Assembly (NCBI GenBank): GCA_963971425.1
Contig: OZ020524.1
Location: 23,055,022-23,119,021 of the forward strand
DNA from: Bryoerythrophyllum caledonicum
Lineage: Eukaryota; Streptophyta; Bryopsida; Pottiales; Pottiaceae
Direction of reading: 5' to 3'
DNA: 64,000 bases
Below the pieces are notes generated by a model. It saw only the letters and a program-made list of their open reading frames with translations. It searched no databases and was not told the DNA's origin. This document shows, in pieces, positions 1 to 64,000 of the stretch (positions are counted from its first letter, which is position 1; each line of letters begins with the position of its first letter). The translations under genes and the position numbers were made by a program.

Positions 1-688
1 GTATTTCTAAGCAGAGAAGAATCCACGGTTTGCCAACACAATCAAATTGTTCATCACAAATTATCTCAGACTTCAAATCTCTTTAGAATGCTTATCGCAA
101 TTGTATTGTGACAATTTAAAAATTGGTATACAAGTCATAAGAATTTTACAACTTCAAGGAATACAGAAATAAATATAAAATATGCACATTCTGCCTTCCA
201 ACATTGTTTGCATTCAAAATGCATTGGTCTTTGTGAGCATGAATGAAATATTAAGGATGATAAAACGGGATGAAATCGAGTCAGGATTGTTTGACGCTGG
301 GCACTTAGATACAGTGTTGTTGCAGCGGCAGAGCAACTGTGTTTGTTGTCGAGAAGAAGAAAAAGCAGACGAACTCGCCATCATCGGCTATGGCGCTCCC
401 CCGGCGTTGCTGCTGAAGCCATCCCATGCCCAGGTGACGCTCCTCTCCTCTCCTCGTCTCTCTCTTCTTCTAGGGTTTGACCCACTCCAACCTTCAACGC
501 AGCTCTAATCGGAGGTCCCAGGGCTCCTCTTTTCCTTCTCTTCTTGTGCGTAATTTGCTCTCTTTTCAGTCGCGTGGATTCCAATCTCGCGCTGTATGTA
601 TGGGAGCGCAATTTTTACAACTTGCAACTCTAGTTTTTCAGGAGTATTAGTGCTTTGGCCATGTGCAGGGCCTGAGCAACGCTTTAAG
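1..688 (+). other. 5' flank and leader of the MED31 gene
   Basis: I see no coding region here. A pyrimidine-rich CTCTCC-type stretch at about 441-470 is followed by a telobox-like TAGGGTTT at 471-478, a combination common in promoters and leaders of plant housekeeping genes. The MED31 start codon at 689 follows, so this part probably holds the transcription start and untranslated leader. The transcription start cannot be placed from sequence alone. Confidence 0.5.
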
Positions 689-2388
689 ATGGTCGGAAAT
701 GGCGATGCTGGGGTGGGTTACGAGTCTCAGCCACTACTTGGTATGCTTTCTTGTCGTCACTGTCAATTTGTGATGGAATGATGGCGTATTGAAAAGTTTT
801 TTGTTTAACAGTGCAGCTCAGATTATTTAAGTCCCTAAACCCTAAACCTTTTTTCTGCAGTCTCGTCTTTGTGGTTTCTGATAGTAAGATGAAGGTCGAA
901 CCCGCTCTCACCCTCCTCATGGCTCTTATTTATTAGGTCATCGTCCTTCTTCTCCTCCCTGGCATCACAAATTCCAAGAGACCGATGATGGCCGACAGCG
1001 CTTCCTGCTCGAACTGGAATTTGTCCAGCTTCTCGCCAATCCTACGTACATCCATCGTCAGTTCTACAACCCCCTTTTTTTTTATCTCATGTGTGACTTC
1101 CTCATTTTCGTTGCACTTCCCTCTTATTTCGGAGTTGTTACGTTCACAGATTTGGCACAGAATCGCTACTTCGATGATGAGGCGTTCGTAGGGTATCTCA
1201 AGTACCTCTTGTATTGGAAAAGGCCCGAATATGCGAAATATATAATGTGAGTCTCTAACTCCAGATTTTAATGGCTATGCATTCCGTGTGGGGAATCTTT
1301 GTGCGACTCTTTCTGGATTTCTATGTTTGGGAGTTTTTGAAATTTTAATCTGGGTGACACCATATTTTTGTTGCGGTTGCGGAAGTTTTATGCGTGCTTT
1401 TTTCTGGTTACAGGTATCCGCATGCATTCTTTTTCTTGGATATGCTGCAAAGTGCAAATTTCCGTGCGGCGATGGCCCATCCTGCAAATAAAGTGAGGCT
1501 GCTTCTCTTTCATTTCAGATGTAATGTATGTTGAGTGCTTTTGTAAATTCTTGCATTTACATAACTTTTTGACATTGGATTCTACTCAAATGATTCATTC
1601 TGCCTGATCGAATCGTTAGAATGGATTCACTCGTTCACTCAGTCAGACCTTAATTTTCATGTTGTAGTAGAGGGGACGTCAGGGATCAATAGGACTTTTT
1701 AGTTCTTCTAGTCTTGGACGATTTATTCGGTCCTCTGACTCCTGCGTAATGTTTATGCTGCATTTTATTTATTTTGGCTCTTCTCTTGCATAAGGTATAC
1801 CAGCCTATGACCGCCAGATTGAGCAATGTGCATGTATAGTGAACCCAAATAATTATACATTTATTTTTCAGTCATGGACAATAGAATTACAGTCTCAACT
1901 CAAGTGATTTCATATTTTTCCAATGAAAATTGAATTAGTCATGAATTTTCAAAGTGTGCTGCCACTTTAGCCTAGGTTGTAACCAATTGTAAGCCTTAAT
2001 TTGGAGCTGACAAAGAGTGATTGGGTGGTAATGAGACCTAATATAGAGTGGTGGTGTTAGGAAGGTGGCGGTCATGGGGTATACCTTACATGCATCACAG
2101 GTTTGTGAAACTCGATCGAGCATTTGAATCTCATAAAATGGTTTCATAACAGTTCTTGTGATATTATTGTTGCAGGAGATTGCACATCGGCAGCAGTATT
2201 ACTTCTGGAAACACTACAGAAATAATCGATTGAAACAAATACTACCTCGCCCCTTGCCCGAAGCCCCTGCTCCACCCCCGCCTCCGCCAGCTCCCGTTCC
2301 TGTAGTGGCTGCTGCACCAACCAAGCCCGAAGGGTCCACACGAGCAGGTGCTGGCGAACGGAGAAAACGGAAGTACGCCAATTCATAG
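689..2388 (+). CDS. MED31: Mediator complex subunit 31 (MED31/SOH1)
   Basis: Encodes the small, highly conserved middle-module subunit of Mediator, the nuclear coactivator linking transcription factors to RNA polymerase II. Five exons with GT-AG introns and consistent phase: 689-740, 979-1056, 1150-1246, 1414-1492 and 2176-2388, giving 172 aa. Residues about 20-115 hold the whole Med31 domain, recognisable by RFLLELEFVQLLANPTYIHH, FVGYLKYLLYWKRPEYAKYI, YPHAFFFLDMLQ and the EIAHRQQYYFWKHYRNNRL helix. The C-terminal tail is Pro/Ala-rich (a run of six prolines) and ends in a basic KRK-type cluster, a variable tail usual for the plant family. The start is the first ATG after the leader and is in frame with the domain. 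Intron 4 (1493-2175) carries a dispersed repeat. No disabling change is seen. Family assignment is very secure; the exact N-terminal 17 residues rest on splice-site reading. Confidence 0.95.
833..848 (+). promoter_or_regulatory. Telobox tandem in MED31 intron 1
   Basis: CCCTAAACCCTAAACC lies in the first intron, about 90 bp downstream of exon 1. AAACCCTA teloboxes near plant transcription starts are known binding sites for telobox-binding MYB proteins and Polycomb recruiters and are common in genes for growth and translation. Function here is inferred from motif and position only. Confidence 0.45.
1823..2100 (+). repeat. Dispersed repeat in MED31 intron 4 (copy 1)
   Basis: Shares an extended, diverged match in the same orientation with 42708-42990. 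Shared landmarks in order are AATGTGCAT, GTGATTTCATATTTTT, a CAATGAAAA.TGAATTA block, GAATTTTCAAAGTGTGC, TTTGGAGCTGA, TGGTGGTAATG and GGTATACC. No ORF and no clear ends, so the element class is unknown. It probably inserted in the intron of an otherwise conserved gene. Confidence 0.7.
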
Positions 2389-4448
2389 CATATGAAGTTC
2401 CCCCTCTTTCTAGGCTCTCGGATGAGTATCGGAAGTGGGAAAATATTAAATCTGTAGAGCGTATTCGAGCGTTTATTTCTGCGCGAGAGGTCTTTCATAT
2501 TCATGCTGTGGAAAGTTCGGTTCACCCATGAGGTGAAGAATGGCATTTTTGTACACTATAGCAGGTATAGAGGACGGGAAGATCAAGAATGGAACATGAA
2601 CGTGGTGATTGAAGCCACTCAGGTTGTCTTTGCACTACTTTGAAGACGACATCGACGATCGATGAGCAGCCGAAGTCTCGCGGGTTTGACAATGTGGAAT
2701 AGAAGAGAGCTTTTCATGAAAGAGGTACTGCTCAACTCTTTCAGGAAGGGCTTTATCAGTGGGGTGAGATACTGGGCGCTGCCTAGCGGTTTGAAGAGTT
2801 CCTTTGATTTGCAGATAGTTCATGGCCTTCACCTCCTAGAATTGTCTTCCTTCCGGCAAGACGATGTGGTCCAGAAATGGCATAAATGATCTCTGACCGA
2901 AGTAAAGGGTGGAGCATCAAGATTTCATCGGCTTCTTTGTTCAGATTCGCATTCATTGACTCAATCAGCCGCTCGCTCCCTCGCTCATGCCTAACTCACT
3001 CACTATCGTAACTAACATTTTCAGATTATTTCTAGGCAGCTTCTGGTTGAACGCTGGAAGCATCAAAACTCACCAATACTGACCAGCCGTGTCTTATCCT
3101 GCAACGGTCAAGCGCATGGCAATGGGGACTGTGAAAGATCGATGGAAAGTTGAGGAGAATTGAGATTCTGACGAGATCCCCTACGAATGGGTCACAGCGC
3201 TCGGGTGACCTGCTGGGAAAGAGTTCGCCCAGTTACTGCGTTTCGAGAACGAACCAGGATGGAGAGCATGACGCCGAAATTGACCGTTACCAAAGGTGTT
3301 GGCAGCCACATGGACCATTTCCCACATTCCTTGCAGGTGCAGAAAAGTTCGTCGTGTCCACGAAGGTGGCAAGGAAACGAGTCGAGCACACGTGACAAGT
3401 GAGTGTCTCTGAAAGCGTATAAACTTAAACGTTCAAGCAAGATTGGAACCAATCTGAAAGCGTATTAAATCATCAAATGCCCTCAATTTAGCAGTTGTGG
3501 AAATGATATCTCAAATTGGCTGCAACACGCATGATTCACGGTGCAGATGTTTGGGTTTCGGGTAACAATCCGGAACCATGCTGTGGAACGTTAACCATGA
3601 CTATTTTAGTAGCAGCCTAGCAGGGGAAAAAGTGGGTGAACTGAGCAAATGAAGACCTAATCTAGTACAAGGACAGAGTCGTCGAGGGTTTGCAGAATGC
3701 GCGTTAGAGTGCAAGTGGATCATAAAGTGGACCCAGCAGGCGGCCCGCACGGAAGAGGGAGAAGGGGGTGAGAGGTCACACCATGCTCACTCACTCTCTG
3801 AGAGAGTCGGAGTGTGATACGTAATTGTCGCCCGTCCTGAGCACAGCTTTTTGTGCTGGTTGCTGGTACTCATGCTGGTGCTGCTGCGATCCCCCTTTTA
3901 GCTCCAAGCCCACCTGTGGCCCCACGTGGGCTTCTCGGGGCCTCGCTCTGCTCTGTCCACTCACAGTTTGGGCTCTCGGTTACGCTGCTCCTTGAATTGC
4001 AACGGATCATAGTCTGGTCGTCTTCTCCTTGTCGTTGTTGTGTGAGTCCCTCTTCTTCCACTCTGTATGTGTTCACTCTTCTCTCGGGGTCTGTCGCTGC
4101 TTCCAGGTACTCCGCTGTTTGTTCTCATGCTTCCCCATTTGTCCGTAGTTTTGTGGGGCTCCACTTGTGTGCTCGAGGATGCCCTCGTATTGGGATCTGG
4201 AATTTGTACCTCATGTGGTTCTTACACGAAGTTCCTCCCTGCTCCCCTGTCCTTTGGTGCAGAGTTGCATGTCAAATCTTGCAATCTTGTCACAGAGTTG
4301 CGTTGGTATCTTGAGAGACTGGATGTGCGTTGCCCAGGTTGCGTTTGTGGTCGCAGGTCTGGTTCTGTCGGTATCACAGAATGGACCAGGTTTCGGATGG
4401 CTTAGTCGGTATGAAACCCTAATCGTTTTGCAATAGAATGCATTGCAG
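2389..4448. other. Intergenic region between MED31 and the Ca2+-ATPase
   Basis: Holds the MED31 3' untranslated region and probably the promoter and leader of the ATPase gene. Several ORFs of 60-150 codons occur, the largest at about 3853-4314 on the plus strand, but none shows a recognisable domain or credible splice structure. Nothing repeated elsewhere in the window was noticed here. Confidence 0.4.
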
Positions 4449-4466
4449 ATGGTAGTGCGCATGTAG
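4449..4466 (+). other. Possible short uORF ahead of the Ca2+-ATPase
   Basis: ATG GTA GTG CGC ATG TAG is a five-codon ORF 63 nt upstream of the proposed ATPase start at 4530. If it lies in the mature leader it could reduce translation of the main frame. The leader structure is unknown, so this is only a possibility. Confidence 0.25.
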
Positions 4467-4529
4467 AAGACTTGGAGAAAGCGGGTTTCGCCGTTAATCT
4501 TGAGAAAGGGTTGGAGTCTTTGGTGAGCT

Positions 4530-7500
4530 ATGCCTGAGGGGGAGGAGGGAGTTCAGTCCCCGCGAGGGCTGGGTTCTCAGATGGAGAATTTGACTTCGAT
4601 GAGGAATTTCATGATTTCTCAGAAGCGCAGCGACCCTGAATCGCTGTTAGCTTGGCGGAAGTGGTGCCTTACACTAAATGCTACCCGCCGATTCCGGTAC
4701 ACTGCCGACTTGGAGAAACGGAGAGAGCTGGTCGAAGCGTTGGAGGTGCTGATTCATTCGTGCTCCCTCTCATTTGTTGATTAGTTATGGCAAAATCATC
4801 CCAGAATCCATTTGGTGATGCTTAATTACTCCGAGAATTGAAATTCTTTGAATTATCTGGTTGCAAGGTTGCCTCGATTCGTATCTTTCAATCTGGAGGC
4901 TTTCTAGAAGCTTGTATATCTAATGCTTTCAAGTCTTGAGGACTAGTCAAATCTGAGAAGAATCAATTGAGGTCTCAGAAAATTTTATTGTTAAAAATTG
5001 ATATCGGCGGATTGCATTGGCTCTTTAGTGGGGTGAGTGTTGTGAACAGCATGCTTGGCCTGACTAGGATATATAATACCGCTGTGCATGAGTGGCATGG
5101 GCAACTTCTCGAGGCGACGGCTGTATTCTTCTCTGTGGCCTAGGTCTCTTATGAGTCATGTTACATCGTGTGTGCCTTTAAGCGTTGTATACGTTCTGAT
5201 GACTGGTTTTTATCTTTGCAGCAGAAACGTAAGGGGCAAGGTAAACTGCGCAAGGTTGGTGCTGCCGCCAAGGCTGCATCCAGAATTAATGGCAGTAAGT
5301 TTGCTACTGGTTGCATTCCCGTAGTGTTGTAATTCCTCCTTACATACAGCATGAGTGGTTCCAAACTACCGCTTGAACTCTTGCGTTTGTTAAAGTTCTC
5401 GGCGCAAATCTGCTATGATACTCTTCCCTGTACTCTCTCGATAGATATAAAGTTCTTTTTGTTACGATTTCCATCTATTGCATTTTTCGTGTGTGTGCGC
5501 AATATATGTAATAAAAGCACGTTGATGGTTGGAAATTTGGTCGCAGTAATAAAGAGCATGAAACCTGATGGGGACGTGCATGCGAATAATGGCTATGAGA
5601 TGGACGCGAAAGAGCTTGCACATCTGATCGAAAGTAGAGATTCAGATTTGCTCCAAGACATGGGTGGTGTAACGGGGTTAGCTCAGAAGCTTTCGACCTC
5701 CCCGAAGCAGGGTCTGCAGATGGACGAAAATGACTTCGACCGGCGACGTGACGTCTTTGGAACAAATACCTATCCGGAAAAGCCGCCTAAAGGATTTTGG
5801 ACATTTGTGTGGGAGGCCATGCACGATCTGACTCTCATCATTCTGGCGGTCTGCGCAATCGTGTCCCTCATTATTGGTGTCATTACGGAGGGATGGCAAG
5901 AAGGTTGGTACGATGGTGCTGGAATTGGGTTTAGCATCGTGCTTGTTGTGTTAGTTACGGCCACTAGCGACTACCAGCAGTCTCTTCAATTCAGGGATCT
6001 CGAAGCCGAGAAAAAGAAAATATTCATTGACGTGACGCGCAGTTCTCGCCGCCAGAAGGTACTCATCTTTGAGATTCTCGTTGGCGACATAGTGCATCTG
6101 AGCATTGGTGATCAAGTTCCTGCAGACGGTTTGTACATCTCAGGATGTGGCTTGTCTATTGACGAGTCCAGCATGACAGGGGAGACCGAACCAGTGAAGG
6201 TCAATGAAGATCACCCATATCTTCTTTCGGGGACGAAAGTCCAGGACGGTGGTGGACTGATGCTTGTCACTGGGGTCGGCATGAACACGGAATGGGGTCA
6301 TCTCATGGCCTCACTCAGCGAGGGTGGCGACGATGAGACCCCCTTACAGGTGAGACTGCTTTTTTTATCCTGCATTTGGGCAAATGGTATACTCCTCTTC
6401 TGTATCATCACACGTACTTTTTATACAAAACGTGGGTTAGTAAGTGTAACTTTGCTTTGTATAAACAAACAAAACTGATTGAATTTCTGACGCTTGAGAA
6501 TGTCAGGACTGGAGGAATTTAGAGATACAGGAACATGGCACATGACAGTTTAAATCTTCGGTTGAGGTGTTCCAGTCAACTGACGCCCCGCATTTCTGTG
6601 CAGGTGAAATTGAATGGTGTGGCTACACTCATTGGCAAGATTGGTTTGATGTTTGCTGTTGTAACCTTCTTAGTCCTCTTAGGAAGGTACTTGTATGGGA
6701 AAGAGTCGCTTTCAGAATGGTCTGGCGCGGACGCATTGGCCATTGTGAACTACTTCGCCATTGCTGTGACCATCATTGTTGTGGCTGTTCCCGAAGGTCT
6801 TCCATTGGCTGTCACTCTGACGCTTGCATTTGCAATGAAGAAAATGATGCATGACAAGGCTCTTGTGCGGCATTTATCAGCTTGTGAAACTATGGGATCA
6901 GCTACTACTATCTGCAGCGACAAAACGGGGACCCTGACTACAAATAAAATGACTGTCACCAAGGCATGGGTCACAGGGAAGCTTCGTGAGGCGGGGAACG
7001 TCAAATCTGAACTCTGTGAGGATAGTTTTCAAACGCTTGTGGAAGGGTCTTTTCAAAACACCAGTGGTGATGTTCAAGTCAGCAACGATGGTTCCCCTCC
7101 TGTGCTCCTCGGCTCACCCACAGAAACGGCCGTACTGCAGTTCGGTTTGGATGTCGGCGGCAATTTCAAAGAGTGCTGCAATAATGGCGAGATGGTGAAA
7201 ATGGAAGCATTCAATTCCATTCGCAAGACAATGGGGGTTGTTGTGAAGGACTCTGAGACTGGGAAACTTCGGGCACATTTGAAGGGTGCGTCTGAGATTA
7301 TATTGCAGCAATGTGACAAGTATATGGACAAGGATGGAAGAATTGTCCCCTTTGACGAGGCTAAAGTGAAAGAGATCGAAGGCATCATCCACACGTTCGC
7401 TGAGGACGCTTTGCGAACACTCGGTCTGGCTTTTAGGGAAATCGACGTCTGCCCTGGACGGGATGATTTAATTCCAAACAAGGGCTTCATCTTGGTAGCG

Positions 7501-9447
7501 ATTGTAGGGATTAAGGATCCTGTGCGACCAGGAGTGAAAGAAGCTGTTCAATTGTGTTTCGCAGCTGGAGTGAAGGTAATAGCGACCATGGCTATGCCAG
7601 TATATATACATGCAGTTTTTTTTAGTTTTTTTTTTTCGCATTCCTGAGTTTTGCCTTGTTTTAGCTGGTTATCTTTCTGAGCTAGCTACGAGGTACTTTT
7701 GGAACGATCCATATCTGACAATATTATACTTCCGAACTGTATGAAGGTACGAATGGTGACGGGTGATAACATCATTACCGCGAAGGCTATTGCTCGGGAA
7801 TGCGGGATTCTTACTGATGGAGACGCAATCGAGGGTCCTGAATTCCGGAATCTGGATCCCGAAGCTATGAAGAAACTTATTCCGAACTTGCAGGTATAGT
7901 CTCATGTTATAGAGTTTAATACTTAGCTTTCTTTCTCATGCTCTGTTAGTGAGCAACTTTCCAAATTGTGTAAGCCTCTAACATAATGCGTTGGGCTCTG
8001 GATATGTGATAGGTTATGGCAAGGTCTTCACCTTCAGACAAGCACACGTTGGTCCGTGAGCTTCGTGCACTGGGAGAAGTGGTGGCTGTGACTGGAGATG
8101 GCACCAATGATGCTCCTGCTTTGCATGAAGCTGATATTGGAATGGCCATGGGCATTGCAGGCACGGAGGTATGTATCTTATAAGATCATAGGTCAATAGC
8201 TGGAGGGCTGACTGCTTATGTTCAAAGTGGCAACTGTTCACCTACACACGGCGACTAGGAAATCGATAAGCTGGATGAGTGAAGGCGATTTTATTATTTA
8301 CTACATTTCTATAGCAAATACATCTTTCAAGCAGTCTGGAAAGCATCTAATGAGTTTTAGTCCTGAGATGTGTTGGTATATAAAAAGCTGGCTTTGTCCT
8401 GGCTTTCAGGTCGCGAAGGAGAGTGCTGACGTCGTGATTTTGGACGATAATTTTGCGACCATTGTGGTGGTCGCCAAATGGGGTCGTTCCGTATATACCA
8501 ACATTCAGAAATTCGTTCAGTTCCAGCTCACCGTCAACCTGGTTGCTCTAATCATCAATTTCAGTTCCGCTTGCATTACAGGTGACTTGTTATATCATCT
8601 ACCCTACGGGTAATGAATTTAGGATATCTCATGTGGTATCATCCAGTGAAGTGGCTGAACAACTTCTTATTTTTTGCATTGATGTATACTACCAGGTACT
8701 GCGCCTCTTACCGCAGTTCAGCTCCTGTGGGTGAACCTGATAATGGATACGCTGGGAGCGCTTGCGTTGGCCACGGAACCCCCTTATGACGAGCTGATGA
8801 TGAGACCTCCCGTTGGTCGGTTTGGGAGCTTTATAAGCAATGTGATGTGGCGCAACATCTTTGGTCAGGCTGTTTACCAGCTGATTGTCCTCTCCGTATT
8901 GCAGTACAGGGGGAAAGAGATTCTCCACCTTGAGGGGGATGGCTCCACAGAACTATTGAACACAATGATCTTCAACGCTTTTGTCTTCTGTCAGGTATTT
9001 TTTTACATTTATACTTTGTTTTCAGAGGTGATCACGGTAGAACTTATCGGTTTGTACCTGGGAGTGTTTATTATCGGATCGCTGTTGATGACCACTTCAT
9101 CATTTCAGGTTTTCAACGAGGTCAATGCACGAGAGATGGAGAAGTTGAACGTCTTCCAGCACACATTCAACAACTGGGTGTTCATCGCCATCCTCACTTT
9201 CACCGTGGTGTTCCAAGTCGTGTTGGTGCAATACTTGGGGAAGTTCGCAGGCACAGTCCCGTTGAACAAGGAGCAATGGATGATAACCGTGGGCATCGGG
9301 TTCCTGAGCTTGTTTGTAGCCGTAATTGTGAAGTTTATTCCCACACCCAAAGCCCCAATATTCGGCGAGTCCTCGAGAAATGACCCTGATTACATCGACG
9401 TCAACGGCTACCAAGTGCTTGCAAGTGAACCGGGACTCGACGCATAA
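4530..9447 (+). CDS. Autoinhibited type IIB P-type Ca2+-ATPase
   Basis: Pumps Ca2+ out of the cytosol at the expense of ATP and is normally released from autoinhibition by calmodulin. Nine exons: 4530-4745, 5222-5294, 5547-6349, 6604-7575, 7747-7893, 8013-8168, 8410-8581, 8696-8994, 9109-9447; all phases agree and give about 1,058 aa, the usual ACA length. The N-terminus has the plant-type calmodulin/autoinhibitory pattern (AWRKWC, then [12 protein letters not shown], residues 41-64). Also visible are TGET in the actuator domain, PEGLP (427-431) in M4, phosphorylation site DKTGTLT with Asp470, KGASE in the nucleotide-binding domain, and hinge [10 protein letters not shown] (764-773). Several hydrophobic segments follow to the C-terminus. 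The start is uncertain: Met18 at 4581 directly follows a CAG that could be a splice acceptor, and another frame just upstream also looks protein-like. Whether it sits in plasma membrane, ER or vacuole cannot be read. Confidence 0.93.
8995..9108 (+). other. Stop-free in-frame intron of the Ca2+-ATPase
   Basis: This 114-nt intron (GT at 8995, AG at 9107-9108) is a multiple of three and has no stop in the reading frame. Retention would insert 38 mostly hydrophobic residues between FVFCQ and [12 protein letters not shown], a junction continuous in known family members. The normal protein therefore requires its removal. Confidence 0.7.
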
Positions 9448-9846
9448 TCGCCAGTGTTCTGCAACAAATCGTCTATAGGGCTACAACTACTGTAGTACAT
9501 CGGCATTGAGGAACGATGGCCGGTCCGGGAGGATAGTCGAGGCAGGCATGGAACTGTGGTTGTCATGGTCATCCGGAACTTGGATATGGAGTCGTGAGTT
9601 TAGTGATCAGTTTTTTGCGTTTTGTATATTTTAGAGTAGACAAGAAGGTAGTAGAGCTGTTGCAGTCTTGGAATGAGACAGCTTGGGCATTATCATAGAG
9701 AGTGTTATTTTAACACATCCCAGGTTTTCTTTTGCAATGCTCAAATTTCAAAATTCTTGTCACCACTGATCTGATTCTTGTTACCACTGGTCTGATTCTT
9801 TATATGCGTTGTGCTCTCGATCCGTGTTTGTTGTTGATGCAGGAAA
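9448..9846. other. Intergenic space between convergent genes
   Basis: About 400 bp separate the ATPase stop from the stop of the minus-strand O-fucosyltransferase-like gene, so both 3' untranslated regions and their polyadenylation signals must lie here and may overlap. No further gene is seen. Confidence 0.6.
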
Positions 9847-11301
9847 TCAACCAACAGTCGGGGATTGGAAGGAAGGGGGACCTTGGCCGTGGCAGAGCGG
9901 CGCGTCGCAGGAGGAGGCGGTGAGCTGGTCGCGGCGCATGCTCTGGATGTCGGCAGAGAAGGAGGACGACCTCGTGCCCACGAACACGACGGCTGTGGCG
10001 CAGATAGCCTTGTCCACCATAGCCATGACGCCCGCCTCCGCTTCGCGCCCTGCCTGGCGCCACAGGACTGAGTCCCACTTGGCCAGCGCCTCGTGCTCCG
10101 CGCTCCGGCGCACCACGGCCACGCCCCGCTGCGCTAGCGCCGCCACCAGCCCCGCGGCCTCGCTCTCCGGCGCGTCAGTGCTCAGGAACACTACGTCGGC
10201 CGCCGCCTCGCGCACCTTGCTCTCGATGCAGCGCGCCGCCTGCGGAATCGGGTAGAAGCAGCTCGGCCCTGGCGCCTGCTTGTTGCAGAACACCAGGAAC
10301 CCGTGGCGCCGGAAGTGCACCGCCACGAAGCTCCCTCCCAGGTACGTCTGCACGAACCTCTGCGCCGCCACCACAATGCTTGGGTGTGGTCGAACCAAAC
10401 TCTCGCACCCAATCCGTGATGGAGCAACCGCAAAATTCTCGTCCTCTACCTCGGCGTAGAACAGGTCACCCACAGCGATCACCTGCTCCTCTCCAGCTCC
10501 AAATCTTGTCACAATGTCCCGTTTCTGCCTCCTCGCGGTGGTGGTGTTGAAGGACCACCCTGTGTCCTGGCGCGCCCCAAATGTGAAGCCCAGCGCTTCC
10601 CATTTGGCTTGGTGCTCCTCGTCGAAGTAGCAATTGGGCATGTAGCAGATGAGCTTCCCGACGTGCAGATCCTTCCGCCGCGCTGTCTCAAAATCCTCGA
10701 AGGTCATGATAACGGCGCCGCTGCTGGAGTAGAGGCATTGCCGGAGGTGGGCGAGGTCCAGCAGATGCTCATACCTGTAGTCCAGGCTCGCGGGCGGCAG
10801 CACCAGCGTGCGTTGCAGCAAGGCCGCGAAGTACATGTGCTTGCGCAGGCACACCAGATGGTTGGTCACCTGCCCCGACGTGCATATCATCACCAGGTAC
10901 TTGCCCCTGCGTGGCTGCCATGAAATCCCCATTGGTCTCTTCCTCGCAGCTCCGTCCGTTGATCTGCGGCATGCGAGTGGATGAGCACCAAGTGCATGAT
11001 GCGTTCTGAGGATTTGTTGCAGCTGCTCGTTCAGTGCCAGCTGCTCTGCCACGAACTCCGAGGTTGCAGAACAGTGTGGGCTCGTATGATTCGTGGCAGA
11101 GCTGTTCACAACTGCATGCAGCTGTGCCTCCTGAAATGTGAGGAGTTCGAGGGCCTTGGATGTCTGCCAAACGCCCCTCTGTGCGGGGGTCCACCATGAG
11201 CCTGATGGCCATGGCGTGGAGGGAGAGATGAGCAGGAAGAGCGCCACCAGGGTCGCGCTGGGCAGCAGCAGCAGCACCATGCACACTCTTCGACGGCCCA
11301 T
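9847..11301 (-). CDS. O-fucosyltransferase-like type II membrane protein
   Basis: Single-exon protein of 484 aa, probably a Golgi-type glycosyltransferase of the plant O-fucosyltransferase superfamily; donor and acceptor are not determinable. The ATG at 11301 is chosen because the frame is open further upstream only from a GTG. A basic MGRRR start is followed by one membrane anchor (about residues 6-26), then a stem and lumenal domain. Family-type motifs are GKYLVMICTSGQ (from 133, GDP-binding N-half), HFRRHG (from 329, matching the basic motif that contacts GDP-fucose), FLSTDAPESEA, and the C-terminal DKAICATAVVFVGTRSSSFS (from 430), where the GT.SSSFS pattern closes the nucleotide site. NSS and NHT near residues 66-72 are possible N-glycosylation sites. 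The coding region is GC-rich, unlike the AT-rich repeats to its right. No disruptions are seen. Confidence 0.82.
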   Translation of the reverse strand: MGRRRVCMVLLLLPSATLVALFLLISPSTPWPSGSWWTPAQRGVWQTSKALELLTFQEAQLHAVVNSSATNHTSPHCSATSEFVAEQLALNEQLQQILRTHHALGAHPLACRRSTDGAARKRPMGISWQPRRGKYLVMICTSGQVTNHLVCLRKHMYFAALLQRTLVLPPASLDYRYEHLLDLAHLRQCLYSSSGAVIMTFEDFETARRKDLHVGKLICYMPNCYFDEEHQAKWEALGFTFGARQDTGWSFNTTTARRQKRDIVTRFGAGEEQVIAVGDLFYAEVEDENFAVAPSRIGCESLVRPHPSIVVAAQRFVQTYLGGSFVAVHFRRHGFLVFCNKQAPGPSCFYPIPQAARCIESKVREAAADVVFLSTDAPESEAAGLVAALAQRGVAVVRRSAEHEALAKWDSVLWRQAGREAEAGVMAMVDKAICATAVVFVGTRSSSFSADIQSMRRDQLTASSCDAPLCHGQGPPSFQSPTVG

Positions 11302-11688
11302 CTCATTCACGTGAACTTCTCTTTCGGTGATTTCCACCCTGATTCTGCAACATTATCTGCAAGTGATGCACACCTTAGGAAAGCACAGTGAGCGCTGCTT
11401 GCAAGAGACAGACCCTGCCCAACTTCAGAATCCAGCTAACCCTAAAGACTTTACAAAATGAGAAGTCGTACGTACTTCCCAAATATTGTTACATGGAGCT
11501 ACGCATGCAGCCGTCATGATTCTCAAGACTCACTCCCATCAACAAGAACTCCGTGCGTGGGTACTCCGTGCGTGGGTACTCCGTGCGTGGGTATGGTATA
11601 GTGTTTGTTCATTCTCTTCACTAAGCCTATGGCCATGGGACATAAGTAAGTGTAATAGACTCTATCAATATCTCAATTATGCCCTTAA
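11302..11688. other. Upstream region of the O-fucosyltransferase-like gene, with a triple 15-bp repeat
   Basis: Probably promoter and leader of the minus-strand gene. At 11548-11593 a 15-bp unit (ACTCCGTGCGTGGGT) is repeated three times head to tail. No coding sequence is recognised. Confidence 0.5.
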
Positions 11689-12544
11689 CCCCTAAAGGAT
11701 GTCTTGTCCTTGCGGAGGACATATTGATTTTGGGCAGGTTCCTAAAAATCCATTTTTGAAGAGAACTTCTTGAAATTTTTAGTGAGAATAGAAAATACAG
11801 GTTATCTTTGTGGGGAAATTTTTCTTTCTTTTTTTGGATTGAGAGGAAAAAAGTTATGGTTCTTCAACATGAAAAGCTCGACTCTTTTGGGAGTTGGGCA
11901 GGGTACTATATAGTTGAATGGTGTTACTGTAGAGTTGACAATTGTACTTTTTTTAGGCGGGGAGTAGTGAAGGAAAGTACGTGGCAACTTTCATTGTTTT
12001 TACATAAAATTGCATAGAAATCAAGGATTTTACTTTTTCTATAGTTAGAAGAAGTCATGATAATTCTATTCACGGTTTGGAATTTAGATCCAACAATTAC
12101 TTCTCTATTTAAAAAATAAAATTGTTTTTCCAAGTGATAGGCCACTTTCTATACCCTTAGTAGTTGCAGGTGCATTTTTCTTATCATAAACACCTCCATT
12201 ACATGTGATTTTTGGCGTGCAATGATCTAACACAAGGTGAAACACAGATCCATCGAGTTTATGCAATGTGAAGTGCAAAATTTGCAATCATCTTGACTCA
12301 AAGTATGTTAAACCTGTCCAGGCACAGAAAAAAAAAAAAAAAAATCACTCTTCAAATGCATATATCTTTCAATCCGTACGGTCAAAGGTTACAAAAAACT
12401 TAGGGTGTCTTTCTGTAGTGTTTAGCTTAAAGATCCTACGGTTGAAAATAGTAAGTGGTTGTTTGAATCAGTCTAATAATATTTCATTTCAAAGTGGCAA
12501 TTTTAGGGTGGTTTTGGTGAAGTACTAGGCCCAGTCCTTTAGGG
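11689..12544 (+). mobile_element. Non-autonomous TIR element, CCCCTAA family, copy 1
   Basis: Left end CCCCTAAAGGA is mirrored by TCCTTTAGGG at the right end. Internal sequence matches the element at 53417-54352, including TTTTGGGCAG..TCCTAAAA near the left end and a GGTCAAAG...GATCCTA block on the right. No credible ORF, so it needs a transposase from elsewhere. TTAA or TAA motifs flank both ends within 1-2 bp, consistent with a short TA-rich target site, but the exact target duplication is not resolved. Confidence 0.65.
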
Positions 12545-12554
12545 ATTAAACGTT

Positions 12555-12770
12555 AATTGGGAACCATATAGATACAGGCACGTATTTTACTCTATAAAAT
12601 ACAAAAAATATATTAAAGTTTAGCAAGACTTACACCTTTGGATTGAAGATTCTACATCTAATATCTTTCATTTGGAGGTCATTTCAATATCTCAACCTTA
12701 TCATGTTCAAATATGACACCAAACATGTAGAATATTATGGCCACCTTTAGCACTAGCTGACATTTAATGT
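12555..12770 (+). repeat. Dispersed repeat, inverted relative to 46735-46945
   Basis: Reads strongly similar to the reverse complement of 46735-46945. The best block contains GCAAGACTTACACC, TTTGGATTGAAGA and CTTTCATTTGGAGGTCATTT, followed by CATGTTCAAATA. No ORF; ends undefined. Confidence 0.75.
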
Positions 12771-13090
12771 TTAAAATTAGATACACTACATTGAATATGA
12801 TGTTTAGTATATCTACGTTGTATGATATGGACATGCTGTAGATCTTCACTTTTGATGAAGATCCATACTACGCACAAAGGTGGATCATTGTAACGTAGTT
12901 GGTAATAATATTCATCAAAAGTAAAAAATTATAGCATTTCTCAACCGGTTGTTATAGATATACTAAATATTATTTTCTAGAGTAGTGACTAGTAGCAAAT
13001 AAAGAAAAAAATGTGTCTCTGCAACAAGAATGTGTCTTATTGGACTAGTTCACTGAACACATGCACATGCATGTGGACTAATGAGGACTA

Positions 13091-13215
13091 CACTAAATAT
13101 TACTTTTAGTGTAGTGGACACTAAAAGCGAACCCGTACACTAATTGTGAACTGGGCAATTAGTGTAGTGACAAATCATTACACTAAATGCCAACTACTAC
13201 ACTATTTGTGAATTC
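13091..13215 (+). repeat. Left terminal region of the pogo-like element
   Basis: Begins CACTAAATATTAC and contains many nested TAGTGTA and TACACTA blocks, so it can fold on itself. About four fifths of its bases match the inverted right end of the smaller element at 58914-59900. Confidence 0.75.
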
Positions 13216-13299
13216 CACTTAAGATTGTAGTATCAATTTTTTCACTTGTGCACATTTAGTGTATCAAGATAGAAGAAGATTATGTGTACATTTTGAGTA

Positions 13300-13864
13300 T
13301 TTAAAGCAACAAAGATTTAAATACATTTAGAAAAAAACAATATTTGGATAAAATAGAATTTAGAATGGAATGAACACCAAAAATTGATTTGGAAAATAAA
13401 AGATTGAGAGAAGAACCTAGATATGAAAGAAAAGTGGAATTGCAAAAATAGGAAACATCTGAAAATAGAAGATTGATTTTTTTTGAAAATGGAAACAATT
13501 AAAGAAATAAACATTTGAATAAATATACATTTGAAAAGGAGACATTTGAAAACTGTTCATTTCAAAAAATAAACAATAGAAACACAAAACTTTTTAGAAG
13601 TATATGGTTGAAAAATGGAGCTTTTGAAATATGACCACATTGAAAAAGTAAACTTTTTCAAAAGTATTATTTTAAAAAGTGCTTAAAAAATAAAGGACTA
13701 CAAAAGTAAAAGATTTAGAAAGAAAACATTTGAGATAGAAGACAGTTGAAAAACAAAATATTTGAAAAAAATAAGGATTCGAAAAAGTAAGGGATTGAAA
13801 AATTAAGGGTTAGGAAAAGTAAGGGGTTGAAAAAATAAGGGTTTGAAAAAGTAAAGGTTACAAA
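13300..13864 (+). repeat. AT-rich minisatellite, left part
   Basis: Degenerate head-to-tail units of about 14-18 bp built on the pattern (R)TTTGAAAAAGTAAGGG. The array continues after LINE copy 1 at 26305-26585, showing that the LINE interrupted it. The same motif in the opposite orientation fills the middle of 58914-59900. Confidence 0.85.
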
Positions 13865-13876
13865 AAGGAAGGGGTA
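13865..13876. repeat. Target-site duplication of LINE copy 1, 3' side
   Basis: AAGGAAGGGGTA here is repeated exactly at 26293-26304. Joining the sequence across the LINE restores a continuous minisatellite, supporting a single insertion of everything between. Confidence 0.85.
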
Positions 13877-13887
13877 AAGAAGAAGAA

Positions 13888-14030
13888 GAACGCCGGTACC
13901 CGAACGGGTACCGGCGTGAATAAAGTGTCTGTTCGTTCCACTACCAAGACCATGTCCACCGGACAAGGAATTAGTGAGCTGGAACTACTTCCCCCTTTCG
14001 AGAGTAGACACTATGTAACGAGAAACCTGA
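13888..14030 (-). other. Conserved 3' end and terminal hairpin of LINE copy 1
   Basis: In sense orientation the last about 150 nt before the tail match copy 2 at about 90 percent. It ends in a perfect hairpin (13891-13918): a 12-13 bp stem built on CGCCGGTACCC with a four-base loop, followed by a TTC microsatellite tail (13877-13890) instead of poly(A). This is probably the structure the reverse transcriptase recognises. Confidence 0.75.
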
Positions 14031-14114
14031 ATCCAGCCAAATAAACAACCAACCATGAACTAACCAACTAACCAAATCAGCAGCAAAAACACACAATTAG
14101 TTAAACAAGAAGTG

Positions 14115-17100
14115 TTAAGGTAGCGAAGTATTTAAGGGGTCTTGTGTATCAGGGAGGGCTTGGTTGTTTTCGATTTTGCGTTTATGCAGTAAAATGGACA
14201 TGGCATGTTGGATAGCGATGGTGTTAATGTTTTTAAAGGTGGTTTTAATTGTTTCAATGGGTATCTTGAAGGTATCCTCTAGTGTTTTCATAGATGGGAT
14301 AAAGGTGGTGGCACGAGCGCCAGATGTGATTACCATGAGGGGGTCTACATTCCATCCAAGGGCAGTGATGTCGTCAATAAGGGGTTGGTATTTATCTATT
14401 TTATTTTAGATTGTTTCAGGGGAAAATCTATCGTTGCAATATGTGAATTCAATGAATTGAATGGTGTAGTCTTGGTTAATGTTTTCAGGTGGTGGGTCAT
14501 TGTATGGTACACCTTTAACACAAAGGATGTCCGGTTTGAGCCTAGTGTTGCAATGACATCTTTGGGTCATACATGAACATGGGAGTAGCCAAGGGGGGAC
14601 CGTATTCTCCTGTGGATTGTTATTAAAAGTGTCGGCGTTCATTAGTATAGAGCATCTTGATTTATTGTAGGAGGTGATTAGTTTTCGGGCTTCCCATACC
14701 GCTTTATTGTGTCTTTTAACAATTAGAGAGTGTATGTGGTGATTTTGGCATTTGAGTAGAACATGAAGCCATGTGTCGGGGTCCGTTGAGGGGCATATGG
14801 GGCATGTTATGGATGGGAATCTTTCTATTCCAAAGAAGAGTTGTTTGCGAGCGTTTCCCATATACTGACCAGTACGGAATTTGATGAGGCATGTTATATG
14901 CGAGTCTCAGATGATGGGGTTTTTCCAAAAGTTTGTAGAGAGTTCATTGTCTATGTCATTATTGTTAGTCCATTTTTCTATGTTAGGAATATTTTCTGAG
15001 ATTGTGTCAAGGTTGTTGTATAGGTCTTGTTTTTTGAGATACTTGCCCAAGAATCAAATTGGGCATTTGTCGGGGGTATCTTCATTGGAAGGCCAATCTT
15101 CTTTTTGAAAGTAGTATGGGATAGCATGGGCATGTTCGTGTGGGTCTCTGGCATTTTCGTGTGTTTTTTCGCAGCCTTCTTTTGCTAGTTTGTCTGCTTG
15201 TTCGTTGCCATCAATGTTGGCATGGGCTCTCACTTTGTGGAGGGTTGTGATTTGTGTTCGGTTTTGTAAGATTTGGACCATCGATGTTAGTATGGTTTGG
15301 TCGGGGTGGCTATTATGAAGGGTAGGGTGTGTTATTTGAGTGTTTAGTAGGTAGAGTGCATTTATACAATCGGTGAATATATGTGCGGGTTCATCCTTGT
15401 ATTTAGTTGTGATGATTTGTAGTGTTTTGTGAATGGCCATGAGTTCTGCTCTGAGGATATTTTGTAGTCCATGAAGTCTTTTGGTTAATTTAATTTCTTT
15501 GGTAGAATTATATATACCATAGCCAGCTTTTTCTCTACGCCAAGAGCCCGAGCTAATTTGTTCTGGTGGTTTAAAGGAGCCATCGGTGTAATAACTCTGT
15601 GTGGGATTAAATTTTGGTTTGGTATGGGTTGGGTAGTCTGGAAGAGGGGGAGGTATGACGGAGTAGTTTAATGTGTTGTTGACATTGTTTAGTTTTGACC
15701 ATTTTTTGCTTTTGTTTACGAGGGTTTGTATGGGTGTTGGTGGGGCCAGTTTTGTGTATAGTCGGTGTATGTCTAGACTGTCTGTTATAGAGGTAAGCTC
15801 CGCAAGTTGTTCTAAGGAGCCAAGGGTTTGATTTTGATGATGGACGCATAGTATTTGTAACATGGATGGCTCTATTCGGGGTTTTTTTAGCTTAGGTGGA
15901 ATAGTAGGTTCTTCGTATGGTATTGTGTCTGCTTCAAATAATGCAATGATATGGGAGTCTGGGAATGGGTTTGAATGTTGGTTGTTATTTTGGTACCAAT
16001 TATTGTTCGGTGTGATGATGATTGTTTTTGTGTTATTTGGATCGTGTTTTGCGGCAAGTCTAGCCCAATGTATGGCTTGTTCCATGTCTTTCTCGTTGTG
16101 GGGGTGAGCTTTACCATTACCGATCCATTTATAGTCAAAGGCTTTGCCTAGGGATTCAAATATTTTGTCTCTTTCATAAGGTGAGTAGAATTTTTTTAGT
16201 TTGATAGAACATGTGACCGGGGAAGAAAAGTATGATTGTTCGATGTTAAAGGATGAGATCAGTGAGTCTAAAATGGGAGTGGGTATTGTGTATTGCGCAT
16301 TTTTTTGGGGGTCAGTTTTTGGTATTCGGTATTTATACCTATGGTAAAGCCATATTAGTTCGGTTTCAAAAGGTTGGGTCGTTGGTTTGATGTTTGTAGG
16401 GGTTTGCAATTTTGTATTATATTGATTCCATAACCATTGAAGTCGAGTGACAGTGATGGTGTGTAAATGTCGGCCATTTTCTTCGTATAGATGTGCTTGA
16501 TTGTTATCTATTTGAATTGTGTTTGAGGTTGTAACAATGTCGTTTCCGGGATTGCATTCTGTTGTGTAGATGTTTAAGAGTGGGCTGATTATGGGTGGTG
16601 TTACGGATCTTGAGTCTGAGAATTGTTCTTGGGGGTGGTGGGCTAGGATGATATCCCAGTATATTTTGTTTTGAATTTTTTGGTAGTATTGTTTTAATTT
16701 TTCAATGTTATGTGTGGAGGTATTGGTGTTGTGTCGTGGAAAAAGGTCTCTTTGAGGAAGCCATTTATTGTATGTATTATTATTGTGTTTCCATTGGCAT
16801 AAATATTTTGTGTAGGTATTTTGTATGTTGTTTGTGTCTGTGTGTTGGATATGTTTATGGCATATGATGTTATTAATGGGATATGTGGTGGGGTTTTTGG
16901 GGATGTATGTTGGGGGACGGGGATGGTATGTTTGTGGAGGGTTGGGGGGATTGATTGGTATGGGGCTATTTCTTGGGGCGATGTTATTGTTGAGGGCGAT
17001 GAATGAATCTTTAAGTATGTGAAAGTATGGGTGTATGTTACAAGGAGTATGACATGTAATGGGGCATGTAGGGTGGCAAAATAGTTGTTTAGCAACATTT

Positions 17101-20100
17101 AGGGCACTTTTTAGTAGTTTGGATGGGGTGAAATGGTAGGTTTTGAAGTCTTCATTGTTCATGATGTGTGTGCCATTGGGTAGAGTAATTTGGGTTAGTT
17201 CAAAAATATTTTTTGAGAGGAGTTTTTGTAGGAGCTTTTGGGAGAGTTGGGCATTGAGTGTGTTGTGGTTTAGTGTTTCTTGGTGCCATAGTATTTCTAG
17301 TGATGTAGGATTTATGAGGAAGTTTGGGAGTGTACTTTTAAGGTGGGCTTTAGCTATATGTTTTAATAAGAAGAATGTTCGTGTTATTGGTGATCTTATG
17401 CAGTCACTTTTTTAAATTCTGGGTATGTATTTGGCGCCACCGTGTTGGGCAAGGACATATTGAGTTAATCCATTATATATTTTTCCAAGTCTACCTTTAT
17501 CGTTTAAAGCATTTTGTAGTTGTTCGCCTATACATCGAAGATATGCGTTTTTGAGGGAGAAAGCTTCAAGTCCAAATAGGTTATGTGGGAGTTGGGTTAT
17601 GGCATTTGACATACATTTTGGTAATCCATATATGGCTTTTTGTATGGCTATTATTTTTTATCAAGTTTTTTGATAGCTGGCATAGAGTATGGTACACTGT
17701 AGAAACTGTAGGCCACACCTAGGCGTAGTACGGTATCAACCATTTTTATTTTTTGTTTCATGGTGGCTGGGCATGTTGTTAGTTCTTTGCATTGTTTGAT
17801 GAGTTTCGTGGTTGTGGTATATATTTGTATTTTCCATTTTAGTGAGGGAACAAGGTTTGTACCTAAGTATATATATGGTTCATTTTGATGTAGTATGGGG
17901 ATCGGTTGGTTGCGGTAATTGATGTTATAGGCTTGCATTAAGGCTTTGAAAGTGGTAGGGTTCAGTTTGGATTTGTTTGGGCATCCGGTAGCGGCACATT
18001 TTGGGACACCTACGTCCAGACCGGCCCATTTACAATATCTATCAATTTTATTTAGTTGTATTTGTATATGTTTGATTTTGTTAGTTATGATGGCGAGGTC
18101 ATCTGCATATGCGGCGGAGTTTATTGTGACTTGTGATGTTCCAAACCTGTATCCGTTGTTGCCTCTTTCTAACCATCTGAGTAGTGGTTCTAAGAATATA
18201 ATGAATAAATATGGGCTAAGGGTGTCTCCTTGTATAGTTCCTCTTTGTATGGGTATAGGTTTTGTTTTTCCAAAGTGTTCACCAATATAGTAGGTGGATG
18301 ACTGGGAGTAGATGTTTCCTACAAGTGTAGTTGCATCTTTTGGGTAGCCAAGGTCCATCATTATTGTTAGTAGTCGGACATGGTCTGTTGAGCCAAAGGT
18401 GTTTTTAAAGTCAACGTATAGTATGTATATATCTTGGTTAGTGAATTTTGCGTCTTCTAGTGCGGCTATTATAGTTTGCATTTGTCAAGCGGTACTTCTC
18501 TCTGCTCTAAATCCTTCTTGACTATCATGTAGGATTTTGAATTTTTTACCGTATGAGGATAGTATGGAGGTAAGTGTACTAGTGAATAGTTTGTATATTG
18601 TGTTGGCTAGTGCAATTGGCCTATGGTTGGGTAGTATAGATGGGTCACCTTTTTTGTATAGTAAAATTATTGCACTTGATTTCCATGAGGTCGGTATTTG
18701 TTTTTGTTTATAGCAGTGAGAGAAGAATAGGAATAGAAGTTTATGAAATCTTGGAGGTAGGTTTTTGAGTATTGAGTTTGGTATGCGGTCTGGGCTTGGA
18801 GCTTTGTTGTTACCAAGATTTTGAAGGCATGTATCGTATGTGGCTCTGTTAAGGTATTGATGTAGTGGAATTTCTGGTTCACCTCTTTTGTCTAGGGTAT
18901 ATCCATCTAGGTCATGCCATGGGTATTGGCGTACTGCACATGTACATTTGTTTTGATGTTGTGGTTGGTAGTTACAAGTTGGTACCGTTGGTCTATTGGT
19001 TTTTGTTTGTTGGTTGAATATTTCATTCACAATGTCTTCGGGGCTAGTTAGAATATTATTAAATTGATCTGTGATACAATTTAGTGGTGGGGATTCTAGA
19101 TTCTTAAAGACTCTTCTGTTAATTTTCTTAGGGCTAATTTCATATATTTGTCTATATTTTGAGATGGCTTTTTTAATGTTATCTTTGGTGTGTTTTGAGG
19201 TTATTTTTCTGGCTTGTATGTTGGCATTTTTTGCAATTAGTGCGATATCATTTATCCATGTATCGTGGGGCATATCCGGAGGCGGTGGGGTAGGGATTTG
19301 GGTATGTTGTAGAGTTAGTAGTTCATTACATATGGGGTGGTTGCGCCATTGAGGATTATTTTTTACAAGTCTTATAGTTTTTCGTATAACATGGTATGTA
19401 GTGAGGTGTTGTTTCCAAGTTTTAGAGAATTTGTGTGGTAAATATCCTCCTTGTTGAGATGTTCTATTTGTTAACTGGGGTGTTGGGTGGGCTCTACAAG
19501 TGTGTTCTAGTGTGTTGGAGATTTCTTTGATTAGTGTGTCTAGGATTTCACATGCTTCTTGCCATTGTACTCGTGATAGTTGATTGTTATTTTCAAGAGT
19601 ATTTTTGAGGGAGTCTATTAGCATGGATTGTTCTTCAAAGAATTTTGTGTTGAATTTTTCTAAGTTGCCTTTTGGAATGGGGTTGAGTATGTGTATAGTG
19701 TCATTGTTTAGGATTGTGGGTGTTCTATTAATTAAGGTTTTATTTGGTATGTGTAAATGTATAGGTGTGTGGTCCGAGTTGAGAATAACATCTTTGTTTG
19801 TTGTAGAGGTATATTGTGTATTGTTGTTGGTATTTATATAAAATCCATCTATTAGGCTCCAATCGCTATAATTATAGCCGCCTTATCTAGAGAATTGTGT
19901 GTCGGTTTTTATGTAAGTGAGGTTTAAGTTTTCTGTGAAGTGACGCCATTGGTAGTCTATGGTTTGGGGAGGGGTACTATGGTTTCCGTTTTGGCGTCCA
20001 ATTAATGCTATATCTCTATTAAAGTCTCCGCATAGTATATATGTGTAATTGGGGTTGTTATTTATTTGAGATGTGATAGTGTTTTGAATGTCATTGATGA

Positions 20101-21185
20101 ATCTAGTATCTTTGGGGTGAGATGGCATATACATGTGGAGGACTAGCCATGGTTGTAGTGGATAATTAGTGATTTTGATTATTTGAAGGTAAGGGGATAT
20201 GTGCATTGGAGTGGGGATTTTTTTTATGTTGTCCGGGAAAGCATATTTTTTATGTATTAGTGTAAGGAGACCACCGCGTCCCGGTGTGTATGGTCTCTGT
20301 TGTTGAATACATCTTGTAAGTGCATGTGTATTGTTGAAAATGAGTTTATAGTCTTGAAATAAGTTTTGTATATATTTTGTGGATTTTGTGGCGGATAGTT
20401 TTGTTTCTTGTATAACTATAATGGCTGGCGTTGTGTTTGTATGTGTAACCAAAGTTTGTAAGCTGGGGAGGGCGGTGTTTAGAGAGGAGGCATTCCATGT
20501 GATTATATATGTATTTTCTTGATTTGGATTATTATTTTGGTTTTGTGGTCGTAGGTAAGGGGGTGGGGGGGGGGTGGGTATATTATGGTATTTGGTCAAG
20601 GCATTTTAGTGATTCAATAATTAGATTGTTGGGAAGGTATGGAAATTTTTGTTTTATAAGTTCTTGTGATGGTGGTATATGATGCTTGTGTATAAAATCG
20701 TATAGTTCTTTATGTATTGATTTTTTATGGTTTATAATATTTTGGTTATTTTCAATGAACGATATATAGGGGTGTGGGGTGTTGATGTGTCTTTCGGAGG
20801 GGTTTTGTAGATTAGCAAGGGAGTTTAGTAGTGCATTAGTCCATTGAGTTATGTTTGGGTTTTGTTGATTTAATAGGAGGTTACATTCGTCTACGTGTGG
20901 GTGGATTGTAGTTACTATGGCGTGTAGGATATGTGGTAAGGGATGTTCGTTTTGTTGTTGTATGTATTGGAAAATGTGTGGGTGTGTGTTGGCGTATGAT
21001 AGGTGTAGTGTATGTGTGGATTTTAGTATAGGTGCGAATGATTGGGCGATATGTCTATATTCCGGTTGTAATTTTATTGTGTTTGGTATGAAATATATTT
21101 TGGCATTCTTTTTGTGTTGTGTTGGGTGTCTTTTTAGTACGTTTGGCATAGGTCCTGGGTTGGTTTCTATGTCTCCTCCAAGTAT
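14115..21185 (-). pseudogene. LINE copy 1 ORF2 remnant (2A, AP endonuclease, RT, RNase H, CCHC, R2-type nuclease)
   Basis: Reads from the 2A motif at 21185-21150 to the stop at 14115 and would code for more than 2,200 residues if open. AP endonuclease: ITWNASS, IQETK, GDFNRD (near 20030) and SDHTP (near 19775) are intact. RT: PDRIPNSILKN, GFRAERST, VDFKNTFG, QGDTLSPYLF and YADD (18098-18109). RNase H: YTDGSF, AELMAIH, FTDCINA and ANIDGNEQADKLAKEG, all four acidic positions present. Then C-x2-C-x9-H-x4-C and RHN, and KPDILC...IEFTYCNDR...KIDKY. Stops are seen at 20583, 19883, 18485, 17412, 15054, about 14910 and 14406, most explained by one transition in a CAA, CGA or TGG codon. A one-base loss in an A-run near 17655 and length change in a C-run near 20570 shift the frame. 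Confidence 0.85.
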
Positions 21186-21210
21186 TAGTAGCAATTTATA
21201 ATGTGGTGGT
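21150..21210 (-). other. 2A-type ribosome-skipping motif in LINE copy 1
   Basis: The minus strand codes HYKLLLILGGDIETNPGP, ending at 21150. This fits the canonical 2A signature D-(V/I)-E-x-N-P-G-P with a Leu-rich helix just upstream. In 2A the ribosome fails to form the last Gly-Pro bond, so the upstream and downstream products are released separately. Here it would part a Thr/Lys-rich leader from the endonuclease-RT polyprotein, which starts PMPNVLKR. 2A-like motifs are known in some trypanosome and animal LINEs. Confidence 0.85.
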
Positions 21211-21219
21211 TTGATATCA

Positions 21220-22100
21220 TTTTTAATGTTTTCATGTTTTTTTGTTTTTCTAATATATATATATATTTTTTTTTTGTTTTTGATTTTATCCTTGTATTGA
21301 AGGATGTGGGTGTTATGTTTTCTTTCTTTTGAGTGGGTTTCCCTTGGATTGAGTTTCTTAGGTTTGTTGTTTTGTTTTGGTTTATTGATTTGTATGTTGT
21401 TTTTGTTAGTTAGTTTGGTGTTTGTTTTTGTACTTTGGTTTGTGTTGGTTTTAGTGTGTAGATTTCGATTTGTATTTTTGCGTTTTTTTTCGTATGTGGT
21501 GGAGTATTTGTGTGTGTGTGTGTGTGTGTTGTGGGTAGTATTTTTATTTGTATATTTTATTTTGTGCTTTTTTAATTGTATGTGTTTGTCTTTGTATGTA
21601 TGTGGGTGTATGTATGTGTTTCGTTGGTGGTGTGTGGTTGTCGTTGTGTGTGTATATGTAGTTGTGTTTGGTTTTATATTAGTATTTATGTGTATGTTTG
21701 TATAGGTGTGCGCCTCAGTATTCATCATGGTATTTGTAACAGTATTCGTATTAGTATTTATGTTGGTATTCGTATCAATATTTGCACTAGCCTTTGTATT
21801 AGTATTTGTATCGGTATTCATAATAATAATGTTCGTATTAGTAGTTGTACAAGTATACGTTTTAGTATATGTACCAATATACGTATCAGTATGCGTTCCA
21901 GTATACGTATCAGTATGCATTCCAGTATACGTTCCAGTATTCGTACCAGTATATATACCAGTATTTGTGTCAATATACGTACTAATATACGTACAGTATA
22001 CGTACCATCGTATGTACCCGTATTTGTTCTAGTATATGATCCAATATATGTATCATCGTATGTACAAGTACTTGTACTAGTATTTGTATTGTATTTTATA
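21220..22100 (-). repeat. Minisatellite-coded Thr/Asn/Lys-rich region of the LINE
   Basis: At 21715-22100 six- and twelve-base units of the type GTATNN repeat many times. On the minus strand this stays open (ATG at 21920) and codes for Thr-x-Thr-Gly and Asn-Thr repeats. A TG dinucleotide run at about 21510-21530 codes for His-Thr repeats, and a Lys-rich stretch follows before the 2A motif. The protein region is low complexity; it could be a nucleic-acid-binding leader or merely tolerated expansion. Confidence 0.6.
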
Positions 22101-22377
22101 CTAAATGTTGTATAGTATTGTATTGACTCGGGATTTGTGTATGTTTTACGATGTAGTATTGTGTTGTCTTTGATACGGTATAAATACTTGTGAGGTCTAG
22201 TACAATATTGTATTGTGTATTTAAAATAACGTCTAATACAATGTTTGTTTAATGCAAGTAGTGGTATTTGTATGTAGCTAAGGTATGTAGGTATTTGTTC
22301 TAGGCTATACTTTCTATTCCATAATGTTGTAGAGGAAGTGTAGAGGTGGTAAGTAGGTTTTGCCGTGTGGTCTTTGA

Positions 22378-24024
22378 TCATTGCATGTTTAGCGGTTTGT
22401 CTTGGAGGAGTGGTAAGTTGGGTTTACCGGTCACGGCGGACATTTTTTGAACTAGGGAGAACATGGTTGCTTGGATGTTCTCCATGTGGAGCTTGAGTTC
22501 TTCATGCTTCATGACGGTGTAATCTTTGTTTGCTTGAATCACCTTTTTGTTGTTGTCTTCGATCATTTGTTCTACTTCCTTCGCGGTGCAATAAGGAGGT
22601 GATGATGGAGGGGCTTGGATGTTGAATGTAGTGATTGTGTTGATGAGGGCGGTGTTGATGTCGTCGAAGCCGAAGTCTTTGATGGCATCGGCGGTGGGTG
22701 GATGTAGTCCTTCCAAGCTCCTTGGATGTGGCAAGAAGTCCACGTAGTTCCCATCTATCACATGGGTCTTTTTCACAAAAGTTCTATATACAATGGGGTT
22801 AGCACAAAGTACATTGCAACTTCCATTGTGGTAATTTTCTCTCTCTATGGTACCAAATCTCTCTTACGTTAAGGGCTCCCATGATCTTGTAAATTTCTTG
22901 TGAGGTGTTCATAGTGTTCAAAGTGATAGGAAGGGAAGAAAGGGTAAGGGTTATAGCTTCTTTCTTTGCCTTTGTTTCGATTACTCCATTTGGTCCTTTG
23001 GTGTCAACTACTTGCCTTGGGAGTAGGATTTCGTTTTGCACCACAATGCAGTTGGTGATCATGTTCTTTACTTGTGTTGGTGTTGAGGCTATGATGAATG
23101 CCCATGATTCACCATATACCTTTTGCACGTCGGTTACCTCCTAGTCATGCCCTTGGGCAAAGCTATGCCCAAGTATCTCTTCAAATACCACTTGGGCTGA
23201 AATTGCCTCTAGACACTCGCTTTTCACTTTCAAAGAAAGGTTAGAACCTTTAGAGAGGTTGTTAAATGTTTTGCAAACTTTCCCAACCACATCTTGACCA
23301 TCAATGTGCAAGATGAACACTCTAAGACCTTTAAGCAATGCAAGACCATCAAGTTTGGGTTTGAGGAGATGTACCTTGAAGCTTCCCACCCATACTCCCT
23401 TTATTTTTCCTTGTTTGATGCTAAGACATGGGATGTATAAGGGATCGTACACACCAGTGCCAAGTATGATGTTCATTTTCTCCAATCTTTTTACAATCAC
23501 GTTTTTAGCCGTTTCATACATGATAGGGGTGTTAGGTATTTCAAAATGAATGGCAATGTGGAATTCAAGGACAAACCTGTGGATTCGTTAGTCTTGACTT
23601 CACACGGAAGTTGCGTGATGTTGTAGTGTTGCTTGGCAACACCTTTCCTTACCTCCATGGAGTACAAGACTTGCGGGATTTGAGGGAAAGCCACCCTCGC
23701 ACCGTGGGCCTCTTTAGCCTCCTCTTCTTTTAGTCCTCTAGTTATCATGTCCATCACCGTTTCACCACTATAAAGATCTTCAGCTCCTTCTTCCATGGCA
23801 AGTGCTTCCATGGCCTGAAATCCCATCCAAAACTTGTAAGTTGTAAAGGTGGGTTTAGTGGACTTACCTCCGTTGGCGTTGGACCTTTTGCTTCTCTTGC
23901 TACTGCTGGTTTTGCCTTTTTTACCTCTTGATGTCTTTGATTTTGTGGTAGTGTTGGGGCTTTCGTCCATTTGATCCACCATCTCTAAATCTATCGATAG
24001 ATTCTTCCTTGCGGTTCCTGCCAT
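22378..24024 (-). pseudogene. LINE copy 1 ORF1-like remnant
   Basis: Four consecutive minus-strand stretches (24024-23497, 23521-23141, about 23128-22799, 22776-22378) read as one protein of about 540 residues broken by a frameshift near 23510, a TAG at 23141 and at least one further break near 22790. It starts with ATG at 24024. The N-terminus has a Lys/Ser/Arg-rich cluster (KSKTSRGKKGKTSSSKRSKR, about residues 27-46), reminiscent of nucleic-acid binding or nuclear import. The C-terminal piece has a likely coiled coil (about 22580-22430, EVEQMIEDNNKK through HEELKLHMENIQ). No RRM or zinc knuckle is seen, and I do not recognise the middle part. Its position inside the target duplications and ahead of the endonuclease-RT frame suggests it is the element's ORF1. 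Confidence 0.55.
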
Positions 24025-24059
24025 GTTAGTTGTACGTCTTTCTATTGCTACTGATTTGC

Positions 24060-26292
24060 ATAATGTGTCTAAAACTAAGTTGTGGGGAAAAAATAGGTCG
24101 CTGCGGGGGGAGGGGAGGTCGTTATGTGGGGGAGGGGGTCACAAGTTGTGTGTGGGGGGTCACTCTTAGTGGCTGGTAGGTCGCTAAGTATATTTGATGG
24201 ATTTCTAGAGTTGGTTGGGGGGTCTCTATGGATTATGGGGAGGTCGCTAGTTGGGTTTAGTAGATCGCAGGGGGGGCTTGGGAGGTCGCTAAACACGTTC
24301 CTGGGGTCGCAAGGGGGGTTCACTAGGTCGCTACTCTTTCTTGTCGGGTCGCTGGGGAGGTCGGGGTCCGGAGAAGGGAAGGTCGCTGCGGGGGAGGCGA
24401 GGGTTGCAGGCTTACAGCCTGCGAGGGGGGTCGGGGTCCGGAGAAGGGAAGGTCGCTGTGGGGGAGGCGAGGGTTGTAGGCTTACAGCCTGCGAGGGGGG
24501 TCGGGGGACTATCTTCCTCGTGCGAGGGCGGTGTTCTCCTTGCGAGGGGGTTCTGGGGAGTAAGGATTAGGGCTCGGGGAGGGAGGGTTTTAGGTTGGGA
24601 CTGTAAGGTTTCGGGATGGGGAGGGAGAGGGGCAAGTCGGGGAGGGAGGGTGGTTCTCGCCTCTATCGAGAGTGAGGGAGGACATGGGATGCCGGGAGGT
24701 GGAGTTGGCGGGGAAGATGAGTTTGAGAGAGGGGGATAGGGGGTGAGGTCCGGAGGGGGACAGGGAGTGAGTCCGGGTGGGAGGCAGGGGGTACTGAGTA
24801 GGGGAGGGCAGGGGGTGATGAGTAGGGGAGGGTAGGGGTCGACAGGGGAGAGGAGGGGCGGGGTGGGAGAGGAGTAGGGGAGGTTAGAGTGATGTGTGTT
24901 GTGATGTGGGTGGGGTGGAGAGTGAGGTGGGTGTGGGGTGAGAGGGGTGTGTGCGGTGTGATGAGAGGGAGAGGGGATCTGTGGTGAGGGAGGAGAGAGT
25001 GGTAGAGGGAGCTGCGAAGATGGAAAACGAGGGTGTAGACAGAGGTTACTTACAGCTGCGTTGTCTTGTGTTGCATCTTGTTGTGATGTTGATGTGTGTT
25101 TTCCCTTGGTGTGGTATTGTTGCGGGTCGCTCCCTCCTTTGGCGTACTTGTTTGCAGTAGTCTTGATGCGAATGCCTCCTTGTGTTGTGTCCTTGTTGTG
25201 CGATCTTGTTCTTCTGATGTGGAAAGAGTTGGTGTGGATTCGATGGTTGTTGTGTTGCGTCCTTGTGCACTCCTGTCTTGGTGTTGTTTGCTTTGGTGCT
25301 GATGGTGTGCTGCCTTGCTGATTCTGCGTAGGGAGACCCAGATCTGGAATTTTTTGCAAGCGCTTCCGCATGCGATCTAGATCCACTAGTTTAGTGTAGT
25401 TTTTTAGGTTTTTTGTGTAGATCTGTACGTGTGTGTTGTTCTGGTGAGGTTTTGGTGTACTACTACTGGTGTGTGTATGTGGAGAGGTACAAGGTGTTAC
25501 TAGCATTTGGAGAGTCTATTGTAGAAAATAAATGTAGATGGATAGAGAATGCCTGATATGGTGTGTCGTTGCTGCCTTCGAGCAGATCCTCGAGGTGTAT
25601 TTTGTTGAGCTTCACTCCAGAGGTTATTCTGCAGCGATGTCCTCCAAATCTAGTGCATAAAATCTTTGAACAGATGATGTTAGATCTCTTTTGTAAAGTG
25701 TATAATTTTCTGTAAGAACATGTTGATACTGTGGAAATAACAATGACAAAGAAAGGAAAGAACACAAAGGTGAAGGGGGGGTAAGAGATAGCCTGTAAAT
25801 GGTGGTGCAGACATGGCTTCCAAAGAGTTGGTGTGTGCTTGTGTCCTCGTAACAATGGTGGCTCCTCGTGTTGCTCAATCTCTTGTATGATGGGATCGTG
25901 GATCAAGGAGGAACAAGGGCTGATTGGTGGACATGCAGATCTCAATCTAACTATACTCGATCTGGACAGATCTAGAGTTGAGACGGGTCAGTGAGTTCAC
26001 ATCTGTGCAACAACACTCATTTCCCACGCTTCAGATTCAACTTGCAACGATCTCCTTCAACGACTTGTCCATCACCTCACAAACTTCCAGATCCAATGTT
26101 TTGAGCGCTTCCAACAAGTGTGATCTGCCTGCCCAACCTCACCAACGTCTAGATCTGGAACAATGTGGGCTCACAGTAAGGCCAACAACCTCTCACTACA
26201 CATCCCTCAAGATTCTAGACTAAGTCCTTGTGCCTCCCCTCACCACGAATTGCGGAGCTCACTCTCTACTCATCTGAGTCCCTGCGAATGTT
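24060..26292 (-). other. Long 5' leader of LINE copy 1
   Basis: About 2.2 kb between the 5' target duplication and the ORF1-like start. 24060-24350 has about ten copies of a GGTCGCT-type motif on the plus strand. 24361-24500 is a 70-bp tandem duplication, and 24500-25020 is strongly G-rich on the plus strand (C-rich in the RNA). A long Pro-rich frame on the minus strand (25506-24412) follows from this composition and is not taken as a gene. The leader probably contains the internal promoter. Confidence 0.5.
24361..24500. repeat. 70-bp tandem duplication with a stem-loop in the LINE leader
   Basis: Units 24361-24430 and 24431-24500 differ at only two positions, both C versus T. Each contains a short inverted repeat around CTTACAGCC (GCAGGCT/AGCCTGC in unit 1, with a 3-base loop). 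Confidence 0.9.
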
Positions 26293-26304
26293 AAGGAAGG
26301 GGTA
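26293..26304. repeat. Target-site duplication of LINE copy 1, 5' side
   Basis: AAGGAAGGGGTA, identical to 13865-13876; beyond it the minisatellite resumes. Confidence 0.85.
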
Positions 26305-26585
26305 CAAAAGTAAGGGATTGAAAAAGTAAGGATTTCAAAAGTAAGGAGTTGAAAATGTAAGGGTTAGAAAAAATAAGTGGGTGAAAAAGTAAGGGGTTGA
26401 AAAAGTAAGGGTTACAAAAAGTAAGTGGGTGAAAAAGTAAGGGTTACAAAAGTAAGTGGTTGAAAATGTAAGGGTTAGAAAAAGTAAGGGTTAGAAAAAG
26501 TAAGAATTTGAAAAAGTAAGGGGTTGAAAAAGTAAGGGTTAGGAATAGCAGGGGTTAGAAAAAGTAAGGATTTGAAAAATTTAAG
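26305..26585 (+). repeat. AT-rich minisatellite, right part
   Basis: Continuation of 13300-13864: units such as GGGTTAGAAAAAGTAA and GGGGTTGAAAAAGTAA, each about 15-17 bp, some 16 copies with scattered substitutions. Confidence 0.85.
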
Positions 26586-26593
26586 GTTAGATA

Positions 26594-27760
26594 CTAATTT
26601 GCCGTAGGCAAATGACGCACTTCTAATCCTTCAAAATATTGACAATATTTTGCAACAATCTCTTGAAGTTGTGGAAATAATTGATTAGTATTCCACGTGC
26701 CATCTAGCCCTAAAGCTAAACCACATCTAATCATAGATTTACGAGCAGAAGACATATTATCACAAACTAATAACTGATTAACTTCTTCAATGGAATCGGC
26801 CGCCAATTGGAGAAAAAATCTTTTACCGAGATTAAGAAGTTTACCGGACCATTGATTGTCACCGCGCGGAATATTTTGCCATGCATCACTTTGAATGAGC
26901 TCCGCTTTCTTCATTTCCCATCGCCTTGTCCACGCATCTTTAATCTTTGAAATAATGAAAGTATCCGCGAGTTGACATAGGGGAGTGGCACATGGAGGTA
27001 AATATCTTAAAACGGTTCATTTTTGGACTAATACCTCTCCTAATCTAGGGGTTAAATTATGGCCCGAACAATTATCAACCCACACTATTTTTGTACGGTT
27101 TTAAATGTCGGGTTGAAATGCTTGTGGTTCTTCAAAGTATTGAGGAAAGATGGATTGGTCTATCCATCCTTTCGGGCCCGTACGGTAACACACGCCGGGT
27201 ATAGAATCTTCTAATCCTCGGATAGGATAATTTCAATTTTCATTGCTAAATATAATCATGGGGGATTCTATCATTGTCCTACGTCCGCCCGAAATCCTAA
27301 CAACCATTGTCATTGATTCTCCTCCCGCAACTACATCGGCATATTTTACCGAACAATCTCTACGAAACCCCAATGTTCTACCGTTGTCCATATTTATGGT
27401 GAAATTTGTCTCATCTAAATTTTCAACAAGATTCTCATTAAATTCACCGGATGCAAAACCTCGTTGCAAAAGTCCTAAATGATGAGCAACATTCATTTCT
27501 ATTTGAGTCTCTTTTTCCGGGCTACATGTTAACCGACCACGTTGTGAAAGAAAATCTATGTTATTTGCATCCATAAAATGTTGAATCCATGAGTATGTGA
27601 TTTTATCTTTTGTAGGTCTATCATCTTTGGGGTCCTGAGAGTGTGCGGTATAAGGAGTGCGGGCGTTCAACCCGGGGCTGCCACACAACGATTTGTCTTC
27701 GATCATCCATGCATCAACGTTTTGGCGGGTTTGTATAGTTGAAACCTGCTGCAAGGCTTA
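26594..27760 (-). pseudogene. DDE (pogo/DDE_1-type) transposase remnant
   Basis: Minus-strand remnant of a transposase that would cut and join the pogo-like element in which it lies. Acidic catalytic positions are recognisable in order: LDETNF (Asp at about residue 114 of the longest piece), WVDNCSGHN, and CQLADTFIISKIKDAW, the arrangement of DDE_1 proteins. A well-preserved C-terminal part runs from MKKAELIQSDAWQN to HLPTAN at 26594. At least three in-frame stops (27233, and near 27103 and 27050) break it. The N-terminal DNA-binding (HTH) part upstream of 27760 is not clearly seen, so the gene may be truncated there or have an intron. Confidence 0.75.
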
Positions 27761-28529
27761 CGGCTGTGGTGCGCGAACATCGGGCTCCATCCCTGAAAAA
27801 TGAAAAACGGAGTTAACGTTTATGATTCCTACTAGGCGTTTCAATAGAGGATGAAAGTCATCCATGCCTACCAGTATGTGTAGACGGCCTCGGTGGTAAT
27901 ACAGTCATTGCGTGACTGATTGCAATAGTGACAACGTTTGCAGATGGTATGATGATTGATGGCGCTGATGGTATGTTGCGTCACACTGTCATTGTTTTTG
28001 GCTCGTCACTACGTCACTGTTTCTTTCCCTGCCCGCATGCGCTTGTTTTATCCCATAACTCTTGCCTGCATAATCGCCCCACCCCAAAGTCCTAAAGTAT
28101 AAGCCCCCCCCCCTCGGGTCGAGTAGACGAACGATCATAAATAATTATGTTGCTAAGAAATCCTCCACTGAAAATTAAAAAACAGGCATCAGAAAAATCA
28201 CTTTAGGGCACTAGAAAATATGGGCAGAAAATACCAGTGCATCGTCAAGAACTCTGGAAGCATGGAAGCATGGGACGAGCATGGAACCCTGAAATCTTGC
28301 ATAACCCGAAGAGTAGATAACCCCAAGACCAGGCTCACCTCACACATGTAAACTCAAAGATGCAAAGTTTCCTAAATGCAACATCAAAGTTCAAGAGTGA
28401 TGAAATCTGCAAAAGCAAAAAGGGATAATATGGGATTGAGAATGAGGGTAGGTGGTCAATTAAGGCATGGCGGCCGGGTAGGTGGTTGATTGGGGTATCA
28501 TTGATGATTTTGGTGGCTAACACTATTTA
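27761..28529. other. Right internal region of the pogo-like element
   Basis: About 770 bp between the transposase remnant and LINE copy 2. It would carry the transposase promoter and 5' coding part. No confident coding sequence is recognised; a nine-C run occurs near 28104. Confidence 0.4.
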
Positions 28530-28538
28530 TAAACTTAT
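28530..28538. repeat. Target-site duplication of LINE copy 2, 5' side
   Basis: TAAACTTAT, repeated exactly at 35772-35780 just after the T-tract that ends LINE copy 2. Confidence 0.75.
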
Positions 28539-28547
28539 AACAAAAAA

Positions 28548-28607
28548 CCCACCTACTACAAACTATTAATATTAATCGGAGGGGACATAGAGACTAACCC
28601 ATGACCT
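28548..28607 (+). other. Broken 2A motif in LINE copy 2
   Basis: Codes KLLILIGGDIETNP followed by TGA (28602-28604) and CCT. The essential glycine codon GGA seen in copy 1 has become a stop, so this copy cannot make the 2A junction. The ATG at 28608 directly follows. Confidence 0.85.
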
Positions 28608-31600
28608 ATGCCGAACGTATTAAAAAGACACTCCACTTCACACAAAAAGAATGCCAAAACATATTTCATACCAAATACCATAAAACTACAACCCGAATAC
28701 GCACACATCGCCCAAAAATTTGCCCCCCTTTTAAAAACCACACATATATTACATCAACAACATAATCACGCATACCCACATATCGCCACATATATAAACC
28801 AACACAACGAACATCCTCCATCCCACATTCTATATGCCCTAGCCATCACTATACACCCCAACATAGACCTCTGTAATAAACTCCTAAACACACAAAATCA
28901 AACCATAACCCAATGGACCAATACACTCCTTCACACTCTACATAATCTACAAAACCCCCCCGAAAGACACATTAGTACCCCACATCCTCATACAACATTT
29001 CTTGAATCCAACTTAAACATCATAATCCACAACACATCCATAAACAAAGAACTATATGACTTTATACACAACCAAAATACACCCCCAACAAATGACATAT
29101 TAAAACAAAGATTTCCCTACCTCCCTAACACTATCATAAACGAGGCACCAAAATGCCTAAACCCCCTTCCGGAATACACTCATCCACCCCCACCACGAAA
29201 CTACATCCCACCACAAAACCACAACCCACATACGAACAACAACAACACAAGCATAATAACATGGAATGCCTCATCCCTAAACACAGTGCTCCCAAACCTA
29301 CAAAACATAATCATACACACTAACACACCACCGGCACTCATAGTCATACAAGAAACAAAAATATCGACCACAAAATCCACAAAATACATACAAAGACTAT
29401 TTCCCGACTACAAACTTATTTTCAATAATACACATGCCCTAACACGATGCATACAACAAAGAAGACCATATACACCGGGCCATGGGGGCCTCCTCACCCT
29501 CATACACAAAAATTATGCCTTTCCAGGCAATGTCAGAAAAATCCCCACCCCAATGAATATATCCCCATACCTCCAAATTATGGAAATCTCCAATCACCCA
29601 TTACAATCATGGCTAATCCACCACATATACATGCCATCCCACCCCGAAGACATCAGACTCACCAAGGACATCAAAACTAACATCACCACCCATATCACCA
29701 ACAATCCCAACCACAACGACATCTTATGTGATGACTTCAATAGAGACGTTGCCCTCATAGGTAGACAAAACGGAAACCAACACACACCACCACAAATAAT
29801 AGACCTACAATGGAAACAATTTACTGAAAATTTAAACTTCAATTATATTCCCACAAACACTACATACTCTAGACAAGGAGGATACAACTATAACAATTGG
29901 AGCCTAATTGATGGATTCTACGTACGTGCAACTAACCATACCACATTTACTTCCACAACAGACAATAACATTCAACTGAACTCTGATCACTCACCTATAC
30001 AACTCCACATCCCAAACAACACATTTATAAACCGTACACCAACCAACACAAACAATGACCACATTCGTATCCTCAACCCCATCCCACAAAACAGCATAGA
30101 ATTATTCAACACAAAATTCTTTGAGGAAAACTCACTACGCATTGACTCTCTAATAAACGAATTGGAATCTAATAACCATCTTTCCCAAACACAATGGCAA
30201 GTAGCATGTCACACCCTAGATACACTCATCAACAACATATCCAATACAATTGAACAAACTTGCAAAGCCCAACCCATACCACAAATGACCAATCGAGCAT
30301 CACAACAAGGGGGATATTTACCCCGGAAACTATCTAAAACATGGAAACAACATCTAACAATTTACCACACCATACGGAAAACCATAAGAATTGTAAATAA
30401 CAACCCCCAATGGCGAAACCACCCTATTCTCAACGAACTCCAAAACCTTCAACACACACAAATCCCTAATCCACCCCCCATACACCTACCTCACGACACA
30501 TGAATAAATGACATAGCATTAATTGCAAAAAATGCCAACATACAAGCCCAAAAAATCACCACTAAACATACCCAAGAAAACATTCGAAAAGCCATCTCCA
30601 AATACAGACAACTATATGAAACTAGCCCCAAGAAAATAAACAGAAGAATATTCAAAAATATGGAGTCCCCACCATTAGACTGCATCATTGACCAATATAA
30701 CAATATACTAACTAGCCCAGAAGACATTGCAAACGAAATATTTAACCAACAAACAAAGAACAACACACCTACGGTAAACACATGCAACTATCAACCTGAC
30801 CACCGCACTACATGCACATGCGCAGTACGACAATATCCATGGCATGACCTGGATGGATTCACATTAGAAACAAGAGGAGCCCCGGAAACCCCACTACACA
30901 CATACTTTAATCAAGCTACATATGACACATGCCTACGTAACCTAGGAAACAACAAAGCCCCCGGACCAGACCGCATACCGAACTCTATCCTAAAAAATAT
31001 GCCCCCTAGGTTCCACAAACTACTAAACCTCTTCTTCTCCCACTGTTATAAACAAAGACAAATCCCCGCTTCATGGAAAACAAGTGCAACGATCCTACTA
31101 TTCAAAAAAGGAGATCCATCCATGCTACCGAACCATAGACCCATCGCACTAGCCAATACCATCTATAAACTATTTACGAGCACATTCACATCAATACTAT
31201 CATCAAATGGCGAAAAATATAAAATACTGCATGATAGTCAAGAAGGATTCCGCGTAGAAAGAAGCACCGCTAGACAAATCCAAACAATAATAGCCGCATT
31301 AGAAGATGCACGATTTACAAACCAAGACATATTTATACTGTATGTCGACTTTAAAAATGCCTTCGGCTCTATTGACCATGCTAGACTTTTAGCCATAATG
31401 ACGGACCTTGGATACCCCAAAGATGCCACCGCACTAGTGGGAAATATATACTCCGAATCCTCAACTTCCTACATAGGAGAACACTTTGGTAAAACTAAAC
31501 CCATAGCCATCCAAAGGGGAACAATACAAGGAGATACCCTAAGCCCATATTTATTTATTATATTCCTAGAACCACTACTTAGATGGCTAGATAGAGGCAA

Positions 31601-34600
31601 CAATGGATACACATTCGGGACATCACAAACCACCATCAACTCCACAGCATACGCGGACGACCTTGCGGCCATAACCAACGAAATCAACGCCATAAAAATA
31701 CAACTTAACAAAATAGACAGGTATTGCAAATAGACAGGTATGGATGTAGGGGTCCCAAAATGTGCCATCACTGGATGCCCAAATAAATCAAAAACAAACC
31801 CCACCACATTCAAAGCCCTAATACAAACCTCTAACATTAATTACCGAAACCAACAAATACCCGTTCTATACCAAAACGAACCATACACATATCTAGGAAT
31901 AAGTCTCGTCCCCTCCCTAAAATGGAAAACCCAAATTCATGCCACCACCACAAAATTAATCAAACAATGCAAAGAACTAGTAGCTTGTCCGGCCACTATG
32001 AAACAAAAAATAAAAATGATCGACACAGTTTTAAGACCGGGCGTGGCATACAGCTTCTACGCAGTACCATACTCAAAGCCCGCCATAAAAAAACTGGACC
32101 AAAAAATAACTACCACACAGAAAACCGTATGTGGCATGCCAAAATGTATGTCTAATATAATTACCCAACTACCACACAACCTCTTTGGACTAGAAGCCTT
32201 CTTACTAAAAAACGCATACCTTAGATGCATAGGAGAACAACTCCAGAACGCTCTAAATGACAGTGGCAGACTTGGAAAAATATACAAAGGCCTAACACAT
32301 CACATCCTCGCACAATGTGGGGGGGCAGAAAACATACCTAGAATAAAAAAGACAAACTGTACAAGATCACCAATAATACGTACCTTCTTCTTACTAAAAC
32401 ACGTAGCAAAAGTCCACCTAAAAAGCACTCTCCCCAACTTTCTTACAGAACCAACAACACTAGAAAAAGCCTGGACTCTTGAAACACAAAACCATAATAC
32501 ACTCAACACACAATTATCCCAAAAGTTATTACAAAAACTCCTAACAAAAAATATCTACGAACTAAAACAAATCTCCCTACCCAACGGAACACACATCATG
32601 AACAATGAAGAATTTAAAACCTACCACTTCACCCCATCAAAACTTATTAAAAGTGCCCTAAAAATTGCACGACAACTCTTTTGTCACCCAATATATCCCC
32701 CCCCACCCAATACACATACTAATACACATACATACTCTCATACAATTAGAGACCCATTCATCACTATAAACAACGACATCACCCCAAGAAATATCACCAC
32801 ACAATCGATACACCCTCCCCACTCCCACCCCCACCCCCACACTTACAACAAATGGCTCCCCCAAAGAAACCTCTTCCCAAGACACAACCAAAACACCATT
32901 TCACATAACACAAATAAATTGACACAATATTATCAAAGAACTCAACACAAATTCTACACTGAAATTATCCAAGTTCACCACCTACAAAACCAACCCTAAG
33001 ACACAAGGTCCGTCACCCCACCCACAATAATCCCCCTACTAAACATCTACACAACCGAATGCAACCCCGAAAATGACACTCTTACCTCATCTAACACAAT
33101 AAAAATTGACAAAGACCAAGCACACTTGTACGAAGAAGATGGAAGGCATCTCTTTACCATCCTAATCACTAGGCTCACATGGTTGTGGAACCAATACAAT
33201 ACCAAACTACAAACCCCTACAAACATTGAACCATCAACCCAAGCGTTCGAAACCAAAGACATCTGGCTATACCAAAGATACAAATATAGATTACCAAAAA
33301 ATAACCCCCTTAAACTTACGCAATATACACTACCCATACCCATACTTAATTCGCTAATTTCCACATTCAACATCCAACACTCATATTTCTCCTCCCCCGT
33401 CACATGCCCCACCAAACTCAACAAATTTTACTCCCCCTTTGAAAGAGATAAAATATTCGGATCACTAGGCAAAGCCTTTGACCACAAATGGATAGGTAAT
33501 GGTATGGCCCATCCACACAATGAAGAAGAAACACAACAAGCTCTACATTGGGGCCGCCTCGCGGCCAAACATGACCCAAACCACACCTCCACCCTAATCA
33601 TAACCCCAGACAAAAACTGGTACCAAAATCATAATCCACACTCGGGCCCCTTTCCCGATTCACACATCATCACAATATTCGAAGCGGATTCAATAACATA
33701 TGAAGAACCCACCATCCCACTAGATCTAGATCTAAAAAAACCCAGAATTGAATCATCCACTCTACAAATAATATGCATCCACCACCAAAATCATACTCTA
33801 GGCACACAAGAACAACTAGAAGAACTCTCCTCCATAGCAAAGACTCTAAACATACACCGGATACTCACAAAATTGGCCCCACCAACGCCAATGCAAACAC
33901 CTGTCAACAGAAGCAAAAAAATGGTCAAAACTACACTACAATAACAATACACTAAACTACACCTTAACACCCCCACCCCTCCCGGAGTATCAAACTAACA
34001 CCCCACCTAAATTTAACCCCGAATATAGCTACTATACTGATGGCTCCTTTAAACCTACAGAACAAATTAGCGCGGGATCTTGGCGCAGAGAAAAAGCCGG
34101 TTATGGAATATACAACGCTACGAAAGAAATCAAACTAGCCAAAAGACTACATGGACTGCAAAATATCCTCAGAGCAGAACTAATGGCCATCCACAAAACA
34201 CTAGAAATCGTCTCAACAAAATACAACAATGAATCGGTGCACATATTTACATATTGCATTAACGCACTATATTTATTAAACACCCAAATAACACATCCTA
34301 CCCTCCATAATAGTCACCCCGACCGAATCATACTAGAATCAATGGTCCAAATGATACTAAAAAGAGAACAAATCACAACCCTCCACAAAGTCCGAGCCCA
34401 TGCTAATATTGATGGCAATGAACAAGCGGATAAACTTGCAAAAGAAGGAAGAGAAAAATCACATAAAAATGCCAAAGACCCACATGAACACGCCCATGCC
34501 ACCCCTTACTATTTCCAAAAAGAAGATTGGCCCTCCAAAGAAGACACCCCCGATAAAGGCCCGGTCAGATTCCTGAGCAAATACCTCAAAAAACAAGACC

Positions 34601-35493
34601 TACATAACAATCTTGACACAATCACATACAACTTTCCTAACATAGAAAAGTGGACTAACAACAATGACATAGACAATGAACTCTCTACAAATTTTTGGAA
34701 AAACCCCATCATCACCGATTCACAAATAACATGCCTTATCAAATTCCGTACCGGTCAATACATGGGAAACGCCCGTAAACAACTCTTCTTTGGAATAGAA
34801 AGATTTCCATCCATAACATGCCCCATATGCCCCTCAACGGACCCCGACACATGGCTACATGTTCTACTCAAATGCCAAAATCACCACATACACTCCCTAA
34901 TTGTTAAAAGACATAACAAAGCGGTATGGGAAGTCCGAAAACTAATCACCTCCTACAATAAATCGAGATGTTTTATACTAATGAATGCCGGTACTTTCAA
35001 TAACAATCCACAAGAAAATACGGTCCCCCCGTGGCTACTCCCATGCTCATGTACGACCCAAAGATGTCATTGCAACGCTAGGCTCAAACCGGACATCCTT
35101 TGTGTCAAAGGTCTACCATACAATGACCCGCCACCCGATAACGTCAACCAAGACTACACCATTCAATTCATTGAATTCACATATTGCAACGATAGATTTT
35201 CCCCGGAAACAATCCAAAACAAAATAGGCAAATACCAACCCCTTATTGACGACATCATCGCCCTTGGATGGAATGTCGACCCCCTAATGGTAATCACATC
35301 CGGCGCTCGGGCCACCACCTTTATCCCATCTATGAAAACTCTAGAAGACACCTTCAAGATACCCATTGAAACAATTAAAACATCCTTTAAAAACATTAAC
35401 ACCATAGCTATCCAACATGCCATGTCCATTCTTCTACATAATCGCAAAATTGAAAACAACCAAGCCCTCCCCGATACACAGGACCCCCCCTAA
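28608..35493 (+). pseudogene. LINE copy 2 ORF2 remnant with two endonuclease domains
   Basis: About 2,290 codons from the Met after the 2A remnant to the TAA at 35493, collinear with copy 1. AP endonuclease 29245-30030 (IQETK, SDHSP; GDFNRD has become DDFNRD). RT 30800-32150 with PGPDRIPNSILKN, VDFKNAFGSIDH and YADD (31650-31661). Unassigned conserved domain 33360-33720 (ITPDKNWYQN, GPFPDSHII). RNase H 34030-34450, where the FTDCINA aspartate is Tyr (34249-34257 region). CCHC about 34815-34900. R2-type nuclease-like domain 35085-35350: KPDIL, IEFTYCNDRF, KIGKYQPL, TSGARA. Stops at 30501, 31731 and 32997 and an extra A in an A-run near 33918 disable it. Confidence 0.85.
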
Positions 35494-35771
35494 ATTCTCC
35501 CCCCGCCTTGATTTTCATGATTAGTTGGTTTTAAGGTTTTTGACTACTTGCCTTGTTTGTGGTTAGCTCGTTGGTTGGTTGCTTGGTTTGTGATTCGTTG
35601 GTTGGTTGGTTGACTTTGGTTTCTTGTTACATAGTGTCTACCCTCGAGAGAGGGAAGTAGTTCCAGCTCACTAATTCCTTGTCCTGTGGGCATGGTCTTA
35701 GTAGTGGAACGAACAAACACTTTATTCACGCCGGCCTCCTCCGGAGACCGGTGTTTTTTTTTTTTTTTTGG
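35494..35771 (+). other. 3' untranslated region, hairpin and T-tail of LINE copy 2
   Basis: Contains a GGTTG/GGTTT-rich stretch (35525-35625), then a block nearly identical to copy 1 (from ACATAGTGTCTAC to CACTTTATTCACG), then a hairpin at about 35730-35753. The stem base CGCCGG/CCGGTG is shared with copy 1, while the upper stem is CTCC/GGAG with a 3-base loop and one mismatch. A T-tract (about 35753-35769) follows. Confidence 0.75.
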
Positions 35772-35780
35772 TAAACTTAT
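35772..35780. repeat. Target-site duplication of LINE copy 2, 3' side
   Basis: TAAACTTAT, identical to 28530-28538. Confidence 0.75.
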
Positions 35781-35782
35781 TC

Positions 35783-35844
35783 ACGAATAGTGTACAAAGG
35801 TAAGTACACTACTAGTGATACTCCACTGAAAGTGGTATTTAGTG
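35783..35844 (+). repeat. Right terminal region of the pogo-like element
   Basis: Ends ...GTATTTAGTG followed by TA. Its inner part (AGTGTAC.AAGGTAAGTACACTA) matches the left end of 58914-59900 in reverse complement, confirming family membership. Confidence 0.7.
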
Positions 35845-35854
35845 TAGTACCAAG

Positions 35855-36155
35855 TTCAACATGACTATCAAAGTTAGACCATGTGTGGTGCAAAATTTTG
35901 ACGCCAAGTGTAGTCAAATTTTGTCAATCCTCTCATCATAGGAAAGAAAATGAACATTTTTCTTCACTTTAAACACTATAATCTCATAATTTGTATGTTC
36001 AAAGTGTATGAAACTTTGTAAACATGTTAGTACTTAAGTCTAAATTAAGATCCTATAGTTCAAATTCAAAATGGCGCTTTTTGTTACATCCTTTATCTTT
36101 TCATCAAAATGGGCACTTTTGAAGTGCAATTTTAAAGTGTAAAGTAGTAGTTAAA
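35855..36155 (+). repeat. Partial copy of the CCCCTAA-family TIR element
   Basis: Matches 54040-54340 in the same orientation: TTAGACC.TGTG..GTGCAAAA, GGAAAGAAAATGAAC, AAAC.CTATAATCT, GTCAAAGTGTATGAAA and AGATCCTA. Neither TIR is present. It directly adjoins the pogo-like element, which probably inserted into it. Confidence 0.65.
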
Positions 36156-36736
36156 ACCTACTAATATACAATGGAACATTTGACGATAGCCACCATACAA
36201 TTTGTTCTATCTACTTTGAGAAGCACAAATGGTAATTTTTTAAATCACTAAGTACAAAGCTAATCAAGTAATAGGTACTTAGTCAAGCCTATGAATTATT
36301 TATGAAATCTATAAGTTATCTTGTTTGTTTTTACTTGAACATTGTTGTAATTCTATGCTGAGTTAGATTTCCCCTTGATTGTTTAAGTCAAACTAAATTA
36401 CATAATATGTAGTATATTTGCATTCTAGCTATTAATTTGCAACCTAAATCTAATTTATTTTGTATTTTTTAATACAAAATGATCTTGAAGACCAAGTAAA
36501 TGATGATTCAATATAGCACCATCTTAATGATCGCATACAATACATGCAATAAAGATATTCACAAAGCACTTGAGAGTTTGACTCGGAGTTGATTAGACAT
36601 TAATGATGTTTGTCAACCCTTGTATGCATAACATTCTATAATGATCTATAATGATTTTGATGATTTTGAATACATAAACAAATATTTTCAATCCATGGTT
36701 AAATTCCAAGTTAGCGCCACATAACTCTTAACCACG
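36156..36736. other. AT-rich intergenic sequence
   Basis: No gene, long repeat or RNA gene recognised. Confidence 0.4.
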
Positions 36737-36741
36737 TAGAG

Positions 36742-36986
36742 TGTCACGACTCCACCCGTAGTGACAGCTTGACTTAGCGGTTACATTACGATTACAGGGA
36801 TAGAATCCTATATAAAGTTAGTAGCAAGAATGTATATCTCATCTGGCATTTTGTAATACTCTGTAATGTTTTCGTTTAATGAATATGATGTCCATTAATT
36901 CAGTTTGCATTCTTCATGTTCTTGAAAGATGACATTGAATGCGATTGCAGTCAGAATGTGAACCGTTCCGTTCTCAGTTCTTGACA
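36742..36986 (+). repeat. 5' LTR of the Ty3 element
   Basis: 245 bp. Opens with an inverted pair TGTCAC/GTGACA (36742-36766) and has a TATATAAA box at about 36809-36816, probably the element promoter. No standard primer-binding site was recognised just after 36986. Confidence 0.95.
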
Positions 36987-37300
36987 TATTGCCAGATCAC
37001 AAAACTGTTCATATTCTGCCGCGATTGCAAGCAGGTTCGGAGATCAGTGGTGATTTTTAAATACTGATCAACTTCAGGTCATGAGTGAAATAGTTTGGTG
37101 AGATTATGCACCTCAGTTTTTTCGTTTTTTTAAATAGAAACAATTCGTCAGCAGTAAGTGGATTGAGATAATGCCGATGCAGTTGTCCTCCGGAGAAATG
37201 GATAATTGCCGGTGGTTTTTCGGAGTGACATTCCGGTTGATTTAATCAGTCATGAAATAAAAAATTGTTCAGTATTCCTGGTGCGGATCAAGGAGAATTA

Positions 37301-40300
37301 ATGGAACCAAGAAACATTCCACCGCCTGAGGAAGCTGCACCGGACTGGGCAGCACTTGTGCAACAGCAGGTACAGAGCGTCCTTCAGGCGGCACTTCCCC
37401 ATGTCATACAGCAAGTTCTTGATCAAACAAGTGTGAGACAATGCCCTGGGTCTCCCCGAAGTTCAAGTCTTGGAGCAGATCGGGGTCTATGAGGTCCTGG
37501 AAGCTATAACCGATTTGAGGAAAGAAGCACAGAATCGAAAGTAGCTCCACCTGATAAATTCTCGGGAAAGAAAGGTATGAAGTTTATCGATGGTTTGCAC
37601 AACTCCGTTTGGTATTTCGTGGAAAACCACGTATGTACCAGTCAGATGCAGATAAAGTTGCATTCGCGCTTTTGTATATGACTGGATCAGCACAGAATTG
37701 GGCCATGCCAATCCTGCAAGCACTTGATGAAGGAAGGGAGCATGATCTGTTGGAGGAATACAGTGCTTTTCGAGAAGCAGTTATTTGCATCTACGGTGAT
37801 CTTGATAGAACATACAACGCTGAGGACCGCATTGGGAAGCTTCGTCAAACGGGAGCAGTGGCAAATTACATCTCTACTTTCAATGAGTATGCAGCTCAAT
37901 TGGATTGGAATGAGTCTAGTTTAGTAGCAAGATTTTGATGTGGACTGAAAGATGAAATACTGGATTCAGTAGCCACTGCAGAGACACAGCCACGCAGGTT
38001 ACATGAATGGATGGCGATGTCATCCCGCATTGATGAACGTCTCTGGAGTAGGAAGCAAACTCATCGATTACCAAGTGAGTCTTCCAATTTGAGAAACTTG
38101 AGTTTTAGTTCTCGTATCCTACCTGTGAGGCCCTCATCAGACCCGGTGAACTCGGATCCAGTACCCATGGAACTTGGGGCAGTTCGAGGACCACCAGCGT
38201 TGGCAAAGAATGCAGCAGAAAGACTTGAATATCAACGTCAAGGTCGTTGCTAGGGATGTGGAGAGTTGGGGCATATACGATCCAAATGTCCTACCAATCC
38301 ATCCCGGCCATTATCTCTTGCAGCAACTACAGAATCGGAAGGTGCGGTCTCGGGAAAAGGCATAGCCCGGGACTGAATCTAGAAATTCAGTACCCGGGCA
38401 CAGTTCAAACTGCTGCAGCCACGTTTTTATTATCAGGCGGTGAATTAAAGCTGGACAACCAGTTTGATGAAAGGAAAAAAACTCATGAAAAAGGAATGGA
38501 TTCTTTATATTTACGATCCACGGATCTAGGTGCTCATTTAACTTTGCATGCTATAATTAACTCATGTAAGGCTCTCATATTAATCGATTCAGGAGCTACC
38601 GATGTAATCATGCACCCTAAATTCGTGGAAACATGCAACGCGGTTATACACCTCAAGGATAATCCCAGAGAAGTTCGGGTAATTGATGGCCGTGTAATTG
38701 ATTCTGGTTTGATTACTCATCAAGCTCAAGTTGAGTTATTCATTCGGAATCACCACGAGATGTTACTGGCAGAGATCACTAACACCGGCCACTATGACTG
38801 CATACTTGGAATGCCATGGTTAGTCCGCCATGATCCGACCATCTGCTGGTCACAACGACAAGTTACATTGGCTTCTTCGTTTTGCCAGAAGCATTGTTTC
38901 AACGATAAGTTTTACGAAGCGGGGTTACTGGACTGGGATGAAACAAACAATCACTCAGATAATGGCAAAGAAAACGAGAAAATGGACGACTCAGGTCCAC
39001 AGGGATTGCAACCGGCGGGACCCTTGTTTTCAATCAACCAATTTCAGGATTCCGTACCAGGTCAGAAGGCAACTACGCGATTTCACGAATCGCAAGATTC
39101 GAGACAATCCACTGACACACAAACTTCGGAATTGAAGAAAAATTCGGACAGTAACGACACTGGTCCAGAACTTTCTTCGAATTTTTCGCCGGTTGTTATT
39201 TCAGCTGCAGCGTTTCAACTGTCGGCTACCGATGCCGATCTATACGTGCTGGAGGTCTCGGAATGTACAGCTGAAATTACGAATTCAATTCCGTCTGAAT
39301 ACACTGATTTAAAAGGAGCTTTCAGTGAAACTGCATCTAATGAATTACCAAATCACAGCATCGCAGACATGAAAATTAAACTGAAAGATGGACAGGAACC
39401 ACGGAACACTGGATTACGACCTATGTCTCCAAGGGAATTAGAGGAGCTGCGCAAATATTTAGAAGAGAATTTGGGCAAAGGATGGATTCGCAGATCTAAA
39501 TCTCCGATTTCTGCACCCATTGTCTTCGCTCGCAAGAAAGATGGTTCTATCAGAGTCTGCATAGACTACCGTAATTTGAATGCAGTTACCATAAAAAATA
39601 GATATCCTCTCCCACTTATTCCCGAGCTCACTGATCGCTTGGTGGGAGCCAAAATATTCACAAAGCTTGATATTCGACAAGCATATCATCGTGTTCGCAT
39701 GGCTCCTGGTTATGAATACAAAACAACTTTTAAGACCCGATATGGTCTCTTTGAATATCTGGTCATGCCTTTAGGCTTGACAAATGCTCCTGCGCAATTT
39801 CAATCTCACATGCAACATGTTTTTGGTGACCTCCTTGATCTATCTGTGGTCATCTATTTGGACGATATTTTGATTTTTTCGAAGACTATGGATGAACACT
39901 GCAGAGTTGTGCGACAAGTACTCCAACGGCTGCAGGACCACGGACTTTATGCAAAAGAATCGAAATGTGAGTTTCATCGAACTTCGGTGGAATTTTTGGG
40001 AATGATAGTTTCTTCAAATGGGCTTGAAATGTGTCGTGATAAAATTCAAACAATCAAGGATTGGCCCATACCATAATCAGTAAAGGAAGTTCAAGCTTTC
40101 CTCGGCTTTGCAAATTTTTATAGACGGTTTATTCTTGATTATTCACGAGTTGCATTGCCACTTATAGCGTTGAGAAAGAAAGGTCAGGTTTTCGTTTGGA
40201 CACCTCACGCAGATGATGCTTTCAAGAAACTTCAGTTCATGTTTATACAGACACCCATATTAATACATCCCAATTTCGAGAATCCCTTTATAGTGGAAAC

Positions 40301-42254
40301 TGATGCTTCCGACATGGCCACTGCGGCGATTCTCTCACAATACGGCACAGATGGGTATTTGCATCCATGTGCATACAGAAGCTCAAAAATGACTCCTGCT
40401 GAACAAAACTACGACATCTACGACAAAGAATTACCTAGTGTGGTTCTTGCTTTCCAAGACTGGAGGGTATACTTGGAAGGTTCCCCACATACCATCAACG
40501 TCATATCAGACCACAAGAATTTGGAATCTTTTCTTACAACAAAACAGCTCAACCGACGCCAGGCAAGATGGTCTGAATTTTTATCCACGTTTTATTTCCA
40601 AATTCAGCATCGGCCTGGATCATTAAATGGGCGGGCAGATGCCCTGTCAAGACGAGTGGACCTGATAGATGGCCGAAGTTCACTCGCTCGTCCCCTTCTA
40701 CGACTGGCCGCACTCGAATCTTGTCCACCTGTATGGACAGATGATCGCATACTTAAAAAAATTCAAATTGATGTAAAAGAAGATTTTGTCCTTCAACCTT
40801 TGTTGGATCTCTTGCGTAAAGATGCACACCAGCTCTCAGCAGACATTCGACGTCGACTACAGCCATATAGTTACAACAATGATATTCTTTGGTTCCATGA
40901 TCGCATCTATGTCCCGGATGATGCAGAACTTTATAGACAAATCCTTCGATCTAGACATGACGCTCCTGCAGCTGGACACTAGGGGCGTGCTAAAACTTTG
41001 GAATTGGTCAGTCGTAATTTTTACTGGCCAACACTCAGACGATATGTAAATCGTTACGTCGACGGGTGTGATGTTTGCCAAAGGTCCAAACCTGTGCATC
41101 ATGCTCGCTATGGGCTCCTTCAACCCATCCCAGCTGCTCACGCTCCTTGGAAACGCATATCTGCCGATTTTATAGTAAAGCTTCCCATTAGCAGTGGGTA
41201 TGATTCCATCATGGTGGTAATTGATAAAAATACCAAGCTCGGTCATTTCATTCCAACCAGTGAGACAATTACTTCACAGAAAATGGCTTCACTTTATTTG
41301 CATAACATTTGGAAGTACCACGGTACACCGGAAGAAGTTATATCAGACAGAGGTCCAGTATTCGTATCAAAATTTATGAGAAGATTATCAGAATTATTGT
41401 GTATCAAGCCATCTCCCACCACTGCTTTTCATCCCCAATCAGATGGGCAAACGGTACGGGTTAATCAGGTTTTCGAACAGTATTTACGTATGTTCACCAC
41501 AAGACGTCAGAATGATTGGGCGGATCTCCTTCCGATGGCTGAATTTGTATATAATAATGCATTTCATTCTGCTACGGGATTCTCGCCGTTTTACGCGACA
41601 TATGGCTACCATCCATCCTTTTCATTTACGACACCGTCTGCATCCACAGTCCTAGTTGCCGAAGATCAAGTCCGATATTTGCAGGAAATTCACGAGGAAG
41701 TCAAGACTATGATACAACTTGCTGGTGAACAGGCTAAACACAACTACGGCAAAGGCGCGCAACTTCCGCCAGCTTTCCAAGTCGGCGAGAGGGTTCTACT
41801 TCGACATGACAATATTCCCACAGATTCTCCATCTCCAAAGTTAACAACGAAATTTTTGGGTCCATTTCCCATAATTTCGAAACTTTCAGACGTAGTCTAT
41901 CGCCTTAAACTTCCTAGTTCATTACGAATTCACGATGTATTCCATGTATCACTCCTGGAACGATATTCTGAAGACACCATTGCTGGGCGACGGACCACAA
42001 TTCCACCGCCTATTGTTACTCCGGATGGGGATCTGGAATACGAGGTGCAGGAAGTCCTGGATTCCAGACTATTTGGACGCTGGAAAAAACTTCAGTACTT
42101 AGTTTCCTGGAAAGGATACGGTGTGGAGGAAAATTCATGGGAACCTGCAGTGAATCTTGAGAACGCCCCAGGCCCTGTGGCAATGTTTCACAAGTTACAT
42201 CCTCAAGCACCCAGAACGTTAAAAAGGGAGGTAATGTCACGACTCCACCCGTAG
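37301..42254 (+). pseudogene. Ty3 gag-pol remnant
   Basis: Gag starts at the ATG at 37301. A stop at about 37490 and a frameshift near 37575 break its N-terminal part. The main gag domain (37609-37938) ends in TGA, and the CCHC knuckle near 38245-38300 (C-x2-C-x4-H-x4-C) is interrupted by TAG. Pol has protease DSGA (near 38587), RT with YLDD (near 39857), RNase H (VETDAS), integrase and chromodomain (about 42020-42210, EVQEVLDSR...YLVSWKGYG..ENSWEP). Further stops lie at 40074-40076 and 40980-40982. In the integrase the catalytic Glu of the usual DGQTERVNQ motif is Val (DGQTVRVNQ, near 41450). The terminal TAG (42252-42254) lies inside the 3' LTR. At least five separate lesions make it inactive. 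Confidence 0.9.
42221..42231 (+). other. Polypurine tract of the Ty3 element
   Basis: AAAAAGGGAGG directly precedes the 3' LTR and is the expected primer for plus-strand DNA synthesis. Confidence 0.75.
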
Positions 42255-42474
42255 TGACAGCTGGACTTAGCGGTTACATTATGGTTACAGGGATAGAATC
42301 CTATATAAAGTTAGTAGCAAGAATGTATTCCTCATCTGGCATTTTGTAATACTCTGTAATATTTTCGTTTAATGAATATGATGTCCATCAGTTTGCATTC
42401 TTCATGTTCTTGAAAGATGACATTGAATGCGATTGCAGTCAGAATGTGAACCGTTCCGTTCTCAGTTCTTGACA
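42235..42474 (+). repeat. 3' LTR of the Ty3 element
   Basis: 240 bp, about 97 percent identical to the 5' LTR; lacks a 5-bp TTAAT-type segment present there. Supplies the end of the pol frame. Confidence 0.95.
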
Positions 42475-42707
42475 TAGAGCCTACTAGGCCCTAAAAGAGT
42501 CAATTTTGGTGCTCTGGGTGTTGTAACTTTTTCCATCATTGGTTGTTCTCATCACGGTCTTCAAGATGCACTTTGAGCTCCGTGGGAGCTTTTCAACCCA
42601 TCAACCTGATCTCCAATCGATATAGGCATTGGCGACTACAATGATTTCCCTGAAGTGGGGTCGCAATGAAATGTAAGGTAAGGCCCCCCAAAACCGACAA
42701 GTTAAGG

Positions 42708-42990
42708 AATGTGCATATAAGAAGAGAAGAGAAAATTATACTTTTATTTTTTAGTGATAGCCAATAGAACTACAATTCCAACCCAAGTGATTTCATATTT
42801 TTTTCAATGAAAACTGAATTAATTATGAATTTTCAAAGTGTGCACTCATGTTTAGTGGGTGGCCAGCAATAGGTACCCTCCACAACCAACGACCAAAAGT
42901 AAGGGTCTTGACTAATAGAAAACCTCCATTTGGAGCTGAGTTGGTGGTAATGGGATGGAAGAGGGTTGGATATACCCCAATTTTACAGGC
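42708..42990 (+). repeat. Dispersed repeat, copy 2 (partner of 1823-2100)
   Basis: Diverged copy of the segment found in MED31 intron 4, same orientation. No ORF; lies between the Ty3 element and the E2 gene promoter. Confidence 0.7.
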
Positions 42991-42999
42991 GTTGACTAT

Positions 43000-43687
43000 G
43001 GGTTTTTGTTGGTTATGGGGGGCTTACCTTAGATGGTGTTCAACATAATCCAATATGCTCGTAGATTCTCCCAAGGCCTCATGGTCCACTTAGGCGTTTA
43101 AGGGTTAACCTTCAAACATATCTCTAGTAATCAATCAAATCAACGGCAGAGGAACTAAAATTCCTCCACACACCCCAATACAAACTGACCCAACTTAGTA
43201 CCATGACACCAAACTCCATTGGCACAGAATTGAGCGTTGGATGTAAGCCATGTCTTGGTGGGCCCCACCCACAACGAAACCAAACGCAAAGCCTCGTACT
43301 ACGCTCCCCGTCCACCGCCGTCCCTCTCTCGTCCAAATCGCGCCTCCTCTCCGTTACCGCCACCGACGCCTCGTCCACCCCTCGTCGTCTCCCTTCTCAC
43401 TCTCGTCGTCCTCTCCGTTCATAGTTCCGGTTCGCAGGCGCACCTATGCCTTGTTGCGCTTTCCTCCGCCATCGCCATCGTCATCGCCATCGCCATCGTC
43501 ATCGCCATCGCCAAGCTCGTTCTCTCTCGCCTCCATCTTAACCACCGCCACTTTCGCATCCGCACACGCACTCTCTCTCATCGACTCCTGGCTCTCTCAC
43601 GGATTCACGGTCGGTGGAGCGGAAGGGAGGAGGGAGAGAGGCCGGGAGGGACCACTCAAGTGCATTGGCAACCGGAAGCTCGCAGTC
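43000..43687 (+). other. Promoter and leader region of the E2 gene
   Basis: Strongly C/T-rich from about 43300, ending in a hexanucleotide repeat of CATCGC/CATCGT units at about 43469-43515 that probably lies in the 5' untranslated leader. Open frames of 160-185 codons across this stretch result from its composition and end in non-homologous sequence past the splice donor at 43739, so they are not called as genes. Confidence 0.5.
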
Positions 43688-45563
43688 ATGTCGTCGGCCG
43701 CGACCGCCAACACCAACCTGCCTAGGCGGATCATCAAGGTAGCGTCCTCGCCCGGGCTGCGCTCAAATTGGTGGAGGATTCTGGTTTTTAGGTTTAGCGG
43801 GATTTGAGGTTTGGCGGATCTCTGGGGAGAGGATGGTGGTTGCCGTGTTTTTTTTTGTTCTTGTTGAGATTTGGTTTCGTGACGAGGTTTGATCTGGCTC
43901 CGTGGCTTGTGAGATTGTCATGCGAGGGTTAGGTCTAGTGTGGATCGATTTTGACGTTGTGGAGGTTGGCTGTGTTCAGGAAACACAGCGGTTGCTGAGC
44001 GAGCCAGGTACGGGTCGAGTTCGATGAATTGTAGTTTGATGAGCTGGAGCTCGGAAATGGATTTGGAATGCGTGTAATGTCAGTGTTTTTTTTTTTTTTT
44101 TTTTCCTGCGAGCTCAGCTGTTGTGGTTGCTTGTTGTCTTTGTGATTTCAGCTCCTGGGATCAGTGCGTCCCCGTCCGAGGAGAATTTGCGGTACTTCAA
44201 TGTCATGATCTTGGGGCCTTCCCAGTCGCCTTACGAAGGTAATATGCGGTTTAGGTTTGTTCTTGTCTGAATCCGTTTCTGTTTGTGTTTGGTCCGTCTG
44301 ATTGGTTCTCTGAATTCAGGTGGCGTGTTTAAGCTGGAGTTGTTCTTACCAGAGGAGTATCCGATGGCTGCACCTAAGGTGAGGAAACGGAACTTTGAAG
44401 TTTGCCGTGATCTCTGTTGTAAGCGAGGCTTGAATGTTGCATATTAATAGAGCTGTGTTTCTGGTACGTCGACACCCACACATTAGTGCGGGTTTTCTAC
44501 ATTTTTTGTAGTATATTTTGAAGTCTTGTACTTCAGAATTTTACGGATTGCGTGTTTGTTCCGGATCGCGTGATCCGCGTGTTCAGTTGCGAATTTTGCT
44601 TTGATCTCGTTTTCTTTCTTCTTGAAAGATGGAGTGCTACCTTTACTGACATTATTTGCATTTGGGCACGGGATCTTTTGTAGGTTCGGTTCTTGACGAA
44701 GATATACCATCCCAACATCGATAAGGTGAGGCACTGTTCTTATTCTCGGTCACGTTATTCAAGCTTTGGTGTCAGTTTGAGAAGACAGTTGTATTGAGGG
44801 AAATGTCTTGTGAACGCCTAATTTTTCAGTTTGATAAAAGTGGCAATTTTGTGGCTACTTCATCTCATTGTTTCCATGCTGTAATGTTTCTCAGCTGGGG
44901 CGTATCTGCCTGGATATCCTTAAAGATAAATGGAGCCCTGCTCTTCAGATTCGCACTGTCCTACTCAGGTTTGAATAAATCTTGTGCCGCTTGACATAGT
45001 AATCTTGTGAAAGTACCCGTTACGTCAACGTTTTGAGAATCTTCGTTTGACCCGTTTGGATTCTTGAGCTCGCCCCAGAGTCGTCAATGATTCGAGATCA
45101 ACAAAGTGTATGCTTTCAACACAATTTACATGGAAAGCCTTTGTCTTAAAAATTATCGTTTTTGGTGGTGCTCACCAGCATTCAGGCTCTGTTGAGTGCG
45201 CCTAACCCCGACGATCCCCTTGCCGAGAATGTTGCCAAACATTGGAAATCGAACGAAGTGGAGGCTGTCGAGACTGGTGAGTGCATAATTTTCTCTGATA
45301 GATGTAATAAGGTCATTCAAAGTGAACATGTTTTGTCGTGTGTAATATTTTAATGTGCGAACTTATGAAATAGAAAATACAATGGTTTGCATCCTTTAAC
45401 TATCAATTTTTGGTCATGGTGATCGTCACAGTGGGTTTCCTTCCGTTTTATGCAACTACTGGTTGCATTTTTTTGGAAAATGAAATTGCTGATTACTTTG
45501 GGTTTGTGTCCATCTCTGGGAGCAGCTAAGGAGTGGACTCGGTTATATGCGAGCGGCGCCTGA
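43688..45563 (+). CDS. Ubiquitin-conjugating enzyme E2, Ubc13 type (UBC35/36-like)
   Basis: Carries ubiquitin as a thioester and, together with a Uev partner, builds Lys63-linked chains in DNA-damage tolerance and signalling. Eight exons: 43688-43738, 43980-44007, 44152-44238, 44320-44378, 44684-44725, 44895-44968, 45179-45276, 45526-45563, all in phase, giving 158 aa. The whole UBC fold is present: [68 protein letters not shown], and the active-site stretch [21 protein letters not shown] with Cys94. It ends [12 protein letters not shown], the usual C-terminus of plant UBC35/36. The N-terminus is a few residues longer (MSSAATANT) than the Arabidopsis form as I know it. No lesions. Expected to be constitutive. 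Confidence 0.96.
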
Positions 45564-46734
45564 TTCTTCGCTGGTGCTTCGGTCCAAAACAAGGAGAGGT
45601 GAGGAGCAGGGTTGAGTTTTGGGAAAGAATATGGGAGTGACTAGACGGTGTTGGACGGAGTGCCATATGGGTGAATGTTGTCAGGGGGGTTGGGGCACAT
45701 ATAAAGAAGTGTAGCTGTGAATTTGTCACGTCTATACTTCTGGGGCTTGTCATGGATTAGTCTATCCATGCAGGGAGAGTGCAGGCAACCCGGCTCTTGG
45801 ATACACTCCAGTGCGTTACAAGCCGCCCTTGTTCGTTTGCGTAATCATCTCTTATCTGTAGTGTCATTGTGTCCAGGCCAGGGCCTATTTTGGTGTTCTG
45901 CATATCAGGCAGCCTTTCGTTATACCTTCTATCCATTCACTTGATTGAGATTCTGGTATTGTATACTTTGTACTACCCCAATGAAGGCCTACATAATTTG
46001 TAGCACATGCGTTCAGGGAAACTACCAAGGACTCAGAGAAGAGGGGCCTTATTTGTACGCGCTACAGACAATTTTTGTGTGCATTGTACCAATTCCTTGG
46101 CAGTCACGATAGTTAGCATGATTAGGGTAAGGTTAGATTCTATCAAGGTTCTTGTGAAACTTTTGGGAAAAGAAATATTAGCGGTCCAGATGCGTCAGTA
46201 CTGGTAGTTATTTATTAGACGACTTGGAATCACATGACTAGGACGAAGTCGTAGCAGTTGGCCTGAATTTGGTCATCTTGAACATAAACATGATTTGTTA
46301 TTTTCTTTTCTTTTTTGAAAGTTGTGTTTTATGCTTCGAAAGTCTACTGAGTTTGATACCCAAGTTTGAACCTGTTGGATGTACAAAACGTAGAGGACTA
46401 CTTATGGATGTCATAAGGAAATGTTGGTGTAGCCCTAACCCTTTTCGAGGCATGACTTCTTTGTAACTCATTCTGTTTGCTGCGGGTATGATATATATTC
46501 TACAGATCCGAAGTTCCATGGTTCGTCTTGAACAGATTCTCTATATACCACAAAATTTCTTGATCCGAAATCCGTATGCATCCTTTGTAGATTTATGTGC
46601 CCCTAGTCCCTATGAAATGGACTTTCTAAATACCAAGGAGATGGACTTTCTAGATACCAAGGAGAGATCTGATCCGGATATCAATACCGACTTATCTTCT
46701 GTTAACCCTTATCTTCTATTCACCTTTAAACGTC
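45564..46734. other. Downstream of the E2 gene, no further gene seen
   Basis: Holds the E2 3' untranslated region and then AT-rich sequence. A 24-bp unit (ATGGACTTTCTA.ATACCAAGGAG) is present twice in tandem at about 46617-46664. No homologous coding sequence recognised. Confidence 0.45.
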
Positions 46735-46945
46735 ATAAGCTGCCAATGGCGGCCATAGTATTCTGCATGTATGGTGTCGTATTTGAACATGGTAAGGTTC
46801 AGGTTCAGATATTGAAATGACCTCCAAATGAAAGATGGTAGTTGAAGAGTCTTCAATCCAAAGGTGTAAGTCTTGCTTAATTTTGATACATTTTTATTAC
46901 TCTACAAGGTAGAATATATGCCTGTATCTACCGTTCCCGATTGAT
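46735..46945 (-). repeat. Dispersed repeat, inverted relative to 12555-12770
   Basis: Reverse complement matches 12555-12770 at roughly three quarters identity, with long identical blocks around the shared CTTACACC and GGATTGAAGA motifs. Confidence 0.75.
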
Positions 46946-47154
46946 GTTTAAGAGTTGAACATTTTTATTCCAAATGTAATTTAAGCACTCACGAGAATAC
47001 AAATGTTTGACCTAGGATTCTATTCTTCCTTTCAATAGATTGAAGAACATCATATGTTATAAAAGACAAAGGGACATGGAAGGCCACGTATGAATGATGT
47101 AGAAAATTGCAACCTCAACTGGGATCAAGAACCTTTAGTTCCAATGATAGGGCG

Positions 47155-47393
47155 GTTAGTTTGTTGTAGCTGTTGTGATTCTTCTTGTTGTAACTAAGGG
47201 ATGTAGGTTGATGTGCAGGGACTTGTAGCAAGAACATTGTAGCCTTACACCATGCACATGCAATCTTACATCCTCTACACTGATGTAGTGTGTGTTGAGT
47301 TAATACAAGAAGTGAACGTTGAGTGGCAAACATGAGTATGTGCATTTTTGTGAGTTCGACACTGCCAGTTGCTATTTAATCTCCATTTCTAAT
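47155..47393 (+). repeat. LTR-like direct repeat, copy 1
   Basis: Highly similar to 50747-50999 (shared GTTAGTTTGTTGTAGCTG start, GTAGGTTGATGTGCAGGGAC, GAAGTGAACGTTGAGTGGCA, and CATTTCTAATA end). The pair brackets copia-type sequence and is read as the LTRs of a plus-strand copia element, although a primer-binding site and target duplication are not clear. Confidence 0.55.
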
Positions 47394-47639
47394 AGATTAT
47401 GGGCCCACAGCGTGGCTGCAGACAGAAGTAGTAACTAGGATTAGTGCCAAATTTGAACAAACAGAATTGATTACACTTTCACATGAACAATACTGTCCAT
47501 GGTATTACCATCATGGACAAAAAGGATTTTATTGCTGGCCTTGAAACATGTCACATATAGAAGTCGACGGTTGGGGAGGTCAATGATGATCACTGCACCA
47601 ATTTGCAAGTACTAGCTTCATTCCCTACGAGACAGGAGT

Positions 47640-48240
47640 CAGTGAGTCTCACTACCTAGGTAGAAAAGTTGACAGGAGACAACTATGGAATATGGAAGTT
47701 CAAAATAAGTGTCATGTTCCACGCTATAAAACTGATGAGTATTGTAGATGACACTTTGTCTAGAAACATCCATGATGACAAAAATGAGTGGACTAACAAG
47801 GATGCAACCTGTCAATCAATTATCATCTTAGCTGTAGATCCCAAGCTTGTGCGGAGACTGATGACGTGCAAAACTATGCAATAGATGTGGCACATGTTAA
47901 GCACTGTCCACAAACAAAATGCAACTAAGAATATACAACTGCTGTAGCAGTGGTTCTTTGATCTCATGATGAAACTGAGCACTTATGTGGTAGACCACAT
48001 TAGTGCGTAGAGCAGTTGGCAAACCAACTCATAGATCTTAGAGAGCCTATGAGTGAGCAAGCCGTGATTTGTAAAGTGATTTGTTCACTACCACAAAGCT
48101 TTTGGTATTTTACAGGTGCATAGGACAGTGTTCCATGAGACTAGCAAAGTGTGGAATCTCTAACATTGAGGCTCCTCAGGGAAGAAGCACACAATCGCAT
48201 GTAAGATATGATAGATGAGGAGGGAGAGATGATTGAAAAT
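47640..48240 (+). pseudogene. Copia gag remnant (plus strand)
   Basis: Conceptual reading gives a Copia-type gag N-terminus (KLTGDNYGIWKFKISVMFHA near 47667-47730), then HMLSTVH...ATKNIQLL, VVDHISA and a SEQAVICKVICSLPQSF-like stretch. Several stops break it. The rest of this element's pol is missing, replaced by the oppositely oriented fragment that follows. Confidence 0.75.
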
Positions 48241-48289
48241 GGACGTCGTTCACAGAGCAGAAACCTGCGTGATTGCACAACTTGTTCTT

Positions 48290-50746
48290 CTACAAGTAGT
48301 ATTGCAGGTGTTGGCGGTTCATGTGTTAATGGTGCAGCTGAAAAGTCAAGAATGGTTTGATCAGAAGGAGGAGATGTAGTTGATGGCTCTAGAAATAAAC
48401 CATTAGTGAATGGATTTTCCTAAAATGTGATTTTGGTTGTGACAAATTCGTAGCCAACTTGAGTTTTGTCAAGGACTACATCTTGGCTTCTATAAATTTT
48501 CCTAGACTGTGGATCAAACAACTGATACCCTTTGCTCTCAAAGTCATATCCTAAAAAAATACACTTGATAGTTTTACTATCAAGTTTGGTTCTTTTGCTA
48601 TCAAGGATATGAACATATGCTAATGACCCAAATATCCTCAAATGTTTAACTAAGGGTTTGATGTTGTAATATTTTTGGTCAGGGGTCATTCCTTGGTTTT
48701 CCCGATTAGGAGTGAGGTTGACAAGATAGTTAGCAATATTGATGGCTTCTGTCCATAAGAAACTAGATAATTGACATGCGGCTACCATGGATCTTGCTTT
48801 CTCAACTATAGTCCTATTTCTTCTTTCACTAACACGGTTTTGCTCAAGAGTTTATGCCATTGTGTGTTGCCGTTGGATTCCACAATTGTCAAGATATGAG
48901 TTAAGCTCATGAGAGAGGTAGTCCCCCTCAATTGGTCCTCAATGTAAAGATATTCCTTCTAGTCTCTTTTTCAATTTTGGCCTTCAATTCAAGAAATTTC
49001 TAAAATGTCTCACTCTTATGTCTCATAAAGTAGACAAAACTCTTCGGAGAGTAGTCATCCGTGAAGGCTACAAAGTATTGAGATCCAGTGAGAGAGGGTG
49101 TGCGGATCGGTCCTACGACATTAGAATGGATAAGTTGAAGTACCTGGTTGGTTTTGTTGAGTCAAACCTTTGAATTACGCTCTATGTTGTCTTCTAGCCA
49201 TGCAATCTCCACATACGCTCCTAAGAGTTGGAAATATAGGTAATCCATGAACTCATTGCATTTCCATAGTGTTGAAGACTAGCATAGTTGAGGTGTTCAT
49301 ATTGTTTATGCCATAAGTGCATAGTTGATTGAGAAACAACCGAATTCACCATAGCTTCATTTTTCTTATTGGTGAATTGATAAAGGCCATTGGTCATATT
49401 CCAATGTCCAATAGCCACTATAGAGTGACTTTGATCTAGAATGAGGCATTGGTTTTCTGAAAAGACTATAGTATGGCCTTGATGAACCAAGAAACCCATG
49501 GACAATGAGTTTCTCTTTAACGCTGATACACACAAAACATGCTCCAAGTTTATTCCATCAAAATGAAACCATGTTTGAACACTAGATGAGCCCACTACCG
49601 CAATACGATAGGCATCACAGTCAGCAATGGTTACATTATGCCCATGAATACTTGCATCAACATGGTGCAAGTTGTCATAGTCACCACTGACATGATGGCT
49701 CGCACTCGAATCCATAAACCAAGTGGCGTCATGATATTCTGCAAGATTAGCCTCCGCTGATCAACTATGTAAATGTCACCCTCAACATAGTTGATAGAAT
49801 AATTACCATAGGGGCAATTTCTTCCAATATGTCCATGGGCTCCATAGTTGTAACAAAAATAGGTTGTTGTATGTAGTTATCTATAGTATAGTACCCAACT
49901 GAGTAGGTATCTACGGATCTATACCTTGCTTGCCTATGCCCTGTTATACCAAGACCAGTGCTGACATATCTGTGCCCGGGCTCGGGTATACCCTGCACCA
50001 TACCCGAGTACCCGGGTGGTTGACTCTGGGGCGGGCCAGGTCAGGGCTGGTAACCTTGGCTGCCGCCCTTGTGGGCTATCGGGCAATGGTAGCCGGCAAA
50101 GCCTACGGGGGGCCTAAAGCCGCCGCTCAAAACACTAAAATTGCCACCTCCGCTTGGGAGTCCATTGGCGTTGCCGCTGAGAAGTATACCTTGACCTCTG
50201 CTCCATGGGTGCCATCCTCATCCTTGCATGCCATTGCGACCCCACATCACTCCTCCTTGGTTTCCTCCACGTCCACGTCTTTATCTCTAATATTGAACGA
50301 ATATCGCCTCTTCATGTCTTTTTCTTTGGTCACGTAAGTTCTTGTATGATTCTGTGAGTTGTTTTTCCATCAGAACATCAAATGAGGGATGAGTAAGATA
50401 AGCAATTCCTTGTATAATCATCTCGTAACTTGGAGGTAGTCCGTTAAGAGCAAGTATGAGAACTTGTCTCTACTAGATTTCACACTCTGGATCTACTCCA
50501 AGGAGTAGTGTTCACTTGTCTCATCTATTTCCAAGCTCCGATACCATGTTGAAACACTATGATGTAAGTTGCTTGATTGATAGTGGCAAAGCGCCAGAAT
50601 ATATACAAGTAAAAGGAGGCTTCACTTGTCCTTGTCATCAATGACTAGGGCTATAGTGTTGTTACAAATCTATAGTGTAGTAAGTAGCTACAATGAAGTG
50701 CGAGGTCAAACAAGGGAGACACAATGTGGTTTGTGATACTCCAACA
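48290..50746 (-). mobile_element. Copia element fragment, minus strand, nested
   Basis: In sense order (high to low coordinates): LTR (50746-50547), tRNA-iMet-type primer-binding site (50546-50535, TGGTATCGGAGC), decayed gag with a knuckle near 49800-49870 whose second Cys is Tyr, protease end (DSSASHHV, usually D-S/T-G-A-S) plus GAG-pre-integrase (49715-49221), integrase core with stops (49200-48800) and integrase C-terminal part (48788-48420, KCIFLGYDFESKGYQLFDP). It stops before RT and RNase H, so only the 5' half is present. Confidence 0.8.
50547..50746 (-). repeat. LTR of the minus-strand copia fragment
   Basis: 200 bp, starting TGTTGAAAC and ending CTCCAACA on the plus strand (TG...CA), directly next to the primer-binding site. 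No second copy is seen in the window. Confidence 0.75.
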
Positions 50747-50999
50747 TGTTAGTTTGTTGTAGCTGTTGTGATCCTTCTAGTTGATACTAAGGGACGTAGG
50801 TTGATGTGCAGGGACCTGTAGAAAGTATGATTGTATAGAGAACAATGTAGCCTTACACCATGAGCATGCAACCTTATGTCTTCTACACTGAATCATGTAG
50901 TGTGTGCTGAGTTAGTACAAGAAGTGAACGTTGAGTGGCAAACATGAGTATGTGCATTTCTATGAGTTTGACATTTTCTGTTGCTATTTAATATGCATT
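50747..50999 (+). repeat. LTR-like direct repeat, copy 2
   Basis: Partner of 47155-47393. It begins TGTTAGTTTG immediately after the minus-strand copia LTR and ends in an A-run. Confidence 0.55.
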
Positions 51000-53416
51000 T
51001 CTAATAAAAAAAAAGAATTGCCACAACACTCTATAAGTAACACTCTGGTTGCTTCCAAATTTTTTAAGAAATTGGAATAGAAAATAACTTAGGGAACGAA
51101 CAGAGAAGAAAGAAAACCAAATAAATAAAAAAAATTAGAGTTAAACCTTGGATCAACTTTGTCTTCAAAAGATTCTCTTCAATCTTTACCATGCCATTAT
51201 TGTCAGGCTTGGAGTGTTCCAAACATATTCCCACTGCAACAACAATAACATAGCAAGAAGGCTCCTTGCATTTGTTTGCACAATAGATTATAGAATCTTT
51301 AGCAAGCTCCACTAAGCCAAAGTGCTGATAAGTATGGTGACACCTAAGTTGGACAAAATTGTTCCAAATGTACCAAAATCCGTAGATGAGTCAACAATGT
51401 CTTTGTATCAACGATGCAACATTGGAGCACCACCTCTCCTTTATACAACTTTGACAACCTTGACTCAAAATATTCACCTTCCAGTTGGACAACATGATCT
51501 TTGGTCTCCTCAATTCCCTTTTGAAGACCAATACTCTAACACATCTCTCTTGAAGATCTTTTTAGACTTTGACAATAAGTGCACCATACTTACAATCATT
51601 TTTTGTATATCATTGACCTAGGACTCAATCCAATTGGGTGCAACGATACTCTTTTCCTCTTTATATTCCCTAAGTTACCTTACCCTTCATATCGATCTTA
51701 AAATTTATGGAACTATATTTTGAACACTGAGCTTCAATGATAATGGAAGCCCTAATCCACTATATGTATTCTTATGCCCCCTTTGCACTCAAAGTTTTGT
51801 ACCACTGCCATGCAATGCACTACCTTCAAGCACTACAAAATAACTTGAATGAGTTCACACTTAAAAAAAACTTGAAGGTGATCTTTTTAAGGAAGGAGGT
51901 AGGAAATGATGGTGGTAGGGAATGTCAGTTTTGTATTGGGAGACCAGAGATAGCAACAATGAATAACATTGATGAGGTAGAGGGTGTTTTCAAAGCGACC
52001 ATTTGCAGATGGTTGTTGTCTTCTATTGCCGCATAGTTGAAACGCCTCCGAACCTTTGCACCAATCTTCTCCGTTATCATGCACTTCGATATGTTTCACA
52101 CAAGGTTTTTGTGAACCCCAAGGTGTTTTGGTGCTTGGACTGTAAGCAGGGGAAGTGCATCGTCAACAACAGGGGGAAGGTACAGAACGCGGACACGGTT
52201 GTCTTTCAATACTACGTGATCTAGAAGCAACCTATCACATTCCTCTCCAAATGAGAAAGATTGTATTTTTGTTTTGCATATTCTTCTTTGAGAATTAGGA
52301 CCAAGGTTTTGTTTTGGTATGCATGCGATTGTGAGGATGTAGTTGTGGGTTTTTGTTGTCGTTTTTCTTAGGTTCGTGTGTGAGATCTAGTTTAGTTGCT
52401 ATAATGGCTTCTTGAATGCAACTGTGAGGATTTGGCTTTCCGTGAATAGAAACTAATTTATATTGTGATGCTTCTGTGGATGGGAAGTCAATTTGTATTG
52501 CGATGCAATTTGTAGTGTTCTTGTTGGTTGAGAAGGCTAGTGTTTGCTTTCACTGTGTGTTGCGCTGCTATTTTGCCAAATACAGTGCTCGTTGTTTTTG
52601 TATAAACAAAAAGCATGGAAGGGGAAGGTAGTAGGTCTGCCCATGTCCTAACAATGGCAGGAAACTTAATTGCAATGTCACCTTGCACGTCCAAACCTCC
52701 GCCATCTTCACTATTTTGTTTCTATTTCAAGTAGATTTTGCACTCCCTATCATACCCATTTACTGTCCCCATACATTTGCTCTATGTGCGTTGATAAAAT
52801 CATCCACATTAACTGCCATGTAGGACGCCAACAAGGATAGTCACATAACTTCCAATTATGGTCTGGTCTGAACATGCATGTTCAAGCCACCGCCCTAACT
52901 TCGTGCTTACCTACTCTTTACCTCTTGGTGTAAAGGGGGCATTAGCAAGGCAACACTACATACTCAAATCAAACACTCCAACATTCTCACCCATGTTCCT
53001 TCACAACCAGTCTCTACCTTCACACTTACTTTCTTTGACTCTCGTAGAGCCTCACGGTAAAAGTTGGTGAGAAATAGCAGACCGCACGCCCAGTTTATTG
53101 GCTACAGCTATAGCTATTGCAAGATAAGGCCATGAGTAAACTACAAAGAAATATCTTTGGTGGGAATGTACATGTCATTATAAACCCGTGTGCACAAGTC
53201 CACATAGCAGCTTTCTTTAGGGTATATAATTTTTTATATTTCCAACAGACGTACTTGACCTAGGACCAAAGTATTTATACACAACACTCTCTAGTATCTC
53301 TTCTCAAATGTCCTCTAGTACAGCCCTGGACAAAAGGGGAAACCAAACTAAACTTTGTAAGTGAATCCTCGTCACTCAAATGTTCAAGACCCCTCTTATC
53401 TACTACCCTTCTGTAA
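51000..53416. other. Gene-poor interval
   Basis: Small ORFs occur, including 51322-51621, 51737-52036 and 52003-52224 on the plus strand, the last coding for a Cys-containing stretch (FWCLDCKQGKCIVNN). None has a recognised domain or splice context, so no gene is called. GC rises slightly at 52000-52250, which may mark a decayed coding remnant. Confidence 0.35.
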
Positions 53417-54352
53417 CCCCTAAGAGCCCAAGTGTACGTGGGTCGTATGTTGGTCGTACGTTTTGGATTTTGGGCAGTTCCTAAAATTCAATTTTAATTT
53501 ATTTTAATTTTTTAAAACACTTGTACTAGATTGTCCTTGATAAGAGCTCCATGGAGATTTTTTTTAATTTTTTTTTGAATTCATGGTTTGAAAGTTAGTA
53601 CCACTCAAAGTTAGATATGGGGGCTCCGGGCAGCTATAAATTTTTGCTAGAAGTCTCTATTGACATTGAGATTTTTCATACATGTAGAGAATATTACCTT
53701 CTTTGAAGATGTCAAAAACAAATTCTTGTCTTTAGTGTAAAAAAACATTTTAACTCAAGTCAAACATTTTTACACATTTCGGGCAACCGGGGAAAAAAAC
53801 CTCATCTTTTCTACATAAAACCTAGAGATCTTCATATTTTCCACTTTTTATATTTTATACAACAATATGTGGTGTAAACCTTCTTATTGACCGTTTAGAT
53901 TATCATTATAAAACATATTAAATCCTCAAAAAATAAATTGTGAATTGACAATTTTTGAACATACACTCCTTGCACACTTATTTTGAATATGCTACACCCC
54001 TTCTCTACCTCTAAAAATTGGTGTATAGGAAACTAACCTCATGCTTAACACAATGGTAAAAGATTTAGACCTTGTGTAGTGCAAAAATATGATACCAAGT
54101 GAAGTGAAAGTCTGTTGATCCATTGAACGCATGGAAGAAAATGAACCGTTTTCTTGACTTCAAACGCTATAATCTTTCAAGCCGTGTGGTCAAAGTGTAT
54201 GAAATTTTGTGAGTATGTTACTTAGTAAGTCTTAATGGAGATCCTATGGTCAAAAGGATAATTATAAGGTTTTATTTCCTTCCTTACTCATTGCACTAGA
54301 ATCAACAATTTTGAAGTGTTTTTGGTGTGAAATTGTCATGGGCTTTTAGGGG
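53417..54352 (+). mobile_element. Non-autonomous TIR element, CCCCTAA family, copy 2
   Basis: 936 bp with a 14-bp inverted repeat, CCCCTAAGAGCCCA at the left and TGGGCTTTTAGGGG at the right (one mismatch). Internal sequence is related to 11689-12544 and 35855-36155. TAA lies directly left and 1 bp past the right end. No ORF of its own; transposase source unknown, with a PIF/Harbinger-like TA-rich trinucleotide target possible. Confidence 0.75.
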
Positions 54353-56400
54353 ATAACATAAAGGAAAAAATCACCATCAAGCAACATGTAGGAAATGAAG
54401 ATTTAAAGAAGCAAAACCCAACATCTGAAACAACACAAAGTATTAACAAATAAATCTATCACGACTTCAATGCACCAAAAATTATAAGGAGGAGCAATGA
54501 AGTGTAAGAAAGAACCATGAACAATGCTTACCTTGAAATCTAACAGGACGTGTAAATGGACTATAAGAATCATAGCTTCAAATTAAAGTGCAAGGATACA
54601 ACACCAACATGCACAAGCGGAAAGCGTGAATGACGGAAAGAAGAACATTAACCTTATGGCGCCCAGTTCATGTTTCTGCAAAACCTATGTGTTGATTTTT
54701 TTCTTTGAATAAATTTGATGGAAATAAAATGCCTAATTTTAGTATCCAACCTTACAAAATTGAACTGAAACCATGATCTAAACTTTGGGAATTTTTTTGC
54801 ACAACATCCAATGGTTGATGGAATATATTATAGTGTTTATTGTTACCGTGTTTTGGTAATGAAAATTGTGGACTTTGGAGGGTATACTACTTCATCCATC
54901 AATAGATTCTCGCAAGAATTTTTGTGCTTTGCATAAAAGAGGTTCACATATGCACTATACTAAAGTTGGTATTTAGTGTTAAGCACAGTAAATGACTTGT
55001 AAATGCTATAAGTTTTACTCTTGATGAATATTTTTACTAAGAGCAGTAACTATTCATACTATTTTGAGAGGATAGTCATTGTAAACATAGTTGGTAGCCT
55101 AGCATCTTGAGAACATATGCGCACTAGGTTGATAGCTTCACATTGACATATCATATGTGAAGAAAACATTTATTCATGATTATAATGATTTTTTCACTTT
55201 TATCTACTTGATTGTATATTACAAAAATATTCCAAAATTATAAAAATTAAAACAAAACTTTTGTATGCAATGAGAGAGGTCAAAAATCACAAAGCAATGA
55301 AGAATCTCATAAAGAGAAATTCCAATCAAAATTTTAAGACCAAAATAATTTTGCATGTATATGTAATTCAACATAGTATGCATCATGGCATAGTGTATTT
55401 GATGTATTTTGTGTTGTATTCCTAGCTTTTCCATGAGTCCTATAACTCCATATCATGATCAAATTTTTGTAGAGTGTTCATGTAATGTGTGCGCAAATAT
55501 GAACTTCAAATTTCACAACCTATTCCTCATGGATTTCATGTAAATTGAATTTTAACACCTCCAAAGTTCCATTTTGGGTCTCGTGGGCTCCAAAGGGTTG
55601 CAAGAGGGATTGGAATGGTAGAAGTTGCCCTCTTTGGGCGCACACAAAAGAAATGAAAGTAGATTTACTCCAAAGTGTTCTTCTTTAATCCAATTTGATT
55701 ATAGATCGGAGATGAAGTGACATGGCCTATGTGAATAGAAGAAGTAGGTGGAAACAATCATTCCATCACCATCCTAATGTTTGAGAGGGGATACCTCAAG
55801 CAGGCATATTTGTACTCATTTTTCATGAATTCACCATTAAGTCTAATGATAAACATTGAAGTTGATATTTCTTGGACTTTCAACATGACATCTTTGTACT
55901 TAAAAAATCAAGTTGGCACAATAAGATTTTAACATCTATAGTTGTAATATGATTTAAAAATCTAAACCAATTCTATATTGAAGATTGAGAGTACAAGGAC
56001 ATTCTGAATGTATCAACTTTCTCAACTTAATACAATGGACACAAGTACAATATTCACAAACATGTTTTGTCCATTTAAAGAGTCTTTGAGCCTCCATCAA
56101 CTCGGGCCTAACTCTAAGAGTTTACATGAATCTCAAATTTGTCTCCTCCTATATCTTTAATATGCCATAAATTTTGTAGTTGGACCACAAATTCTCTTCC
56201 AATTTATAATATGATCAACAATGAAAGGCCACTAGTAAGCAACTTATCACATGTGCATGTTTATAAGTTCCAAGATAATATTAAAAATTATGTAATTAAT
56301 GTATGGATGAACACATGTCAATTTACCTATAACACATGTGAAGTTCAAATAATGAAGAAACACTAGGGTGACACCCAAATTGGCGCCTTGTGCAATTCCA
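54353..56400. other. AT-rich sequence without recognised genes
   Basis: No credible coding region, RNA gene or bounded repeat found. Composition matches the neighbouring repeat-derived DNA. Confidence 0.4.
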
Positions 56401-56637
56401 AGGATAGTGTGCACACTCCTTTGACACCCTCTTGAGGGCTGAAAAATTGTTATTCAACCATGAAATTTTAGACACAAAATTTTCTATATGTTGAAAAAAC
56501 GTGTACCAAATTTCAAGGCCAGAAAATTTATACAAAAAAAGATATAAAAGACTTACCAACAAGGGTAGATGTATGAAAGTTTCCCAGCTGCCAACTTTGA
56601 CACCCTCTCTAGGATTAAAGAATTTTTTTTTCCCCGT

Positions 56638-56930
56638 GGAATTTTGGGAGTGGAAACAAATTTATGTTGATTACACGTGTGAAAAAATTCAAGTCCAAAA
56701 GATCCACAAAAAGAATGATATTCCAAATCTACCAACGGGTGTAGTTTTTGAGAAACAAAGGAGAAAACCGTTTCACAACTTCCAACTTTGACAGCTTTCC
56801 TAGGGTTGAAAATTTGTTACTTCAACATGAATTTTTTTCACAAGTTCATTGTTATGTTGATAACATGTGTGAAAAATTTCAAGGCCAAGGGATACACAAA
56901 AAAATAGTTATTCAAAATCTATCAACGTGT
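56638..56930 (+). repeat. Left long inverted repeat of the Tc1-type element
   Basis: Matches the reverse complement of 58595-58888 at roughly 88 percent, including GATTACACGTGTGAAAAAAT, CCAAATCTACCAACGGGTGT and TGTTGATAACATGTGTGAAA. Confidence 0.85.
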
Positions 56931-57689
56931 GTTAACTGTAGTAACGAATTCAAGGACATGGTGAAAATGTTGAAATATCTTTGACACAACATGCGTCCTC
57001 ATTGAATTTATCCATGTAACACAACGCCTAATCTTAAATGCATCTAAGAAAATTTAGTAACATCCAAATGTAGAAGTGTCGAGTTGTCATTTTAAGAAGA
57101 AACCACTTGCATCATACATGCATGACAAAGTTTCCCCCTCTAAATATCAATTTAGCACTATTGTGTAAACTTAAAGGAATATTGTGTGTGATTTGTGATC
57201 ATTGAATGTTGAAGAAATGGTGAGAGCAAAGAGAGAGGGTGTTATGTGTAAGACATGGAGTAATGTGTTACATGAGTGATGTGATTCATGAGTAATTTAG
57301 TCATGCTTGCTTATCCTTGTTGAGTGATGTGTATGTGGTTATTCTTGTTGTTTATGCCTACTAACATAGACAATTTAGTAATGCATGCTTATGCCTGTTG
57401 ACATAAATAATTTAGTATTGCATGCTTAAGCCTGCTGAGTGATGTGTATGTGGTTATCCCTACTAGACTAAGTGATGTGTATGTGGTTATGCCCAATGGA
57501 CTGAGTGTTGTGATTGAGTGATTGTTGTTGAGTGACTGATTTAATATGAAATTGTTAATGTTGTTAATGAGAGTTTAAGGTTTTGTTAGCCTAGTAAAAG
57601 AAAGTCCAACATATTTCACATAGCAATTTCAGGTGAAATTTGTGGACGTATTATAGGTATGAGTGAGGGAGGGAGTATCCAAGTTCAAA

Positions 57690-58605
57690 ATGCAGCCACT
57701 ATCGGCGTTTCCATTAGAACAGTTTAGAGAAGATGGAACTTACAAGCTCAAACCTTGTGGTGGAAGTCACACTACAAAACTTAGTGATAGAGATGTGCAT
57801 AGTATTTTGCCTTACTCAAAAAATTATTGTCGCGTGTTAATATAAGAGATTGCCAATATATGCCCTACTCTAGTGTGTGGACGTACCATTCAAAGGCTCT
57901 TATGTAGAAGTGACATTTTTTTAGCTGAATTGAGGTCAAAAAACCTCTTTTGACACCATGTCACATATATCAAACGTTGGCTTTTGCTCATAAATATTGT
58001 GGATGGAGCGCAAAAGATTGGGAGCGTATTGTTTAGACAGATGAATCTACATTTGAAATTGAGAAAAATTTGAGGCAAATTTATGTTTGGAGAACTGCAT
58101 ATGAGCGTTATTCATTAAATTATATAGTTCCTACTTTTGAAAGTGGACGGACTTCTTTGATGATTTGAGGGGCATTGCCGGAGGGCAAAAGTCAGAACTT
58201 GTTTTATGCTTAAAATTGACGTTTTGCAAAGGATTTCATGGAAGTGGTTTACAAAGAGGAATTGTCTCATTTCATGGATAAAGTTCCACATGCACAACTC
58301 ATGGAAGATGGCGCACCCGTCCATCGTAGCAAAATGTGTGAAGAATGGAGACAAATGCGCCTTCTTGAGAAGCTCAATTGGCCTGCAAACTCTCCCGATC
58401 TCAATCCAATTAAGAACTTGTGGAAGATTCTAAAAGATGCAATACAACGTGACAAGGCATGTCCTAGAAACATAAATGCGTTAAAGATAGTTCTTGAAAG
58501 AGAGTGGAAATCAATTAGTGATACAAAGCTTTTTCAATTCTGCCATTCTATGCCCTCTAGGTTACAAACGGTGATTGAAGCTAATGGAGGACATACACGT
58601 TGGTA
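57690..58605 (+). pseudogene. Tc1/mariner (DDE_3-type) transposase remnant
   Basis: N-terminal HTH-like stretch from about 57690 (PLSAFPLEQFREDGTYKLKPCGG...LSDRDVHSI) followed by stops. The C-terminal catalytic part is open from about 58238: QLMEDGAPVHRSKMC with the second catalytic Asp, then LNWPANSPDLNPIKNLW. The family has E in NPIENLW as third catalytic residue; here it is Lys (GAG to AAG). The frame ends GGHTRW-stop at 58605, inside the right inverted repeat. The first catalytic Asp region near 58030-58060 is disrupted. Inactive. Confidence 0.8.
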
Positions 58606-58888
58606 GATTTTGAATAACTATTACTATGTGTATCTTTTGGCCTTGAAAATTTTCACACATGTTATCAACATAACAATGATCTTGTGACAAAAATTTCATG
58701 TTGAAATAACAAATTCTCAGCCCTAGGGAGGCTGTCAAAGTTGGAAGTTGTAAAACGGTGTTCTCCTTTGTTTCTCAAAAACCACACCCGTTGGTAGATT
58801 TGGAATATCATTTTTTTGGTGAATCTTTTGGACTTGAATTTTTTCACACGTGTAATCAATATAAAGGTGTTTCCACTCCCGAATTTCC
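58595..58888 (-). repeat. Right long inverted repeat of the Tc1-type element
   Basis: Inverted copy of 56638-56930. Its inner edge contains the last codons and stop of the transposase. Confidence 0.85.
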
Positions 58889-58913
58889 ACTAAGGACATT
58901 TTTCAATACACTA

Positions 58914-59900
58914 CACTAAAAGTTTCATTTAGTGTAATGGCATGAATAGTGTACTTACCTTAGTACACTAATTGCGAACAAGTTGACAAATAGTGTACGA
59001 ATTGCAAACAAGTGTACTTTCTCATAAGATTATTTGATCAAAATTTACTTTATCAAAGATTACTTTATCGGAGTACACTTTATGGAAATTTAATTTTTTT
59101 AAAGCTTACTTTTTCAAGAGATTACTTTTTCAAATTTTACTTCTTAAAAAGTTTACTTTTTCAAATTTTACTTTCCCAAACATTTACTTTTTCAAAACCT
59201 TACTTTTTCAAAACTTTACTTTTTCAAAAAAATACTTTTTCCCAAGTTTACTTTTCAAAAATTCACTTCTTTAGAAGTTCACTTTTTCAAAAGTTCACTT
59301 TTTCAAAAGTTTACTTTTGAAAAGGTTTACTTTTGAAAAAGTTTACTTTTCAAATGTTTACTTTTCAAACGTTTACTTTTTCAAATCTTTACTTTTTCAA
59401 ATGTTTACAATTGGAAAAGCTTATTTTTACAAAAGTTTACCTTTTCAAAAGGTAAGTTGTCTTTTTTTCCCGAATTGATGTTTTTCCCTAGTGTTTGTTT
59501 TTTTCAAAAATGTTGTTTTTTCCTAATTGTTTTTTCCTAATTGTTGTTTTCGCAAAAATGTTGTTTTTTCCTATTTGTTGTTTTCCCAAATTGTTGTTTT
59601 TTCCTAATTGTTGTTTTTTCCTAATTGTTGTTTTTTCCCAATTGATGTTTTTTCCAATTTTTTCTTTATGAGTTTTATTTTTTCTCTTCTTCACCTTTTT
59701 GTACACATAATTCTCTTCTACTTTCAATACACTAAGCGTGCACGAGTAAAAAAGTTAGTATTCCAATCTTTACAAAAGTTCACAAATAGTGTAGTAGTTC
59801 ACATTTAGTGTACTATTTTGTCACTATACTAATTGCGTAGTTGACAATTAGTGTATGGGTTCGTATTTAGTGTCCACTACACTAAATGAAACTTTTAGTG
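58914..59900 (-). mobile_element. Non-autonomous pogo-like derivative with minisatellite core
   Basis: 987 bp, TA on both sides (58912-58913, 59901-59902). Inverted ends CACTAAAAGTTTCATTTAGTG are perfect. The right end matches the left end of the element at 13091 in reverse, so the two lie in opposite orientations. The centre has no transposase, only about 25 units related to TTTACTTTTTCAAAA (59026-59460) and then TTGTTTTTTCCTAA units (59490-59660). Confidence 0.8.
59026..59660 (+). repeat. Two adjoining T-rich minisatellites
   Basis: First array of about 15-bp TTTACTTTTTCAAAA-type units, then a second array of about 17-bp units with TTGTTTTTTCCTAA. The first is the reverse complement of the array at 13300-13864. 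Confidence 0.85.
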
Positions 59901-59902
59901 TA

Positions 59903-60550
59903 CTAAGTGTCTTGAGGAGTAGAAATATCTTTAACACTTCTACCATTTTAACACTAAACAAATAACAAGTATGCCCCTTTAATACTCAAAGGTAGGCTAC
60001 AAGGCTCCAAGAATGCACTTACTACCATGTAATAAAAAAATCCAATTGGAGTTCACATGACCATGTTGCAGATAAAGCAACTTAAAATAATGACTTACAA
60101 AGTATCGACAATGGTTTGGATGAAAATGTTCACATCAATCATAAAAGTCCAACAATCACATATTAGTAGAGTAGTTGAACTTGTCCATATCTCCACCACC
60201 GCCTACTTTTTGCTACCCTTCATGGCATACAACAAAGTTATGGAGTGTACCACATCAACACCCCACCACCTGTCTGCCACTCTAGATAAACTTGCCAAGT
60301 AAGATGACGTACAAGTGGGATGCCATATAGTTTTACAAGCAGCATCCTAGCTTATAAAGGAGATTGTGGTGAGCTCATAAAGCTCTAGCATGATGAGTGA
60401 TACACATACTTAGTTGACTTTGTGCAGCGCTTTCAGGTCCGCCGATCTTTCCAATCCGCTTCACGACACCATGATCACTGTGCTACTCAAGGCAAATAAT
60501 CTGGAGTTAAACTCCCTCAGTTTTGCACCAGAGTTAGATGAACTAGGAGA
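59903..60550. other. Flank and promoter region of the PQQ-repeat gene
   Basis: No gene recognised at 59903-60300. The last 250 bp before the ATG at 60551 presumably contain promoter and leader; no confident TATA box is assigned. Confidence 0.4.
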
Positions 60551-62605
60551 ATGGATCGCTTCGTTGCCTTAGAATTGTGCCTGGTGCTGTGCATTGCGGT
60601 TGTTGTGGGCGTGACGGCCACGGACGATCTTCGGCGCTCCAGTCAACGAAACCGTGATGTAGGTAACATATTTTGTTTGAGCATAGTTTTGGTGTGAAAG
60701 TTGTGTTTTTGACCGAGTGTAATTGCTTGTAGTGGCCGAGCCATGGAGGACCCGGGCTCGAGAACCGCAGGGAAGCGTTCCGGGAGCGGAAGATCGACCC
60801 GACATCAGTGCGCGGCTTCGGGAAGAAGTGGGAGTTCCTCTCCGGCGCGGACGTCACGACGACGCCGGCAGTGTCCAAGGGCGTGGTGTACTTCCCGAGC
60901 TACAACGGCAATTTGTACGCTGTGAGCGCCGCGACGGGGAAGCTGATCTGGGTGCAGAATCTCACGCGTCTCACAGCTGGGATCCCAGAGATCGACGGGC
61001 AGAATTTCGTCTCAAAGCTCTATAACCTGAGCATGTACTCGCGCACCACGCCCGTCGTCGTCGGCGGGATACTCCTGATCGGACTGTCCAGCCCCGGCGC
61101 GGTGATTGCAGTGAAGAAATCGTCTGGATCGCTGGTGTGGAGCTCGCTCCTGGACGCGCACCCGTACGCCCTCATAACCGCTAGCGGCACCGCATTTGAA
61201 GGGTAAGATTACGTGATTCCGCATAGCGGATTTATCCTGTTCGCATTCTAAGGTGTATTCTGGTGAAAACGAACCAGGTTTTTTTTGCTTGTGTTCGTGG
61301 TCCCATGAGCTTAGAGATATATGGACATGATCATCTGCAGGCACTACTACATCGGCACGAGCTCTTTCGAGGAGACGCGCGAGGTTGGCTGCTGCACGTT
61401 CATCGGCGGCGTCTACAAGCTGGAGCTCGCGACGGGGAGAATTGTCTGGCGCGTGGGCATGGCGCCGGACAACGGCGGCGTGGCGGGGCGGTACGCGGGG
61501 AACGCCGTGTGGTCGAGCAGCCCGCCGATCGACAAGGCGCGGCGTCTGCTGTACGTTGCAACGGGGAACTCCTACTCCACGCCGCCGGAGGTGACGGAGT
61601 GCCGGCTGCGCAACCCGATGAATGAGACGAACCCGTCGCTGGAGGATCCGTGCGTTGCGAAGGACGACTACAGCACTGCTGTGGTTGCCATTGGGTTGGA
61701 CTCCGGACGCGTCGCGTGGGGGAAGAACCTCGGCGGGTCGGACGTGTTCGTGTTCGCGTGCGTCGTCGACCCGGCGAGCCCGAATTGCCCGGAGAGCCCT
61801 GGTGAGGATTACGACTTCGGCGAGTCACCGTTGCTGCTCACTGTCCACCCCGAGGACGCCCCCAGCCGCGACATCCTCGTCGTCGGGCAGAAGAGCGGGT
61901 TCGTCTGGGCTCTGGACCGCGGCAGCGGCCAGCAAGTCTGGGTCTCGGTGCGTTCTTTGCACATTTATCGACTTGGTTGATGAATGCCTTGCGGATTTGT
62001 GACTGATCCGTTGGGCTGCAGGTCGCGGGACCGGGAGGGAATTTGGGTGGAGCCTCGTGGGGGATGACGACGGACGGGAAGCGCGTGTTCACGAACATCC
62101 TAAATAATGGAAGAGAAGAGTTCAAGTTGCTGCCGTCGACGAAATCCGTGCGACGCGGCGGGTGGGTCGCCATGGACGCCGCCACGGGGAAAATTCTCTG
62201 GTCCACTGCGAACCCAGACAATTTCACGACTAATCCTCCGGTGATCCATACCTCTCCGTTCTGCAAGACGATGATGATTTTCTGCGTGGTAGGCCCAATA
62301 TTAACCCTAACCTAAATTCTGTGAATGGTTTGCAGCTGACGCATGCGAATGGGGTGGTGTTTGGAGGATCGATGGGCGGTGCTCCAAACACGCCGGAGCC
62401 AGGGAGAGTGGTGGCTATGGATGCCAAAACGGGGGACGTCTTGTGGACGCATTCGATGCCGGGCCCCATGGCGGGCGGTGTCTCAGTGGTGGACGGCGTA
62501 ATCTATGTGGGATCCGGCACCAATCAAGCATTTGCCGCGCTCTTACGGACGCCACCGTACAGTGGGAAATCGGTGCTTGCATTCTCTGCAGATTATCATC
62601 ATTAA
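60551..62605 (+). CDS. Secreted PQQ-repeat protein, polyvinyl-alcohol-dehydrogenase-like
   Basis: Belongs to the quinoprotein alcohol dehydrogenase-like family; a PQQ-type beta-propeller is expected, but substrate and cofactor in plants are unknown. Exons 60551-60658, 60733-61202, 61341-61947, 62022-62240 and 62336-62605, in phase, give 557 aa. Residues 1-24 form a hydrophobic signal peptide (CLVLCIAVVVGVTA), so the protein is probably secreted. The mature part opens WPSHGGPGLENRR, as in the family. PQQ-repeat blades are marked by GNLYAVSAATGKLIW, GVYKLELATGRIVW, VAIGLDSGRVAWGK, VAMDAATGKILW and VAMDAKTGDVLW, each with the A-x-x-x-G-x-x-x-W pattern. Two adjacent Cys (GCCTF, as in quinoprotein disulfide rings) lie in blade 2. 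The exon 1 and exon 4 donors (60659, 62241) were chosen by phase and family continuity. GC-rich and intact. Confidence 0.88.
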
Positions 62606-63215
62606 GTTGAGCGGCGCCTGCACTTTGCTGAGAATTTTGTTCCCGACCTGAGGCGCTCTTAAGAATGCAACAATTGTAAAATCGCGACACAATGCTGTTA
62701 CAGCTGTTGCTCGCCCTGTATTGCATTCCTGATTCAAATAATCGGAGGAGCACAGTTCTAGTTCTGGGCATGATTAAGCTAGTTTATGATCGAAGCTCGA
62801 TGAATTAAATCTGCGATGTCACGTACAGGGGGAAAGCAAGCATAAACTGTTCTATAGCTCCTCCGTCTTGCAAGGAGCAAGACAATTCGGCCATGCAATC
62901 AATTTGCAAATAGAGCGAGTTCGGAAGTCGAGGCCCTCAATAACTTCATATTCTCCGGATCACCTCTAAACTCTGCAATTAATTGATCAGTTTAAACTCT
63001 GCAATTAATTGATCAGAAAACTTAGGTCAAGCAGTTACAATATTGCTGGACCCATAAGTTATAGTTTTAGAAGGTGACCTGCTTGTTGACCCTTGGACTA
63101 TGAGAGCTAGGGAGAATCTACAATCATAATAGATTAGGTGGAACATCATCTACAGAGTGGAATACATTTCATCATGACTCCACTTCACTAAAATCATTGC
63201 ACACTACCCCATAGG
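62606..63215. other. 3' flank of the PQQ-repeat gene
   Basis: Probably 3' untranslated region to about 62800, then AT-rich sequence with a short direct repeat of AAACTCTGCAATTAATTGATCAG at about 62967-63017. No gene seen. Confidence 0.45.
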
Positions 63216-63567
63216 TGAACCTCTAGTTCGGCATTCATTAATTAGAAAAATGCTTGTCAAATTCAGTGGGAAAATATTGAATGAAATTGCCGAAACTAGA
63301 GAAACTCTATATTTGCAGATTTTGTCTAATTGGAAGACATCATAGGGGAGTGGGGCTTGGAAAGCCTCCCTTCAAGGTTGTGCGTGCATAGAGGCTACGA
63401 TTTAAATCCCCAAGGTCTTAGGTTCAAACCCCACGGTTGTCAAATGCGCTAAATACAATAATATGTGATTTATTGCCAAAAATTAATTAATTTTTATTTT
63501 GGATGCCGAATAGCTTGTACTCACTTTCATTAATTATTCGGCATGGAGGTGCCGAACTAGAGGTTCA
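63216..63567. mobile_element. 352-bp MITE-like inverted-repeat element with tRNA-like core
   Basis: TGAACCTCTAGTTCGGCA (63216-63233) is exactly inverted at 63550-63567, and inner ATTAATTA blocks are also mirrored. TA at 63212-63213 and 63570-63571 may be a target duplication. The centre has GGTTCAAACC (63422-63431), a good match to a tRNA B box, preceded by a GGCTTGG motif about 70 bp upstream. It has no coding capacity. Confidence 0.65.
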
Positions 63568-64000
63568 TGTACGGTAGTTTGCTAATGCCTTCATGGATTT
63601 GAGATTGAATAACTCGGATGGAAAGCTAATGAGGGGCTCCAAATCTCTTCATAATACGCGAGAGATAGTGGCTAATTGTGGAAAGAGTTACAAGAGAAAA
63701 AGCACCGAAATTGACCCTACCATGGCCTCATGGGCATTAACGGGTTAAAGTAGTTGTCGTCATGGAAACGGTGTCAATAGATTATTGTATATGCTGAAGT
63801 CCGGTACTTCCTCAAGTAGCACCTCATCTGATTGTGCAGAAGAAGCTGAAACTTCATCTGATTTGATCCTACTATGTAACAAAAACACCAATATACCCGT
63901 TGCTCAGTACCTGGGTGAGAGCATCTCCACAGTGAGCCATTAAACCAGTAGATTTGCACAATTTGGAGTTTTGGTGTCGAAGGGATTTGCACTGGGGAGT
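63568..64000. other. Right edge of the window, no gene recognised
   Basis: AT-rich sequence; only short ORFs without recognisable domains. A gene could begin beyond the edge. Confidence 0.35.

Follow-up and report, generated by a model that had tools for sequence, protein, structure and literature searches.

A putative dual-endonuclease LINE family with added modules in a probable streptophyte genome

Results

Two copies of one element lie in opposite orientations in the window

The window, i.e., the whole 64,000-nt stretch analyzed (G000:C12:23055022-23119021), is part of a 437-Mb genome and contains a P-type Ca-ATPase gene that resembles the plant ACA type (ACA8-10), an O-FucT gene, and inverted repeats of a single element. 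The Ca-ATPase and the zf-RVT domains of plant-type L1 elements in the genome make a streptophyte host likely, be it a land plant or a charophyte alga. The repeats are copy 1 on the minus strand (13877 to 26292) and copy 2 on the plus strand (28539 to 35771). Copy 1 is a full-length, 12.4-kb element flanked by a 12-bp duplication, TACCCCTTCCTT, whose occurrences at 26304-26293 and 13876-13865 are the only two exact ones on the minus strand of the window. Its limits are also marked by minisatellite sequence on both sides and by homology to copy e14 (G000:C10; full length, about 14.3 kb, with an 11- to 12-bp duplication), which starts at the 5′ end of copy 1. Copy 2 is 5′-truncated directly before its 2A motif and is bounded by the 9-bp sequence TAAACTTAT at 28530-28538 and 35772-35780, its only two plus-strand occurrences between 28000 and 36500. 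Copy 2 is also decayed: three in-frame stops end its open reading frames (ORFs) at 30503, 31733, and 32999, and the frame changes near 33850-33944.

In copy 1, ORF1 is followed by a low-complexity spacer and then by a giant ORF2 behind a canonical 2A motif. The domain order of ORF2 in copy 1 is AP endonuclease, reverse transcriptase (RT), chromodomain-like segment, PCIF1-like domain, RNase H, CCHC zinc finger, and R2-type restriction-like endonuclease (RLE).

Several other repeats were seen in the window. A chromovirus-type LTR retrotransposon at 36742-42481 encodes an aspartic protease, RT, RNase H, integrase, and chromodomain and has LTR-like repeats of about 250 bp that are 95 to 98% identical and 5.5 kb apart. 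A minisatellite with a 16-bp unit (AAGTTTACTTTTTCAA-like) is present at 13703-13875, 26293-26591, and 59010-59451; copy 1 sits inside one array. Inverted repeat arms at 56636-56930 and 58595-58890 (about 200 and 100 nt, 91 to 92% complementary) are 1.7 to 1.9 kb apart, and direct repeats at 47155-47394 and 50748-51006, 84 to 91% identical in three adjacent blocks, are separated by about 3.6 kb. By eye, the minus-strand ORF at 27233-27754 resembles a piece of a DDE-type transposase; it had no Pfam match at 0.01. The coding strand of the LINE is A- and C-rich (sense GC skew of about −0.4 to −0.5 in many 2-kb steps within 14000-22000 and 28000-36000), which makes its proteins rich in Thr, Asn, His, and Pro.

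Genomic copies share 3′ ends and have short target-site duplications

The genome holds no fewer than 79 copies of the RNase H-RLE segment, which are 93 to 100% identical; the copies in the window are counted. Target-site duplications of 9 to 12 bp were found at all three mapped insertions (copy 1, copy 2, and e14). A motif search located 3′ ends at 26 of 30 loci, copy 2 among them, and in copy 1. The typical 3′ end consists of a hairpin (ACGCCGG..CCGGCGT) and a (TTC)n tail, with T-rich tails in a few copies; the hairpin of copy 1 (13917-13890, minus strand) is followed by TTC repeats and that of copy 2 (35728-35754, plus strand) by a T-run. As judged by eye, stem changes between copy 1 and e14 preserve pairing, and the predicted RNA fold of the hairpin region was only mildly better than that of shuffled sequences (z of −2.1 and −1.1). 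The 3′ flanks, also compared by eye, differ among 27 sequences, except for L005 and L006, which have a common flank. Insertion specific for the 16-bp minisatellite, in which copy 1 sits, was rejected since the other 3′ flanks differ. Together, the hairpin/(TTC)n ends, target-site duplications, and differing flanks give a picture of target-primed reverse transcription.

One copy, e49 (near G000:C12:15.74 Mb), has a single open frame of 2151 amino acids running from the AP endonuclease through the RLE. The frame stops at a TAG a few residues short of the usual C terminus, and the 2A motif and the N-terminal part are read in a different frame; e49 is therefore nearly, but not wholly, intact. Copy e49 (L049 and L050) is also a mosaic: measured against e14 in 500-base steps, its identity is 69 to 80% as far as the RNase H and 92 to 98% thereafter, as if subfamilies might swap their 3′ parts through template switching. 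A further copy of the family (L047 and L048), about 72% identical over the part from the PCIF1-like domain to the RLE, lies upstream of copy e21 (G000:C7).

AP-type and R2-type endonucleases are predicted in one reading frame

The AP-type endonuclease domain of copy 2 (29241-30011, plus strand) contains the motifs IQETK (29346-29360), (D)DFNRD (29727-29747), and SDHSP (29979-30011). Its counterpart in copy 1 (20512-19748, minus strand) matched Exo_endo_phos of Pfam (7.7e-7), and copy 1 alone did so: the AP part of copy 2 matched nothing in Pfam at E up to 0.1 and had a partial match to xth of NCBIfam (6.9e-5), far below the xth cutoff. The RT of copy 2 (30837-31922, plus strand), with YADD at 31647-31667, matched RVT_1 at 2.3e-22, while RVT_1 matched copy 1 in two pieces (5.8e-18 and 0.0042). 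The RNase H domain was recognized by RNase_H both in copy 2 (34024-34458, plus strand; 1.6e-12) and in copy 1 (1.7e-13).

The C-terminal part of copy 2 (34558-35490, plus strand) comprises a linker, a CCHC zinc finger (34819-34875), RHN (34906-34926), and the R2-type RLE motifs KPDIL (35086-35103), IEFTYC (35167-35187), and K..KY (35221-35244). The RLE had no match in Pfam, and its profile retrieved only weak matches to unrelated proteins among PDB sequences (0.044 and 0.45). Since these sequence searches gave nothing useful, fold comparison was needed, and a model of a relative’s C-terminal domain matched the R2 RLE fold. Among the aligned rows, the catalytic D is kept in 36 of 41 and both E and K in 39 of 39. 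No relatives were found when the RLE alignment was scanned against viral contigs and genome contigs. The Pfam match to the AP domain in copy 1, the fold of the relative’s RLE, and the 2151-amino acid frame support the prediction that an AP-type LINE nuclease and an R2-type RLE reside within one reading frame.

The first-pass annotation had proposed two endonuclease types in one LINE, with an R2-type RLE at the C terminus, from a motif series running from IQETK to K..KY in copy 2. All of these motifs are present there and recur in identical order on the minus strand in copy 1; the set is thus real, although in copy 2 GDFN reads DDFN and Tyr replaces an Asp of the RNase H. Both proposals held up, given Exo_endo_phos in copy 1, the conserved catalytic residues, and an R2 RLE fold that was found in the relative’s model despite the lack of a Pfam match. 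The start at 28608 lies close behind the 2A motif, while the 5′-truncated copy 2 itself spans about 28539-35771.

All domains have low dN/dS

In comparisons of e49 with five other copies, dN/dS was low in every domain (0.06 to 0.23 overall), all five comparisons having e49 in common and dS exceeding 1 in many. The values were 0.06 to 0.11 for the AP endonuclease, 0.06 to 0.08 for the RT, 0.11 to 0.18 for the region after the RT, 0.11 to 0.22 for the chromodomain-like segment, 0.10 to 0.15 for the PCIF1-like domain, 0.09 to 0.17 for the RNase H, 0.09 to 0.20 for the CCHC plus RLE, and 0.17 to 0.23 for the part after 2A. The RLE value leans mainly on the comparison of e49 with copy 1 (dN of 0.030 and dS of 0.343), because e49 is a mosaic and dS is only 0.05 to 0.08 in the other four.

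The RT forms a branch apart from R2 and L1

Among solved structures, the RT profile scored best with vertebrate R2 (R2Pm, 131 bits; R2Tg, 121 bits), followed by human L1 (82.7 bits) and Bombyx R2 (R2Bm, 73.6 bits), which thus ranks under human L1. A tree of 18 RTs gave three branches: the element family with its 11 members (100/100), three R2 (97/95), and human L1 with three L1s of the host (99/96). The tree was rooted at the midpoint, several of its end branches are long, the letter makeup of R2Bm is odd, and P0133, one of ten chosen relatives, was left out since the RT motif was not found in it. For the three groups that the tree covers (R2, L1, and the element family), it says that the RT is neither L1 nor R2. 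An RT tree had been suggested in the first-pass annotation, and the element’s RT indeed falls outside L1; the accompanying label “Dualen-like” stands as far as domain content (AP endonuclease, RLE, and RNase H) is concerned.

Relatives are numerous in the protein collection: 504 matches to the RT (the best 120 of 504 listed), 138 to the RNase H-RLE part (the best 120 of 138 listed), and 33 to the PCIF1-like region. Their records come from ENA, JGI, LGN, and one NCBI MAG record. In one relative from public contigs, P0241 (1112 amino acids), a single frame extends from the region behind the RT over the PCIF1-like domain, RNase H, and CCHC into the RLE, most of which it covers.

A PCIF1-like domain without the catalytic Asn

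A PCIF1-like domain with a cap methyltransferase fold lies between the RT and RNase H, at 15720-16583 on the minus strand in copy 1 (PCIF1_WW of Pfam, 1.2e-10) and at 33033-33902 on the plus strand in copy 2 (PCIF1_WW, 1.7e-10). In a fold comparison, the modeled domain matched the methyltransferase region of human PCIF1 (residues 417 to 668). Designed TPR proteins were also retrieved with this region (0.004 and 0.082, compared to 0.32 and 0.76 for PCIF1 itself) and were set aside since the fold comparison and Pfam favor PCIF1. The catalytic motif of PCIF1/CAPAM is NPPF. In copy 1, HPHN replaces it (within 16112-16089), and the first Asn of NPPF is present in none of the 35 aligned rows that have a letter at this position (33 His, 1 Phe, and 1 Ile; 2 of 37 rows are gapped). 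Because the catalytic Asn is lost, the domain most likely binds RNA, perhaps a capped 5′ end, instead of methylating it. A chromodomain-like segment was tentatively assigned at 16677-16886 (minus strand) in copy 1; its equivalent in copy 2 contains 32844-32876 (plus strand).

ORF1 and the 2A motif

ORF1 of copy 1 (22378-24024, minus strand) has broken frames and is RRM-like by eye. It is common at the DNA level to copy 1, e14, and e24, and by eye a similar protein is present in e21 and e49. A 543-amino acid stretch of ORF1 from e14 had no match above the cutoff in Pfam; a match to PADR1_N (0.0066) was set aside, being below its cutoff. Visual inspection suggests that ORF1 holds two RRM-like stretches.

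A 2A-like motif of the ribosome-skipping type, GGDIETNPGP, is located at 21150-21179 (minus strand) in copy 1, where LLLILGGDIETNPGP conforms to the D(V/I)ExNPGP pattern. The sequence preceding ORF2 is YYKLLILIGGDIETNPGP in most copies versus YKLLLILGGDIETNPGP in copy 1. Seven of 12 copies examined have the pattern, including copy 2 (28578-28607, plus strand), in which a stop codon (TGA) occupies the Gly position of NPG. As for the other five, the alignments of e02, e05, and e11 start further 3′, and those of e17 and e21 span the site without an exact match. A DNA version of the pattern, written after the motif had been seen, matched the window at the two copies only (chance expectation of 0.00). 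A 2A variant outside the search pattern, GGELEINPGP, was seen in a separate fragment (L031 and L032) upstream of e02 (G000:C3).

Discussion

With a probability of roughly 0.85, we place the element among the autonomous non-LTR retrotransposons (LINEs) that have two endonucleases, the Dualen/RandI type. The analysis supports a true dual-endonuclease LINE with added modules that is of the Dualen type by domain content.

During translation, the 2A motif would free ORF2p from an N-terminal leader through predicted skipping. ORF2p may then bind the 3′ hairpin of the RNA that encodes it. A nick would be made in the target by one endonuclease, and from there the RT would start extension along the (UUC)n tail, as in target-primed reverse transcription. 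The RLE/CCHC module may grip target DNA as in R2 and make one nick, with the AP endonuclease making the other, in either order; the template would be removed by RNase H. The PCIF1-like domain likely binds RNA, perhaps at the capped 5′ end, and the chromodomain-like segment may anchor the complex on chromatin. A bolder and rather improbable extension is that a LINE lineage took up the PCIF1 fold, disabled its catalysis, and now uses it to recognize the cap at the 5′ end of the element’s RNA. ORF2p, with a separate nuclease for each strand, the two differing in descent, and with a chromodomain-like tether, would then link the recognition of the two RNA ends with the two nicks made at insertion.

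An R2/R4/NeSL-like RLE element could have gained the AP endonuclease, RNase H, and other parts independently of Dualen, in which case the dual-nuclease state arose twice. The RT profile agrees with this, being nearest vertebrate R2 among solved structures (131 and 121 bits versus 82.7 bits for human L1), though Bombyx R2 reaches only 73.6 bits, and the excerpts of PMC4640811 and PMC3636483 that describe Dualen mention neither a PCIF1-like domain nor a chromodomain-like segment or 2A. Yet the RT tree puts R2 on a supported branch separate from the element family, and the same excerpts give AP endonuclease, RLE, and RNase H as the Dualen set, so we regard a second origin as unlikely. Similarly doubtful is that one nuclease alone still works, the other one, either RLE or AP domain, surviving as a relic that serves to bind DNA. 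LINE groups other than Dualen have just one nuclease or the other (excerpt of PMC3636483), which would suit a relic, but the RLE residues are kept (36 of 41, 39 of 39, and 39 of 39 for D, E, and K), and dN/dS is low both in the AP domain (0.06 to 0.11) and in the RLE (0.09 to 0.20, mainly from e49 versus copy 1).

The host is rich in plant L1 (150 zf-RVT matches scored), and an ordinary plant L1 might have a C-terminal CCHC knuckle mistaken for an RLE. This is very improbable, and L1 identity was rejected because the L1 branch (99/96) of the RT tree excludes the element family. The chance that nested LINEs or a misassembly joined an AP-type to an RLE-type element is slighter still. The locus is rich in transposable elements, and two subfamilies are combined in the mosaic e49, but domain order agrees between the two oppositely oriented copies of the window, the RNase H-RLE part recurs at least 79 times in the genome, and P0241 joins the region after the RT to most of the RLE. 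The nested-LINE artefact was rejected since the single, unbroken 2151-amino acid frame of e49 spans AP endonuclease to RLE.

The dual-endonuclease reading concerns a family that has multiple copies and long open frames in a plant-like genome, and public contigs hold many of its relatives; this makes the division of labor between the nucleases testable. In titles and abstract openings of the literature matches listed for Dualen, chromodomain, or 2A in non-LTR elements, this combination was not found; the matches listed for restriction-like endonucleases in moss, charophytes, and green algae held nothing on LINEs. Nor did the matches listed for PCIF1 with retrotransposons report a PCIF1-type fold in such an element; it would add a module not seen before in target-primed reverse transcription. 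The excerpt of a 2026 survey gives no StopGo use by plant viruses (PMC12846837); if the 2A motif works here, it would be a case of natural StopGo use in a plant-like host.

Compared to the cap-specific adenosine methyltransferase PCIF1/CAPAM, the PCIF1-like domain has a similar fold, but HPHN or a similar sequence stands in place of NPPF, and the domain is inside a retrotransposon polyprotein. With R2, the element shares the C-terminal linker, CCHC, and RLE fold; its RT is on a separate branch. R2 inserts in 28S rDNA, whereas the 3′ flanks here vary from copy to copy and such site specificity is absent. We know of no R2 with an AP endonuclease or RNase H. Like plant L1, which is also present in the host, the element has its AP endonuclease before the RT, but its RT belongs to another deep branch. 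To our knowledge, plant L1 has no RLE. Some plant L1 have an RNase H (excerpt of PMC4640811). According to an excerpt of PMC4981915, LINEs that carry 2A motifs include trypanosome L1Tc, sea urchin elements, and others. They have in common with ours D(V/I)ExNPGP behind a hydrophobic run; here, the host is plant-like and the LINE that carries the motif has two endonucleases.

The closest comparison is with Dualen/RandI, for which excerpts describe an AP endonuclease and RLE in one element (PMC4640811 and PMC3636483) and also RNase H (PMC4640811). The position of Dualen has been read as evidence that AP-type LINEs arose through RLE replacement (excerpt of PMC4640811). Dualen/RandI occurs in Chlamydomonas and relatives, and LINE/Dualen is listed for cryptophytes too (excerpt of PMC12747079). 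The element described here is alike in its AP endonuclease, PD-(D/E)XK-like RLE, and RNase H and in having 3′ repeats that are not poly(A). Its AP endonuclease lies upstream and its RLE downstream of the RT. It differs from Dualen/RandI, as described in these excerpts, by the added 2A, PCIF1-like domain, and chromodomain-like segment, by a (TTC)n tail versus the (ATT)n and (CTATTT)n tabulated for RandI (excerpt of PMC3747384), and by its streptophyte-like host.
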